Of a DNA stretch of 50,724 nt, positions 1 to 50,724 are shown one piece after another. The stretch is from Vicinamibacterales bacterium (GTDB lineage: Bacteria > Acidobacteriota > Vicinamibacteria > Vicinamibacterales > UBA2999). Location: positions 1-50,724 of the forward strand of contig JAUXWO010000058.1 of assembly GCA_030680175.1 (NCBI GenBank), in the 5' to 3' direction. Within the stretch, counting starts at the first letter, position 1. Each line of letters opens with the position of its first letter. Made by a program: the position numbers and the translations under genes. The notes under the pieces are model-generated. The model ran no database searches. It saw only the letters and a program-made list of their open reading frames with translations, and had not been told where the DNA came from.

Positions 1-2024
1 GCACGGGCCGCGGCGGCCTCGGCCACGCGCGCCGCCGAGGGCGGCTCCAGGCGGAGCGGGCGGATCACGTACTGCACTGGCTGCCCAGGCACCGCCACCA
101 CCGCGCGGGCGACGTACTCGCCCGGCGGGAGCACCGCGGCATCAATGGCCGCCTCGAAGGCGCGCTGACGGCCGCCGGCGCGGTCGCTGTGCCGCGCCTC
201 CGCCCGCACCAGCACGGGCGCGTCCGCCGCCGTCGCGATCTCCAGCGCCATCGTCGTCCTGCGCACGACGTCGGCGGCGCCTTCGACCTCGAGCATGGCC
301 GTCATCGCCTGCGTGCGCAGGAAGCCCGCGGCTGTCGGCCTCGGTGTGTCCCCTCGTCGGAGGGAGGCGCCGGTGAGGACGATGTCCGAGGCGGTGATGC
401 CGCCGCGCAGAGGCTGGAGGCGCGCGGTGACGGAGTGGTACACGCTGCCGCCGCGCGCGCCGTCGAGCGCGGCGAGGCGCAGCGTGTAGTCGCCCGGCTC
501 GACGAGCAGCGACGTGAGGACGAGGCGCGGCGAGGCTTCGTCCGGGCTCACCGGCTGCGCGTCGGGCGTGAAGTCGCCGCGCGCCACGACGCGGTCCTCC
601 TTGTCGAGGAGCAGCAGGGCGACGGGGAGGCGCTGCCCCTCGGTGGCCGGCTCGCCGACTTCGGCGGCGACGGTGAGCCGCACCTTGCCGGCCTCGCTGC
701 TCGTCGACACATAGGTGGCCACCCGCATGGGCAGCGCGCCGTTCGGCAGCGGTGCGGCCAGCAGCGACATCAGGTGTTCCGCGGGCGCCAGCGTCACGGC
801 GTCGTCGGCCGTCGCCGTGTCACGAATTGCGAAGGTGGGGCGCGCGCGCACGGTCAGGCCGCGGGGGCGGACGTTGACGCGGATGCGGCGATCGCGGCCC
901 GTGCGATCGTCATCGCTCGGGGTGAATCCGAGCAGGTAGTACCCGGTGAGCTCCATGCTCAGCCGGTCGAACACGCCGGCGCCGCTGCCCCCGGCGATGC
1001 GGTGCAGCCCGCCCGCGGTCTGCCCCGCCAGCTGCTCGAGCCCTTCCACCATCAGCGACTCGTCCCACATGGAGTACGGCGCGGCATTCGCCTCCATGCT
1101 GAACGCGCCCTGGCTCGGCTGGACGATCTGCACCGTCGCGCGGGCCTCGGCGGCCAGGCGTGCGAGCCGGGTCATCGGCGTGCGCTCGGTCGCGATGAGC
1201 AGGCCCTCGGAGATCAGGACGAGCGTCGTCGGGGTGCGGAGGGGGATCAGGCGTTCGAACAGCCCTTCGAGGGCCCGCACCGTCTGGAAGGTGCGCCCCG
1301 TCTGCTCGGCCAGCAGCGAGCGCGCGTCTCCGACGAGGCTCTGCTCACACTCATTCGCCAGCGCGCCGGCATCGCCGCACTCGCGCGCCACGGCCTGCTG
1401 CCACTCGAAACCGCCGCGCTCGAGCGCCACCGCCTCACTCACGTAGACGCGCTGCGCCATGCCCATGCTGGTCGCCTGGCCGGTCACCTTGGCGAGCGCA
1501 TCCGTGATGCGCTGCCGGTCGGCGGTGAACTCGACGCCGCCGACCCCGCTTGGCAGGCGGACGAGCCCGACGAGATCGCCCGGCGCGAGCCGGTCCATCA
1601 GGGCCGTCGCCGCGTTCGTGACGACGCGCGCACCGCCGAAGCGGATGCTGCCCTCGTCGACGACGATGAGGAGCAGACGCCCGGTCGAGGGCGCGTCGTT
1701 CGACGAGGAGAACGCGTCGCGCGCCGTGGCCGTTGCAGCGGCCGTGGCGGCGCCGGTGGAGATGTACTGCACGGACTCGACGGGGCGCGGACGGCCGTTC
1801 ACCTGCACGTCGAAGTCATCGATGGTGAGGGAGTCAACGGGCTTGCCGCCGCGATCGAGGACGGTCACGTCCACGAGCACGAGCTCGGCCCGCGTCTCGA
1901 ACGCGGGGCGCGGCTGCTCGGGCGGCTGTGCCGCCAGCGGGCCACCGGTCACACAGATGAAGATGACGGCGGCGACGAAGACCGCCACCGCGGTCCCCGA
2001 TCCCCGATCCCCGGTCCGCTTCAT
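1..2024 (-). CDS. VWFA-related secreted protein (partial, C-terminus beyond window)
   Basis: The frame is open from an ATG at 2024 to the window edge, about 674 codons, with no stop. A signal peptide ends near Ala-Ala-Gln at about residue 40. It is followed by the hallmark opening of acidobacterial VWFA-related proteins: a strand with LVDVTVLDRGGKPV, then 'TIDDFDVQVNGRP'. The next strand carries VVDEGS where a classical MIDAS has DxSxS, so metal binding is doubtful. Later sections resemble the usual 'GYYLLGFTP' segment and beta-rich C-terminal domains. The ATG overlaps the TGA of the upstream VWA gene (ATGA), so the two are translationally coupled. The first codons after ATG-AAG-CGG run through a heptamer repeat, so a start slightly downstream cannot be excluded. 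The likely role is an exported adhesion or complex-assembly protein; the ligand is unknown. Confidence 0.82.
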   Translation of the reverse strand, partial: MKRTGDRGSGTAVAVFVAAVIFICVTGGPLAAQPPEQPRPAFETRAELVLVDVTVLDRGGKPVDSLTIDDFDVQVNGRPRPVESVQYISTGAATAAATATARDAFSSSNDAPSTGRLLLIVVDEGSIRFGGARVVTNAATALMDRLAPGDLVGLVRLPSGVGGVEFTADRQRITDALAKVTGQATSMGMAQRVYVSEAVALERGGFEWQQAVARECGDAGALANECEQSLVGDARSLLAEQTGRTFQTVRALEGLFERLIPLRTPTTLVLISEGLLIATERTPMTRLARLAAEARATVQIVQPSQGAFSMEANAAPYSMWDESLMVEGLEQLAGQTAGGLHRIAGGSGAGVFDRLSMELTGYYLLGFTPSDDDRTGRDRRIRVNVRPRGLTVRARPTFAIRDTATADDAVTLAPAEHLMSLLAAPLPNGALPMRVATYVSTSSEAGKVRLTVAAEVGEPATEGQRLPVALLLLDKEDRVVARGDFTPDAQPVSPDEASPRLVLTSLLVEPGDYTLRLAALDGARGGSVYHSVTARLQPLRGGITASDIVLTGASLRRGDTPRPTAAGFLRTQAMTAMLEVEGAADVVRRTTMALEIATAADAPVLVRAEARHSDRAGGRQRAFEAAIDAAVLPPGEYVARAVVAVPGQPVQYVIRPLRLEPPSAARVAEAAAAR
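1992..2019. repeat. heptamer tandem repeat (GGTCCCC/GATCCCC, 4 units)
   Basis: Four 7-base units lie head to tail (ggtcccc, gatcccc, gatcccc, ggtccgc) immediately inside the annotated start of the partial VWA gene, at its junction with the upstream VWA gene. They are translated as part of the n-region of the signal peptide. Similar period-7 repeats lie at three other gene junctions in this window. Confidence 0.7.
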
Positions 2025-3376
2025 GACGTCGGCCCCCGGTAGCCCTGCCGCGCACGGACCGTGTAGCTCGTGCCCGGGACCTCGACCCGGACCTCTCGCC
2101 ACGCGCCGTCGCGCGCCGTGTTGGTCGACTCGTACCCGATCAGGTACTGGTTCGAGAGCTCCTCGATGATCTCGGCGAACGGCTCGTCGAGCCGGTCCGT
2201 GCGTTCGACGAACAGGGAGCGCCCGCCGCTCAGGTCCGCGAGCCGCTCGATCCCCTGCTTGAGCGTCTGGAGGCGCACGCCGCGGCCGAGCCCCACCATG
2301 AAGAGCGTGGCATCGCTGCTCCGGACAGCCTCCTCCACGTTCCCGAGCGTCGCGTGGCTCGCCACATCGTCGCCATCGCTGAAGATGACGAGGACGCGCC
2401 GGCCCGGCTGGCGTGACAGGAGGTCGAAGGCCTTGATGATGACGTCGTAGAGCGCGGTGCCGCCCCAGGGCGCGAGGCGGCTCACGGCGCGCGCCCGCGC
2501 CTCGCGGCTCGTCTCGCGGCGGGCGAGCGTGAACATCGCGTCGTTGAAGGCCACGAGGGAGACCTGGTCGTCCGGACCGAGCCGGTCGAGGAAGCGGGTG
2601 ACGGCGTTCTTGAGCTGCACCATGGCGTCGGCCATGCTGCCGCTGACGTCGAGTGCGACGACGATCTCGAGCGGCGCGCCTTCCGCCGTGAAGTGCGACA
2701 CGGCCTGCGGCACCCCGTCCTCGACGATCCGGAAGGCCTGCTGCGGCAGGCCTTTGACGAACCGGCCGCGGTCGGTGACGACGGCGGTGATCTGCGTGAC
2801 CTCGACGCTCGAGCGCTCGGCGATGTCGAGGTCCTTCGTCCGCACGCTCGAGATCACGCGCCCGCCGCCCTGGAGTTCGGCCACGACGCGGATCACATGC
2901 GGCCGGATCTCCGGGCCGGCGTCCCAGGTGCATTCGAGCCGGGTGGTGTCGGTGATGTTGCAGACCTGCTGGCCGTTGGCGAAGAAGCGCACCTGCGTCA
3001 CGCGCGACACGAGCGGCGCGGGCACGATGGCGGCCTGCAGCCGCGTCTGCCCGCTCAGGTAGCTGTCGGCCGTCGGCGACACGATGTGGACGGCGATGTC
3101 AGGCTCCTGCGCGGTGACGATCGCCAGCGCCGTGAGCAGGACCAGCACGGACGTACAAACACGTCCGCCTCCGCGGCCGATGGCCGCTGCGGCGAGACCC
3201 CGCCGGAGCCGAGCGAAGGCGGGAAGGCCACGAAGGCCACGAAGGCCACGAAGACCCACAAGAACACCAACAAGAACACCAACAAGAACACCGACAAGAG
3301 CCCCGACAGGAACACCGACAAGAACGCGGACCAGACGTCCTGGCCAGCCGGCCGCCGGAGAGGCGTGAAGACCCAT
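2021..3376 (-). CDS. VWFA-related domain protein with intact MIDAS
   Basis: This predicted exported von Willebrand A-domain protein has 451 codons from the ATG at 3376. The MIDAS motif is intact: DVSGSM with the first Asp near residue 243, a Thr in 'WGGTALYD', and 'IFSDGDD'. An N-terminal beta domain precedes it ('VTDRGRFVKGLPQQAFRIVEDG'), and the protein ends with the typical 'NQYLIGYE...VRARQGYRG' segment. The start is uncertain. The first ~75 codons, including a Val-Gly-Val-Leu run, are translated from an inverted-repeat/12-mer element (3156-3472), and the natural signal peptide begins only near 3150 (VLVLLTALAIVTAQ). A GTG at 3148 is an alternative. It lies downstream of the secreted unknown at 3484 and overlaps the next VWA gene by ATGA. 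Confidence 0.85.
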   Translation of the reverse strand: MGLHASPAAGWPGRLVRVLVGVPVGALVGVLVGVLVGVLVGLRGLRGLRGLPAFARLRRGLAAAAIGRGGGRVCTSVLVLLTALAIVTAQEPDIAVHIVSPTADSYLSGQTRLQAAIVPAPLVSRVTQVRFFANGQQVCNITDTTRLECTWDAGPEIRPHVIRVVAELQGGGRVISSVRTKDLDIAERSSVEVTQITAVVTDRGRFVKGLPQQAFRIVEDGVPQAVSHFTAEGAPLEIVVALDVSGSMADAMVQLKNAVTRFLDRLGPDDQVSLVAFNDAMFTLARRETSREARARAVSRLAPWGGTALYDVIIKAFDLLSRQPGRRVLVIFSDGDDVASHATLGNVEEAVRSSDATLFMVGLGRGVRLQTLKQGIERLADLSGGRSLFVERTDRLDEPFAEIIEELSNQYLIGYESTNTARDGAWREVRVEVPGTSYTVRARQGYRGPTS

Positions 3377-3472
3377 GATTGACTTGTGTCTCCTTCGTGG
3401 CCTTCCCGCCTTCGCTCGGCTCCGGCGTGGTCCCGCCGCAGCGGCCATCGGCCGCGGAGGCGGACGTGTTCG
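3156..3472. repeat. 81-bp inverted repeat with ~155-bp spacer
   Basis: The left arm (3156-3236) and right arm (3392-3472) are reverse complements over 81 bases with three mismatches. Inside each arm is a smaller palindrome, GCGGCC-GAT-GGCCGC. The spacer carries 9-mer and 12-mer tandem repeats. The element sits between the stop of the 853-codon gene at 3484 and the mature part of the downstream VWA gene. It could fold as a long hairpin in the mRNA. It looks like an inserted, non-autonomous repeat, but I cannot see a target duplication. Confidence 0.85.
3260..3331. repeat. 12-mer tandem repeat (AAGAACACCAAC-like, 6 units)
   Basis: Six consecutive 12-base units (aagaacaccaac, aagaacaccgac and variants) follow three copies of gaaggccac in the spacer of the inverted repeat. 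On the minus strand they translate as Val-Gly-Val-Leu repeats in the annotated N-terminus of the VWA gene, which is probably not natural protein sequence. Confidence 0.8.
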
Positions 3473-3483
3473 TGCGTCGCGTG

Positions 3484-6045
3484 CTACCGCGGCTGCAACA
3501 CGGTTCCGGCGAGTGCGGCGACGTAGTCTTCGATGCGGACGCGGGACAGGCGATCGGCCGCGCGCACGGTGGCGGGCCAGTCGTCCTGCATCCGGGCCCG
3601 CACGTCGTGGAAATGATCCTGTACAGCGTATGCCATCAGCGACGGGATCAGCGCGGCCGGCAGGCTCATGCCGGCCGTGTCCTCCGCGAGCCTCAGCAGC
3701 AGGTCGACGGCCTGGGTCGCCATCAGGCCGGTCTCGGTGCGTCCCCCGTGCCATTCCCACGGCTCGGCCGCGGGCATCCGGAGGCAGAGGCAGCCGGTGG
3801 CGGGCTCCGCGTACGTGCCCCAGCGATGGAGCTCCTCCGTGGCGAGGCCGGGCTCGCCGAGGGCCAGGAGGTGCCGGCGTGCGAACACCGTCGCCAGGCC
3901 TTCGGGCTGGTGTGCGGCAATCCAGGGGACGAGCGCGCGCGTCCAGGGCGAGACTCCGGCCTCGACGGCGAGCGCGTCGATGCGCGGGAGGTCGCCCGCG
4001 GCCGCCGCCACGCGCGCGCGGCCGCGGCCGATGGCCGCCGCGAGTTCGTCGCGCGTCGCGTCGGTCATCCTCGCCGGGCTCAGCAGGACGACGGTGCGCG
4101 CGAGCACCTGGGCTTCGTTCGCGCCGAGGGTGGGGGCCGGCGGCATGTCCTGTTCCTCCAGCCGCCGCAGGGCGAGGCGCGCCAGGGCGAGGTCGAGGCC
4201 GAGGAGCGCGCCCATGCCGCGCCACGGCCCGCCATCGCCGACCATTTCGTACGGCACCGTCCACGGCACGATCGCGCGGCGTTGCGAGGACGGCGACTCG
4301 AATCCGAAGTCGTGGCGCGCTGCGATCCCGCGGCTGAAGAAGGCGGGGCCCTGCGGATCGCCGAGGGCCGTGGCGTAGACGAGCGTGAGCAGGGCGCCGG
4401 CAAGGCCGATGCCTCGGGGGTGCGCGATTGCGGCGTCGAGTCCGGGGGAGTCGAGCCGGGCACGCGCCTCGCGGAGGCGTGCGAACTCGGCGGCGGCGGG
4501 ATCGACCACGTAGTCGAGGCCCTCCCAGGCGAGCGCGGTGCGGCCGGGCGCGTCGAGGACACCGGCGAGCCCCTGCAGGATGCGCGCCTCGTACGCGGTG
4601 CGCCCGGTCAGCGCGTCGGGGCTGGTGAGCCGCGGCAGCGCGGGCGCGAACGTCGCGACGAGCCAGCGCGCGACGGCGGTCGGCACATCCGCCCCGTCGA
4701 GGATCTCCCGCGCGAGCGTCGTGAGGACCGTGGCGGCCGCGTCGGACTCGAGCGTTCCCGCCCAGTGCGCACGCGTGGCCAGCGCGACCGCGCCCTGGAA
4801 GGTGATGACCGCCTCACGCCGGCGCTGGCCCGGCATGCCATCCGCGCGGCGGGCCGCGGCGATGATCCCGGCGTAGTGCGCCGGGACGTGGAGGCCGAGG
4901 CGCTCGAGCGTGAGGAGCAGCGCGCGGTAGCGGCGGAAGTTCACCAGCGTGAACGCGATGTCAGCCTCATGGCCGGCCGGCGCGCTGGCGAACACCCGCT
5001 GCGCGAAGAGCACCACTTCGAACCGGTCCCGGCGCTCGCGCAGCTGGGCGGCGGTGATCTCGCGGGCCAGCCAGTCCAGGGTCACGGGGCGGCGGGTCAG
5101 ACGGAGATCCGCGATGGCGGGCGGAGACGAGAGATCGCCGCGGCCGAAGACGTACGCCCAGAGCCCCGCGTCGTTCGGCGGCGCGACGCGGCCCGCGTCG
5201 ACGGCCACCTCGCGGGCGATGGCCCAGGCATCGGCCTGCGCGCGGAGGAACGGCCGCGCCTCCACGACCCAGTTGGTATCGGCGCCGCTCACCGTCTGGT
5301 AGAGCGCCCGCACGCGATCCTCGCGGCCGTCGACGGGCCCGAGCAGCGCGGCGAGCCGTGCGTCGTCGAGCTGCGCCAGCGTGTCGAAGAGCCAGGCGAG
5401 ACGGCCGCGGTCCCGTGCCAGCAGCTCGCGCAGGAAGGCGGTGGGTTCGCGCGGCGATGCGCCCGTGAGCGCCCGCCAGAGCGGCTCGGCGTCCGCGCCG
5501 CCCGGCACGGCGAGGGACTCGCCGTCCATGCGCAGGCTGGCGCCGACCAGCGCAATCGCGCCCGCGGCGTTGCGGTGGATCCAGCGCAGCAGATCGCGGT
5601 CCGTGGCGAGGCGCGCCTGGACGTCGGGATCGGCGCCGACGAGGCCGTAGTGCAGCAGCATCGCGCCGCGATCCTGGACGAGCGCCGCAAACAGATCATC
5701 GGCCGTCAGGCGCCTGCCGAGGATGTCGCTCCAATGATCAGGCGTGAGGAGGACCGGCACCTCGCCGGTGTGCGCGCCAGCGGCCTGTCCGGCCGCGGGC
5801 TGTGCCATCGCGGCGACAAGGCGCCGCATCGCCGCGACCTCCTGATCGGAGGCTCTGGTCGGATTCGCGTGGAGCAGGCGCGTGAGGACGAGCAGCGTAT
5901 GCGCCCGGTCGTCGTCGGTCAGCCCGAGGGTCTCGACGGTGGTCCAGCCGCCTGGGATCGGGACCGTGGTCCACGGCGCGGCGGCCTGGGTGGACAGGGG
6001 GACGGCGAGGGTCAGGGCGGCGGCAAGGAGACCGGCGACACGCAC
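3484..6045 (-). CDS. large secreted protein of unknown function
   Basis: The frame has 853 residues from a GTG at 6045, nine bases after the stop of the histidine kinase. The N-terminus is a clear signal peptide (RVAGLLAAALTLAVPLSTQAAA). The rest is rich in Ala, Leu and Arg and looks almost wholly alpha-helical, with no membrane segment. A Cys pair occurs in 'TGCLCLRMP' near the C-terminus, and conserved-looking aromatic stretches such as 'VPWTVPYEMVGDGGPW' lie in the last third. I recognise no domain and assign no function. Codon use matches the neighbours, and the good frame over 2.5 kb supports a real gene. Co-transcription with a metal-efflux two-component system upstream and two VWA proteins downstream suggests a periplasmic partner of that locus. 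Confidence 0.8.
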   Translation of the reverse strand: MRVAGLLAAALTLAVPLSTQAAAPWTTVPIPGGWTTVETLGLTDDDRAHTLLVLTRLLHANPTRASDQEVAAMRRLVAAMAQPAAGQAAGAHTGEVPVLLTPDHWSDILGRRLTADDLFAALVQDRGAMLLHYGLVGADPDVQARLATDRDLLRWIHRNAAGAIALVGASLRMDGESLAVPGGADAEPLWRALTGASPREPTAFLRELLARDRGRLAWLFDTLAQLDDARLAALLGPVDGREDRVRALYQTVSGADTNWVVEARPFLRAQADAWAIAREVAVDAGRVAPPNDAGLWAYVFGRGDLSSPPAIADLRLTRRPVTLDWLAREITAAQLRERRDRFEVVLFAQRVFASAPAGHEADIAFTLVNFRRYRALLLTLERLGLHVPAHYAGIIAAARRADGMPGQRRREAVITFQGAVALATRAHWAGTLESDAAATVLTTLAREILDGADVPTAVARWLVATFAPALPRLTSPDALTGRTAYEARILQGLAGVLDAPGRTALAWEGLDYVVDPAAAEFARLREARARLDSPGLDAAIAHPRGIGLAGALLTLVYATALGDPQGPAFFSRGIAARHDFGFESPSSQRRAIVPWTVPYEMVGDGGPWRGMGALLGLDLALARLALRRLEEQDMPPAPTLGANEAQVLARTVVLLSPARMTDATRDELAAAIGRGRARVAAAAGDLPRIDALAVEAGVSPWTRALVPWIAAHQPEGLATVFARRHLLALGEPGLATEELHRWGTYAEPATGCLCLRMPAAEPWEWHGGRTETGLMATQAVDLLLRLAEDTAGMSLPAALIPSLMAYAVQDHFHDVRARMQDDWPATVRAADRLSRVRIEDYVAALAGTVLQPR

Positions 6046-6054
6046 CGTGCAAGC

Positions 6055-7584
6055 TTACCCTCGGCCCGGTGGCTCGGGGGCTGGCGACGAGGCGTGGCTG
6101 GGACGGGGCCAGGCGCGCCGTGCGGGCGCGGAGGGCGCGTCCGTGCGGCTGGCGTGCCCGGCGCGGCCGGGCAGGCGGATCTCGAACGTCGTGCCGTCGG
6201 CCGACGAGTGAGCGACGTAGATGCCGCCGCCGAGCGCCGCGAGGACCTCGCGGCAGATCGCGAGGCCCAGGCCGCTGCCACCCGTGCGCCGGGTGCGCGA
6301 CTGATCCAGCCGGTGGAACCGATTGAAGATCGCCTCCCGCGCCAGCTCCGGGATGCCGGGCCCGGTGTCGGCCACCGTCAGGACGACGAACCCGGGCGTC
6401 CATTCGTCGCCTGGAGGGTCCTCGACGCGTCCCCCCACCGCCACCCGGCCGCCCGGGCGGTTGTAGAGCACGGCGTTGGTCAGCACGTTGTCAATGACGC
6501 GCGCCACGAGTCCCGCGTCGGCGTAAGCCACCAGATCCGGCAGATCGGTGGTCTCGAACCGCACGTCCTGGGCGCGCGCGGCGCCGGTGAGCCGCTCCAG
6601 GGCCGCCTGCACGAGGGGCGTGAGCGACACCTCCCGCAGCTCGATGGCGGCACGGCCTTCCTGTGCGCGCACGAGGAGCATCAGGTCCTCGGCGAGGGCG
6701 GTCAACGCCGACAGCCGCGCACGGACGGTCTGCAGCGCCTCCCGGTACTCCGCCTCGGTGCGTGGCTGGCGCAGCGTGACGTCGATCTCGCCAGCCATCG
6801 CCGTGAGGGGGCCCCGCAGCTCGTGCGAGGCATCGGCGGCGAACCGCCGGTTGGCCTCGAGGGCCGAGTGCAGGCGCTCGAGCACCCCGTTCAGCGAGTG
6901 CGTCATCTGTCCGAGCTCATCCTCCACGACGGGCGTGTCGAGGCGGGCGGAAAAATCGCCGGCGGCGATGCGCGCGGCGCGGGTCGTGATGCCGGTCACG
7001 GGCCGGAGCGCCGCGACGGCAAGGTGATCACCGATGACGGCGGTGAGGAGCAGGCCGCCCAGCCAGACCAGGCCGAGGAGCCAGGCGAGGCTGCGGAGCT
7101 GGCCGGCGACGTGATCCGCGAAGAGGCCGACGGCGACGACGTAGCGCGCCTCGCCCATGCGGGTCGTGAGCGCCGCGACGCGCGTCGCGTGTCCACCGGC
7201 CTCGGCCCAGACGAGCGGTGCGCGTCCGGCGAGCGCCTCGGCCACGACCGAGGGCGCGATGAGGGGCGGTCCCCCGTCCAGTTGCGCCGACGACAGCAGG
7301 ATCGCGCCGTGCTCGTCGAAGATCTGGACGACCTTGCCGGCGAACGCGCCGTCGCCAAGCGCCTCGGTGGGCAGCTCGTGCAGGTGGATGTCGAGGCGGT
7401 CGGTCGACGAGGCCAGCTCGGTGGCGGCGACGGTGCGGACCTTGAGGTCGAGGTCCCGGTAGAGGTACGTAGACGCGGCCCCGTAGATGGCGAGGTTGGT
7501 GGTGGCGAGCAGCACGGCGACGGCGACGGCCCACCGCAGGGCGAGGCGCGCACGAAACGACATCCCCCGCCCGGCGCGGGTCAT
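6055..7584 (-). CDS. two-component sensor histidine kinase of the metal-efflux locus
   Basis: This is a 509-residue membrane kinase that should phosphorylate the regulator encoded just upstream. Order: TM1 near residues 10-30 (LRWAVAVAVLLATTNLAIYGA), a periplasmic sensor region, TM2 near residues 170-190, a HAMP linker (ALRPVTGITTRAARIAAGDF), a HisKA H-box (DASHELRGPL, His254), then the ATPase N-box (NVLTNAVLYN), G1 (DTGPGI) and G2 (GGSGLGLAI). The C-terminus ends in a short Pro/Arg/Ala tail. The ATG at 7584 overlaps the regulator's TGA (ATGA); a second Met (MSFRARL) lies seven codons in. The architecture is that of CusS/CopS/CzcS-type kinases. Metal sensing is inferred from the neighbouring CzcCBA genes, since no metal ligands are obvious. 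Confidence 0.92.
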   Translation of the reverse strand: MTRAGRGMSFRARLALRWAVAVAVLLATTNLAIYGAASTYLYRDLDLKVRTVAATELASSTDRLDIHLHELPTEALGDGAFAGKVVQIFDEHGAILLSSAQLDGGPPLIAPSVVAEALAGRAPLVWAEAGGHATRVAALTTRMGEARYVVAVGLFADHVAGQLRSLAWLLGLVWLGGLLLTAVIGDHLAVAALRPVTGITTRAARIAAGDFSARLDTPVVEDELGQMTHSLNGVLERLHSALEANRRFAADASHELRGPLTAMAGEIDVTLRQPRTEAEYREALQTVRARLSALTALAEDLMLLVRAQEGRAAIELREVSLTPLVQAALERLTGAARAQDVRFETTDLPDLVAYADAGLVARVIDNVLTNAVLYNRPGGRVAVGGRVEDPPGDEWTPGFVVLTVADTGPGIPELAREAIFNRFHRLDQSRTRRTGGSGLGLAICREVLAALGGGIYVAHSSADGTTFEIRLPGRAGHASRTDAPSAPARRAWPRPSHASSPAPEPPGRG

Positions 7585-8261
7585 CGCGGTCCGTCCTTCA
7601 GCAGGTAGCCCAGGCCGCGCACGGTGTGGATCAGCGGCTCGGGTACCACGGCCTGGAGCTTGCGGCGCACGTAGCCGACGTACACATCCGCGAGGTTGGA
7701 CGCCGGATCGTACTCGCCGCCCCAGACGTGCTCGGCGAGCTGGTCGCGCGACACGATCGATTCGGCGCGCCGGACGAGGTAGGTGAGCAGCCGGTACTCC
7801 GTGGCCGTCAACGAGAGGGTGTGGCCGTGGACGCTCGCGCGGTGATCCACCGGGTCGATCTCGATCGGGCCGTACTGCAGGACGCCCGACAGGTGGCGCG
7901 TGCGGCCGCGCCGCGCCAGGGCGCGCACGCGCGCCTCGAGTTCGGCGTACGCAAACGGCTTCACGACGTAGTCGTCGGCGCCGCAGTCGAGGCCCCGGAC
8001 GCGGTCGGCGACGCCGTCGCGCGCGCTGACGACGAGCACGGGCGTGTCCACGCCCCCGGCGCGGATCTGCCGGCACACGTCAAAGCCATCGAGGCCCGGC
8101 AGCATCAGATCCAGCAGGATCGCGTCGTACGCACTGGCGGAGGCGGCGTCGACGGCCGCCGGGCCATCCGTGACGAGATCGACGAGGTACCGGTCTTCGC
8201 GCAGGCCCTTCACCAGGAAACCGCTGATCTCCGGATCGTCCTCGACGAGGAGTACCCTCAT
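7581..8261 (-). CDS. OmpR/PhoB-family response regulator of the metal-efflux locus
   Basis: The protein has 226 residues. The receiver has an acidic pocket (EDD, residues 7-9), phospho-acceptor Asp51 in 'ILLDLMLPG' and the Lys of 'YVVKPF'. The C-terminal winged helix carries 'LTATEYRLLTYLVRRAESIVSRDQL' and ends with 'IHTVRGLGYLL', the standard trans_reg_C hallmark. It is encoded between the CzcA-like pump and the kinase and overlaps the kinase gene by four bases. Its most plausible target is the 11-bp-spaced ATGAGA direct repeat upstream of the czcC-like gene (13953-13969), which has OmpR-family geometry. It is closest in kind to CusR/CopR/CzcR; which metal is sensed cannot be told. Confidence 0.95.
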   Translation of the reverse strand: MRVLLVEDDPEISGFLVKGLREDRYLVDLVTDGPAAVDAASASAYDAILLDLMLPGLDGFDVCRQIRAGGVDTPVLVVSARDGVADRVRGLDCGADDYVVKPFAYAELEARVRALARRGRTRHLSGVLQYGPIEIDPVDHRASVHGHTLSLTATEYRLLTYLVRRAESIVSRDQLAEHVWGGEYDPASNLADVYVGYVRRKLQAVVPEPLIHTVRGLGYLLKDGPR

Positions 8262-8263
8262 AC

Positions 8264-8326
8264 GGCTCTCGGCTCTCGGCTCTCGGCTCTCGGCTCTCGG
8301 CTCTCGGCTTTCGGCGCCCGGCGCTC
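8264..8326. repeat. heptamer tandem repeat (GGCTCTC, 7 plus 2 degenerate units)
   Basis: Six perfect ggctctc units from 8264, then ggctttc, ggcgccc and ggcgctc, fill the whole spacer between the pump gene and the regulator gene. The last degenerate unit contains two bases of the pump's stop codon (8325-8327). Read on the coding strand this is the same AGCCGAG family seen in the otsA-mscL spacer at 45801. Confidence 0.9.
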
Positions 8327-11300
8327 AGCGCTCCGCGATCAGCGCCCGGCGTTCGGCCCACCGCTCCATCATCTCGTACAACGTGGGCAGGACGATGAGC
8401 GTCAGCAGGGTCGAGGTGACGATGCCGCCGATCACCACGGTGGCGAGCGGGCGCTGCACCTCCGCGCCCGCGCCGTGGGAGAGGGCCATCGGGACGAAGC
8501 CGATGGCGGCGACGAGCGCCGTCATCAGAACCGGCTTCAAGCGCGCGCCTGCGCCGGCGAGCGTCGCCTCCCGCAGGCCCTGCCCCTCCTCTTCCCGTAA
8601 CGCGCGGATGGCGGCGATCATCACCACGCCGTTCAGCACCGCGATGCCGAAGAGCGCGATGAAGCCCACCGAGGCCGACAGGTTGAGCGTCAGCCCGCGC
8701 AGCCAGAGCGCGGCGATGCCGCCCACGAGGGCGAACGGCACGTTGACGAGGATCAGCACCGCCCACCGGACGCGTCCGAACGTGGCCATCAGCAGCACGA
8801 AGATGATGACGAGCGACAGCGGCACGACGAGCGCGAGCCGTTGCATCGCGCGCTGCTGGTTCTCGAACTGGCCGCCCCATTCCAGGTAGTAGCCGGGCGG
8901 CACCGGCACGGCGGCGTCGAGGCGGCGCTCCGCCTCGGCGACGAAGCTTCCCACGTCGCGGCCGCGCACGTTGGCCTGCACCACGAGCCGCCGCTCGGCG
9001 TTCTCGTGGGTGATGGCTTCGGGTGTGCTCGTCAGGACGACCTCGGCGATGCGGTCGAGCCGCACGCGCTCGCCGCCGGGCGCCGCCAGCGTGACGGCCG
9101 CGAGCGCCGCGGCATCCGCGCGGGCTTCGGGCGGCAGGCGCACGATGATCGGCACACGCCGGGCGCCGTCGATGAACTCGGTGGCCTCGATACCGCCGAT
9201 CGCCGCTTCCACGACGTCCTGCACGTCGGCGACGTTCAACCCGTAGCGCGCAATCGCCTCGCGGTCGATCCGCACCTCGATCTGCGCGGCGCCGGAGAGG
9301 ATCTCGACCTGCGCATCGGCCGCGCCCGGGACTTCGGCGATGACGCGGTGGACGGCCGCGCCCAGCCGCTCGAGCACGCGCGCGTCGGGTCCGAAGATCT
9401 TCACCGCCACGTCGGTCTTGATGCCCGAGACCACCTCGTCGAGCCGCATGGCCATCGGCTGCGTGAAGCTGAAGCTCAACCCCGGCAGTTCGCCGAGCGT
9501 CGCCGCCATCGCGTTGATGAGCGCCTCCTTCGTCCGGCCCGTGGTCCACGCGTCCGCCGGGTGCAGCCCGACGTACATGTCGCCCTGGTAGATCCCCATC
9601 GCCTCGGTGGCCAGGTCGGGCCGGCCGATCTTCGTCACGACGGACGCCACCTCGGGGAACCCGAGCAGCACCCGCTCCACGCGGCCGGCGTTGGCCACCG
9701 ATTCGTCGAGCGCCACCGACGGCACCTGCCGCATCTCGATGAGGATCGTGCCTTCATCGAGCCGGGGCATGAACTCGGTACCGAGAAACGGGACCGACGC
9801 GAGGGCGGTGCCGACGACGACGAGGGCCACGGCCAGCGTGCGCGCCCTGTGGTTCATGGCGTCGGCGAGATGCCGGACGTAGCGTGCACGCAGCCGCACG
9901 AACCAGCGCTCTTCCTTGTGCGCCCCGGTCACCGGCAGCAGGTACGACGAGACGACGGGCACGGCGGTGAGCGAGAGGATCAGCGCGCCGAGCAGGGCCG
10001 AACACACCGTGATGGCCATCGGCCGGAACATCTTCCCCTCGAGCCCTTCGAGCGCGAAGATGGGGAGGTAGACCGCGATGATGATGAGCACGCCGAACAG
10101 CACCGGCCGCGCCATCTCGACGGCGGCGCCGCGGAAGAGCGCCATGCGCAGTCCGTGACGGTGCTCGGGCGCGGCCGCGGCGATGGCCGGCGCCGCGTCG
10201 TGGCGCCGGCGGACGAAGCCCTCCATCATCACCACCGCGCCGTCCACGATCAGCCCGAAGTCGATCGCGCCGAGCGACATCAGGTTGGCCGATACGCCGA
10301 AGAGGCGCATGCCGATGAAGCCGGTCAGCATCGCGAACGGGATCACCGCCGCCACAATCAGCGCCGCCCGGACGTCGCGCAGGAAGAGGAAGAGCACCAC
10401 GACCACGAGCAGGCCGCCGTGCAGCAGGTTCGTGCGGACGGTCTCGGCGGTGCGGTCGATGACCTCGCTCTGGTCGTAGAACGGCTCGATGCGCGTACCG
10501 TCCGGCAGGCTCGCCTCGATGGCGGTGACGCGCTCCTTGACCCGCGCCACCAGGTCGTGGGCGTTCTCGCCCTTGAGCATGATGACCATGCCCGAGACGA
10601 CCTCGCCCTCGCCGTTGCGCGTGACGGCCCCGGACCGCTGCATGGCGCCGACCTCGACGCGCGCCACATCGCCCACCGTCACCGCGGCGCCGCCGCCCGC
10701 GCGCAGCACGATGCGCTCGAGATCCGCCACGCCCGTGACGAGCCCGATGCCGCGCACCGTGAGCCGCTCGCCGCGATGCTCGATGAAGCCGCCGCTGAAC
10801 GACTTGTTGTTGGCCGCGATCGCCTGCAGCACGTCGCGCAGTCCGAGGCCGTACTTCTCGAGCTGGGCCGGGTCCGCGATCACGTGGAACTGGCGCGTCA
10901 GCCCGCCCCACGAGTTCACCTCGCTCACGCCCGGCACCGATCGCAGCCGCGTCCGGATCTCCCAGTCGTGCAGGGTCTTGGTCGCCATCGCATCGCCCGT
11001 ATCGCTCGTGACGATGTACTGGTAGACCTCGCCAAAGGCGGTGGCGACCGGGCCGAGCACGGGCGCCAGGCCCGCCGGCAGCCGCTCCCGCACGTCCGAG
11101 AGCCGCTCCGTGATGAGCTGCCGTGCCAGGTAGATCGGGACGGCATCGTCGAACACCACGGTCACGATCGACAAGCCGAACTTCGAGACCGAGCGGACTT
11201 CCTGGGCGTTGGGCACGCCCATCAGCGCCGTCTCGATCGGGTACGAGATGCGCTGCTCGACTTCGGGTGCGGCCAGCCCCGCCGCCTCGGTGATGACGAC

Positions 11301-11471
11301 GACCTGGTTGTTGGTGAGATCGGGGAAGGCCTCGATCGGCAGGTCGCGCACGGCGACGATGCCCGTGACGAGCAGGGCGGCCAGCGACACCAGCACGAAC
11401 ACGCGCTGGCCGAGCGTGGCCGCGACGAACCGTTCGACGAGGCCCAGGCGAGGGGCGTGCAGCGGCTCCAC
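8325..11471 (-). CDS. czcA: CzcA-type heavy-metal RND efflux pump
   Basis: This is the inner-membrane proton/metal antiporter of a tripartite efflux complex, 1048 residues, the normal family length. The N-terminus has TM1 followed by 'IEAFPDLTNNQVVVITEAAG', typical of HME-RND pumps. The TM4 proton-relay motif reads IDFGLIVDGAVVMMEG with Asp404, Asp410 and Glu417. Their spacing equals that of the known CzcA relay (D402, D408, E415) and differs from the CusA pattern, so a divalent metal such as Zn, Co, Cd or Ni is favoured over Cu/Ag. The GTG start at 11471 shares one base with the stop of the upstream adaptor gene (TAGTG). A longer reading frame upstream overlaps the adaptor gene and is not used. 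The substrate is an inference from motif class. Confidence 0.95.
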   Translation of the reverse strand: MEPLHAPRLGLVERFVAATLGQRVFVLVSLAALLVTGIVAVRDLPIEAFPDLTNNQVVVITEAAGLAAPEVEQRISYPIETALMGVPNAQEVRSVSKFGLSIVTVVFDDAVPIYLARQLITERLSDVRERLPAGLAPVLGPVATAFGEVYQYIVTSDTGDAMATKTLHDWEIRTRLRSVPGVSEVNSWGGLTRQFHVIADPAQLEKYGLGLRDVLQAIAANNKSFSGGFIEHRGERLTVRGIGLVTGVADLERIVLRAGGGAAVTVGDVARVEVGAMQRSGAVTRNGEGEVVSGMVIMLKGENAHDLVARVKERVTAIEASLPDGTRIEPFYDQSEVIDRTAETVRTNLLHGGLLVVVVLFLFLRDVRAALIVAAVIPFAMLTGFIGMRLFGVSANLMSLGAIDFGLIVDGAVVMMEGFVRRRHDAAPAIAAAAPEHRHGLRMALFRGAAVEMARPVLFGVLIIIAVYLPIFALEGLEGKMFRPMAITVCSALLGALILSLTAVPVVSSYLLPVTGAHKEERWFVRLRARYVRHLADAMNHRARTLAVALVVVGTALASVPFLGTEFMPRLDEGTILIEMRQVPSVALDESVANAGRVERVLLGFPEVASVVTKIGRPDLATEAMGIYQGDMYVGLHPADAWTTGRTKEALINAMAATLGELPGLSFSFTQPMAMRLDEVVSGIKTDVAVKIFGPDARVLERLGAAVHRVIAEVPGAADAQVEILSGAAQIEVRIDREAIARYGLNVADVQDVVEAAIGGIEATEFIDGARRVPIIVRLPPEARADAAALAAVTLAAPGGERVRLDRIAEVVLTSTPEAITHENAERRLVVQANVRGRDVGSFVAEAERRLDAAVPVPPGYYLEWGGQFENQQRAMQRLALVVPLSLVIIFVLLMATFGRVRWAVLILVNVPFALVGGIAALWLRGLTLNLSASVGFIALFGIAVLNGVVMIAAIRALREEEGQGLREATLAGAGARLKPVLMTALVAAIGFVPMALSHGAGAEVQRPLATVVIGGIVTSTLLTLIVLPTLYEMMERWAERRALIAER

Positions 11472-12685
11472 TAATGGTCCTCGTCGCCGGGGCCGAGGAG
11501 CTCGGACTTCAGCAGGAAGGCGCCGGCCGACACGACCTCGTCGCCCTCGGCCACGCCGTCGATCACCTCGACCCACCCGTCGGCGTCGCGGCCGGCGTGA
11601 ATCGCCTGCCGGTGGAAGCGGCCATCCGCGCGCCGGACGAACACCACCGTCTCGCCCTCCATCTGCTGCACGGCACGCGACGGGACGACGAGCACGGCGC
11701 GCGGCGCCGTGTCGCCGAGCGCCACCGTGGCGAACATGTCGATCTTCAGGCGCCGATCCGGGTTCGGCACCGTGACCCGCACGGTGACCCGCCGCGTGGC
11801 AGGGTCGACGGTGTCGCCGACCGCGTCGATGGTGCCGTCGAACGTCTCATCCGGGTACGCACTGACGCTGACGCGCGCGGGGCCGCCGCGGGCGAGCCGC
11901 CCCGCATGGCGTTCGTCCACCTGGGCGATCACCCACACCGCGGCGAGGTCGCTCACGACGAAGAGCGGCGTGCCCGTCGTCACCGCCGCGCCTGGCGAGA
12001 CGAGCCGGTCGACGACGGTGCCGCCGATCGCGGTCGTGACGGGCACGGCGTCCTGCGCACGGGGATCGGCGTCCTCGCCGGGCGTGATGCCGTAGTGCTC
12101 GAGTTCCTGGCCGGCGCGTGTGACCTCGGCGCGGGCGATGACCAGGGCCTCCTCGGCGGCCACGCGGTCGGTGACCGCGCGCTCCACATCCTGCGGCGCC
12201 AGCGCCTTCTCGGCGAGGAGCCGCGTCGCGCGCGCCTCCGCATCGCGTGCGAATCCGAGCGCGTGTTCCCGGCGCCGGCGCTCGGCGAGCGCCGTGAACC
12301 ACGCCGCCCAGGCGTCGTGCACCACGTGGCTGTGGATCGAGGCCAGCACCGCGCCGCGCGACACCGCGTCGCCGGGCTGCACGCGGACGCCCGCCACGAT
12401 GCCCTCGAGGATGGCGCCCGGCCTGGCGGTCCGCCGCTCGTCGAGGGCGACGATGCCGGTGGCCTGCACCGGGTCGCGGCGGTCCATCATGCGGACTGCG
12501 GTCAGCTCGATGCCGGCGGCCGCGATGGCGTCATCGGTGAGCGCCACCGAGGAGGCCGGCGTCGCGGCCTCGGGCTCCGCGTCCGGCGCGGACGCCCGGC
12601 CACACCCGGCGGCCAGGGCCGTGATGGCGACGAGCATCGCCGCCGATCGAAGAATCGCATCCACCGTCATCATCGTCCTCGTCAT
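11471..12685 (-). CDS. czcB: CzcB-type periplasmic adaptor (membrane fusion) lipoprotein
   Basis: This 404-residue adaptor links the RND pump to the outer-membrane channel. The N-terminus has a lipoprotein-like signal ending 'ALAAGC' (Cys28). It is followed by a barrel-sandwich half (GAILEGIVAGVRVQPGDAVSRGAVL), an alpha-helical hairpin rich in Ala, Arg and Glu, the second lipoyl half (GGTVVDRLVSPGAAVTTGTPL), a beta-barrel (VSAYPDETFDGTIDAVGDTVD) and the membrane-proximal domain (VPSRAVQQMEGETVVFV). There is no His-rich metal-binding extension. The ATG at 12685 overlaps the TGA of the channel gene (ATGA); an ATG pair slightly downstream is a weaker alternative. Confidence 0.93.
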   Translation of the reverse strand: MTRTMMTVDAILRSAAMLVAITALAAGCGRASAPDAEPEAATPASSVALTDDAIAAAGIELTAVRMMDRRDPVQATGIVALDERRTARPGAILEGIVAGVRVQPGDAVSRGAVLASIHSHVVHDAWAAWFTALAERRRREHALGFARDAEARATRLLAEKALAPQDVERAVTDRVAAEEALVIARAEVTRAGQELEHYGITPGEDADPRAQDAVPVTTAIGGTVVDRLVSPGAAVTTGTPLFVVSDLAAVWVIAQVDERHAGRLARGGPARVSVSAYPDETFDGTIDAVGDTVDPATRRVTVRVTVPNPDRRLKIDMFATVALGDTAPRAVLVVPSRAVQQMEGETVVFVRRADGRFHRQAIHAGRDADGWVEVIDGVAEGDEVVSAGAFLLKSELLGPGDEDH

Positions 12686-13929
12686 GGCAGCAGGTCCTCG
12701 CCGAGCGCGCGCCGAAGGTCGACGGCTGCGAGCACCGCGTCGTGCCAGAGGTCGAGCGCCACGAGCTCCACCTCGGCGTAGGTGCGTTCCGCGTCCACGA
12801 GACGCAGGAGATTGCCCGTGCCCTCCCGGAACGCCGCGCGCCCGGCGTCGCGCGCGAGACGCGCGGGGGCGACCAGCCGGGTCCGGATGGTCCGGGCCTC
12901 GGACGCCAGGCGATCGGCGGCGAGCCGCGTGGCGGCGATCTCGGCGGTGGCCAGGCGTTCGGCGAAGGCGAGGTCGAGCGCGGCGGCGCGCGCCAGGCCG
13001 TCGCTCACGGCGATGGCGGCGCGGTTGCGGTCGAAGAGGGGCAGGGGCATCGTGAGGGCGACGACGCCCGTCTCGTACCCGGAGGTGCGCTTCACGCCGC
13101 CGCTCAGGTGCAGATCGGGGATGGCCCGGGCGCGCTCCAGGCGGACCGCCTGGTCGGCGGCGGCCACCCGCGCGCGCGCGGCCTGGATGTCGGGCCGGTG
13201 ATCGAGCACGTGCGGGGCCACGGCCTCCGCGGGCGGCGCGGGCGCCGGGGGGGCCACGAGCGCCTCGAGCGAGGCGGGCGCGTCGGGGCCCAGCCAGGCG
13301 GAGAGATCGGCCAGGGCGCGCAGGCCGCGCAGTTCCGCCGTCATGCGGTCGAGGTCGATGCGGGTGTGCTCGACCTCCAGCGTGCGCAGGTCGGCCTCGG
13401 GCACCGTGCCGGCGTCCACGCGCCGGGCCAGGATGCGGACGAGCTCCGCCACCTCCTGCGCCTGGCCGGCGAGGGCACGCGCCTGATCGCGCGCGGTGAC
13501 GGCCTCCACGAAGCGGCGGATCACGGCGAGGTCGGCGCTGGCGCCCACGCCCGTCTCGGCGGCGCGTGCCTCGTCGGCCGCCCGATCCGCCAGGCCGCGC
13601 CGCGCCGCCCGCTTGCCCCCCAGTTCGAGCGGCTGGGTCAGGACGACGAACGCGTCCGCGGGCAGTCCGCCCGGCGCGCCGGATCCCCAGTTCTCGGACC
13701 GCAGCTCGACCGAGGGATTTGGCCAGCGTCCCGCCGTGGACGCCGCCTGCAGGGCGCCGTCGGTGCGGGCCGCCGCCGCCGCCCTGGCCCCGGAGTGCGC
13801 CCGCGCCGCCTCGACGGCCTGCGCAAGGGTGAGGGACGAAGGCGGGGAGACAGGGACGGATTGCGCCTCGGCCTGGCCGGCGACGAGGCACAACGCGATC
13901 AGCAGGCCCCAGGGGAGGTGGAGGTTCAC
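12682..13929 (-). CDS. czcC: CzcC/TolC-type outer-membrane efflux channel
   Basis: This is a 415-residue outer-membrane factor, first gene of the efflux operon. A signal peptide (LLIALCLVAGQAEAQ) precedes two TolC-like repeats of long amphipathic helices. Typical sequence marks are 'LTLAQAVEAAR', 'WPNPSVELRSENWG', 'LTQPLELGGKR' and, in the second half, 'HRPDIQAARARVAAADQAV' and 'MPLPLFDRN'. The GTG at 13929 is chosen because a TAGGG ribosome-binding sequence lies eight bases upstream; an in-frame GTG at 13938 is possible. The upstream 110 bases contain the likely operator for the operon's own OmpR-type regulator. It overlaps the adaptor gene by four bases. Confidence 0.93.
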   Translation of the reverse strand: MNLHLPWGLLIALCLVAGQAEAQSVPVSPPSSLTLAQAVEAARAHSGARAAAAARTDGALQAASTAGRWPNPSVELRSENWGSGAPGGLPADAFVVLTQPLELGGKRAARRGLADRAADEARAAETGVGASADLAVIRRFVEAVTARDQARALAGQAQEVAELVRILARRVDAGTVPEADLRTLEVEHTRIDLDRMTAELRGLRALADLSAWLGPDAPASLEALVAPPAPAPPAEAVAPHVLDHRPDIQAARARVAAADQAVRLERARAIPDLHLSGGVKRTSGYETGVVALTMPLPLFDRNRAAIAVSDGLARAAALDLAFAERLATAEIAATRLAADRLASEARTIRTRLVAPARLARDAGRAAFREGTGNLLRLVDAERTYAEVELVALDLWHDAVLAAVDLRRALGEDLLP

Positions 13930-13952
13930 GACAGGCACCCTATCAGACGCGC

Positions 13953-13969
13953 ATGAGACCTTGATGAGA
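13953..13969. promoter_or_regulatory. putative OmpR-family operator (ATGAGA direct repeat, 11-bp period)
   Basis: Two exact ATGAGA hexamers start at 13953 and 13964, eleven bases apart, one helical turn. OmpR/PhoB winged-helix regulators bind such direct repeats as head-to-tail dimers. The site is 25 bases upstream of the czcC-like start, between the divergent efflux operon and the permease gene at 14044. Binding by the regulator at 7581-8261 is an inference. Confidence 0.45.
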
Positions 13970-14043
13970 TTCGGGGGGGCGGTGCTGGTGACAGCGAGGC
14001 GCGGCGGACAACGCCCGGGGCGTCCCGCTCGTCTAAGGTTCAC

Positions 14044-16494
14044 ATGACGTCCCTGCTGCAGGACCTGCGCCACGCCCTTCGCAACCTTCGCCGGACCCCC
14101 GGCTTCGCCGCGGTCACCGTCCTCACCCTGGCGCTCGGGATCGGCGCCAACAGCGCCATCTTCTCGGTGGTCAACGGCGTGATCCTGCGGCCCCTGGGCT
14201 ACCCGCAGCCCGATCAGCTGATGTTCCTGACCAGCCGGTTCCCGGCGATGGGCTTCGACCAGTTCTGGGTATCGCCGCCCGAGTACTTCGAGTTCCGGGA
14301 GATCAACGCCTCGTTTGCCGCCGTGGGCGCCTTCACGACCTCGGAGGTCAACGTCGCGGCGGCGGACCGCCCGCGGCGGGTCACCGCCGGCGTGGTGGAT
14401 GCCCCGCTGCTCGAGGCGCTCGGGGTCGCGCCGCGCCAGGGCCGGTGGTTCACGGCGGAGGAGACGATCGCGCAGGGTCCCGCCGTCGCGATGCTCTCGA
14501 GCGAACTCTGGCAGTCCGCCTTCGGGGGGCGTGCCGACATCGTGGGGCAGACCATCGAGGTGAGCGGCCTCCGGCGCGAGGTCGTCGGCATCATGCCGCC
14601 CGCCTTCGACGTGATGGACAACAAGGTGGACCTCTGGCTGCCCCTCCAGCTCGATCCGGCCAACCGGCAGAACCGTGGCAACCACTTCCTGTACCTCGTC
14701 GGCCGCCTGAAGGACGGGATCACGCCGGCGCAGGCGGACGGCGAACTGCAGGCGCTGCTCGCCACCTGGGGCGAGCGCACGGGCGCGACGACGCATGTGC
14801 CGAGCCCGGACGGCCACGCGCTGCAGATGGAGCCGGTGCAGGCCGAGATCGTCGGATCGGCCACGCGCGCGATCTGGGTGCTGCAGGCGGCCGTGGCGTT
14901 CGTGCTGCTCATCGCGTGCGCGAACCTCGCCAACCTGCTGCTCGCGCGCGCCGAGACACGGCACAAGGAGTTCGCGCTCCGCCTCGCGCTCGGCGCGGGC
15001 CGCTGGCGGCTGCTGCGTCAGTTCATGACGGAGGGGCTCCTGCTCTCGGTCAGCGGCGGCGTCCTAGGCCTCGTCCTCGCCGGGGCCGGGGTGCGGGCGC
15101 TCGTCGCCACCTACCCCGACAGCCTGCCGCGCGCGACGGAGGTCACGCTCGATCCCACCGTGCTCGGCTTCACGCTGCTGATCTCGATCGTCACCGGCGC
15201 GGTCTTCGGGCTGGCGCCGCTGCTGCACGCCTCATCCGAGACGCTCGTCACCTCACTCAAGGAGGGGGGCGCCAAGGGGGCCACGAGCGGCGCGCGCCAT
15301 CACGTCCGTCGCGGGCTCGTCGTCGTCGAGGTCGCGCTCGCCGTGATGCTCGTCGCCGGCGCGGGGCTGATGCTGCGGACGGTCGTGAACCTGATGCAGG
15401 TGGACTCGGGCTTCGACCGGGGGCGGCTCGCCACGTTCGCACTCGATCTGCCGCAGACACCGTATCCCGAGCCCGCCTCCGTCGTGCAGTTCTACGAGCG
15501 GCTGATGGCGCGCCTCGAGCAGGTGCCGGGCGTGACCGGGCTCGCCGGGATGAGCGGCCTGCCGCCGAATCGCCGGCTCGACGCGAACGACACCACGATC
15601 GAGGGCTACGTGATGCCGGGGCCGGACGGCCCGTTCGAGAACGTGGACTACTACCAGTTCGCCACCTGGCAGTACTTCGACACGATGGGGATTCCGCTCG
15701 TCAACGGACGCGGGTTCACGCGGACCGACATCACGAGCGGCCCCGTGGTCGTCATCAACGAGACGATGGCGCGGACCTTTTACGGCGACCAGAATCCGGT
15801 GGGCCGCCGCGTGCGGCCGTGCTGCGGCGACCGCTTCCCCTGGTTCACCATCATCGGCGTGGCCAGGGACGTGAAGCAGGGCGGCGTCGATCAGGAGACG
15901 GGCACCGAGCTGTATTTCATGGCGGAGCAGGCGGCGGCGGCCGGGTTCCCCACCCGCAACATGAACGTCGTGGTGCGTAGCACGCTGCCGGCGTCCGCGC
16001 TGGCGGGGCCTGTCGAGGCGGCCGTCGGCGGGGAAGATGCGACGCTGCCGGTCATCCGGCTGCGCGCGATGGACGAGGTGTTCGCGGAGGCGGTGAGCCG
16101 TCCGCGGCTCCTGGCGCACCTGCTCGGCGCGTTCGCCGGGCTCGCGCTGCTGCTGGCGGCGATCGGCACCTACGGCATCCTGTCCTACATGGTCACCGAG
16201 CGCCGCCGCGAGATCGGCATCCGCATGGCGCTCGGCGCGGCGCGATCGACGGTGCTGCAGCAGGTGATGGGACAGGGCCTGTGGCTGACGGCCGCCGGAC
16301 TGGCGGCGGGCATCGCCGGTGCGCTCGCGCTGAACCGCGTGCTGGCCTCGCTCCTGTTCGAGGTGCAGCCCACCGATCCGGCGACGTTCGCCGGCGTGGC
16401 GCTGACCATCACCGTCGTGGCGCTCATCGCGTGCTTCCTGCCGGCCCACCGCGCCACGCGGGTGGACCCGATGCTGGTGCTCAGGGACGAGTAG
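14044..16494 (+). CDS. ATPase-less MacB/FtsX-type permease (acidobacterial orphan permease family)
   Basis: The protein has 816 residues. The N-terminus is 'LLQDLRHALRNLRRTPGFAAVTVLTLALGIGANSAIFSVVNGVILRPL', the standard opening of duplicated orphan permeases. A periplasmic MacB-core domain follows, then FtsX helices near residues 280-420 (FVLLIACANLANLLLARAETRHKE...LRLALGAGR). After a second periplasmic domain, the FtsX module repeats (GILSYMVTERRREIGIRMALGA) and the protein ends 'ATRVDPMLVLRDE'. No ATPase gene is adjacent. The start follows AAGGT at a short distance. The family is abundant in Acidobacteriota, its substrate is unknown, and a role in efflux or lipoprotein handling is only by analogy with MacB. 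Confidence 0.92.
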   Translation: MTSLLQDLRHALRNLRRTPGFAAVTVLTLALGIGANSAIFSVVNGVILRPLGYPQPDQLMFLTSRFPAMGFDQFWVSPPEYFEFREINASFAAVGAFTTSEVNVAAADRPRRVTAGVVDAPLLEALGVAPRQGRWFTAEETIAQGPAVAMLSSELWQSAFGGRADIVGQTIEVSGLRREVVGIMPPAFDVMDNKVDLWLPLQLDPANRQNRGNHFLYLVGRLKDGITPAQADGELQALLATWGERTGATTHVPSPDGHALQMEPVQAEIVGSATRAIWVLQAAVAFVLLIACANLANLLLARAETRHKEFALRLALGAGRWRLLRQFMTEGLLLSVSGGVLGLVLAGAGVRALVATYPDSLPRATEVTLDPTVLGFTLLISIVTGAVFGLAPLLHASSETLVTSLKEGGAKGATSGARHHVRRGLVVVEVALAVMLVAGAGLMLRTVVNLMQVDSGFDRGRLATFALDLPQTPYPEPASVVQFYERLMARLEQVPGVTGLAGMSGLPPNRRLDANDTTIEGYVMPGPDGPFENVDYYQFATWQYFDTMGIPLVNGRGFTRTDITSGPVVVINETMARTFYGDQNPVGRRVRPCCGDRFPWFTIIGVARDVKQGGVDQETGTELYFMAEQAAAAGFPTRNMNVVVRSTLPASALAGPVEAAVGGEDATLPVIRLRAMDEVFAEAVSRPRLLAHLLGAFAGLALLLAAIGTYGILSYMVTERRREIGIRMALGAARSTVLQQVMGQGLWLTAAGLAAGIAGALALNRVLASLLFEVQPTDPATFAGVALTITVVALIACFLPAHRATRVDPMLVLRDE

Positions 16495-16524
16495 GCGCGC
16501 CGCACACCGCGCGCGGGGCCTCGC

Positions 16525-19500
16525 TCAGTTCCCGTCGAGGGCGTCGCGCACGGCCTTGAGGATCTGGGCGCGGTTGAAGGGCTTGTGCACGAGCCGGGCA
16601 CGGCCATCGAGCACGCCGTGGCGCATGGTCGTATCGTCCATGTAGCCCGACATGAAGAGCACCTTCGTGGCGGGCCACCGCGCGCGGATGCGCTCGGCGA
16701 GTTCGCGGCCGGTGATCCCCGGCATCACCACGTCGGTCAGCAGCAGGTCCACGGGGCGCTCGCGCTGGTGGAGCAGGAGCAGCGCGTTGTCGCCGTTCGC
16801 CGCGGTGTGGGCGTCGTAGCCGGCCGACGCCAGCACATGCTTGGTCAGCTCGCGCAGCATGTCGTCGTCTTCCACGATCAGCACGACCTCGCTGCCGCGG
16901 GCGGGCGGGGAGGCGCTGCCGCCAGAGACGGCCCTGGCCTCCTTGAGCGCGGGCAGGCAGATGGTGAACCGCGCGCCCTCGCCGGGGGCGCTGTCCACCC
17001 AGACCACGCCGCCGCTCTGCTGCACGATGCCGAAGACCGTCGGGAGGCCGAGCCCCGTGCCGTGGCCCACGCCCTTGGTGGTGAAGAACGGTTCGAACGC
17101 GCGCCGGCTGACCTCCTCGTCCATGCCGTGACCGGTGTCCGAGACGACCATGGCGATCCACTCGCCGGGCATCAGCCCCGGGTGTTCCTCCGACAAGTGC
17201 GCGTCGACGAGCAGGTGTCGCGTCTCGATGGTCAACGTGCCGCCCGTCGGCATCGCATCGCGCGCGTTGACCGACAGGTTCATCAGGACCTGCTCGATCT
17301 GGCCGGGGTCCGCGCGCACCAGGCACGGCGCCGGGTCGGGTTGCACGACGAACGCGACATCCTCACCGATCAGCCGGCGGAGCATCTTCTCGAGGTTCGC
17401 GACGATGCCGTTCAGGTCGAGCTCCTGCGGCTGTAGGACCTGCTTGCGGCTGAAGGCGAGGAGCTGGCGCGTCAGCCCCGCCGCGCGTTCGCCGGCCTTG
17501 TGGATCTCGACGAGGGAGTCGCGGAGGGGGTGGCCGTCATCGAGGTCGCCGATGGCGAGCTCGGAGTAGCTGTTGATGACGGTGAGCAGGTTGTTGAAGT
17601 CGTGCGCGACACCGCCGGCGAGCCGTCCGACGGTCTCCATGCGCTGCGCCTGCAGCAGTTCTGCCTGCAGGTGCTTCCGCTCGCTCACGTTCTGCTTGAT
17701 GGCCACGAAGTGCGCGATGGCGCCCCGCGCGTCGCGCACGGGCGTGATCGTCATCTCCTCGTCGTAGAGCGTGCCGTCCTTGCGGCGGTTCACCAGCTCG
17801 CCCTGCCAGATGCCGCCCCCTTTGACCGTCGCCCACATCTCGCGGTAGAAGGCCTCGTCGTGCCGTCCCGACTTCAGGAGTTCCCCCGGTGTGTGTCCGC
17901 GGGCCTCGTCCAGCGTGTAGCCGGTGAGCGCGGTGAACGCCGGATTGGCCCACTCGATCCGGCCCTGGGCGGAGGTGACGACGATGGCGTTGGCGGCGGC
18001 CTCGAGGACCGAGAGGTGCAGCCGCTGCTGGTCCTCGGCCTCCCGTTGCGCGGTCAGGTCCGTCCACGCGCCGACGGCCTCCGTCGGCGTGCCGTCCGCG
18101 CCGGTCGCGAGCCGCGACTCGTCGCGGATGATGCGGTACCGGCCGTGGCGGTCCGCGAAGCGGTATTCGTGGACCAGCTGGCCGCGGCCGGTCAGCGTGG
18201 CGTGCTCGGCGTACGCGCGATCGCGATCCTCGGGGTGCAGGTGCGCGCCCCACCACCCCGGGGCCAGGGCCTCGTCCACCGTGTACCCGAGGATGCGCAG
18301 GACGTTGTCGCTGACCCACGTGGCCTGGTAGGCCGGGTCGTTGATCGCCAGCGTGTAGAGGACAGTCGGACTCGCCTCGATGAGCGCGCGCAGGCGGGCG
18401 AGCGCGGTGGCGCCGGCCGCGTGCTGCGCCCGGAGCTCGTCGTTCAGGTCCCGGATCTCGCGTTCGGCGCCGACGCGCGCCGTGATGTCGTGGGCGAGGA
18501 CGAGCGAGGCTTTCCGGCCTTCGAACTCCAGCGAGTGGGCCATGATCTCGACGTCGATGAGCGTGCCGTCGGCCTTGAAGTGGCGCCATACGCTGGGCGT
18601 GTCCGCCCCGATCGAGGGCAGGTGCGCGACGTCCTCGCGCAGGCGCGCGACGTCCTCGTCCGGACGGATGTCCGCGATCGTCATCTGCAGGAACTGCGCC
18701 TCGGTCCAGCCGTAGTGCAAGATCGCGGCATCGTTCACGGCGAGGAACCGCAGCGTGTCAGTGTCGTAGACCCACATCGGGTGCGGGTTCGCGTGGAAGA
18801 GCTGCCGGTAACGCCGCTCGCTGTCCCGGAGCGCGGCATCGGCACGCGCAATGGACCGTTGCCGGGCCGCCGCCAGCCCGCCCCCCACGGCGATGATGAA
18901 CAGCAGTCCGATCGCGATGGTCTGGCGCAGCCGGTCCCGGACCGGCGCCCAGGCCTCGGCGGGGTCCATGCGTGCGACCAGCACCCACGGCGCACCGGGG
19001 ACCTGGCGCACCGCGGCCACGACCGGCCGGTCCGCATAGTCCACGCCCTCGAACACGCCCTCTTCGCCAAGGCCGCCACGCACCCCCGGCACATCGGTGC
19101 GGTTGAGGGGCATCCGGCGTCGCAGCGCGCCGCCGGCGTCGAAGCGCAGCGGGGTCAGGTAGACGACCTCGTCGCCCTCGCGCCGGACGATGAAGGTCTC
19201 GGCGGTGCGCACGGGCACCGGCCATCGCTGGATGAATGGATAGAGGTAGACCGTGGGGTCGATCCGCAACAGCACCGCGCCAAGCGGTGTGCCGTCGTCG
19301 TTCGTGATCGGCGAGATCAGCGACAGGTGGATCGCGTCATCCGGCGAATCACGATGGAAGTCCACCCACATGACCTGGCCGGAGGCGTGGCTCTCGTGGG
19401 CGATGTCCGGATGCGTGGTGCGGCTCGTGCCCAGCAGGGCTGGCGCGTCCGGGTCGACCAGGCGCGCCACGCCGCCGGCGTCGAGCAGGCTGATGCCTTC

Positions 19501-19839
19501 GTACCGGTCGCCGGCCCGCATCCGGGTGAACCACTGCCGAATCTCGGCGGCGGCGGCCTCGTCGCCGGTGGCGAAGAAGCGCGCAGTCAATAACGCGAAC
19601 GCGCGGTTCTCGCCGAAGAAGCGTGCGTCGGCCTCGCGCTCGGTACGCCACTGCGCGAGTTCTCCGACCTTGAGCTCCGCGATGGCGGTGAGTTCGTTGC
19701 CGAGGCCGGCGCGGACCTCGCGCTCGTAGGCACGGTAGGTGGCGACACCCACCGCCGTGACGGCGAGGGCGACGCCCGCGAGCAGCAGGACGAGCGTCAG
19801 CCCGGCGATGCCCCGAGACGGGGAGGCGGAGCGCGGCAT
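16525..19839 (-). CDS. hybrid sensor histidine kinase, periplasmic sensor plus three PAS domains and receiver
   Basis: The protein has 1104 residues from the ATG at 19839. TM1 is near residues 12-34, a periplasmic sensor of ~250 residues follows (contains 'LLDAGGVARLVDPDAP' and 'TNDDGTPLGAVLLRIDP'), and TM2 is near 310-330. Three PAS/PAC units come next; the last has 'WANPAFTALTGYTLDEARGHTPGELLKSG'. The kinase core has GGVAHDFNNLL with His746, an N-box (NLSVNARDAMP), G1 (DTGHGMD) and G2 (GTGLGLPTVFG). A C-terminal receiver has Asp1036 in 'LLLTDVVMPG'. The two other hybrid kinases in this window share the core and receiver design. No DNA-binding output is encoded beside it, so the partner is unknown. 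It converges on the permease gene at 14044. Confidence 0.93.
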   Translation of the reverse strand: MPRSASPSRGIAGLTLVLLLAGVALAVTAVGVATYRAYEREVRAGLGNELTAIAELKVGELAQWRTEREADARFFGENRAFALLTARFFATGDEAAAAEIRQWFTRMRAGDRYEGISLLDAGGVARLVDPDAPALLGTSRTTHPDIAHESHASGQVMWVDFHRDSPDDAIHLSLISPITNDDGTPLGAVLLRIDPTVYLYPFIQRWPVPVRTAETFIVRREGDEVVYLTPLRFDAGGALRRRMPLNRTDVPGVRGGLGEEGVFEGVDYADRPVVAAVRQVPGAPWVLVARMDPAEAWAPVRDRLRQTIAIGLLFIIAVGGGLAAARQRSIARADAALRDSERRYRQLFHANPHPMWVYDTDTLRFLAVNDAAILHYGWTEAQFLQMTIADIRPDEDVARLREDVAHLPSIGADTPSVWRHFKADGTLIDVEIMAHSLEFEGRKASLVLAHDITARVGAEREIRDLNDELRAQHAAGATALARLRALIEASPTVLYTLAINDPAYQATWVSDNVLRILGYTVDEALAPGWWGAHLHPEDRDRAYAEHATLTGRGQLVHEYRFADRHGRYRIIRDESRLATGADGTPTEAVGAWTDLTAQREAEDQQRLHLSVLEAAANAIVVTSAQGRIEWANPAFTALTGYTLDEARGHTPGELLKSGRHDEAFYREMWATVKGGGIWQGELVNRRKDGTLYDEEMTITPVRDARGAIAHFVAIKQNVSERKHLQAELLQAQRMETVGRLAGGVAHDFNNLLTVINSYSELAIGDLDDGHPLRDSLVEIHKAGERAAGLTRQLLAFSRKQVLQPQELDLNGIVANLEKMLRRLIGEDVAFVVQPDPAPCLVRADPGQIEQVLMNLSVNARDAMPTGGTLTIETRHLLVDAHLSEEHPGLMPGEWIAMVVSDTGHGMDEEVSRRAFEPFFTTKGVGHGTGLGLPTVFGIVQQSGGVVWVDSAPGEGARFTICLPALKEARAVSGGSASPPARGSEVVLIVEDDDMLRELTKHVLASAGYDAHTAANGDNALLLLHQRERPVDLLLTDVVMPGITGRELAERIRARWPATKVLFMSGYMDDTTMRHGVLDGRARLVHKPFNRAQILKAVRDALDGN

Positions 19840-19927
19840 GAGATGCCCGTAGTGTAACGCCGAACCCGCCTCCCGCTGCGACGGGAGGGGACCGCGCCGC
19901 GGCCCCCCGCGCGGCCTACCGGGCGGC

Positions 19928-21355
19928 CTACCGGGCGCGCGCCATGTCCGCCACGATGTCGTAGTGGAACCGGACGAAGCGGTGCAGTTCGCTCTCCAGG
20001 ATGCGTTCCTGGTCGCTGTGCGCGCCGAAGCCCTTCGGGCCGTCTTCGATGTCGATCGCGGGGCCGACGCCGTAGCACTGAATGCCCTTGGCACGCAGAT
20101 ACGCCATATCGGTCGCTCCCGTGCTCATCGTGGGCAGCGTCGTCGTCGCGTAGTGCTTCGTGATGTTCGACTCGAGCACCTGGAAGGCCTCGGTGCCCAG
20201 GCGTGCGGTGCCGGCCGGGCGGATGTCCCGCGGCGCCCAGGCCACGTCGATCGCCGGGTCGTTGATGACCTTGCGGACCTCCTCGAGGAACGCGTCGGGA
20301 TCCTCGGTCGGCAGGAGCCGCGTGTCGAGCGTTGCGGTGACCTCGGACGGGATCACGTTGACGCGGTAGCCGCCCTGGATGATGGTCGGCGAGATCGACG
20401 AGCGCAGCATCGAGGCGTGGCGCGGCTCGTGCTCGAGGAAGTGGTCGTCGGCCGGGCCCGAGATCTTCGGGTCCGGATGCAGGACGTCCGTGTAGCGCTT
20501 CGCGTCCTCCGGCGACGAGATGGCGGCGAGGCGCTTGAAGTACGAGCCGGTCGTCTCGTTGATGCGGATCGGGATGCGCCACTTGCCGACGGCCGAGACG
20601 GCGTTCGACATGTGCACGACGGCGTTCTGCTGCAGCGGCACCGACCCATGCCCGGCCGGCCCGCGCGCGGTCAGCGCAATCGCCCGCGGGATCTTCTCCA
20701 TCGTCTGCACCGAGGCGAAGCGGACGGCGCCGTCCTGGCGCGTCACGCCGCCGCCCTCGGCGAAGCAGTACTCGGCCTCGATCTCCGGCAGGTGGTTGTC
20801 GACCATGTACTGGATGCCGATGCGCGTGGAGCCCTCCTCGCCGGCCTCGGCCAGGAAGATCACGTCGCGATCGAGCGGCACGTTGAGGCGCTTGAGCGTC
20901 AGCATCGCCATCAGCGCGGCGACGACGTTGTCCTTGTCGTCGACGGTGCCGCGGCCGTAGACGTAGCCGCCGTCGCGTGTGGCGGCAAACGGCGGGAACG
21001 TCCACTTGGCCGGATCGACGTTCACCACATCCGTGTGCGCCATGATCAGAATCGGCCGCTTGCTGCCGTTCCCCTTCAGGCGCGCGACGACGTTCGGGCG
21101 ATGGTCCTCGAGCGCGAAGGTCTGGACGGGGATCCCCTCGGCCTCGAGCACCTTCACCAGGTAGTCGGCGGCGTCCTTCTCGCGTCCCGGCGGGTCGCTC
21201 GTGTCGAAGCGGAGCAACGCCTGGAAGTGGCGCATGGTCTCCTCTTCAAGGGCGGTCCAGTCGGGGGCGGGCGGCTGGTGGGCCAGTGGCGCGGCCGGCG
21301 CGGTGAATGCCAGCAGCAGGGCGGCCAGGACGAGCTTCCTCATGCGCCGGAGCAT
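19928..21355 (-). CDS. M20-family metallopeptidase, exported
   Basis: The product is a zinc-dependent carboxypeptidase/aminoacylase-type hydrolase of 475 residues. The N-terminus MLRRMRKLVLAALLLAFTAP is a signal peptide, with a second possible Met at 21343. Metal ligands and catalytic residues follow the M20 pattern: His107 in 'MAHTDVV', Asp139/Asp140 in 'GRGTVDDKDN', Glu173/Glu174 in 'EAGEEGS', an EGGG further on, and a C-terminal His in 'GFGAHSDQER'. A dimerisation (lid) domain interrupts the catalytic domain near residues 230-340. It lies between two hybrid kinase genes on the same strand. Substrate specificity is not visible; a periplasmic peptide-scavenging role is an inference. Confidence 0.92.
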   Translation of the reverse strand: MLRRMRKLVLAALLLAFTAPAAPLAHQPPAPDWTALEEETMRHFQALLRFDTSDPPGREKDAADYLVKVLEAEGIPVQTFALEDHRPNVVARLKGNGSKRPILIMAHTDVVNVDPAKWTFPPFAATRDGGYVYGRGTVDDKDNVVAALMAMLTLKRLNVPLDRDVIFLAEAGEEGSTRIGIQYMVDNHLPEIEAEYCFAEGGGVTRQDGAVRFASVQTMEKIPRAIALTARGPAGHGSVPLQQNAVVHMSNAVSAVGKWRIPIRINETTGSYFKRLAAISSPEDAKRYTDVLHPDPKISGPADDHFLEHEPRHASMLRSSISPTIIQGGYRVNVIPSEVTATLDTRLLPTEDPDAFLEEVRKVINDPAIDVAWAPRDIRPAGTARLGTEAFQVLESNITKHYATTTLPTMSTGATDMAYLRAKGIQCYGVGPAIDIEDGPKGFGAHSDQERILESELHRFVRFHYDIVADMARAR

Positions 21356-21372
21356 AGCGCCGGGCGCGCCAG

Positions 21373-21395
21373 GTTCAAAGTTCAAAGTTCAGAGT

Positions 21396-21400
<5 letters not shown>
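21373..21400. repeat. heptamer tandem repeat (GTTCAAA, 4 units)
   Basis: Four units (gttcaaa, gttcaaa, gttcaga, gttcaat) occupy the junction between the hybrid kinase at 21396 and the M20 gene. The kinase's TGA (21398-21396) lies inside the last unit, so the repeat supplies the stop codon. Confidence 0.9.
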
Positions 21401-23438
<2,038 letters not shown>

Positions 23439-23684
23439 GCGCCCCCACGGAAGACGTCGACGACTAGCACACCGGACGGGTCGCACTCGAGCGAAGCCGC
23501 CACGCGCACCCCCTCATGCCCGTCAGGGCGTTGCCGATGGACTCACGCTGTCTGCATTAGAGCGCCGCGTTCGAGCCGCGTCAACCACGGAGTGGGGAGA
23601 GGGGGGGCAGCAGCGCGACGGCGCCACCGATGTCGACGGGCGGGGGGGCGCGATCGCGCTCTTCGGCTGGGGAGGGAAGGGGTG

Positions 23685-23710
23685 CTGACCGCCGCGCGTG
23701 CGGCGGTCAG
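23685..23710 (-). terminator. hairpin downstream of the SWIB gene
   Basis: A perfect 11-bp stem (CTGACCGCCGC) with a 4-base loop (gcgt) begins 14 bases past the stop of the SWIB-protein gene. No T-run follows on the minus strand, so it is a terminator-like hairpin rather than a textbook intrinsic terminator. Confidence 0.5.
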
Positions 23711-23724
23711 CCCGGGCGCCGGAC

Positions 23725-24096
23725 CTACTTGAGGTGCTTGCCCACCAGCTTGGTCATCTCGAACATGTTCACGGACGACTTGCCGCCGAAGACCGCCTTC
23801 AGCGTGGCGTCGGCATTGATCATCCGCCGGTTCTTCTGATCCTGCAGGCCGTTCTTCTTGATGTAGGCCCACAGCTTCTTGGTGACCTCGGTGCGCGGCA
23901 GCGGCTTGTCGCCGACGACCGCCGCCAGGGTGGCGCTCGGCGAGACGGGCCGCATGAACGCGGCGTTGGCGGTCCGCTTCTTGGCTGCCTTCTTCGCCGT
24001 CTTCTTGACGGCCTTCTTGGCGGCCTTCTTCGCGACCTTCTTCACGGCCTTCTTCGGGGCGGCCTTCTTCGTTGCCTTCTTGGCTTTCTTTGCCAT
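23725..24096 (-). CDS. SWIB-domain protein with histone H1-like lysine tail
   Basis: The protein has 123 residues. Residues 1-42 are almost only Lys, Ala, Val and Thr in Lys-Lys-Ala repeats (AKKAKKATKKAAPKKAVKK and so on), like bacterial histone H1-like proteins. Residues ~47-123 are a SWIB/MDM2-type domain ('PRTEVTKKLWAYIKKNGLQDQKNRRMINADATLKAVFG...VNMFEMTKLVGKHL'). AGGAGAG lies six bases upstream of the ATG at 24096, which fixes the start against an in-frame upstream Met. The basic tail should bind DNA non-specifically, and the SWIB fold suggests protein-protein contact, so a nucleoid-associated role is likely. Bacterial SWIB proteins are best known from chlamydiae, where the domain is linked to topoisomerase; none is adjacent here. 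Confidence 0.9.
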   Translation of the reverse strand: MAKKAKKATKKAAPKKAVKKVAKKAAKKAVKKTAKKAAKKRTANAAFMRPVSPSATLAAVVGDKPLPRTEVTKKLWAYIKKNGLQDQKNRRMINADATLKAVFGGKSSVNMFEMTKLVGKHLK

Positions 24097-24260
24097 CTGC
24101 TCTCCTGGTAAGACGCACGGAGCGTCGCGCAACAGCATCTCACGAAACTGCACTCTCCCAGAGAGAGAAATGCACGATCGCGCGCGGCAGTGACCGCCGG
24201 GCCGTCATCGGGATGGGGCCGCCGTCCCCCGGAGAGGCACGGTCCGCCTAAGATGGACCG

Positions 24261-25355
24261 ATGGTCCGGTGGCTCTCCATGCACGTTGGCTACGCGTGCC
24301 GCCACACCGGCGCGTGCTGTGGCGCCGGGTGGCCGCTGCCCGTCGAGCACGGCGTCGCGCCGGCACTTGCGGCGGCCGTGTCGGACGGCTGCGTCCGTCC
24401 GGCGGACGACACCGCGGAGTGGATGACTCCGCACGCGGCCGCGCCCGACGGCGTTGCCGGCACCCTGCGGCTGCTCCCGGATGGCCACTGCGTGTTCCAC
24501 CAGGCGGCCCCCGGCGGCGGCCGCCAGTGCGCGGTCCACGCCGCGCTCGGGCACGCGCATCTGCCCGCCGCATGCCGGCACTTCCCTCGAGTGTGCCTCG
24601 TCGATGGCCGGGGAGTGCACGTCACGCTCTCGCACTTCTGTCCGACGGCGGCGGCCCTGCTTGTGGCCGCGGAGGGGGCCGTCTCGATCGTCGAGGGGCC
24701 GGCGCCCGTGCCCGGCCGCGACGTGCCGGAAGGGCTGGATGCGCGCGACGCGTGGCCGCCGCTCCTCACGCCGGCCGTCCTGATGGACCTCGAGGGGTAC
24801 GACGCCTGGGAGCGGCACATGGTGGAGACGATCGCCGGGGCGCGCATGCGCGGCCGGTCGGCGGCCGGCGCGGTGGCGCGGCTGGCCGCGGACGCGCGTG
24901 TCCTGCAGGCGTGGCGTCCCGGTGGCCAGCCGCTCGCCGAGGCCGTCGCGATGCTGGCCGATCGCGGGGACGATCGCGACGAGGACCGGCTCGACGCGCG
25001 CGGGCTCTTCGACGAGGCGCGCGCCTCCTGTCGCGCGCCGTGGACGTGGGACGCGGCGCCCGCCGATCTCGCAGCGCTCGACGCGCGGTTCGTGGCGCCG
25101 GGGTGGGACGGCGTGGATGACGTCGTGCGGCGGTACCTGGCGGCGCACGCGTTCGCCTCCTGGGAGGCCTATCAGGCCGGCGGCGGGCTGGCGGTGGTCC
25201 GCGCCGTCGCGCGCGCGCTCGCCGTCGTCCGCATCGAAGCCGCCCGGGCCGCGGGTCTGGCCGGCACGGAGATCGACCGCGCGATGATCACTGCGACAAT
25301 TCGCCGCGCCGATCTGCTCCTGCGCCACTACGCGACGTTCGACGGACTCGCATAA
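24261..25355 (+). CDS. YkgJ-like cysteine-cluster protein
   Basis: The protein has 364 residues. The N-terminal ~130 residues hold a CxxxxxCC cluster (Cys13, Cys19, Cys20 in 'YACRHTGACC'), then 'GHCVFH', 'QCAVHAALG', 'PAACRHFPRVCL' and 'LSHFCPTA'. This spacing fits the zinc/iron-chelating CxxCxxCC family (YkgJ, and the cluster in FliB-type lysine methylases). The remaining ~230 residues are helical and unrecognised. It could be a metal-cluster-dependent modifying enzyme; no flagellin gene is near. The start ATG is weakly supported; Met at 24279 is an alternative but would remove only six residues. The stop is four bases before the next gene, so the two are probably co-translated. Confidence 0.75.
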   Translation: MVRWLSMHVGYACRHTGACCGAGWPLPVEHGVAPALAAAVSDGCVRPADDTAEWMTPHAAAPDGVAGTLRLLPDGHCVFHQAAPGGGRQCAVHAALGHAHLPAACRHFPRVCLVDGRGVHVTLSHFCPTAAALLVAAEGAVSIVEGPAPVPGRDVPEGLDARDAWPPLLTPAVLMDLEGYDAWERHMVETIAGARMRGRSAAGAVARLAADARVLQAWRPGGQPLAEAVAMLADRGDDRDEDRLDARGLFDEARASCRAPWTWDAAPADLAALDARFVAPGWDGVDDVVRRYLAAHAFASWEAYQAGGGLAVVRAVARALAVVRIEAARAAGLAGTEIDRAMITATIRRADLLLRHYATFDGLA

Positions 25356-25358
25356 ACT

Positions 25359-26639
25359 GTGCGTGCCGTGTCCGTCGTCACCCTCATCTACCTCACCTCC
25401 GCCTCGATCAGCGTGGTCGCGGGCGTCGCGGCGTGGCGGCGTCGCGATGTCCGGGGGGCGCGTCCGCTGGCCCTGATGGTGGCGGCCGCCGCGCTCTGGG
25501 CGGCGTGCGACGCCATCGAGGTCAACCTCGCGACCGCCGAGGCGCGGCGGTTCGTGTCGCAGGTGCAGTACCTCGGGGTCGTGTCGGCGGCGCCCTTCTT
25601 CTTCCACATGGCGATGGCGCTGGCGCGCCGGGAGCGGCAGCTGACCCCGGTCGTCCTGACGGCCGTCTGGGCGGTGCCGCTGATCTCGCTGCTGATGGCA
25701 TGGACGAGCGCGTGGCATCCGTGGCTCTGGACACGGATCGAGATGCCCGCCGCGAACGCCCCGTTCGCGATCTACCACTACGGGGCGTGGTTCTGGGTGC
25801 TGGCGGCGCAGCACTATGGGCTGATGGCGCTCGGTACGGTGCTGCTCGTCGAGACCGCGCGCCGCGTGACCCGGCCCTTCAGGCGGGGGATGTTCGTGGC
25901 GGCCGCCGCGGTGGGCCTCATCTGGTTCGGCAACTTCGTCTACATCTTCAAGCTCGGCCCCTACCCCGGATTGAACTGGGCGGCCGCGTCGCTCGGCGTG
26001 AGCGGTGCGCTGCTGGCGTGGGTGGTGCTTGACGAGGGGCTCTTCGACTTGCTGCCCCGGCCGGACCGGGATGACCTGCTCGACCTGATGTCGGACGGCG
26101 TGCTGATCGTCGATCGGGCGGGGCGGGTCCTGCGCGCGAATCAGTCGGCGCGCGTGGCGCTGCACCTGCCGGAGGCCCTGGACGTCGAGGTGCCCCCGAC
26201 GCTCGGGCTGCCGCCGCTCAAGGACGATGCGTCGGCGGTCTGGCGGAGCGAGGTACGGATCGGCCATCCCGCCGGCCGTTGGCTCGACGTCCGCGCCACC
26301 GCCGTCCACGACCGGTGGGGCGACCTGGCCGGCCGCTTCATCGTGATCCGCGACATCACGATCCCGAAGCGGCTCGAGGAGGAGCGCGAGGCCCTCATCA
26401 CGAAGCTGCGCGCCGCGGTCGCGACGGTGCGCACCCTCGAGGACCTCCTGCCCATCTGCGCCAACTGCCGCAAGGTGCGCGACGACAGGGGCTACTGGGG
26501 CCAGATCGAGGACTACCTGCGGACGCGCGCCGCCGTGGAGTTCACCCATGGGATCTGCCCCGAGTGCATGGACCACCTCTACGGGGAGCTCGGCGAGCAC
26601 GGGAAGCCCGACGAGGACGACCAGCCTGAGGCCTCGTGA
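25359..26639 (+). CDS. 7TM-PAS sensor with zinc-ribbon-like tail, no kinase domain
   Basis: The protein has 426 residues from a GTG at 25359. Residues 1-225 form about seven hydrophobic helices of the histidine-kinase N-terminal 7TM type ('LALMVAAAALWAACDAIEV', 'FFFHMAMALARRERQLTP', 'GLIWFGNFVYIFKLGPYPG'). A PAS domain follows (residues ~240-340: 'DLMSDGVLIVDRAGRVLRANQSA' to 'RFIVIRDITIPKRLEEE'), then a coiled coil. Instead of a H-box and ATPase it ends with 'LLPICANCRKVRDDRGYWGQ...FTHGICPECMDHLY', carrying Cys367, Cys370, Cys400 and Cys403, a probable metal-binding knuckle pair. This tail recurs at the ends of PAS and receiver proteins in many bacteria, and to my knowledge its function is unsettled. 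It is coupled to the cysteine-cluster gene upstream. Confidence 0.85.
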   Translation: MRAVSVVTLIYLTSASISVVAGVAAWRRRDVRGARPLALMVAAAALWAACDAIEVNLATAEARRFVSQVQYLGVVSAAPFFFHMAMALARRERQLTPVVLTAVWAVPLISLLMAWTSAWHPWLWTRIEMPAANAPFAIYHYGAWFWVLAAQHYGLMALGTVLLVETARRVTRPFRRGMFVAAAAVGLIWFGNFVYIFKLGPYPGLNWAAASLGVSGALLAWVVLDEGLFDLLPRPDRDDLLDLMSDGVLIVDRAGRVLRANQSARVALHLPEALDVEVPPTLGLPPLKDDASAVWRSEVRIGHPAGRWLDVRATAVHDRWGDLAGRFIVIRDITIPKRLEEEREALITKLRAAVATVRTLEDLLPICANCRKVRDDRGYWGQIEDYLRTRAAVEFTHGICPECMDHLYGELGEHGKPDEDDQPEAS

Positions 26640-26651
26640 GGCGGCGGCGGG

Positions 26652-27416
26652 CTAGCCTTCGGAGAATTCCACGATCACGGGGGCGTGGTCGCTCGTGCCA
26701 ACCTCGCGCTGGACCGTGGACGCAGTCACCCGCGGGAGGAGCGCCTCGGAGGCGGCGACGTAGTCGATGCGCCAGCCGATGTTGCGCTGCCGCAGGTTCC
26801 GCCACGGCGCCCACCACGTGAAGAGCTCCGCGTTTTCAGGCTCGCGGGCGCGGGCCACGTCCACGAGCCCATACGACAGGACGCGCTCCAGCAGCGCGCG
26901 CTCGTCCGCGCGTGTGCCCACCTGGTTCGGCTTGCGTTCCTTCGGATGGATGTCGAGGTCACTGCGTGTGACGTTCAGGTCCCCGCAGAGGACGAGCGGG
27001 TGGCCCGTGGCCTGCTGCGAGGCGGTCCAGTCGCCGAGCGCCTCGAGGAAGCGCAGCTTCGCGTTGTAGTCCTTGCCGCCGTTCGGCACATACACCGAGG
27101 CCAGCGTCAGCGCGCCCCCCGGCAGCGCGACCGTCGTCGTCGCCACCCGCTGCTCGAAGTCGAACGGCGGATGCACGAACGCCGGGGGCTCGGCGGTCAG
27201 GGCCTTCGACACCAGCAGCCCGACGCCCGAGTAGCCCTTCTCGCCGTGCCAGCAGGACCAGTAGCCGTCGAGGTCGCGCAGCTCGAACGGCAGCTGGTCG
27301 ATCGCGGCCTTGATCTCCTGCAGGCAGACGATGTCGGGGCGCTCGGTGGCGAGCCACTCGAGCAGCTGGGCCTGACGCGCGCGCAGGCCGTTCACATTCC
27401 AGGTGGCGATCTTCAT
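26652..27416 (-). CDS. xthA: exodeoxyribonuclease III (AP endonuclease)
   Basis: The protein has 254 residues, normal for the family. The start is fixed by MKIATWNVNGLRAR. The catalytic blocks of the exonuclease/endonuclease/phosphatase fold are all present: 'CLQEIKA' (metal Glu), 'YSGVGLLV', 'VYVPNGG', 'LCGDLNV' (Asp, Asn), 'WRIDYV' and C-terminal 'GTSDHAPV' (His). It cleaves DNA 5' of abasic sites and removes 3' blocks in base-excision repair, in the cytoplasm. The gene lies 61 bases downstream of a TetR gene on the same strand and converges with the sensor gene at 25359. Confidence 0.97.
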   Translation of the reverse strand: MKIATWNVNGLRARQAQLLEWLATERPDIVCLQEIKAAIDQLPFELRDLDGYWSCWHGEKGYSGVGLLVSKALTAEPPAFVHPPFDFEQRVATTTVALPGGALTLASVYVPNGGKDYNAKLRFLEALGDWTASQQATGHPLVLCGDLNVTRSDLDIHPKERKPNQVGTRADERALLERVLSYGLVDVARAREPENAELFTWWAPWRNLRQRNIGWRIDYVAASEALLPRVTASTVQREVGTSDHAPVIVEFSEG

Positions 27417-27477
27417 CGGCGGATCCGGGCGAGGGGGAACGAGGGCACCACGCGGGTGGAGGCGGTTCGGCATCGCG

Positions 27478-28104
27478 TCAGCTGCCGGCGGCCGTGAGGG
27501 CACGGTCGATGGCGGCACGGGCGCGGGCCAGCGCTGCCGGTGTGCCGTCGAGGAGCATCCCCGCGTTGGCGGCGGCCAGGAACGCGGCGACCTCGAAGGC
27601 GAGCTGGGCGACATCGGTGGACGGCGGGAGTTCACCGAGCGCCTGCGCCTCCCGCAGGTGGGCGAGGAGCCGATCGTGGATGGCGGCGACGATGGCGGTG
27701 ATGGCGTCGCGGACGGGGCCGGTCCGCGAGTCGAACTCGGCGACGGTCGCCGCGAAGAAGCAGCCGCCGGGGAAGACGCGCCGTTCGAGGTACGACAGGT
27801 ACGCCTCGCAGTGGACGATGAGGCGCGCCACTCCCGGGGGGGCGGCGTTGGCAGGGGCCAGCACCTCGGCCTCGAAGATCCGGCGCGCATGGTCGACGAC
27901 GGCGAGTTCCAGGTCCTCCTTGGACCCGAAGTGGGCGTAGAGCCCGCTCTTGCTCATCCCGAGCGCGGCCGCGAGGGTGCCGATCGACAGGCCTTCGAGC
28001 CCCTCGATGCTGGCCTGACGGGCGGCGGCGTCGAGGATGGACTGCCGGCTCCTCACCCCGTCCGCGCGCGGCTTCCGAGGGCGTTCCGGAAAGGGCATCG
28101 CCAT
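27478..28104 (-). CDS. TetR/AcrR-family transcriptional repressor
   Basis: The protein has 208 residues from the ATG at 28104; another ATG two codons in is possible. The helix-turn-helix is clear near residues 20-65: 'SRQSILDAAARQASIEGLEGLSIGTLAAALGMSKSGLYAHFGSKEDLELAVVDHA'. The C-terminal ligand domain has 'PGGCFFAATVAEFDSRTGPVRD', the style of the C-terminal domain found in YxaF/LmrA-like TetR proteins. A candidate promoter with a GAACG-AC-CGTTC palindrome between its -35 and -10 lies 40-70 bases upstream, which suggests autorepression. The inducer and other targets are unknown; exonuclease III follows on the same strand. Confidence 0.95.
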   Translation of the reverse strand: MAMPFPERPRKPRADGVRSRQSILDAAARQASIEGLEGLSIGTLAAALGMSKSGLYAHFGSKEDLELAVVDHARRIFEAEVLAPANAAPPGVARLIVHCEAYLSYLERRVFPGGCFFAATVAEFDSRTGPVRDAITAIVAAIHDRLLAHLREAQALGELPPSTDVAQLAFEVAAFLAAANAGMLLDGTPAALARARAAIDRALTAAGS

Positions 28105-28143
28105 CGGCCGAATCCTAGCACGTCCGTGCTTTCGCGGCCCGGA

Positions 28144-28172
28144 ATTACAAAGAACGACCGTTCGTCCGTGAA
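28144..28172 (-). promoter_or_regulatory. candidate tetR promoter with palindromic operator
   Basis: Read on the minus strand, TTCACG (28172-28167) and TGTAAT (28149-28144) are separated by 17 bases and resemble -35 and -10 hexamers. The perfect palindrome GAACG-AC-CGTTC (28152-28163) lies in the spacer, where a TetR dimer would block polymerase. A second palindrome, AGCACG-TC-CGTGCT (28117-28130), lies between the promoter and the start codon. Confidence 0.45.
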
Positions 28173-28173
28173 A

Positions 28174-28220
28174 AGGGGTCAGATCTTGATTCTGAGCGCA
28201 AGGATCAAGATCTGACCCCT
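28174..28220. repeat. 17-bp perfect inverted repeat, REP/RAYT-like palindrome
   Basis: Arms AGGGGTCAGATCTTGAT (28174-28190) and its exact complement (28204-28220) flank a 13-base loop. The AT-richer 'ggggtcagatcttgat' sequence contrasts with the surrounding GC. Palindromes opening with GGGGTCAG are common dispersed repeats mobilised by REP-associated tyrosine transposases; none is in the window. It could also act as a terminator for the gene ending at 28223. Confidence 0.65.
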
Positions 28221-28222
28221 GC

Positions 28223-29960
28223 TCACCAGTTGACGATGATGGGAAGAGAGGTCGGGCTGGGCTGGTCGATTTGGAGGACGAGCAGGAGTCGGCGGCCGTC
28301 AGGGCTGGCGTCCCACGAGGCGATCCCGGCCGGCGCCTCCAGTACGCGAACGGGGTCTCCCGCCCGAGCACCGATCCCATCGGCAAGGACCGGGATGGCG
28401 AGGATCTCACGACCCCGCCGGATGAACAGCGTCCGACCGTCCCGGCTCCACCGGGGCTCATGCCCGCCGCCCCGCGTGACCGGCACCCGGCGCTCGGGGT
28501 CCGATGACGGGAACCGGTCGAGGTAGACCTCAGGCCTCCCGGTGGCGTCCGAGACATACGCCATCCACGCGCCGTCAGGCGAGACCACGCCGCCATACTC
28601 GTCAAACGGCGTCGCGAGGTACTCGCGCACCGTGCCGTCGCGCGGCGACACGAGGCGCAGGTCGAAACCCCGACTCCCCAGCCTGCTCGCTCACGACCAG
28701 CCAGGGGCCCTCAGCCGTCCAGTCCGACAGCCGCGCCGGCCCCGCCGCCCGCCACACGGTCGCCTCCTCGAGTTCGCCGAGCGCACCGCGCACGACCACC
28801 GCACGCCCGCCGCTGACCCACGCCAGGCGCGCGCCATCGGGGGCCCAGACCGGATGATCGTCGGCGTCAATCGAGGGCGAGAGACGACGGGGCCGCCCGT
28901 CGCCGTCCATCGTCCACACATCCAGCGTGCCCAGCATGGGCTCCGGCTGAACGATCGCGACCTGGCGCCCATCCGGCCCGATGCGGACGGTGCCCATCGC
29001 GCCCGCGTCGCCGCGCGGCCCGTCGGCCGTCCCCTCGCGCGTGAACCACTGCAGGACCCGCGCCTGCGGCACGGGCGGCGCCGTCAGCAGCAGCCTCGAC
29101 GACGCAATCGTCGCGAACACCTCGCCACGGGGGCCTTGCCCGACCGGCAGGATGAGGAATCGCGGGCGTCCGAGCCGGCCCGTCCGCCGGTCGATCCGCT
29201 GCACCACCAGCGCCCCCTCCCTGAGCGTCACCACCTCGTCGCCGGTGATGAGCGCCTGCGCCGACCCTGCATCGAGCCGCGTGGCCTCGCCCGTCGCCCG
29301 CGTGAACGACCACAGGCCCGCGCGTGATGCGTCGGTCGACGTCACCAACGCGACGATGAGCCGGCCATCGCCGGTGAGCTGCGGGAAGCGATGGGAGGTG
29401 TCGCCGCGCGCGCGGTCGAGTGCTGTCGCTGGCTGCACCGGCCCGCCTGTGGCGGACACCCGCATCACCCCGCCGCCGCCGGGGGCGAAGAGCACCTCAT
29501 CGCCGGCGCCCCAGACCCCGCCGTGGGGATCCGGCGCGGGCGCCAGCGTGATCGCGGTTTCACCGTCACGCGCGATCACGCGGAGTTCGCCGTCCGCGAA
29601 GAAGCCGAGCCGCGACCCGTCCGGCGCCCAGAACGGCTGATGACCGCCTTCGGTCCCCGGCCATTCCCGCGTCTCGCCCGTCGACAGTTCCTGCAGGCGC
29701 ATCGTCCTGCCATCCGTCCCGGGGATGGCCACGTACCGGCCGTCCGGCGAGAGCGCCAGTCCAAAGGGGTGCTCGGCGCCGTGCAGGTCCACCCCCGGCG
29801 GGACCGGCCACTCCAGGCGGAGCGCCGGCGGGGCCGGCGCGGGCGGGGCCTCACGGAGATGGCGCACGGCCGGCACGGCGAGGCCCAGGGCCGTCAGCGC
29901 CAGCCCCGCCGCCAGCACGGGCCAGAACCTGCCGTCGCCGGGGCTTCGATCTATACTCAT
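28223..29960 (-). pseudogene. TolB/WD40-like beta-propeller protein, frameshifted
   Basis: One membrane-anchored propeller gene is split by a frameshift. The N-terminal part starts at an ATG at 29960, has one TM helix (residues ~12-32) and repeated blades ('LALSPDGRYVAIPGTDG', 'QPFWAPDGSRLGFFADG', 'HPVWAPDGARLAWVSGG'). It runs in frame to 'SEQAGESGF' near 28669. The rest (blades 'GVVSPDGAWMAYVSD' and 'EPRWSRDGRTLFIRRG', ending 'PIIVNW') continues in another frame to 28223. Deleting one T of the TTT at 28668-28666 restores continuity (SGF-DLRLVSPRDG). Read as it stands, the first frame runs on for about 23 nonsense residues to 28602. The indel may be a real lesion or a base-call error. The protein resembles the C-terminal half of acidobacterial kinase-TolB proteins, without a kinase. 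Confidence 0.8.
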
Positions 29961-29992
29961 CGATTCACGTCTGGTACAGGAGGAATGTCCGC

Positions 29993-30544
29993 ATGACGAC
30001 CCGTATTCTCGCCGTGCTGCTGACCGTCGCGGTGGCCAGCGCTCCCGCAGTCGCGTCGGCGCAGGAGGCGCAAGCGCCCACGCGGCGTCCCGACGTCATC
30101 TTCGTGCCCACGCCCGAAGAGGTCGTCGAGGCGATGCTGCAGGTGGCCAAGGTCACCAAAGATGACATTGTGTACGACCTCGGGTCGGGCGACGGCCGCA
30201 TTCCCGTCACCGCCGCGAAGAAGTTCGGCGCGCGCGGCGTGGGCATCGACATCGATCCCGTCCGCATCGCCGAAGCGCACGAGAACGTGAAGAAGAACGA
30301 GGTCGGCCACCTCGTGAAGATCGTGCAGGGCGACCTGTTCGAACAGGACCTGAGCGAGGCCACGGTGGTGACGCTCTACCTGCTGCCGTCGCTCAACCTG
30401 AAGCTCCGGCCCAAGCTGATGAAGGAGCTCCGGCCGGGCACCCGCATCGTCTCCCACGCCTTCGACATGGGCGACTGGAAGCCGGAGCAGGAGCTCGACG
30501 TGAACGGCCGGAAGGTCTACTTCTGGACGATCCCGAAGCAGTAG
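29993..30544 (+). CDS. exported class I SAM-dependent methyltransferase-like protein
   Basis: The protein has 183 residues with a strong AGGAGGA ribosome-binding site eight bases before the ATG. Residues 1-24 are a signal peptide (LAVLLTVAVASAPAVASAQ), so export to the periplasm is predicted. The mature part has the SAM-binding motif I 'VYDLGSGDGRIPVTAAKKFG', an acidic motif II 'GVGIDIDP', then 'QGDLFEQDL' and 'TLYLLPSLNLKLRPKLMKEL'. The DLGSGDGRI form resembles the DOT1/ATPSC-KMT-type lysine methyltransferases. SAM is not expected in the periplasm, so either the leader is a membrane anchor facing in or the protein has another ligand. It lies between a propeller gene and a glycosylasparaginase gene. 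Confidence 0.85.
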   Translation: MTTRILAVLLTVAVASAPAVASAQEAQAPTRRPDVIFVPTPEEVVEAMLQVAKVTKDDIVYDLGSGDGRIPVTAAKKFGARGVGIDIDPVRIAEAHENVKKNEVGHLVKIVQGDLFEQDLSEATVVTLYLLPSLNLKLRPKLMKELRPGTRIVSHAFDMGDWKPEQELDVNGRKVYFWTIPKQ

Positions 30545-30568
30545 CGCTCGCGCGTCCCGAGATCCCGC

Positions 30569-30601
30569 CACGGGGAGGCGGCCGTGCAGCCCCTCCCCGT
30601 G
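30569..30601. terminator. bidirectional hairpin between convergent genes
   Basis: A perfect 10-bp stem (CACGGGGAGG) with a 13-base loop lies between the convergent methyltransferase and glycosylasparaginase genes, 25 and 8 bases from their stops. There is no strong T-run on either side. Confidence 0.55.
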
Positions 30602-30608
30602 TCTCGTC

Positions 30609-31724
30609 CTACGCGTTCGGCCGGCCCTCCAGCAGCGCCTCGCACGGCAGCGTCTCCGGCCCCTTCCCGGTGCATACCGCGTAGCTCGCTTCGTACATCG
30701 ACACGCCCGCGTGCTCGCCCTTCGCGTTGACGATGTAGAAGTTGAGGCCGAAGTTCGGCAGGCCCCGCGCGTTGAGCAGGCGCTTCTCGACGGTGTTGGC
30801 CTGCACACGCTTCAGCGCCTCGAGGCCCGCGTCCTTCGGATGCCGTCCGCGCCGCATCTCCTCGACAATCAGGAACGAGCACAGGTTGAAGAGGTTGGCC
30901 TCGCCGCGCCCGGTCGATCCGGCCGCGCCCACCGTGCCGTCGACGTAGAGGCCGGCGCCGAGGATCGGCGAGTCGCCGACGCGCCCCGGGATCTTCCACG
31001 CGAGGCCGCTCGTGGTGGTCACGCCGCAGACCTCGCCGCGCGCGTTCACGCCGTTGCAGTTGATGGTGCCGTAGAAATGCTCGGGGTCGATCAGGCCGTC
31101 GCGCACCATGCCGAGGCCGGCCTGCAGGCTCTCCTCGCCGCGGGTCTTCGGATCGAGGAAGCGGGTCGGATCGGTGCGGCGCTTGAACTCCAGCCAGAGC
31201 GCGCGCGATCGCTCGGTGTTCAGATCGTCCTCGATCCGGAAGCCCATGTTGAACGCGAAGCGCTGCGCGTCCTTGCCGACGAGGAGGTGGTGATCGGTCT
31301 GGTCGAGCACCGCCTTGGCGACGAGCGACGGCGTGCGCACGCCTTCGAGACAGGCCACGGCGCCAGCGCGCCGCGTCGGGCCGTGCATGCAGCTGGCATC
31401 GAGCTGCACGAGGCCCTCGCCGTTCGGCAGCCCTCCGTAGCCGACGCTCGTGTCCTCGGGATCGAGTTCGACGATGTTGACCCCGGCGATCAGGGCGTCG
31501 AGCACGTCCGTGCCGCCGGTGATGAGATCGAACGCGGTCTGGACGCACACCTTGGGCCCACCGTTCGTGTAACGGTTGCCGTTGGCGGATGCGACGACCA
31601 CGGGGCGGACGCCGCCCGCCTGGACGGCCGGCGCGCGGCCGAACACGGGCGCGGGCGCCCCGAGCGCGAGCCCGGCGGCGGTGCTGGTCTGGACGAACTC
31701 GCGACGGGTCAGCTTCCTTGGCAT
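30609..31724 (-). CDS. glycosylasparaginase-type Ntn hydrolase, Tat-exported
   Basis: This family hydrolyses the bond between GlcNAc and the Asn side chain, or acts on isoaspartyl peptides or asparagine. The protein has 371 residues. The N-terminus has a twin-arginine leader (LTRREFVQTSTAAGLALGAP). The Ntn core is clear: 'VGYGGLPNGEGLVQLDASCMHG', autocleavage Thr near residue 220 in 'YGTINCNG', then 'GVTTTSGLAWKIPGRVGDSPILGAGLYVD' and 'GAAGSTGRGE'. Where classical members have His-Asp before the nucleophile, this one has Tyr-Gly, so self-cleavage efficiency or substrate may differ. GGAGGAGA precedes the ATG at 31724. It is divergent, 79 bases apart, from an oligosaccharyltransferase gene that makes the kind of bond this family breaks. 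Confidence 0.9.
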   Translation of the reverse strand: MPRKLTRREFVQTSTAAGLALGAPAPVFGRAPAVQAGGVRPVVVASANGNRYTNGGPKVCVQTAFDLITGGTDVLDALIAGVNIVELDPEDTSVGYGGLPNGEGLVQLDASCMHGPTRRAGAVACLEGVRTPSLVAKAVLDQTDHHLLVGKDAQRFAFNMGFRIEDDLNTERSRALWLEFKRRTDPTRFLDPKTRGEESLQAGLGMVRDGLIDPEHFYGTINCNGVNARGEVCGVTTTSGLAWKIPGRVGDSPILGAGLYVDGTVGAAGSTGRGEANLFNLCSFLIVEEMRRGRHPKDAGLEALKRVQANTVEKRLLNARGLPNFGLNFYIVNAKGEHAGVSMYEASYAVCTGKGPETLPCEALLEGRPNA

Positions 31725-31803
31725 CGGTCTCCTCCAGTGTGGGTGCGGGACTGCCCCGGGACACTACCACGAAGGAACGGGGACGAGAGTAGACTCCTGC
31801 GGG

Positions 31804-34050
31804 ATGTCGTTCGCGGGCAGGCTGGGGCAGATAGGGCGCGAGTACGGATTGCTCGGCGCGATTCTCGTCATCGCGGGCGGGATTCGGGTCTGGGGGCCGC
31901 GTGCCGAGGTGTTCACGCCGGACGGCGTGAGCCTCCTCGAGCCAGACGGGTGGTACCACCTGCGGCTCGTCGAGTCCCAGGTGCACAACTTTCCGTTCCG
32001 CGTGACGCACGATCCGTACGCGTCGCCGGACGGGATGTTCGTGCCGATCGCGCCGCTCTTCGATACCGTCATCGCGACGGCCGCCGTCCTCACGGGCGGC
32101 ACCTCCGCGAGCCCCGATCACATCGCGCGCGTGGCCACGCTCGTGCCGCCCGTCGCCGGGGTCCTCGCCGTCGCCCTCGTCTTCCTGCTGGGCCGCCTCG
32201 CCTTCGGCCGCCGGGCCGGGCTGCTCGCGGCCGCGCTCACGGCCATCCTGCCGGGGCCCTTCCTCGATCGCACCCTGCTCGGCTACGTCGACCATCACGC
32301 CCTCGAGGTGCTGCTCGCGCTTACCGTCCTCCTGGCGTTCGGCCGCGAAACCCTCCGCGCGGCGGACGGCCCCGGCGCGTCCTGGCGCACGATCGCGCGC
32401 CGCGCGCTGTGGCCGGGCTCCGCGCTCGGCCTGTACCTGCTCGCATGGGGGAGCGGTGCGTTCCTCGTCGCCGCCCTCGCGGTCTGGCTCCTCGTGCACG
32501 CCCTGCTCGACGATCACAGACGGCACGACGATGGAGGGCTGATGCGCGTGGCGGGCGGCGCGAGCCTGGTGGCGCTCGCGTGGGTGATCGCGTTCCAGCA
32601 TCCCGACATGCATCGCTACTGGTCGCAGGTGGTCGCGACGGCGGGGCTCGCGGGCCTCTGCCTGGCAATCGATCGCGTCCGCATCGTCACGCGTGGACGT
32701 GGTGGCGCGTGGCCCCTGCTCGCGGCAGGCGGTGGGCTCGCGGCGGCCACGGCGATCGCGCTGGCGGTGATGGCGCCGCGCCTCTTCGACGCGCTGCTGT
32801 TCGACATCGGGCGCTTCGCGCCGGCGCCGGAGCGGATGAGCGTGCTCGAGGCGCGTCCGCTGTTTCTGTTTTCGGGCGAGTGGAATGCCTGGCAGCCGTG
32901 GGCGTTCTTCCGCACCGGCTTCTACGTCGGCGCGCCGGCGCTGGTCCTGTTGCTCCTCGCGTCGATCCGGCGGCGTCGCCCCGTCTGGTTGCTGGTGGCG
33001 GTGTGGGGGCTGCTGATGCTGGCGGCGACGATCGGCCAGAACCGGTTCGGCTACTACCTCGTGCCCGCGCTCGCCCTGGGCGCCGGGTGGCTGGGCGCGC
33101 GGGTGCTCGACTGGGGCGGGGTGCCTGAGCAGGGCGGCCCGGAGGTCACACGGCGCGCCTCGATGCCGTTCGCGCGCGAGCTGTCCGTGGTGGCGGTGGC
33201 CGGGATCGCCTTCGGCCCCAACCTCGAGCCGGCGCTCAATACCACCGTGCGGGGCACGCCGCTCACCGCGCCGTGGCGCGAGGCGACGACGTGGCTGCGG
33301 GAGGCAACGCCGGAGCCGTTCGGCGACGCCGGATATTACGTCGCCCGGTACGATCGCGACCCGCGCGTGGCGGGCTACACCGTCATGGCGTGGTGGGACT
33401 ACGGGTACTGGCTGCTGCAGCAGGGCCGCCGCGTGCCCGTGGCCAACCCGACGCAGTCGGGGGCGGAGGTGGCCGCGCGCTTCTTCTCCGCGCTCGACGA
33501 GCGGGAGGCGCTGGCGCTGCTCGACGGCGTGCGCGCCCGGTACGTGGTGGCGGACTTCGAAGTGCCCTTCTCGATCGGCGCCAGCGGCTTCCGCGGCAAA
33601 TACCACGCGATGGCCGCGTGGGCCGGCGTCGACGAGACGCGGGACCACGCGGTGTACTTCGAGCCGGATGGCGCGGGCGGCGTGCGCGCCGTGCCGCTCT
33701 TCCACGAGACGTACTACCGATCGATGATCTTCCGGCTGTACGCGGCGGGCGGGGCGGCGATGGCGCCCTCGCGGGCGACGGTGGTCCGGTGGCGGACGCA
33801 GCCGACGGCGGTGGCCGGGGTGACCGCGCGCATGCTCGTCGAGGCGCGCGATTTCGAGGAGGTGGGGGAGGCGCGCCGGTATCTCGCGGCGCTCGGCCCC
33901 GGGGCATCTGCCCTCGTTGGTCGTGATCCGCTGCAACCACCGGTGGCTGTCGAGCCGCTCGACGGGCTGGCGCACGCGTGGGACAGCCCGCAGCGGTACT
34001 CGGACCTGCACGGCCTGCCCGCGATCCGGATTTTTGTCCGAGGCCGGTGA
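31804..34050 (+). CDS. STT3/AglB/PglB-type oligosaccharyltransferase
   Basis: This membrane enzyme transfers a lipid-linked glycan to Asn in Asn-X-Ser/Thr sequons on the outer face of the membrane. It has 748 residues. The N-terminal half has about 11-13 hydrophobic helices, and the C-terminal half is periplasmic. Known catalytic and binding motifs are all visible: Asp48 in 'EPDGWYHLR', 'RTLLGYVDHHALE' (Asp163, Glu168), an SVxE motif 'SVLE' (Glu349), and sequon-binding WWDYG (residues 530-534). The DHH and SVLE forms look more archaeal (AglB) than epsilon-proteobacterial. The ATG at 31804 is the first Met before TM1; frames opening further upstream overlap the divergent asparaginase promoter. 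Glycan synthesis and flippase genes are not in the window. Confidence 0.92.
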   Translation: MSFAGRLGQIGREYGLLGAILVIAGGIRVWGPRAEVFTPDGVSLLEPDGWYHLRLVESQVHNFPFRVTHDPYASPDGMFVPIAPLFDTVIATAAVLTGGTSASPDHIARVATLVPPVAGVLAVALVFLLGRLAFGRRAGLLAAALTAILPGPFLDRTLLGYVDHHALEVLLALTVLLAFGRETLRAADGPGASWRTIARRALWPGSALGLYLLAWGSGAFLVAALAVWLLVHALLDDHRRHDDGGLMRVAGGASLVALAWVIAFQHPDMHRYWSQVVATAGLAGLCLAIDRVRIVTRGRGGAWPLLAAGGGLAAATAIALAVMAPRLFDALLFDIGRFAPAPERMSVLEARPLFLFSGEWNAWQPWAFFRTGFYVGAPALVLLLLASIRRRRPVWLLVAVWGLLMLAATIGQNRFGYYLVPALALGAGWLGARVLDWGGVPEQGGPEVTRRASMPFARELSVVAVAGIAFGPNLEPALNTTVRGTPLTAPWREATTWLREATPEPFGDAGYYVARYDRDPRVAGYTVMAWWDYGYWLLQQGRRVPVANPTQSGAEVAARFFSALDEREALALLDGVRARYVVADFEVPFSIGASGFRGKYHAMAAWAGVDETRDHAVYFEPDGAGGVRAVPLFHETYYRSMIFRLYAAGGAAMAPSRATVVRWRTQPTAVAGVTARMLVEARDFEEVGEARRYLAALGPGASALVGRDPLQPPVAVEPLDGLAHAWDSPQRYSDLHGLPAIRIFVRGR

Positions 34051-34078
34051 TTGTGTTGACACGAGGAGATCAGAGACA

Positions 34079-34304
34079 GGTCCGGCGGGTCCGACGGATC
34101 CGACAGATCTGGCGGGTCTGGCGGGTCCGACAGGTCCGCGTGGTGAGGGGTTGATCTCTGGGTCGATTCTTGTTCTGCCGGACGGCGTGGCGCCGCCGGC
34201 CGGGTACTCGTTCGTTGGCTCGACCCAGGTGCTCGTCAACACGAACGACGCCGCCCCCCGCGTCCGCGGATGGTGCAGCTGCACCTGTACCGCCGCAAAA
34301 CTAG
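34079..34304 (+). pseudogene. collagen-like protein C-terminal remnant; fills the 315-base spacer
   Basis: One frame reads eight Gly-X-Y triplets from 34079 to 34150 (GPA GPT DPT DLA GLA GPT GPR GEG, two Gly decayed to Asp). It continues 'LISGSILVLPDGVAPPAGYSFVGSTQ', the head typical of collagen-like proteins that end in a short beta module. After the C-run near 34255 the frame shifts to 'MVQLHLYRRK', and one more A in the A-run would give RRKN-stop at the TAG 34302-34304. No start codon lies in frame in the spacer. Nearby, 34319-34362 holds further ggtccggac-like repeats. I read this as a decayed gene fragment rather than a functional CDS. Confidence 0.55.
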
Positions 34305-34365
34305 CGACCCAAGAGCCGGGTGGGTCCGGACCCACCGGACCTGTCCGGACCTGTCCGGACCCGCT

Positions 34366-35853
34366 TCATCTCACCGGCACGAACCGGCCCGCGGCGGACG
34401 CGCGCAGGCGCGCGAGATCCTCGGCGCGCGATACCGAGAGCGGCACCGTCTCGGCCAGCTCCTCGAGCAGCACCGGCGTCGTCAGCGGCACGTCGCGGTG
34501 CAGCGCGCGATAGAGCGCCGACGTCACCGCCTGCTCGATCTCCGCACCGCTGAAGCCCTCGCTGGCCGCGACCAGCGCCCCGAGGTCATGCGTCGCCGGC
34601 TCCTGCCGCCTGAGTGCCAGGTGAATCCGGAAGATCGCGTCGCGCTCCGGCGCGTCGGGCAGATCGACGAAGAAGATCTCATCGAAGCGGCCCTTGCGCA
34701 GCAGCTCCGGCGGCAGCGCCGACAGGTCGTTGGCCGTCGCCGCCACGAACACGCCCTCGCGGCGCTCCTGCATCCACGTGAGGAACGACCCGAGCAGCCG
34801 GCGCGACACGCCGCCATCGCCCTCGCCGCCCGCCGGCGCGAACCCCTTCTCGATTTCATCAATCCACAGCACCACCGGCGCCAGCGACTGGGCGAGGTCG
34901 AGCGCGCGCCGGAGGTTCTTCTCCGTCTCGCCGATGTACTTGTCGAAGAGCCGCGCCGCATCCAGCTTCAGCAGCGGCATCTGCCACTCGCGGGCGATGA
35001 CCTTCGCGGCGAGCGACTTGCCGCAGCCCTGCACGCCGACGATCAGCACACCGCGCGGCGGGGCGAGGTTCAGCGCCCGCGCCTCGGGGCCGAAGCCGAT
35101 CTTCGCGCGCGAGAGCCACGCACGGAGCCGGCCGAAGCCGCCGAGCTCGAACTGGTTGTCCTCGAGCGGCCGGAACTCGAGCAGGCCGCCATCCTGAATC
35201 GCATCCGCCTTGTGGCGCCGCAGCCGCGCGATGTCTGTCGCATCCAGCGCGCCATCATCGAGCGCCGCGCGGGCGATCGCCTGCCGCGCCTGGTTCAGCG
35301 TCAGGCCGGCCAGCGCGTCCACGAGGCGCTCGCGCTCCTCCGCCGACAGCGCGACGGTGATGCGATGCGTCTGCCGCAACGACCGCGACAGCCGCTGCAG
35401 CATGCCGGCCAGCTCCTGCCGGCCGGGCAGCTCGAGGCGGACGGGCACGGCGCGATCCGCCAGTTCCGGCGGCAGCGACAGGTCGTGCCCCGAGAGCACG
35501 GCGGTGCTCCGCGTCCGGCCGAAGGCCTGGGTGGCCTCGCGGCACGCGCGCACGACCGCCGGCGTGCTCAAGTGCGCGCCGATGTCCTTCAGGTGGAAGA
35601 TCCCGCGGACGGTCAGCGATCGCAGGTGCTTGAGGAGGACCAGCGGATCCGCGGTGCCGTGGATCGGCAGCGTCGTCGCGCCCTCGCGCGCCAGTCCCGT
35701 CGTGATCGTCCACGTGAAGAGCGGCAGCTCGAGGTCGCGGGCGACGGCGGCCAACAGGGCATCGACGCGCTCCTCTTCGACGGTCTCGATCACCACCAGC
35801 GGGTGCATCGATCGCACAAGCGTCTTGATGTCGTGCAGGGATGTAGACGGCAT
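34366..35853 (-). CDS. AAA+ ATPase of the Ycf46 type
   Basis: The protein has 495 residues. Residues 1-~230 form a degenerate N-terminal ATPase-like domain ('LHDIKTLVRSMHPLVVIETVEEERVDALL', 'GIFHLKDIGAHL', 'AVLSGHDLSLPPEL'). The second AAA domain is complete: Walker A 'GVQGCGKSLAAK' (Lys279), Walker B 'VVLWIDEIEKGF' (Asp332, Glu333), sensor 1 'FVAATAND', arginine finger 'LRKGRFDEIFFVDLP' and sensor 2 'GFSGAEIEQAV'. This matches Ycf46/FtsH-like AAA proteins without a protease domain. The role is probably remodelling of a protein complex; the client is unknown. An in-frame start at 35886 would add eleven residues. Confidence 0.9.
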   Translation of the reverse strand: MPSTSLHDIKTLVRSMHPLVVIETVEEERVDALLAAVARDLELPLFTWTITTGLAREGATTLPIHGTADPLVLLKHLRSLTVRGIFHLKDIGAHLSTPAVVRACREATQAFGRTRSTAVLSGHDLSLPPELADRAVPVRLELPGRQELAGMLQRLSRSLRQTHRITVALSAEERERLVDALAGLTLNQARQAIARAALDDGALDATDIARLRRHKADAIQDGGLLEFRPLEDNQFELGGFGRLRAWLSRAKIGFGPEARALNLAPPRGVLIVGVQGCGKSLAAKVIAREWQMPLLKLDAARLFDKYIGETEKNLRRALDLAQSLAPVVLWIDEIEKGFAPAGGEGDGGVSRRLLGSFLTWMQERREGVFVAATANDLSALPPELLRKGRFDEIFFVDLPDAPERDAIFRIHLALRRQEPATHDLGALVAASEGFSGAEIEQAVTSALYRALHRDVPLTTPVLLEELAETVPLSVSRAEDLARLRASAAGRFVPVR

Positions 35854-35991
35854 GGCGCCGCGCGCGATCCTATCACCGGGGGACACGGTGGCGTGTGGTC
35901 GACGCCGCCCGCCGGGCGGCCCGCGGAATCGCGGCTGACCAGAGGCGCTGGCGAGACCTCTTCAGTCGAGACACTCCGCTAGACTACTGGC

Positions 35992-37182
35992 GTGTCTCGT
36001 GTGCCGCAGGCGCGAATCGCGACGTGGCTCGTCTGGGCCTTCCTGCTCGGCGCCGTGGCCGGCGGGCTCGGCGGTCCGCGGGTCGAGGTGCTGCGCCCGC
36101 TCGCCGACCTCTTCGTGTGGCTGCTGCGCGCCCTCGCCCTGCCGATCGTCGCGGCCTCGATGCTGATGGCGTCCGCGTCGATCGCCCCCGCGCAGCTCGG
36201 CCGGCTGGGCGGCTGGTCGGTCGCGGCCTACGTCTCGGCGAGCGCCCTGGCGACGCTCATCGGGGCGGTGATCGGATCGCTCGTGCCCGTGACGGCGGCC
36301 CCGTCGCTCGTGCCCGGCGCTTTCTCCACCGTCCCCCAGTGGACGGCCCTGCTGGCCCGCTGGCTGCCCGGCGCCGATGCCTGGTCCGTCGATCTCCTGA
36401 TCCTGCCCGTGCTCGTCATCGCCGCAGTCGCCGGCCTCCTCCTGCCGCGGCGCGACGATGGCGCGCCGCCCGCGGTGGTGCGCCATGCGTCCACGTTCGT
36501 CCGCCTGCTGCTCTGGCCCGTCTGGTGGTACGCCCCGGTCGGCGTCTTCGCGCTGACGGCCCTGACGTTCGCCCGCCCCGGCGTGGCCGCCGGTCCGCTC
36601 GCGGTCGCGCTGCTGACCGTCTACGTTGCGCAGGCCCTCGTCTTCGCGGGCCTGCTCGCGGCGTTGTGGGTCGGACGGGTGCCGGCGTGGCGGTTCGTCG
36701 CCGATGTGCGCGAGGTGCTCGTCACGGCGCTGGCGACCGGCAGCAGCGCGGCCGTCCTGCCGCTCGAACTGCGTGTGGCCACCGAGCGCGCGGGCATCCG
36801 TGCGTCCACCGCCGCCGTCACCGTGCCGCTCGGCGTGAGCATCAGCAAGGTCGGCACCGCGGCGTACCTCGGGGCGCTGGCCGTCTGGGCCGGCCAGGTG
36901 ACCGGCACGCCGCTTTCCGCGCTCGCATCCTTTCAATTGATCGCGGTGACGATGGCCGCCGCGATCGCCACGCCGCCGATCTCCGGGGGCGGGCTGATCA
37001 TGCTGGGCCTCGTGTTCCAGCAGGCGGGCCTGCCGCTCGGCCTCGTCGGCGTGATCGGCGGGCTGCCGCTCCTCGGCAAGGGCAACACCCCCCTCAATGC
37101 GCTCGGCCGCCTCGTGTGCGCACGCCTGATTGACCCGCGCGTTGCCCCGCTCGCCGTGAGGCATGCTACGCTCGGGCCGTGA
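35992..37182 (+). CDS. dicarboxylate/amino acid:cation symporter (DAACS family)
   Basis: This 396-residue inner-membrane carrier is of the GltP/DctA/GltPh type. Hydrophobic helices run from residue 10, and the transport core is recognisable: 'ALATGSSAAVLPLELR' (the Ser-rich HP1 hairpin), 'VTVPLGVSISKVGTAAYLGAL' (TM7, replacing the usual NMDGT with SKVGT), 'PPISGGGLIMLGLVFQQAGLPLG' (HP2) and 'LLGKGNTPLNALG' (TM8). The changed NMDGT motif is odd, since it forms part of the Na+ site in characterised members, so ion coupling may differ. The GTG at 35992 is the only sensible start. It ends four bases before a hybrid kinase gene, which may sense the same substrate. Confidence 0.88.
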   Translation: MSRVPQARIATWLVWAFLLGAVAGGLGGPRVEVLRPLADLFVWLLRALALPIVAASMLMASASIAPAQLGRLGGWSVAAYVSASALATLIGAVIGSLVPVTAAPSLVPGAFSTVPQWTALLARWLPGADAWSVDLLILPVLVIAAVAGLLLPRRDDGAPPAVVRHASTFVRLLLWPVWWYAPVGVFALTALTFARPGVAAGPLAVALLTVYVAQALVFAGLLAALWVGRVPAWRFVADVREVLVTALATGSSAAVLPLELRVATERAGIRASTAAVTVPLGVSISKVGTAAYLGALAVWAGQVTGTPLSALASFQLIAVTMAAAIATPPISGGGLIMLGLVFQQAGLPLGLVGVIGGLPLLGKGNTPLNALGRLVCARLIDPRVAPLAVRHATLGP

Positions 37183-37186
37183 CGCG

Positions 37187-39319
37187 ATGATGGGTCCACG
37201 CAGCATCTACGGCGCCACCTTCCTCGTCCTGGTCCTCGTCGCAGCGCTCAGCGTGCTGAGCTACCGCGCGACGGAACGCGACCTGGTCGGCGCCTTCGCC
37301 AACGAGCGCCTGGCCGTCGCCCGCACCGTGGCCGTGGCCCTCGAGACGGAAGTGCAGGCGCTCGAATCGGCGTTGCGCCAGCTGCGTGCGCTCCCCAGCG
37401 TGCAGCTCATCGACACCCCGTTCGTCTCGAGCCGCATCGCGATGACCTTCGACGGCGACACGACCCGCATCGTCCGCGAAATCGTGCGGGTGGACGCCGA
37501 ACGCCGCCGCTCGACGTGGACCCCCGATGGCGCGGTGGTCGCCGATCGCGAGCCCCTGGCGATCGACGATGCCGAGTGGGCGCGCCTGGCGGATCCGGCC
37601 CGTGCGTCGACGTTCACCATCACCCGGGCCTGGCACCGGCCCCTGGATGATCAGCTCCGGCAGATCACGCTGCCCGTGCGGCACGTCTCGCCGAACGACA
37701 CGACGCCGGTGGCGCCCGGGACCTTCGTCGGGGTGCTCGCCTTCGTGGTGGACGTGCAGCAGGTTATCCGCACGTTTGCGCGGCCGGGGGACATGGAGGC
37801 GCTCGGCGCCGTCCTCGTGCTCCTCGACGGCGACGGCGAGGCGATTGTGTACCTCAACGGCCGGCCGGCGGCCTTGCCGCTGCCGGTCGTGCCCGCGATG
37901 CGGGAGCAGGCCGAGGGTCGTGCGGTCGTGCCCGGCGCGGGCGGCGAGGGGGTCACGGCGGCCTGGTCGGCGGTGGCCGCCTCCGATCAAACCTGGACGG
38001 TGCGCATCGACACGCCCCTCAGCCTCGTGGCGCCGGGCGTGCGCACGGGCGCCCTGCGGCAGCTCTGGCTGATCGGGCTGCTGATGCTCGCCGTGCCCTT
38101 CGTCGCGTGGGTGCTCGTGCGGCGCGAGCGCCGCGCCGAGGAGGACCGGCTCCACCTGCAGGCCCAGCTGCTGCAGGCGCAGAAGATGGACGCCATCGGC
38201 AAGCTCGCCGGCGGCGTGGCCCACGACTTCAACAACCTGCTGACCGCCATCATTGGCTACACGAGCCTCATCCTCGAGCGATCGGAGCCGGCGTCCAAGG
38301 TCCACGCGGACGCGACGCAGATCCGCCGCGCGGCCGAGAGCGCGGCGAGCCTCACGCACAAGCTGCTGGCCTTCAGCCGCAAGCAGGTGCTGCAGCCCCA
38401 GCGGATCGACCTCGGCGGGCTCGTGCGCGATCTCCAGTCGCTGCTCGGGCGCCTCCTCGGCGAGCGCATCCGGCTCGACGTGCACGTCGAGGAACACACG
38501 TGGCCGGTGGTCGCGGACCCCGTGCAGATCGAGCAGGTGTTGATCAACCTCGCGGTGAACGCGCGCGATGCGATGCCCGCCGGTGGCACCCTGACGCTGA
38601 CGGTCCGCAACCTGGCGCTGCCCGAGGGACAGGCGCGCCGCGATCACCACGTGGCTCCGGGCCCCTACGTTCAGATCAGGGTGCGCGACACGGGCACCGG
38701 CATGGACGCGGCGACGCTCGCCCGGCTCTTCGAGCCGTTCTTCACCACGAAACCCCAGGGGCAGGGGACCGGGCTCGGGCTGCCCACCGTCTACGGCATC
38801 CTCAAGCAGAGCGGCGGCTACATCGAGGTCGAGAGCGCGCCCGGCACGGGCACCGCCGTGGATCTGCTCCTGCCGGCGCAACCGGATGCCGCGCCGGCGC
38901 TGCCGCGCGCGCCGCGGGCGAACGAGCTGCCGCGCGGCACCGAGACGGTGCTGCTCGTCGAAGATGATGCCGCGGTGCTCGAGTTGACGGAGGCGGCGCT
39001 CAGCCGCGCGGGGTACCACGTGCTCCCGGCGGCCGGCCCCGAAGAGGCCATCCGCATGGCGCGCGAGCATCCCGGGCCGATCGCGCTCCTGCTGAGTGAC
39101 GTCGTGATGCCCGTGATGCTGGGCCCCGAGATGGCCGGGCACATCCGCGCGCTGCGGCCGTCGATCCGCGTGCTCTTCATGTCGGGCTACGCGGCGGATG
39201 CGGGCGGCGACCTGCAGGCCGATGCGGCCCTGCTGCAGAAGCCGTTCTCGTCGGCCGTCCTCGTGCGCGCCGTCCGCCTCGTCATCGACGCGGCGCCGAC
39301 CGTGGACCCTGCGCCGTAG
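37187..39319 (+). CDS. membrane hybrid histidine kinase with receiver, coupled to the symporter gene
   Basis: The protein has 710 residues from tandem ATGs at 37187 and 37190, four bases after the symporter stop. TM1 is near residues 7-25 and TM2 near 288-308 (LWLIGLLMLAVPFVAWVLV). They enclose a ~260-residue periplasmic sensor resembling dCache folds ('VAPGTFVGVLAFVVDVQQVI', 'AVLVLLDGDGEAIVYLNG'). There is no HAMP or PAS. The kinase core has GGVAHDFNNLL (His346), NLAVNARDAMP, DTGTGMD and GTGLGLPTVYG. The receiver has Asp638 in 'LLLSDVVMPV'. A symporter-kinase operon suggests external carboxylate or amino-acid sensing, by analogy with Dct systems; the ligand is not shown. Confidence 0.92.
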   Translation: MMGPRSIYGATFLVLVLVAALSVLSYRATERDLVGAFANERLAVARTVAVALETEVQALESALRQLRALPSVQLIDTPFVSSRIAMTFDGDTTRIVREIVRVDAERRRSTWTPDGAVVADREPLAIDDAEWARLADPARASTFTITRAWHRPLDDQLRQITLPVRHVSPNDTTPVAPGTFVGVLAFVVDVQQVIRTFARPGDMEALGAVLVLLDGDGEAIVYLNGRPAALPLPVVPAMREQAEGRAVVPGAGGEGVTAAWSAVAASDQTWTVRIDTPLSLVAPGVRTGALRQLWLIGLLMLAVPFVAWVLVRRERRAEEDRLHLQAQLLQAQKMDAIGKLAGGVAHDFNNLLTAIIGYTSLILERSEPASKVHADATQIRRAAESAASLTHKLLAFSRKQVLQPQRIDLGGLVRDLQSLLGRLLGERIRLDVHVEEHTWPVVADPVQIEQVLINLAVNARDAMPAGGTLTLTVRNLALPEGQARRDHHVAPGPYVQIRVRDTGTGMDAATLARLFEPFFTTKPQGQGTGLGLPTVYGILKQSGGYIEVESAPGTGTAVDLLLPAQPDAAPALPRAPRANELPRGTETVLLVEDDAAVLELTEAALSRAGYHVLPAAGPEEAIRMAREHPGPIALLLSDVVMPVMLGPEMAGHIRALRPSIRVLFMSGYAADAGGDLQADAALLQKPFSSAVLVRAVRLVIDAAPTVDPAP

Positions 39320-39943
39320 TTACGGGGCCGTGAGGCCGGCGTCCCGCGCGTGCGCGGCCGCGCGGGCCGCCTCGCGCGCCGCGCGCTTCCGCTGGCGCCG
39401 TTCGGCAATCCGGTAGCTCCACGCATACGACACCCAGGCCCCCGCCACGGCCCACGGCAGGCAGCCGAGGAGCGCCGGCACCCCGAGAACCCGGACGCTG
39501 AGCATCACCCGCGTCAGGAACCCGTGGTCCGCGGCCTCCGTCGCCCGCTGCCACAGCGCGAGAAACGCGCGGTAGCCGGCGGCCTGATCCGCGTCGCCGA
39601 GCATCAGCATGCCGGTGAGGTAGAACAGGTAGTAGAGCGGCAGCATCGTGAAGACGTTGCTGATCCACGTCCACGCGAGCCCCTGCAGCAGGCTGAACTC
39701 CCAGCCGATCCGCCGCGCGACCATCCACAGCCCGGCGATGACGAACGACTGCGCGCCGACGAGCGGGGTGAGGCCCCAGAAGACGCCCACGGCAACGCCG
39801 CGCGCCGTGAACTCCGGCGGGTGCGGGCTGCGGAACAGCGGGATAATCAGGCGGTACCGGATCACGCGCGCGAGCGCCGTCAGGGCGCCACCGCGCCTCG
39901 CCGGCCCCGGCCGATCCTCGGATGCGAACTTCGACGACGACAC
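39320..39943 (-). CDS. DUF2062 membrane protein
   Basis: The protein has 207 residues from a GTG at 39943; its stop abuts the kinase gene's stop. The core 'SPHPPEFTARGVAVGVFWGLTPLVGAQSFVIAGLW' with two to three hydrophobic helices and 'GLAWTWISNVFTMLPLYYLFY' is typical of DUF2062 proteins, which are often fused to or adjacent to glycosyltransferases. The C-terminus is a basic Arg/Ala-rich tail. The function is unknown. It is transcribed divergently from heme A synthase, 54 bases away. Confidence 0.85.
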   Translation of the reverse strand: MSSSKFASEDRPGPARRGGALTALARVIRYRLIIPLFRSPHPPEFTARGVAVGVFWGLTPLVGAQSFVIAGLWMVARRIGWEFSLLQGLAWTWISNVFTMLPLYYLFYLTGMLMLGDADQAAGYRAFLALWQRATEAADHGFLTRVMLSVRVLGVPALLGCLPWAVAGAWVSYAWSYRIAERRQRKRAAREAARAAAHARDAGLTAP

Positions 39944-39997
39944 CAGTTATCATCGTAGCATCGCGCCGCGACTTGGTGGGCGCGCAGGAGACCCGAC

Positions 39998-40930
39998 GTG
40001 CGCCTGTCTTCATTCCAGCGGCTGGCGATTGCCACCACCGCCATCACCTATCTGCTGATCCTCGTCGGCGGGCTGGTCCGCGCCTCGGGCGCCGGCCTCG
40101 GCTGCCCCGACTGGCCCCGCTGCTTCGGGGGATGGATCCCGCCGATGTCGGTGGCGGACCTGCCGGCGGCCTTCGACCCCGCGCAGTTCAACCCCGCCCT
40201 GATGTGGACGGAGTACCTGAACCGGCTGCTCGGCGTGACGGTGGGGCTCTTCATCTTCGCGACGCTCGTCTCCGCGTGGCGCCACCACCGCCACACGCCG
40301 CGGGTGTTCCGTCCGATCCTGGCGGCCTTCCTGCTCACCGGGTTCCAGGGCTGGCTCGGCGGGATGGTCGTCGCGCAGGAACTGGCCGGCTGGATCGTGA
40401 CCGCGCACATGATCGTCGCGCTCGTCATCGTCGCGCTGCTGATCTACGCGACGTTCTACGCCGTGGCCGGCACCGAGGTGGCGGAGGGCGTCGGCGCCGC
40501 GCGCCGCCTCCTGGGCCGCGCCACGTATGCGGTGACGGGCGTGATGCTCGTGCAGGTGGCGCTTGGCGCGCAGGTGCGCGAAGCCATCGATGTCGGGCTG
40601 GAGAAGGTCGCGCGCGCCGACGTGATCGAGGCGCTCGGCCTCGTCCACCTGCTTCACCGCGACGGGGCAGTGCTGGTGCTCGGCCTCGTGGTGCTGCTGT
40701 GGTTCCGCGCCTGGCAGGCGCATCGCCACGAGCCGGCCCTGATGCGCGCCGCCTGGGTCGTCGTCGGGATCGTCGCCGCCCAGATCGCCACCGGGGCGGT
40801 CCTCTCGTACTTCGCGGTGCCGCCCGCCGCGCAGGTGGCGCACCTGACGCTCGCCGCGCTGCTGCTCGGCGCGCTCATGGTGCTCGCGCTGCTGGCCTAC
40901 CGGCTGCCCGAACCCCCGGCGGCGGCGTGA
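39998..40930 (+). CDS. ctaA: heme A synthase (CtaA/COX15)
   Basis: The enzyme oxidises the C8 methyl of heme O to a formyl group to make heme A for cytochrome oxidase, in the inner membrane. It has 310 residues and about eight helices as two four-helix halves. Seen: Cys36/Cys42 in 'GCPDWPRC' (the extracellular Cys pair), Glu72 in 'TEYLNRLLG', His in 'TAHMIVAL', 'LVHLLHRDGA' and 'VAHLTLAAL'. The family position usually filled by His after the Glu (ExxH) is Asn75 here. AGGAG lies eight bases before the GTG at 39998. No ctaB or oxidase subunits are in the window. Confidence 0.93.
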   Translation: MRLSSFQRLAIATTAITYLLILVGGLVRASGAGLGCPDWPRCFGGWIPPMSVADLPAAFDPAQFNPALMWTEYLNRLLGVTVGLFIFATLVSAWRHHRHTPRVFRPILAAFLLTGFQGWLGGMVVAQELAGWIVTAHMIVALVIVALLIYATFYAVAGTEVAEGVGAARRLLGRATYAVTGVMLVQVALGAQVREAIDVGLEKVARADVIEALGLVHLLHRDGAVLVLGLVVLLWFRAWQAHRHEPALMRAAWVVVGIVAAQIATGAVLSYFAVPPAAQVAHLTLAALLLGALMVLALLAYRLPEPPAAA

Positions 40931-40962
40931 GGCGGGTGCCCCGCGGCGTCTGCGCTATCGTC

Positions 40963-41071
40963 TAGTGGAGTGTATCGACTGAAGAGGTACTATCAGCGCC
41001 TCTGCTCAGCCGCGATCCTGCGGGCCGCCCAACGGGCGGCCCGGTAGTAAATCGTCAACGACACCCCACTA
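40963..41071. mobile_element. MITE-like element, TA-flanked, with internal hairpin
   Basis: The left end TAGTGGAGTGT and the right end, read inverted, TAGTGGGGTGT match at 10 of 11 bases and carry the TA dinucleotide expected of IS630/mariner-type target duplication. The element is about 105 bp, non-coding, and contains a perfect 10-bp hairpin (41021-41043, CGGGCCGCCC with loop aac). It occupies most of the spacer between ctaA and the LysE-type gene, ending eight bases before the latter's GTG, so it may alter that gene's expression. The family assignment is inferred from the ends; no transposase is present. Confidence 0.6.
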
Positions 41072-41078
41072 GGCCACC

Positions 41079-41705
41079 GTGGACCCCCTGCTCGCCGCGT
41101 ACCTCGCCTTCACCTTCCTGCTCGTCATCACCCCGGGCGCGACGACGGCGGTCGTGATCCGCAACACGCTGGCGGGCGGCACGCGCGCGGGGCTGACGGC
41201 GGCGGCCGGCGCGGCAGCCGGCAACACGGCGCACGCGTGCGTGGCGGGCCTCGGGGTGGCGGTGCTGGTTGCGCGCCAGCCGGACTTGCTCACGGTGCTC
41301 CGGATCGCCGGGGCGCTCTACCTGTCGTGGCTCGGCGTCGTCACGCTCTGGGCCGCCGTCCGTCTTCCTGATGGCGGCGTGCGCGCACCGGATCTCGGCG
41401 CCGTGGCGGCCGGTCAGGATCTCCCGAGCTTCCGCGAGGGCGTGGCCGTCAACCTGTTGAACCCGGCGATCGCGAGCTTCTACCTCGCCGTGGTGCCGTC
41501 GTTCGTCCCCGCGGGCGCGCCGCGCGGGTGGTTCGCGGTCCTCGCCGCGTGTCATGTGCTGATGGCGCTGGCGTGTCACAGCGTGTGGGCCGTGGGACTC
41601 GACCGCCTGCGTGCGTTCTTCCACCGGCCGGGCGCCCGCCGGCTCCTCCAGGCGGGCACGGGCCTGGCGCTCCTCGCGCTGGCGGGACGCGTGTTCATTT
41701 CCTGA
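41079..41705 (+). CDS. LysE/RhtB-family amino-acid exporter
   Basis: This 208-residue inner-membrane exporter has six hydrophobic helices. The family signature is at the N-terminus ('YLAFTFLLVITPGATTAVVIRNTLAGGTRAGLTAAAGAAAGNT'), with 'LLTVLRIAGALYLSWLGVVTLW' and 'FREGVAVNLLNPAIASFYLAVVPSFV' further on. Export of an amino acid or related metabolite is likely; which one cannot be told. The GTG start follows the right end of the MITE-like element by eight bases with no clear ribosome-binding site, so translation may be weak or the element may have displaced the native leader. Confidence 0.9.
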   Translation: MDPLLAAYLAFTFLLVITPGATTAVVIRNTLAGGTRAGLTAAAGAAAGNTAHACVAGLGVAVLVARQPDLLTVLRIAGALYLSWLGVVTLWAAVRLPDGGVRAPDLGAVAAGQDLPSFREGVAVNLLNPAIASFYLAVVPSFVPAGAPRGWFAVLAACHVLMALACHSVWAVGLDRLRAFFHRPGARRLLQAGTGLALLALAGRVFIS

Positions 41706-41766
41706 ACATGGTGCGGCGCCGCGCGCCGCGAGGGACACTGACCCGAGGTTCGGGTAACGTTGAGCG

Positions 41767-43368
41767 ATGCCCGTGCGCGCCCTTGCTGCCTCGATCGTGG
41801 CCCCGCCGGCCGTCGAGTCCGATCCCGACCTGATCGCGCGGTTCCTGAGCGATGCGGCGCACTACCCGGGCGGCCACCTGACGGGTGTCGTCCGGCCGCG
41901 ATCGACCGAGGAGGCGAGCGCCGCGCTGGCCGGGGGCGGGCCGTGGCTGGCCGTGGGCGCGCAGTCCTCGCTCACGGGCGGGGCGACGCCGATGGGCGCC
42001 ACGGTCCTCAGCACCGAACGGCTCACGTCCCTCGTCATCGACGGACCGGATCGCGTACGCGCGGGGGCGGGCGTGACGCTCCAGGCGCTGCAGGACGCGT
42101 TGGCGGCGCGCGGCCTGTGGCTGCCGCCGGTGCCCACCTGGCTCGGCGCGACCGTGGGCGGCGCGGTGGCGACCAATGCGGCCGGGGCCGCCACGTTCAA
42201 GTACGGCGCGATGCGCGAGTGGGTGGAGGGCCTGCGCGTGGTGCTCGCGAGCGGCGAGACGCTGACGCTGGCACGCGGAGCGGCCCGTGCCACCGGGGCG
42301 GGGGTGATCGAGATCGACACGGCGCGCGGCCTGATCGCCGTGCCGGTGCCGCCCTACGCGATGCCCGACGTGCCGAAGCGATCGGCCGGCTACTTCGCGG
42401 CGCCGGGCATGGATCTCGTGGACCTCTTCATCGGCAGCGAGGGGACGCTCGGCGTGATCACCGAGGCGACGCTGCGCGTCGCGCCGCGGCCCGCCGGGGT
42501 GTGCTGGGCGCTCGTGCCGATGCGCGACGAACCGGCGGCGATTGCGCTGGTCGCTGACCTGCGCCGCGCCTCGCGCGCGACCTGGGCGACGGGCGAGGCC
42601 GCCGGGATCGACGTGTCGGCGATCGAGCACCTCGACCACCGATCGCTCGAGATCCTGCGCGAGGATGGCGCCGATCGCCGCCACGACGTGCGCCTGCCCC
42701 CGGACGCCGGGGTCGTCCTGCTGGTGCAGATCGAGGTGTCCGCCGCGGCGGCCGCGCGCGACCTGTGGTCGGACCTCGCGCGGGCCACGGAGGTGGACGC
42801 CGAAGATGCGCCGCTGGTCCGCCTGTGCCGGCTGCTGCAGGCCCACGGCGTGCTCGAGGACACGGAGGTGGCGCTGCCCGGCGACCTGCGGCGCGCCCGC
42901 GCGTTCGTCGAACTGCGCGAGGCGGTGCCGGCCGGCGTGAATGCGCGCGTGGCCGCGGCGCAGGCGTCCATCGACCCGCGCATCACCAAGACCGCGGCGG
43001 ACATGATCGTGCCGTTCGATCGCTTCGGCGCGTTGATGACGGCGTGCCGCGCCCTGTGCGCCGCGCGCGATCTCGACCTGGTGGTGTGGGGCCACATCTC
43101 CGATGGCAACGTGCATCCGAATGTGATCCCGCGGCGCGTCGAAGACGTCGCGCACGGCCGCGAGGCGATCCTCGAGCTGGGCCGCCTCGTGATCGCCATG
43201 GGGGGCTGTCCGCTGGCCGAGCACGGCGTGGGCCGGAATCCCGTCAAGCAGCAGCTGCTCGAACTGCTGTACGGCCGGGCTGGCATCGACGCGATGCGCG
43301 CGGTGAGGCGCGCGCTCGACCCTGGCGATCGCCTGGCGCCGGGCGTGCTCTTCGACGGTCACGGGTGA
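41767..43368 (+). CDS. FAD-linked oxidase, GlcD/D-lactate dehydrogenase type
   Basis: The protein has 533 residues. An FAD-binding type-4 domain (residues ~35-215) shows 'GVVRPRSTEEASAAL', 'AVGAQSSLTGGATP', 'VRAGAGVTLQALQDAL' and 'VGGAVATNAAGAATFKYGAMREWVEGLRVVLASGE'. The C-terminal FAD-oxidase domain has 'ITKTAADMIVPFDRF', 'VVWGHISDGNVHPNVIP' (metal/substrate His) and 'AEHGVGRNPVKQQLLELLYG'. It should oxidise a D-2-hydroxy acid such as D-lactate or glycolate, passing electrons to the quinone pool or a cytochrome. No GlcE/GlcF partner is adjacent, so a single-subunit dehydrogenase is likely. Confidence 0.9.
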   Translation: MPVRALAASIVAPPAVESDPDLIARFLSDAAHYPGGHLTGVVRPRSTEEASAALAGGGPWLAVGAQSSLTGGATPMGATVLSTERLTSLVIDGPDRVRAGAGVTLQALQDALAARGLWLPPVPTWLGATVGGAVATNAAGAATFKYGAMREWVEGLRVVLASGETLTLARGAARATGAGVIEIDTARGLIAVPVPPYAMPDVPKRSAGYFAAPGMDLVDLFIGSEGTLGVITEATLRVAPRPAGVCWALVPMRDEPAAIALVADLRRASRATWATGEAAGIDVSAIEHLDHRSLEILREDGADRRHDVRLPPDAGVVLLVQIEVSAAAAARDLWSDLARATEVDAEDAPLVRLCRLLQAHGVLEDTEVALPGDLRRARAFVELREAVPAGVNARVAAAQASIDPRITKTAADMIVPFDRFGALMTACRALCAARDLDLVVWGHISDGNVHPNVIPRRVEDVAHGREAILELGRLVIAMGGCPLAEHGVGRNPVKQQLLELLYGRAGIDAMRAVRRALDPGDRLAPGVLFDGHG

Positions 43369-43455
43369 GCGTTCGACGGTGCGCGTTGGCGACGCGCCCG
43401 GATCAGGGGCGCCCCGGGTTTGTCCCGTCCGCGTGGATCAGGTACGATCAGCCGG

Positions 43456-44241
43456 ATGCTCGAAGACGTGCAACGCGCGCTGGAAGGCCGGCCGCGGGAT
43501 GCGCGCTTCGTGGTGCTGTCCGACTTCGACGGAACGCTCGCCGAGTTCCACGACGATCCCGCCGCGCCCGTGCTCACGCCGGCGCGGCGCGCGCTCCTGA
43601 CGGCGCTCGCCGTGCGCCCCGACATCACCGTCGGGCTCATCAGCGGCCGGCGTCTCAACGACCTGCGCGACCGCACGACGCTCCCGGCCAATGTCTATCA
43701 TGCCGGGCTGCATGGCCTCGAGCTGGCGATCGAGGATCGGCGCTGGCAGCATCCCGACCTGCGCGAGACCCGCGACGTGGTCGCCGAACTCGTGGCGCGC
43801 ATTCGCGCGCGCGTCGGCGACGTGCCCGGCCTCCGCCTCGAAGAGAAGGGCGTGGCCCTCACGGTCCACGTGCGCGGCGTCGATCCCGCGATCCGCGAGG
43901 CCGTCCTGGCGCGCGCCGAAGCCTGCGCCGACCCGTGGCTCGACGCCGGCCAGCTCAAACGCCTCGTCAGCAGCCAGGCCCGCGAGTACCTCCCCAACAT
44001 CCCGTGGAACAAGGGCGACGCGCTCCGCTGGATCGCGCGCGACGTGCGGGTGGAGTACGGCCGCCCGCCGTGGGTCGTCTTCCTGGGCGATGACGTGACG
44101 GACGAGGACGCGTTCGTGGCGATCGACCGCGGCATGGCGATTGTGGTCGGTCCCCGGCCGTCGGTCGCCCGCTGGCGGCTGCGGGACCCTGCCGAGGTTG
44201 AACAGCTGTTGCGGTGGATCGCCGCCGAGGAGACAGGGTAA
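43456..44241 (+). CDS. otsB: trehalose-6-phosphate phosphatase
   Basis: This is a HAD-superfamily enzyme of 261 residues that removes phosphate from trehalose-6-phosphate. The nucleophile motif is 'LSDFDGTLAEF' (Asp23, acid Asp25). Motif II is 'VGLISGRRLNDL', and a cap follows with 'YHAGLHGLELAIED' and 'KGVALTVHVRG'. Motifs III/IV are 'NKGDALRWIA' and 'FLGDDVTDEDAF'. The start at 43456 is preferred; an in-frame start at 43420 would add 12 residues outside the family alignment. It is followed 15 bases later by otsA, giving an otsB-otsA operon. Confidence 0.95.
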   Translation: MLEDVQRALEGRPRDARFVVLSDFDGTLAEFHDDPAAPVLTPARRALLTALAVRPDITVGLISGRRLNDLRDRTTLPANVYHAGLHGLELAIEDRRWQHPDLRETRDVVAELVARIRARVGDVPGLRLEEKGVALTVHVRGVDPAIREAVLARAEACADPWLDAGQLKRLVSSQAREYLPNIPWNKGDALRWIARDVRVEYGRPPWVVFLGDDVTDEDAFVAIDRGMAIVVGPRPSVARWRLRDPAEVEQLLRWIAAEETG

Positions 44242-44256
44242 GGTGGGGGCGACGTG

Positions 44257-45780
44257 ATGACCGCGGCCGAACTCGTGGCGTCGCTCGCATCCCGCCTGGA
44301 TGGGGTCAAGCTCGTGGTGGTCGCCAACCGCGAGCCCTACATCCACGAACTGGACGTGCGTAAGCCGCGCGGCTGGTGGGATCGCCTCCGTGGCCGGCCC
44401 GCGTCCTCGACACTCCGCTGGACCCGTCCGGCCAGCGGCCTGGTCACCGCCCTCGATCCCGTCATGCGCGCCTGCGGCGGGACCTGGGTGGCCCACGGCA
44501 GCGGGAGCGGCGACCGTGCCGCGTCCGACGCCGCCGGCCGTGTCGCCGTGCCGCCCGACGCGCCGTCCTACACGCTGCGGCGTGTGTGGCTCTCGCCCGA
44601 GGAGGAAGAGGGCTACTACTACGGGTTCAGCAACAACGCCCTCTGGCCGCTCTGCCACATCGCCTACGCGCGTCCCGTCTTCAACGAGGCCGACTGGCAG
44701 CACTACGCCGCGGTCAACCGCCGCTTCGCCGACACGGTGCTCGAGGAGATCGCGGGCACACGCGCGATCGTCTTCGTGCAGGACTACCACTACGCGCTGC
44801 TGCCGCGCATGATCAAGGACGCACGGCCCGACGCCGTCGTCTGCCAGTTCTGGCACATCCCGTGGCCGAACCCCGAGGCGTTCCGCATCTGCCCGTGGCA
44901 GGAGGCCGTGCTCGATGGGTTGCTCGGCAACGACCTGCTCGGCTTTCACATCCAGTACCACTGCAACAACTTCGTCGAGACCGTCGACCGCACGCTCGAA
45001 GCGCGCCTCGACGCCGAGACGTTCACCGTGCACCGGCGGGGCCATAAAACCGCGGTGAAGCCCTTCCCGATCAGCATCGATCCGGGGCTCTGGGCCACCG
45101 AGGCGACCGGGCGCGCCTGGGCGTCGGAGGTGGCGGCCACGCGCCGGTCACTCGGCCTCCGCGACGAGCGGCTGCTGATGGGCGTGGACCGGCTCGACTA
45201 CACAAAGGGGATCCCGGAACGCCTGCGCGCGCTGGACCGGCTGCTGGAGAGCCGTCCCGAGTGGCGCAAGCGCGTCGTGCTGCTGCAGATTGGCGCGCCG
45301 TCCCGCGATCATCTGGACCGCTATCAGTCGCTCAGCGACGAGGTCGACCACCTCGTGGCGGCCATCAACGAGCGCCACGGCGCCTCGTCCTGGCGCCCCG
45401 TGATCTACCGGCGCCAGCACCACGAGGCCGAGGACATCGCCGCCCTGTACCGCGCGTCGGACGCCTTGGTCGTCTCGTCGGTCCACGACGGCATGAACCT
45501 CGTGGCCAAGGAGTTCGTGGCGGCGCGCGGCGACGAACGCGGCGTGCTCCTGCTGTCGCGGTTCACCGGCGCCGCGCGGTCGATGGCGGAAGCGGTGCAG
45601 GTGAATCCGTTCGCCACCGATGAATTCGCCGAAGCCCTGCACGACGCCCTGATGATGCCCGCGGACGAGCAGGCGCGGCGGATGCGCAGCCTCCGGTCCC
45701 GCGTCCATGGCCACACCGTCTTCGACTGGGCAGAGAAGATGCTGACGGCCGCCTGCCGGATCGGCGAGACGGGACGGTAG
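44257..45780 (+). CDS. otsA: trehalose-6-phosphate synthase (GT20)
   Basis: This 507-residue retaining GT-B glycosyltransferase joins glucose from a nucleotide sugar to glucose-6-phosphate. Marks: 'LVVVANREPYIHE' at the N-terminus, 'SGLVTALDPVM', 'GYYYGFSNNALWPLCH', 'VFVQDYHYALLP', 'FWHIPWPNPEAFRICPW', 'LGNDLLGFHIQYHCNNFVETVDR', 'GVDRLDYTKGIPERLRALDRLL' and the nucleotide-binding 'VSSVHDGMNLVAKEFVA'. The start is the ATG at 44257, with an in-frame GTG immediately before it; GGTGGGGG lies upstream. With otsB and mscL it forms an osmotic-stress group. The donor (UDP- or GDP/ADP-glucose) is not determined from sequence. Confidence 0.96.
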   Translation: MTAAELVASLASRLDGVKLVVVANREPYIHELDVRKPRGWWDRLRGRPASSTLRWTRPASGLVTALDPVMRACGGTWVAHGSGSGDRAASDAAGRVAVPPDAPSYTLRRVWLSPEEEEGYYYGFSNNALWPLCHIAYARPVFNEADWQHYAAVNRRFADTVLEEIAGTRAIVFVQDYHYALLPRMIKDARPDAVVCQFWHIPWPNPEAFRICPWQEAVLDGLLGNDLLGFHIQYHCNNFVETVDRTLEARLDAETFTVHRRGHKTAVKPFPISIDPGLWATEATGRAWASEVAATRRSLGLRDERLLMGVDRLDYTKGIPERLRALDRLLESRPEWRKRVVLLQIGAPSRDHLDRYQSLSDEVDHLVAAINERHGASSWRPVIYRRQHHEAEDIAALYRASDALVVSSVHDGMNLVAKEFVAARGDERGVLLLSRFTGAARSMAEAVQVNPFATDEFAEALHDALMMPADEQARRMRSLRSRVHGHTVFDWAEKMLTAACRIGETGR

Positions 45781-45800
45781 GGAGGTGCCGGGGTGCCGAG

Positions 45801-45856
45801 CCGAGAGCCGAGAGCCGAAAGCCGAGAGCTGATCGCTGATCGCTGATCGCCGCTCG
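45801..45856. repeat. heptamer tandem repeat (CCGAGAG/CTGATCG, 8 units)
   Basis: Four ccgagag-type units followed by three ctgatcg units and one ccgctcg fill the spacer between otsA and mscL, ending 25 bases before the mscL ATG. The first half is the same family as the repeat at 8264-8326, in the same orientation relative to transcription. Confidence 0.9.
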
Positions 45857-45881
45857 CTACTCCCCTTCAACAGGAGCGTCC

Positions 45882-46232
45882 ATGTTCAACGAGTTTCGCG
45901 AGTTCATCGCCAAGGGCAATGTCATGGACCTCGCCGTGGGGGTCATCGTGGGCGGGGCGTTCGCGCAGATCACCAACTCGCTCGTCACCGACGTGCTCAT
46001 GCCGCCCATCGGCCTGCTGCTCGGCGGGAGCGACTTCACCGAGCTGTACTGGCAGCTGAAGGCCGGCACCCCGGTGGGCCCCTACGACACGCTCACGGCC
46101 GCGAAGGAGGCCGGCGCCGTCACGCTCAACTACGGCGCCTTCGTCACGCAGGTCGTGAACTTCCTGATCATCGCCTGGGCCGTCTTCATCGTCGTCAAGA
46201 TGGTGAACCGGCTGCGCCGCGAGCAGGCCTGA
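45882..46232 (+). CDS. mscL: large-conductance mechanosensitive channel
   Basis: This is a homopentameric inner-membrane channel that opens under membrane tension during osmotic downshock and releases solutes. It has 116 residues, shorter than the usual 130-150. The amphipathic N-terminal helix and TM1 are canonical (FNEFREFIAKGNVMDLAVGVIVGGAFAQITNSLVTDVLMPPIG). A periplasmic loop (residues ~47-85) and TM2 (TQVVNFLIIAWAVFIVVKMVNRL) follow. The protein ends right after TM2 at RREQA, so the C-terminal cytoplasmic helix bundle is missing. AGGAG lies five bases before the ATG. It is placed just after the trehalose genes, matching a solute-release role. Confidence 0.95.
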   Translation: MFNEFREFIAKGNVMDLAVGVIVGGAFAQITNSLVTDVLMPPIGLLLGGSDFTELYWQLKAGTPVGPYDTLTAAKEAGAVTLNYGAFVTQVVNFLIIAWAVFIVVKMVNRLRREQA

Positions 46233-46240
46233 CCGGAGCC

Positions 46241-46256
46241 CCCCTCGACGGAGGGG
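46241..46256. terminator. short hairpin between mscL and the convergent permease
   Basis: CCCCTC-GACG-GAGGGG forms a 6-bp GC stem in the 25-base gap between convergent stops at 46232 and 46258. It is short and without a T-run; modest support. Confidence 0.35.
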
Positions 46257-46257
46257 C

Positions 46258-48669
46258 CTACTCAGCGCGCATCGCGATGGCCGGATCGATCCGCGTCGCG
46301 CGGCGCGCGGGCACGAGGCCCGCGAGTGCGGCGGCCGTCAGGAGCACCAGCAGGCCGCCCGCGTACGCCGCCGGGTCTGACGCCGACACCTCGTAGAGCA
46401 GCGACCCGGCGAGCCGCGACAGCCACAACGCGGCCGCGAGACCCGCCGCCGCGCCGAGCGTGACCGCCCCAATCGTGTCGCGCAGCACGAGCGACACCAC
46501 CGACGATGGCGCCGCGCCGAGGGCCATCCGCACGCCGATCTCCGGCGTCCGCGCGGCGACCGTCTGCGCCAGCACCCCGTAGATGCCCATCACCGCGAGC
46601 AGCAGGGCCAGCGCACCGAACCCCGTCAGCAGCCACACGGCGAACCGCTGGTCGGCCACGGCGCGGCCGACGGACGCCTCGAGCGTGGACAGCTCCGCCG
46701 GCACATCCGGGTTGATCGCGCGCGCGGCCTCGCGCAGCCGCGGCGCGACGACGGCGGCGGTGACGCCGGGCTGCAGGCGCGCCACGGTGGTGACGAACCA
46801 CGCCATGCGATCGGGCCGCTGCGGGAAGTGCACGTAGACCTCGGGGACCGCGTCACTCGCCAGGCGGTGCCGCACATCCCCCGCGATGCCGACGATGGTG
46901 AGGGGCGGGTTGTCGCGATCCATGCCGGCAAACTGGATGCGTGCGCCGATCGGGTCGCGCCCCGCGAAGTAGCGCGCCGCCATCGTCTGATTGATCACCG
47001 CGACGTACTCGGCGCCGGCCACGTCGCGTGCGTCGAAGGCGCGGCCGCGGACGAGCGGAATGCCCATCGCGCGGAAGTACTCGCCCGAGACGACCCGGTA
47101 CGAGGCGGACTGCGCCGTCCAGTCGGCACGGATCTCTTCCCACGCCTGGCCATCGTGCAGGAACGCGCCGTTGGCATCCATGCCGCTGAGGGGCGGCGTG
47201 TTGATGAGCCCGGCCGCCTCGATGCCAGGCACCGAGGCGGCACGCGCGAGCCACGCCTCGTAGAAGGCGGCGGCGCTGGCGGCGCCCGTCTCCGCCTCGA
47301 CGGGCACCGTCGTCTGCATGGTGACGACGCCCGCGGGCCGGAAGCCGGGATCCACCGACAGCAGCTGGACGAAGCTGCGGACCAGCAGTGCGGAACCGCA
47401 GACGAGCAGGACGGCCAGGGCCACTTCGATGCCGACGAGCACCAGCCGCGTCCGTGCGCGTCCGCCCGCGGCCATGCCGCGGCCCGACTCCACCATCGCG
47501 TCACGCAGATCCGGACGCGAGCACTGGAGCGCCGGCCACACGCCGAAGGCGAGGGGCGTGAGGAGGGCGACGGCCAGGCCGAAGAGCACGACCGGGCCGT
47601 CGAGGCTCACCTCGGCGAGCCGCGGCAGCTGCGGCGGCGCGAGCGCCACCAGCGCGCGCACGAGCGCGCCGGCCAGCCCGAGGCCGAGCACGCCGCCCGC
47701 CACGCCGAGCAGGACGTTCTCGGTGAGCAGCAGCCGCACCAGCTGGCCGCGACCGGCGCCGAGCGCCAGCCGCACGGCGAGCTCCTTGCGGCGGTCCGCG
47801 CTGCGCGCGACGAGCATGCTCGCGACGTTGACGCACGCCCCGAGCAGCACGACGACGACGGCGCCGAGCAGCGTGAGGAGCAGGGGACGCGAGGCGCCGA
47901 CGAGCCGCTCCTGCAGCGGCACGACGGCCGCATCCGTGCCGTCGTGGTTGTCGCCGTGCGCGGCCTCGAGCCGCGCGGCGATCGCCGACATCTCCGATTG
48001 CGCCTGCGCGAGCGGCACGTCCGGCCCGAGCCGCGCGACGACGCGCAGGTTGTGCGCCGTGCGCCCGGAGGCGTCGGGGACGCGCGCCTTCGCGGTCCAC
48101 ACCTCTGCGCCATCGGGGTACGCGAAACCAGGCGGCATCACGCCGACGACCGCCGCGGCCTCGCCATCCACGCGGAGGGTGAGGCCGGTGAGATCCGTGC
48201 GTCCGCCGAGCACGCGCTGCCAGAGCCCGTGGCCGACGACCACCGCCGGACGTCCGTGCAGCACGAGCTCCTCCTCGACGAACGTACGGCCGAGCAGCGG
48301 CGGGACGTCGAAGACGTCGAAGAAGTCGTGCGTCACCCGGAAGATGCCGGTCATGACGGGCTCCTGCCCGCCGATGACCGTGCCGCGGCCGCCGGTCCAC
48401 GCGGCGAGCGCCCGGAAGCCGCGCGCCTCGGCGTGCCAGTCCTCGAAGTTCGGGAACGAGACGCCCATCGTGCGCGTGCGCGCGTTCGCCTCCGAAATCA
48501 TCACGATCCGGTCCGCGTCCGGGTACGGCAGCGGACGGAGCAGCACCGCGTGCACGATGCTGAAGACCGCCGACGTGCCGCCGATCCCGAGTCCGAGCGT
48601 GAGGACCGCGAGCAACGTGAAGAGGGGCGTGCGCCGCAGCGAGCGCAACGCGTAGCGGACCTGATCCAT
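46258..48669 (-). CDS. ATPase-less MacB/FtsX-type permease (second orphan permease)
   Basis: The protein has 803 residues from the ATG at 48669. It opens 'VRYALRSLRRTPLFTLLAVLTLGLGIGGTSAVFSIVHAVLLRPLPYPDADR', then has a MacB periplasmic core ('SFPNFEDWHAEARGFRALAAWTGG'), first FtsX helices ('LLLTLLGAVVVVLLGACVNVASMLVARSADRRKELAVRLALGAGR'), a second periplasmic domain and a second FtsX module ('GIYGVLAQTVAARTPEIGVRMALGA'), ending 'ATRIDPAIAMRAE'. It shares its architecture with the permease at 14044 but differs widely in sequence. It is downstream of a TolB-like propeller gene on the same strand (113 bases), a pairing common in acidobacterial genomes. The substrate is unknown and no ATPase is nearby. 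An in-frame extension upstream overlaps the spacer and is not used. Confidence 0.92.
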   Translation of the reverse strand: MDQVRYALRSLRRTPLFTLLAVLTLGLGIGGTSAVFSIVHAVLLRPLPYPDADRIVMISEANARTRTMGVSFPNFEDWHAEARGFRALAAWTGGRGTVIGGQEPVMTGIFRVTHDFFDVFDVPPLLGRTFVEEELVLHGRPAVVVGHGLWQRVLGGRTDLTGLTLRVDGEAAAVVGVMPPGFAYPDGAEVWTAKARVPDASGRTAHNLRVVARLGPDVPLAQAQSEMSAIAARLEAAHGDNHDGTDAAVVPLQERLVGASRPLLLTLLGAVVVVLLGACVNVASMLVARSADRRKELAVRLALGAGRGQLVRLLLTENVLLGVAGGVLGLGLAGALVRALVALAPPQLPRLAEVSLDGPVVLFGLAVALLTPLAFGVWPALQCSRPDLRDAMVESGRGMAAGGRARTRLVLVGIEVALAVLLVCGSALLVRSFVQLLSVDPGFRPAGVVTMQTTVPVEAETGAASAAAFYEAWLARAASVPGIEAAGLINTPPLSGMDANGAFLHDGQAWEEIRADWTAQSASYRVVSGEYFRAMGIPLVRGRAFDARDVAGAEYVAVINQTMAARYFAGRDPIGARIQFAGMDRDNPPLTIVGIAGDVRHRLASDAVPEVYVHFPQRPDRMAWFVTTVARLQPGVTAAVVAPRLREAARAINPDVPAELSTLEASVGRAVADQRFAVWLLTGFGALALLLAVMGIYGVLAQTVAARTPEIGVRMALGAAPSSVVSLVLRDTIGAVTLGAAAGLAAALWLSRLAGSLLYEVSASDPAAYAGGLLVLLTAAALAGLVPARRATRIDPAIAMRAE

Positions 48670-48782
48670 CGGGGCAACCTCGCCTGGGGATCCTCTGCCC
48701 GGGCGCGCACCCGGTGCGCCGGGCGGATCCGGTTCGTCCCCGTGTGTGACGATCTCGCCACCGGAAAGGTTGGCGCCGCTGG

Positions 48783-50724
48783 CTATCGGCGTGTGTTGGT
48801 GGTGGGGGCGGGGCGGTCGAGGCCGAGCGTCCAGAGGTTGCCGTGGAGTTCGCCGCGCTCGTACACGAGCGTGTCGCCGCGCGGGGACCAATCCGGGTAG
48901 CGCACGTAGACATGCACGGGCTCCGGTGCGCTGAACGCCTGTTCGGGGCCGCCACTGGCGGCGATCCAGCGCAGGTCCCAGCGGCCGTCCCGGAGCGCGG
49001 CGTAGGCGATGCGCGTGCCGTCCGGCGACCAGCTCCGAACCCAGCTCTGTCCCCGGACATCGGTGATCTGGCGCAACGTCGCCGTTGCCACGTCGAGCAC
49101 CCCGACGTGCGTCGAGCTGCCCCGCTTGATCTCGACCGCCAGTTGCGTGCCGTCGGGCGACCACGCCGGATAGCCCACCCACAGCGCCGGGTCGGACACG
49201 CGGCGCAGGGAGAGCGGCTCGATGGTGCCGAGCCATAGCACGCGGTTGCCCGTGTCAGGGGCGAGAACCGAGAAGGCCACGCGGGTCGCGTCCGGCGAGA
49301 GCTGCAGCTCACCGAGCGTGCCCCGCGGCTGTTCCGCCAGGCCGGCGGGTGATCGCTCGGCGTCGACGAGCACCGACTCGCGGCGCGTGGCCGTGTCGAT
49401 CATCCAGATGGCCGTCGCCGGTTCGCGGTTCGAAAGGAACGCCAGGCGCCGGCCGTCCGGAAACCAGCTCGGATGGGCGCCGACGGTGCCGGCCGGCGTG
49501 ACCTGCGCCGCGCCCGTGCCGTCCACGTTCATCGTCCAGATGGCGGGGGGCTGTCCAGCGGGCCGCGACATGTAGGCCAGTCGTGATCCATCGGGCGAGA
49601 AGGCGGGGTACGAGTTGCGGCGGCTCGTGTCGTTGGTGACGGCGATGGGCGGGCCGGCCCTGAACGCCGCATCCACGGGGGCCCGCCAGATCTGGCTGCG
49701 CAGCGTCAGCCCGCTGAACACCAGGCGTGTGCCACGAGGATCGATCGAGAGACCGCGGACGCCGGGCACCGACGGCACGGCGATCGCGTGACGCGGCCCC
49801 GCCGCCACCCCGCGTGCCGTGTCGAACGGCACACGCCAGACGATCGCCTCGCCGCCGGCCGCATAGATCGCCGAACCGTCTGGGGCGAACACCGCCTCGA
49901 ACAAGCCTTCGCCTTCGGCGATGTGCCGCGACTCGCCGCCCACGGCCGGCACGACCCAGAGCCCGGCGTCGCGACCGGCGTCGAACGTGGTGAACGCGAC
50001 CCAGCGCCCATCGGGGCTCCACGCGGGCCCGGAGTGTCCGCCGTCCGGCGCCGTCGAGGTCGTGAGCGCGCGCTGGTCCGCGCCATCGGCGCTCACGATC
50101 CTGATCGTCGACCCCGTCTGCGCGCCGTACGCGCTCGGCGACACGTCCGACATCTCGTCGGTCTGGTACGCCACGAGCCGTCCGTCCGGCGACCACGCGG
50201 GATGCGCGCCGGCATCCACGATCTGGCGGGGGGCGCCGCCGCCCCGCGCGTCCACCACCCACACGCCGCCGTGGGCGTACGAGTGGTACGCGACGAAGCG
50301 GCCGTCGGGCGACCAGGCGGGCTGCACGTTCTGCCCGCCGTCGCGCGTCAACGCGACCGCGGTCGACCCGCCATCGAGACTGCGGACGTAGAGTTCGAAC
50401 GCGCCGGTCGCATCCGACGCATAGACCACCGAGTGCCCGTCGGGCGAGACGGCCGGATGCAGATCGAGTCCGGGCGTCGTGGTGATCTGCGCCGGCATGA
50501 GGCGCGGTGACCGCCACCATTCGGCGGCGTCCGTGGCGGCGGCCTCAGGGGCGCTCGCGGCCGGCCACGCGGCCGACCGCTGCAGACCGATGCCGATCGC
50601 CACGAGCGCCGCGACGGAGACGGCCGCGATCGCCCATGAGAGGCGCGGTGGCCGGCGCGTGGCCGGCGGGCCGGCGGGCGGTGCGGGCGCCTCCGGCCGC
50701 GGGACGGCCGCCGCCACGGCCGCC
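48783..50724 (-). CDS. membrane-anchored TolB/WD40-like beta-propeller protein (partial, N-terminus beyond window)
   Basis: The frame is open from the window edge to a TAG at 48783, about 647 codons. A Pro/Ala/Arg-rich linker and one TM helix ('SWAIAAVSVAALVAIGIGL') are followed by many PD40/WD40-like blades with the tag 'SPDG' ('HPAVSPDGHSVVYASDATG', 'QPAWSPDGRFVAYHSYAHG', 'YPAFSPDGSRLAYMSRPAG', 'YPDWSPRGDTLVYERG'). In this family the part before the TM is usually a Ser/Thr protein kinase or a winged-helix DNA-binding domain; the linker just visible is consistent with either, and the domain lies outside. A GTG at 50717 exists but is unlikely to be the true start. It probably acts with the permease gene downstream. 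Confidence 0.85.
   Translation of the reverse strand, partial: AAVAAAVPRPEAPAPPAGPPATRRPPRLSWAIAAVSVAALVAIGIGLQRSAAWPAASAPEAAATDAAEWWRSPRLMPAQITTTPGLDLHPAVSPDGHSVVYASDATGAFELYVRSLDGGSTAVALTRDGGQNVQPAWSPDGRFVAYHSYAHGGVWVVDARGGGAPRQIVDAGAHPAWSPDGRLVAYQTDEMSDVSPSAYGAQTGSTIRIVSADGADQRALTTSTAPDGGHSGPAWSPDGRWVAFTTFDAGRDAGLWVVPAVGGESRHIAEGEGLFEAVFAPDGSAIYAAGGEAIVWRVPFDTARGVAAGPRHAIAVPSVPGVRGLSIDPRGTRLVFSGLTLRSQIWRAPVDAAFRAGPPIAVTNDTSRRNSYPAFSPDGSRLAYMSRPAGQPPAIWTMNVDGTGAAQVTPAGTVGAHPSWFPDGRRLAFLSNREPATAIWMIDTATRRESVLVDAERSPAGLAEQPRGTLGELQLSPDATRVAFSVLAPDTGNRVLWLGTIEPLSLRRVSDPALWVGYPAWSPDGTQLAVEIKRGSSTHVGVLDVATATLRQITDVRGQSWVRSWSPDGTRIAYAALRDGRWDLRWIAASGGPEQAFSAPEPVHVYVRYPDWSPRGDTLVYERGELHGNLWTLGLDRPAPTTNTRR

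Follow-up and report, generated by a model that had tools for sequence, protein, structure and literature searches.

The window analysed here, a stretch of 50,724 nucleotides from a Vicinamibacterales bacterium, carries two genes transcribed back to back: an STT3-type oligosaccharyltransferase (OST) gene on the plus strand (31804–34050) and an asparaginase-family hydrolase gene on the minus strand (30609–31724). Coordinates and strands bear out the spacing of 79 bases noted in a first-pass annotation, the divergent intergenic region lying at 31725–31803. OSTs of the AglB/PglB kind transfer a lipid-linked glycan to the Asn of N-X-S/T, and most work on bacterial N-linked glycosylation has dealt with epsilonproteobacterial PglB and a few Desulfovibrio enzymes. 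The pair raises the question of whether an enzyme that would add Asn-linked glycans and an enzyme that would remove or salvage them form one module, or whether the two genes are neighbors for another reason.

The oligosaccharyltransferase and its catalytic residues

The OST reading frame begins with an ATG at 31804, ends with a stop at 34050 and encodes a protein of 748 aa (P0001); its codon-position G+C, like that of the hydrolase frame, is as in local genes. A Pfam scan of the protein gave STT3 (73.4 bits, cut-off 24.5) and AglB_core-like (60.8 bits, cut-off 27) domains, and no PglB-type core was listed at E ≤ 0.1. When the assembly was searched with the STT3 profile PF02516 at E ≤ 0.001, this protein was the sole match. 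Its AlphaFold (AF2) model (pLDDT 92.3, pTM 0.92) superposed on A. fulgidus AglB (3wak) with Z 41.1 over 663 residues at an rmsd of 3.0, and the predicted structure combines a GT-C membrane fold with an outer core domain, the pattern of GT66.

The catalytic motifs claimed from a first reading were all located on the plus strand and align with A. fulgidus AglB (AfAglB): D48 (31945–31947) with D47; D163-H164-H165 (32290–32298), followed by E168, with D161-H162-H163; E349 of the SVLE motif (32848–32850) with E360 of TIAE; and WWDYG at residues 530–534 (33391–33405) with residues 550–554, W530-W531-D532 corresponding to W550-W551-D552. Since the STT3 and AglB_core-like domains both score over their cut-offs, these motifs are not chance occurrences. 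D48 was invariant in both a 14-row and a 37-row alignment; across the 37 bacterial OST sequences, D163, E349, and D532 were likewise invariant, and H165, E168, W530, W531, and D584 were at least 90% conserved. D584 and K599 occupy what we take to be the DK motif, at which the consensus of the 37 rows also carries Lys; K599 of the window OST is replaced by Arg in nine family relatives and by Leu or Phe in two others. Alignment A3 used 36 of 38 listed rows (L131 and L140 were left out), and the row list behind it was drawn up without L134, L135, L137, L150, and matches below 350 bits.

By the precedent of AglB and PglB, from which we assume the metal-binding and catalytic roles of D48, D163, H165, and E349 and the role of WWD, the enzyme would sit in the cytoplasmic membrane, on whose outer face it would accept a polyprenyl-linked glycan. 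A divalent metal would be held by the four residues named, W530-W531-D532 would read the +2 Ser/Thr of the N-X-S/T site, and the glycan would be moved onto the Asn amide.

Alternatively, the STT3-like protein might be a GT-C transferase that uses a different acceptor or forms a different linkage, acting for instance in protein O- or C-glycosylation or on a cell-envelope polymer. The C-mannosyltransferase DPY19 superposes well on the model too (Z 28.4–29.5), the WWDYG position reads WWDQG in eight of nine family relatives and FWDQG in the remaining one, and possible O-glycosylation has been reported on the archaellum of a Chloroflexota species (PMC12488501). However, AglB clearly outranks all other matches in both sequence and fold comparison (Z up to 41.1 over the 663 residues), the metal and WWD positions are conserved, and the AglB core domain is over its cut-off; we regard a different acceptor or linkage as improbable. 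A link to a bacterial archaellum was considered separately and set aside, AglB being absent from the main text of the Chloroflexota paper, which reports possible O-glycosylation (PMC12488501).

Archaeal and bacterial relatives of the oligosaccharyltransferase

The closest solved relative of the OST is A. fulgidus AglB (3waj, 3wak, 5gmy, and 7e9s; CAZy GT66), with E 4.7e-51 for 3waj and Z 36.9–41.1 in fold comparison. D47, D161, H163, E360, and WWDYG of AglB are all matched, and the window OST also has a GKYxAMA stretch; on the other hand, identity is 25–27% in structural alignments, the AglB chain has 875 residues as compared with 748, and the two differ by an insertion before GK. Campylobacter PglB, a bacterial N-OST that would catalyze the same reaction, belongs to the same fold class (Z 21.4–22.8) but is much farther from the window OST than AglB is. 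The sole NCBIfam match was TIGR04154 (archaeal STT3, archaeosortase A system-associated; E 7.9e-124, residues 16–669), at 414.8 bits and thus below the cut-off of 450. The archaeosortase/exosortase link hinted at by this model was rejected, because the score is under the cut-off and a profile search with the exosortase family PF09721 gave no match in the window genome; of the 43 family genomes, 12 carried PF09721 (in 11 the match exceeded the cut-off), including 3 of the 10 OST genomes. The Pfam, PDB, and NCBIfam matches and the predicted fold support an STT3/AglB-type enzyme. These sequence and model comparisons support the view that the plus-strand gene product is an archaeal (AglB)-style OST with intact catalytic residues in an acidobacterium.

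In a tree of OST sequences, the protein fell among sequences from Dehalococcoidia, planctomycetes, and acidobacteria and was separate from the sampled archaeal rows. Five duplicate contigs (L104, L107, L136, L137, and L141), seven short or weak rows (L150, L158, L160, L167, L177, L179, and L181), matches spanning 350 model positions or fewer, weaker phylum matches, and G413 were left out of this tree. The earlier statement that general N-glycosylation is little known among bacteria outside epsilonproteobacteria was fair but incomplete: Desulfovibrio OSTs were reported to be active in E. coli (PMC4894442), and a 2016 Stt3/AglB phylogeny reported archaeal-type OSTs in a few bacteria and inferred at least two transfers of archaeal aglB to bacteria (PMC4973528). 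The main text of that phylogeny contains no occurrence of Acidobacteria or Chloroflexi (PMC4973528), and no acidobacterial archaeal-type OST was found in the literature searched for such enzymes.

We tentatively suggest, at somewhat less than even confidence, that the OST clade shared by Acidobacteriota, Dehalococcoidia, and Phycisphaerae represents an old, archaeal-type AglB that was passed between phyla and then inherited, that it runs general N-glycosylation of exported proteins, that it is optional in the window's family and lost in some species, and that the adjoining hydrolase can feed on its degraded products. A conserved OST clade of archaeal type, present in Acidobacteriota, Dehalococcoidia, and Planctomycetes, would extend the known range of bacterial Asn glycosylation. 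It would also provide new single-subunit OSTs whose sequon and donor ranges could be tested, and an example through which to follow how an archaeal pathway moved into bacteria.

The adjoining hydrolase and its likely substrates

The minus-strand gene encodes an Asparaginase_2 (Ntn-hydrolase) protein of 371 aa (P0002; Pfam 173.2 bits, cut-off 27), whose best PDB relative is Flavobacterium glycosylasparaginase 1p4k (E 1.6e-48). The Tat-type signal claimed for it was borne out by TIGR01409, at 17.2 bits barely above the curated cut-off of 16.7, and would direct export of the protein. T220 (31065–31067, minus strand), T238, R248, and D251 align with T152, T170, R180, and D183 of glycosylasparaginase, which presumably act as the Thr nucleophile and the Thr/Arg/Asp substrate-site residues, and all four are invariant in 15 rows. 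The Flavobacterium/Elizabethkingia glycosylasparaginase (1p4k, 9gaf), the nearest solved relative, is thus matched at nucleophile and substrate site, but it has Asp before the nucleophile in 9gaf, whereas G219-T220 is invariant in the 15 rows. Hydrolase residues 1–60 gave no alignment to glycosylasparaginase; we take this to be the region where a substrate-contacting Trp (Trp/Phe near the N-terminus) would lie. NCBIfam listed only beta-aspartyl-peptidase, at 95 of 567 bits, far below the cut-off. The hydrolase would be an exported enzyme that cleaves itself to expose T220 as nucleophile, and may then act on small aspartate beta-amides derived from protein breakdown, for instance Asn itself, GlcNAc-Asn, or beta-aspartyl peptides. 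It is probably a catabolic enzyme widespread in acidobacteria, the gene being present in 241 of 396 phylum genomes.

The reported substrates of glycosylasparaginases are Asn-oligosaccharides carrying a single amino acid; glycoproteins were not substrates for the enzyme of L. casei (PMC6960285). The hydrolase could therefore salvage, but hardly "erase".

Gene order, co-occurrence, and glycan-pathway context

The proposed writer/eraser module, in which N-glycans attached by the OST would be stripped from the same proteins by the hydrolase, draws on the divergent adjacency at 79 bp, retained in four genomes of two genera, and on the prediction that both proteins act outside the cytoplasm. However, comparison of gene order around STT3 loci showed that the pairing is mostly not conserved: the genes are adjacent at 4 of 11 loci of the family-level clade and not at the other 7, no adjacency was seen in the other bacterial loci examined, some of which had short flanks, and among 80 named OST loci, 1 had a hydrolase gene in its available flanks. 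Nor are the two genes associated across the phylum, the hydrolase occurring in 16 of 26 OST genomes and in 225 of the 370 others (odds ratio 1.03, p = 1.0); the 26 include 15 genomes with weaker OST matches (76–200 bits), among them the shortened G002 frame. Together with the reported preference of glycosylasparaginases for glycosyl-Asn (PMC6960285), these counts make a writer/eraser module very improbable.

The neighborhood suggests a different reason for the adjacency. Relatives share a block, traced by Pfam matches and synteny, that includes on one side an endonuclease/exonuclease/phosphatase family gene (i, 26652–27890, minus), a PD40 repeat gene (j, 28602–29960, minus), and a methyltransferase-fold gene (k, 29993–30544, plus), the last retained in relatives whether or not they have the OST gene or the hydrolase gene. 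On the other side, all on the plus strand, lie genes for a COX15/CtaA-type haem A synthase (p, 39998–40930; PF02628, 169.6 bits), a LysE-type translocator (q, 41079–41705), and an FAD-linked oxidase, a trehalose phosphatase, and a trehalose-6-P synthase (r, s, and t, 41767–45780). The block holds both genes in four genomes, the OST only in four, and the hydrolase only in three; the two genes share one conserved block but were gained or lost separately. The OST probably adjoins the hydrolase because each holds its place in an old chromosomal block, and a tempting 79-bp divergent pairing, which dissolves once this block is compared, serves as a caution. Since the adjacency has been kept in two genera, shared regulation is possible.

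Acidobacteria include the genus Terriglobus. In a co-regulated salvage module, the hydrolase would recycle GlcNAc-Asn from degraded N-glycoproteins, either the cell's own or imported from plants or fungi; glycosylasparaginase is its nearest solved relative with the Thr/Arg/Asp site conserved, and Terriglobus roseus has a characterized PNGase (PMC6960285). At the family level, any close hydrolase was commoner with the OST (9 of 10 OST genomes as against 11 of 33 others, p = 0.003), a count that takes no account of relatedness and includes a paralogue; restricted to the window-type hydrolase, the figures were 5 of 10 and 10 of 33 (p = 0.28). In the family and block counts, weak matches (PF02516, 20–29 bits; PF22627, 21–37 bits) were not scored as AglB-type OSTs. 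On the other hand, the hydrolase is common in genomes without the OST, Gly replaces Asp before its nucleophile, and the only NCBIfam listing is the low-scoring beta-aspartyl-peptidase. A PNGase-based route was set aside after a search confined to the PNGaseA family (PF12222), which had no match in the 43 family genomes. Overall, a salvage module is unlikely, if less so than the writer/eraser module. The explanation we favor, with good though not full confidence, is that a single-subunit AglB-type OST and an exported, self-cleaving catabolic Ntn-hydrolase are neighbors through the old block, with no dedicated module.

The genomic surroundings of glycan assembly gave a mixed picture. No glycan-assembly genes were seen among the ten neighbors scanned (24261–40965), no match to the Wzx-type flippase PF01943 was found in the window genome, and PF14667 gave one match, in a 183-aa frame, so that evidence for a flippase is thin. 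The search for lipid-linked glycan synthesis genes, on the other hand, turned up MraY in the window genome together with two more polyprenyl-phosphate sugar transferases of PF00953, one of which adjoins a glycosyltransferase and lies 1.2 kb from an ABC exporter. Among 98 neighbors of bacterial-clade OST genes (set A4: 98 of 183 neighbor ORFs at 23 of 24 loci, roughly the nearest and hand-picked, counted without a control), seven matched GDP-mannose dehydratase, RmlD, or epimerase models, five nucleotidyltransferase models, and three GT1.

The oligosaccharyltransferase and candidate donor-synthesis genes

Both genes of the pair lie where the first-pass annotation placed them: a 748-residue STT3/AglB-type oligosaccharyltransferase (OST; 31804-34050, plus strand) and a 371-residue Asparaginase_2 hydrolase (30609-31724, minus strand) diverge from a spacer of 79 bases. 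Pfam detected STT3 (73.4 bits; cut-off 24.5) and AglB_core-like (60.8 bits; cut-off 27) in the former and Asparaginase_2 (173.2 bits; cut-off 27) in the latter. The OST is the single STT3 match at E <= 0.001 in the whole assembly (4.98 Mb, 143 contigs). Its nearest solved structures were, in order, Archaeoglobus fulgidus AglB (AfAglB; 3waj, E 4.7e-51), isolated AglB core domains and eukaryotic STT3. In structural alignments (Foldseek was also run), an AlphaFold model built from a 37-row alignment (pLDDT 92.3, pTM 0.92) matched AfAglB at Z 36.9-41.1, eukaryotic STT3 at 25.8-32.3, DPY19 at 28.4-29.5 and PglB at 21.4-22.8. By sequence and predicted fold, the archaeal style attributed earlier to this acidobacterial protein is supported. 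The predicted catalytic motifs were likewise found: counted along the alignment, AfAglB D47, D161, H163, E360 and W550-W551-D552 correspond to D48, D163, H165, E349 and W530-W531-D532. Neither the 14 phylum rows nor the 37 bacterial rows showed any change at D48, D163, E349 and D532, and H165, E168, W530 and W531 were conserved in 90% or more of the 37. The Tyr of WWDYG was replaced by Gln in all nine family relatives (WWDQG in eight, FWDQG in one), which also carry Arg for the DK-region Lys, the consensus of the 37 bacterial rows. The sole NCBIfam match was TIGR04154, the archaeosortase A-associated archaeal STT3 (414.8 bits, below the cut-off of 450); the exosortase family PF09721 was not found in the window's genome and was found in 12 of the 43 genomes of its family-level clade. 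We conclude that the plus-strand gene encodes an AglB-type OST, whose activity we infer. In the relative G008, the STT3 (locus L056, 8763-11090, minus strand) carries a series of short near-identical, RQEVPS-like repeats in a loop after the DHH helix.

The window's genome was searched for lipid-linked glycan and flippase genes. Three PF00953 proteins were present: MraY, with the MraY signature and adjoining FtsW, a GT28 protein and a Mur ligase; one on contig C6, adjoining a GT4-type glycosyltransferase with an ABC exporter 1.2 kb away; and one on contig C104, near a PMT_2-type protein and asparagine synthase. The flippase family PF01943 had no match in this genome, and PF14667 had one, within a 183-residue frame. 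From these results, some parts of a lipid-linked-glycan pathway are present, and none is tied to the OST. Elsewhere in the window, 16525-23486 and 37163-39319 encode three receiver-domain hybrid histidine kinases, two of them flanking an M20 peptidase gene.

The glycosylasparaginase-like neighbour

The best solved relatives of the hydrolase, also by profile search, were Flavobacterium glycosylasparaginases (E about 1e-48), compared with E 4e-24 for the top L-asparaginase/isoaspartyl peptidase. T220, T238, R248 and D251, which align with nucleophile and substrate positions, were invariant in 15 rows. All 15 rows have Gly immediately ahead of the nucleophile, where chain 9gaf has Asp; Gly-Thr is usual at this site in isoaspartyl peptidases. 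NCBIfam gave, besides a Tat signal, beta-aspartyl-peptidase alone, far below its cut-off, and residues 1-60 did not align to solved relatives. The Tat export proposed earlier would fit the Tat-type signal, which scored barely above cut-off. The minus-strand gene does encode a glycosylasparaginase-like protein. In the hydrolase tree, window-type enzymes split from a paralogue group (branch value 100) that includes the copies of the relatives G003, G005, G008 and G025; G002 and G004 carry a window-type copy at another genomic site.

The proposed module

The first-pass annotation had read the pair as a possible writer/eraser or salvage module. We compared the window's genes with 24 stretches of DNA from relatives. 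The conserved family block runs phosphatase-family, PD40, methyltransferase, [hydrolase], [STT3], haem A synthase, LysE, FAD oxidase and trehalose genes. The window, G001, G006 and G007 (whose contig stops just past the hydrolase) have the two bracketed genes together, in divergent orientation; G003, G004, G005 and G008 have the block with STT3 and without hydrolase, and G038, G040 and G042 the reverse. The hydrolase of G010 and G011 has stayed with the methyltransferase side of the block, again without STT3; STT3 stands without an adjoining hydrolase in G025 (about 2 kb of contig upstream), G030 and the named-genome locus L105. In G002 (contig C54; L235, about 9000-10300), block genes surround a shortened STT3 frame that joins the protein's start and end in one open frame without the catalytic middle, by either genuine decay or an assembly effect.

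The hydrolase thus adjoins STT3 in 4 of 11 family-clade loci, and it lies within the available flanks in one of 80 OST loci from named genomes (the best 80 of 324), that of G001. Across the phylum sample of 396 genomes, the hydrolase (E <= 1e-20) occurs in 241, namely 16/26 OST genomes versus 225/370 others (odds ratio 1.03, p = 1.0). Within the family, the window-type hydrolase occurs in 5/10 OST genomes versus 10/33 others (p = 0.28). When every close hydrolase (E <= 1e-100) is counted, the figures are 9/10 versus 11/33 (p = 0.003, with kinship ignored and paralogues mixed), an excess that counts against reading the genes as unconnected; eight of the ten OST genomes comprise the window's own plus seven from a single genus (g2).

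Substrate limits bear on the same question. In PMC6960285, glycosylasparaginases are described as acting solely on Asn-oligosaccharides with one amino acid, with free alpha groups needed (a title in its reference list calls the alpha-amino group dispensable), and the L. casei enzyme as inactive on glycoproteins. From these properties, even a true glycosylasparaginase could salvage but would hardly erase. Given the separate occurrence in the block, the lack of phylum association and these limits, we rejected the writer/eraser reading: the archaeal-type OST and its glycosylasparaginase-like neighbour are both real, and they probably form no module.

A bacterial clade of AglB-type enzymes

It is the bacterial AglB clade, rather than the pair, that makes this locus notable. 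An OST match at E <= 1e-20 was found in 26 of the 396 phylum genomes, 11 of them above 440 bits. In the profile scan of named genomes, the best 80 of 324 loci came from Acidobacteria, Dehalococcoidia/Chloroflexi, planctomycetes, archaea and a single Clostridiales record. A further record (L137) bears the title Acidimicrobiia bacterium, which does not suit its place here as a same-family relative. In a rapid 85-row tree, which contained neither PglB nor euryarchaeal AglB of the Archaeoglobus type, 52 bacterial rows formed one side of a branch (value 99), and a single bacterial row on a long branch, G368, joined the archaeal side. Of the acidobacterial rows, twenty grouped together (97), adjoining planctomycete rows within a Dehalococcoidia-rich group, with G350, of the same phylum, just outside; the window's OST and its family formed a group of 10 rows (100).

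In a 2016 phylogeny, a few homologues from bacteria fell inside the euryarchaeal AglB group, which its authors explained by two or more transfers; its main text contains neither "Acidobacteria" nor "Chloroflexi" (PMC4973528). Titles and abstract openings in the literature searched, whose coverage excludes most subscription journals and so gives weak evidence of novelty, named no acidobacterial, chloroflexotal or planctomycete OST. Desulfovibrio OSTs are reported to glycosylate minimal N-X-T sites (PMC4894442).

Among 98 proteins adjoining bacterial-clade OST genes, counted without a control set, the commonest Pfam families were GDP-mannose dehydratase/RmlD/epimerase (7), followed by nucleotidyltransferase (5), ABC ATPase (4) and GT1/GT4 (3). 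AglB-core matches numbered nine in one phylum genome, G105 (L032, L046); they lie on separate contigs, and none is strong (best E 1.4e-8). Tandem AglB-type OST frames were seen in three Dehalococcoidia loci: L110 (2423-4771, 4695-7076), L120 (5905-9114, 9105-11459) and L126 (2676-5786, 5914-8283).
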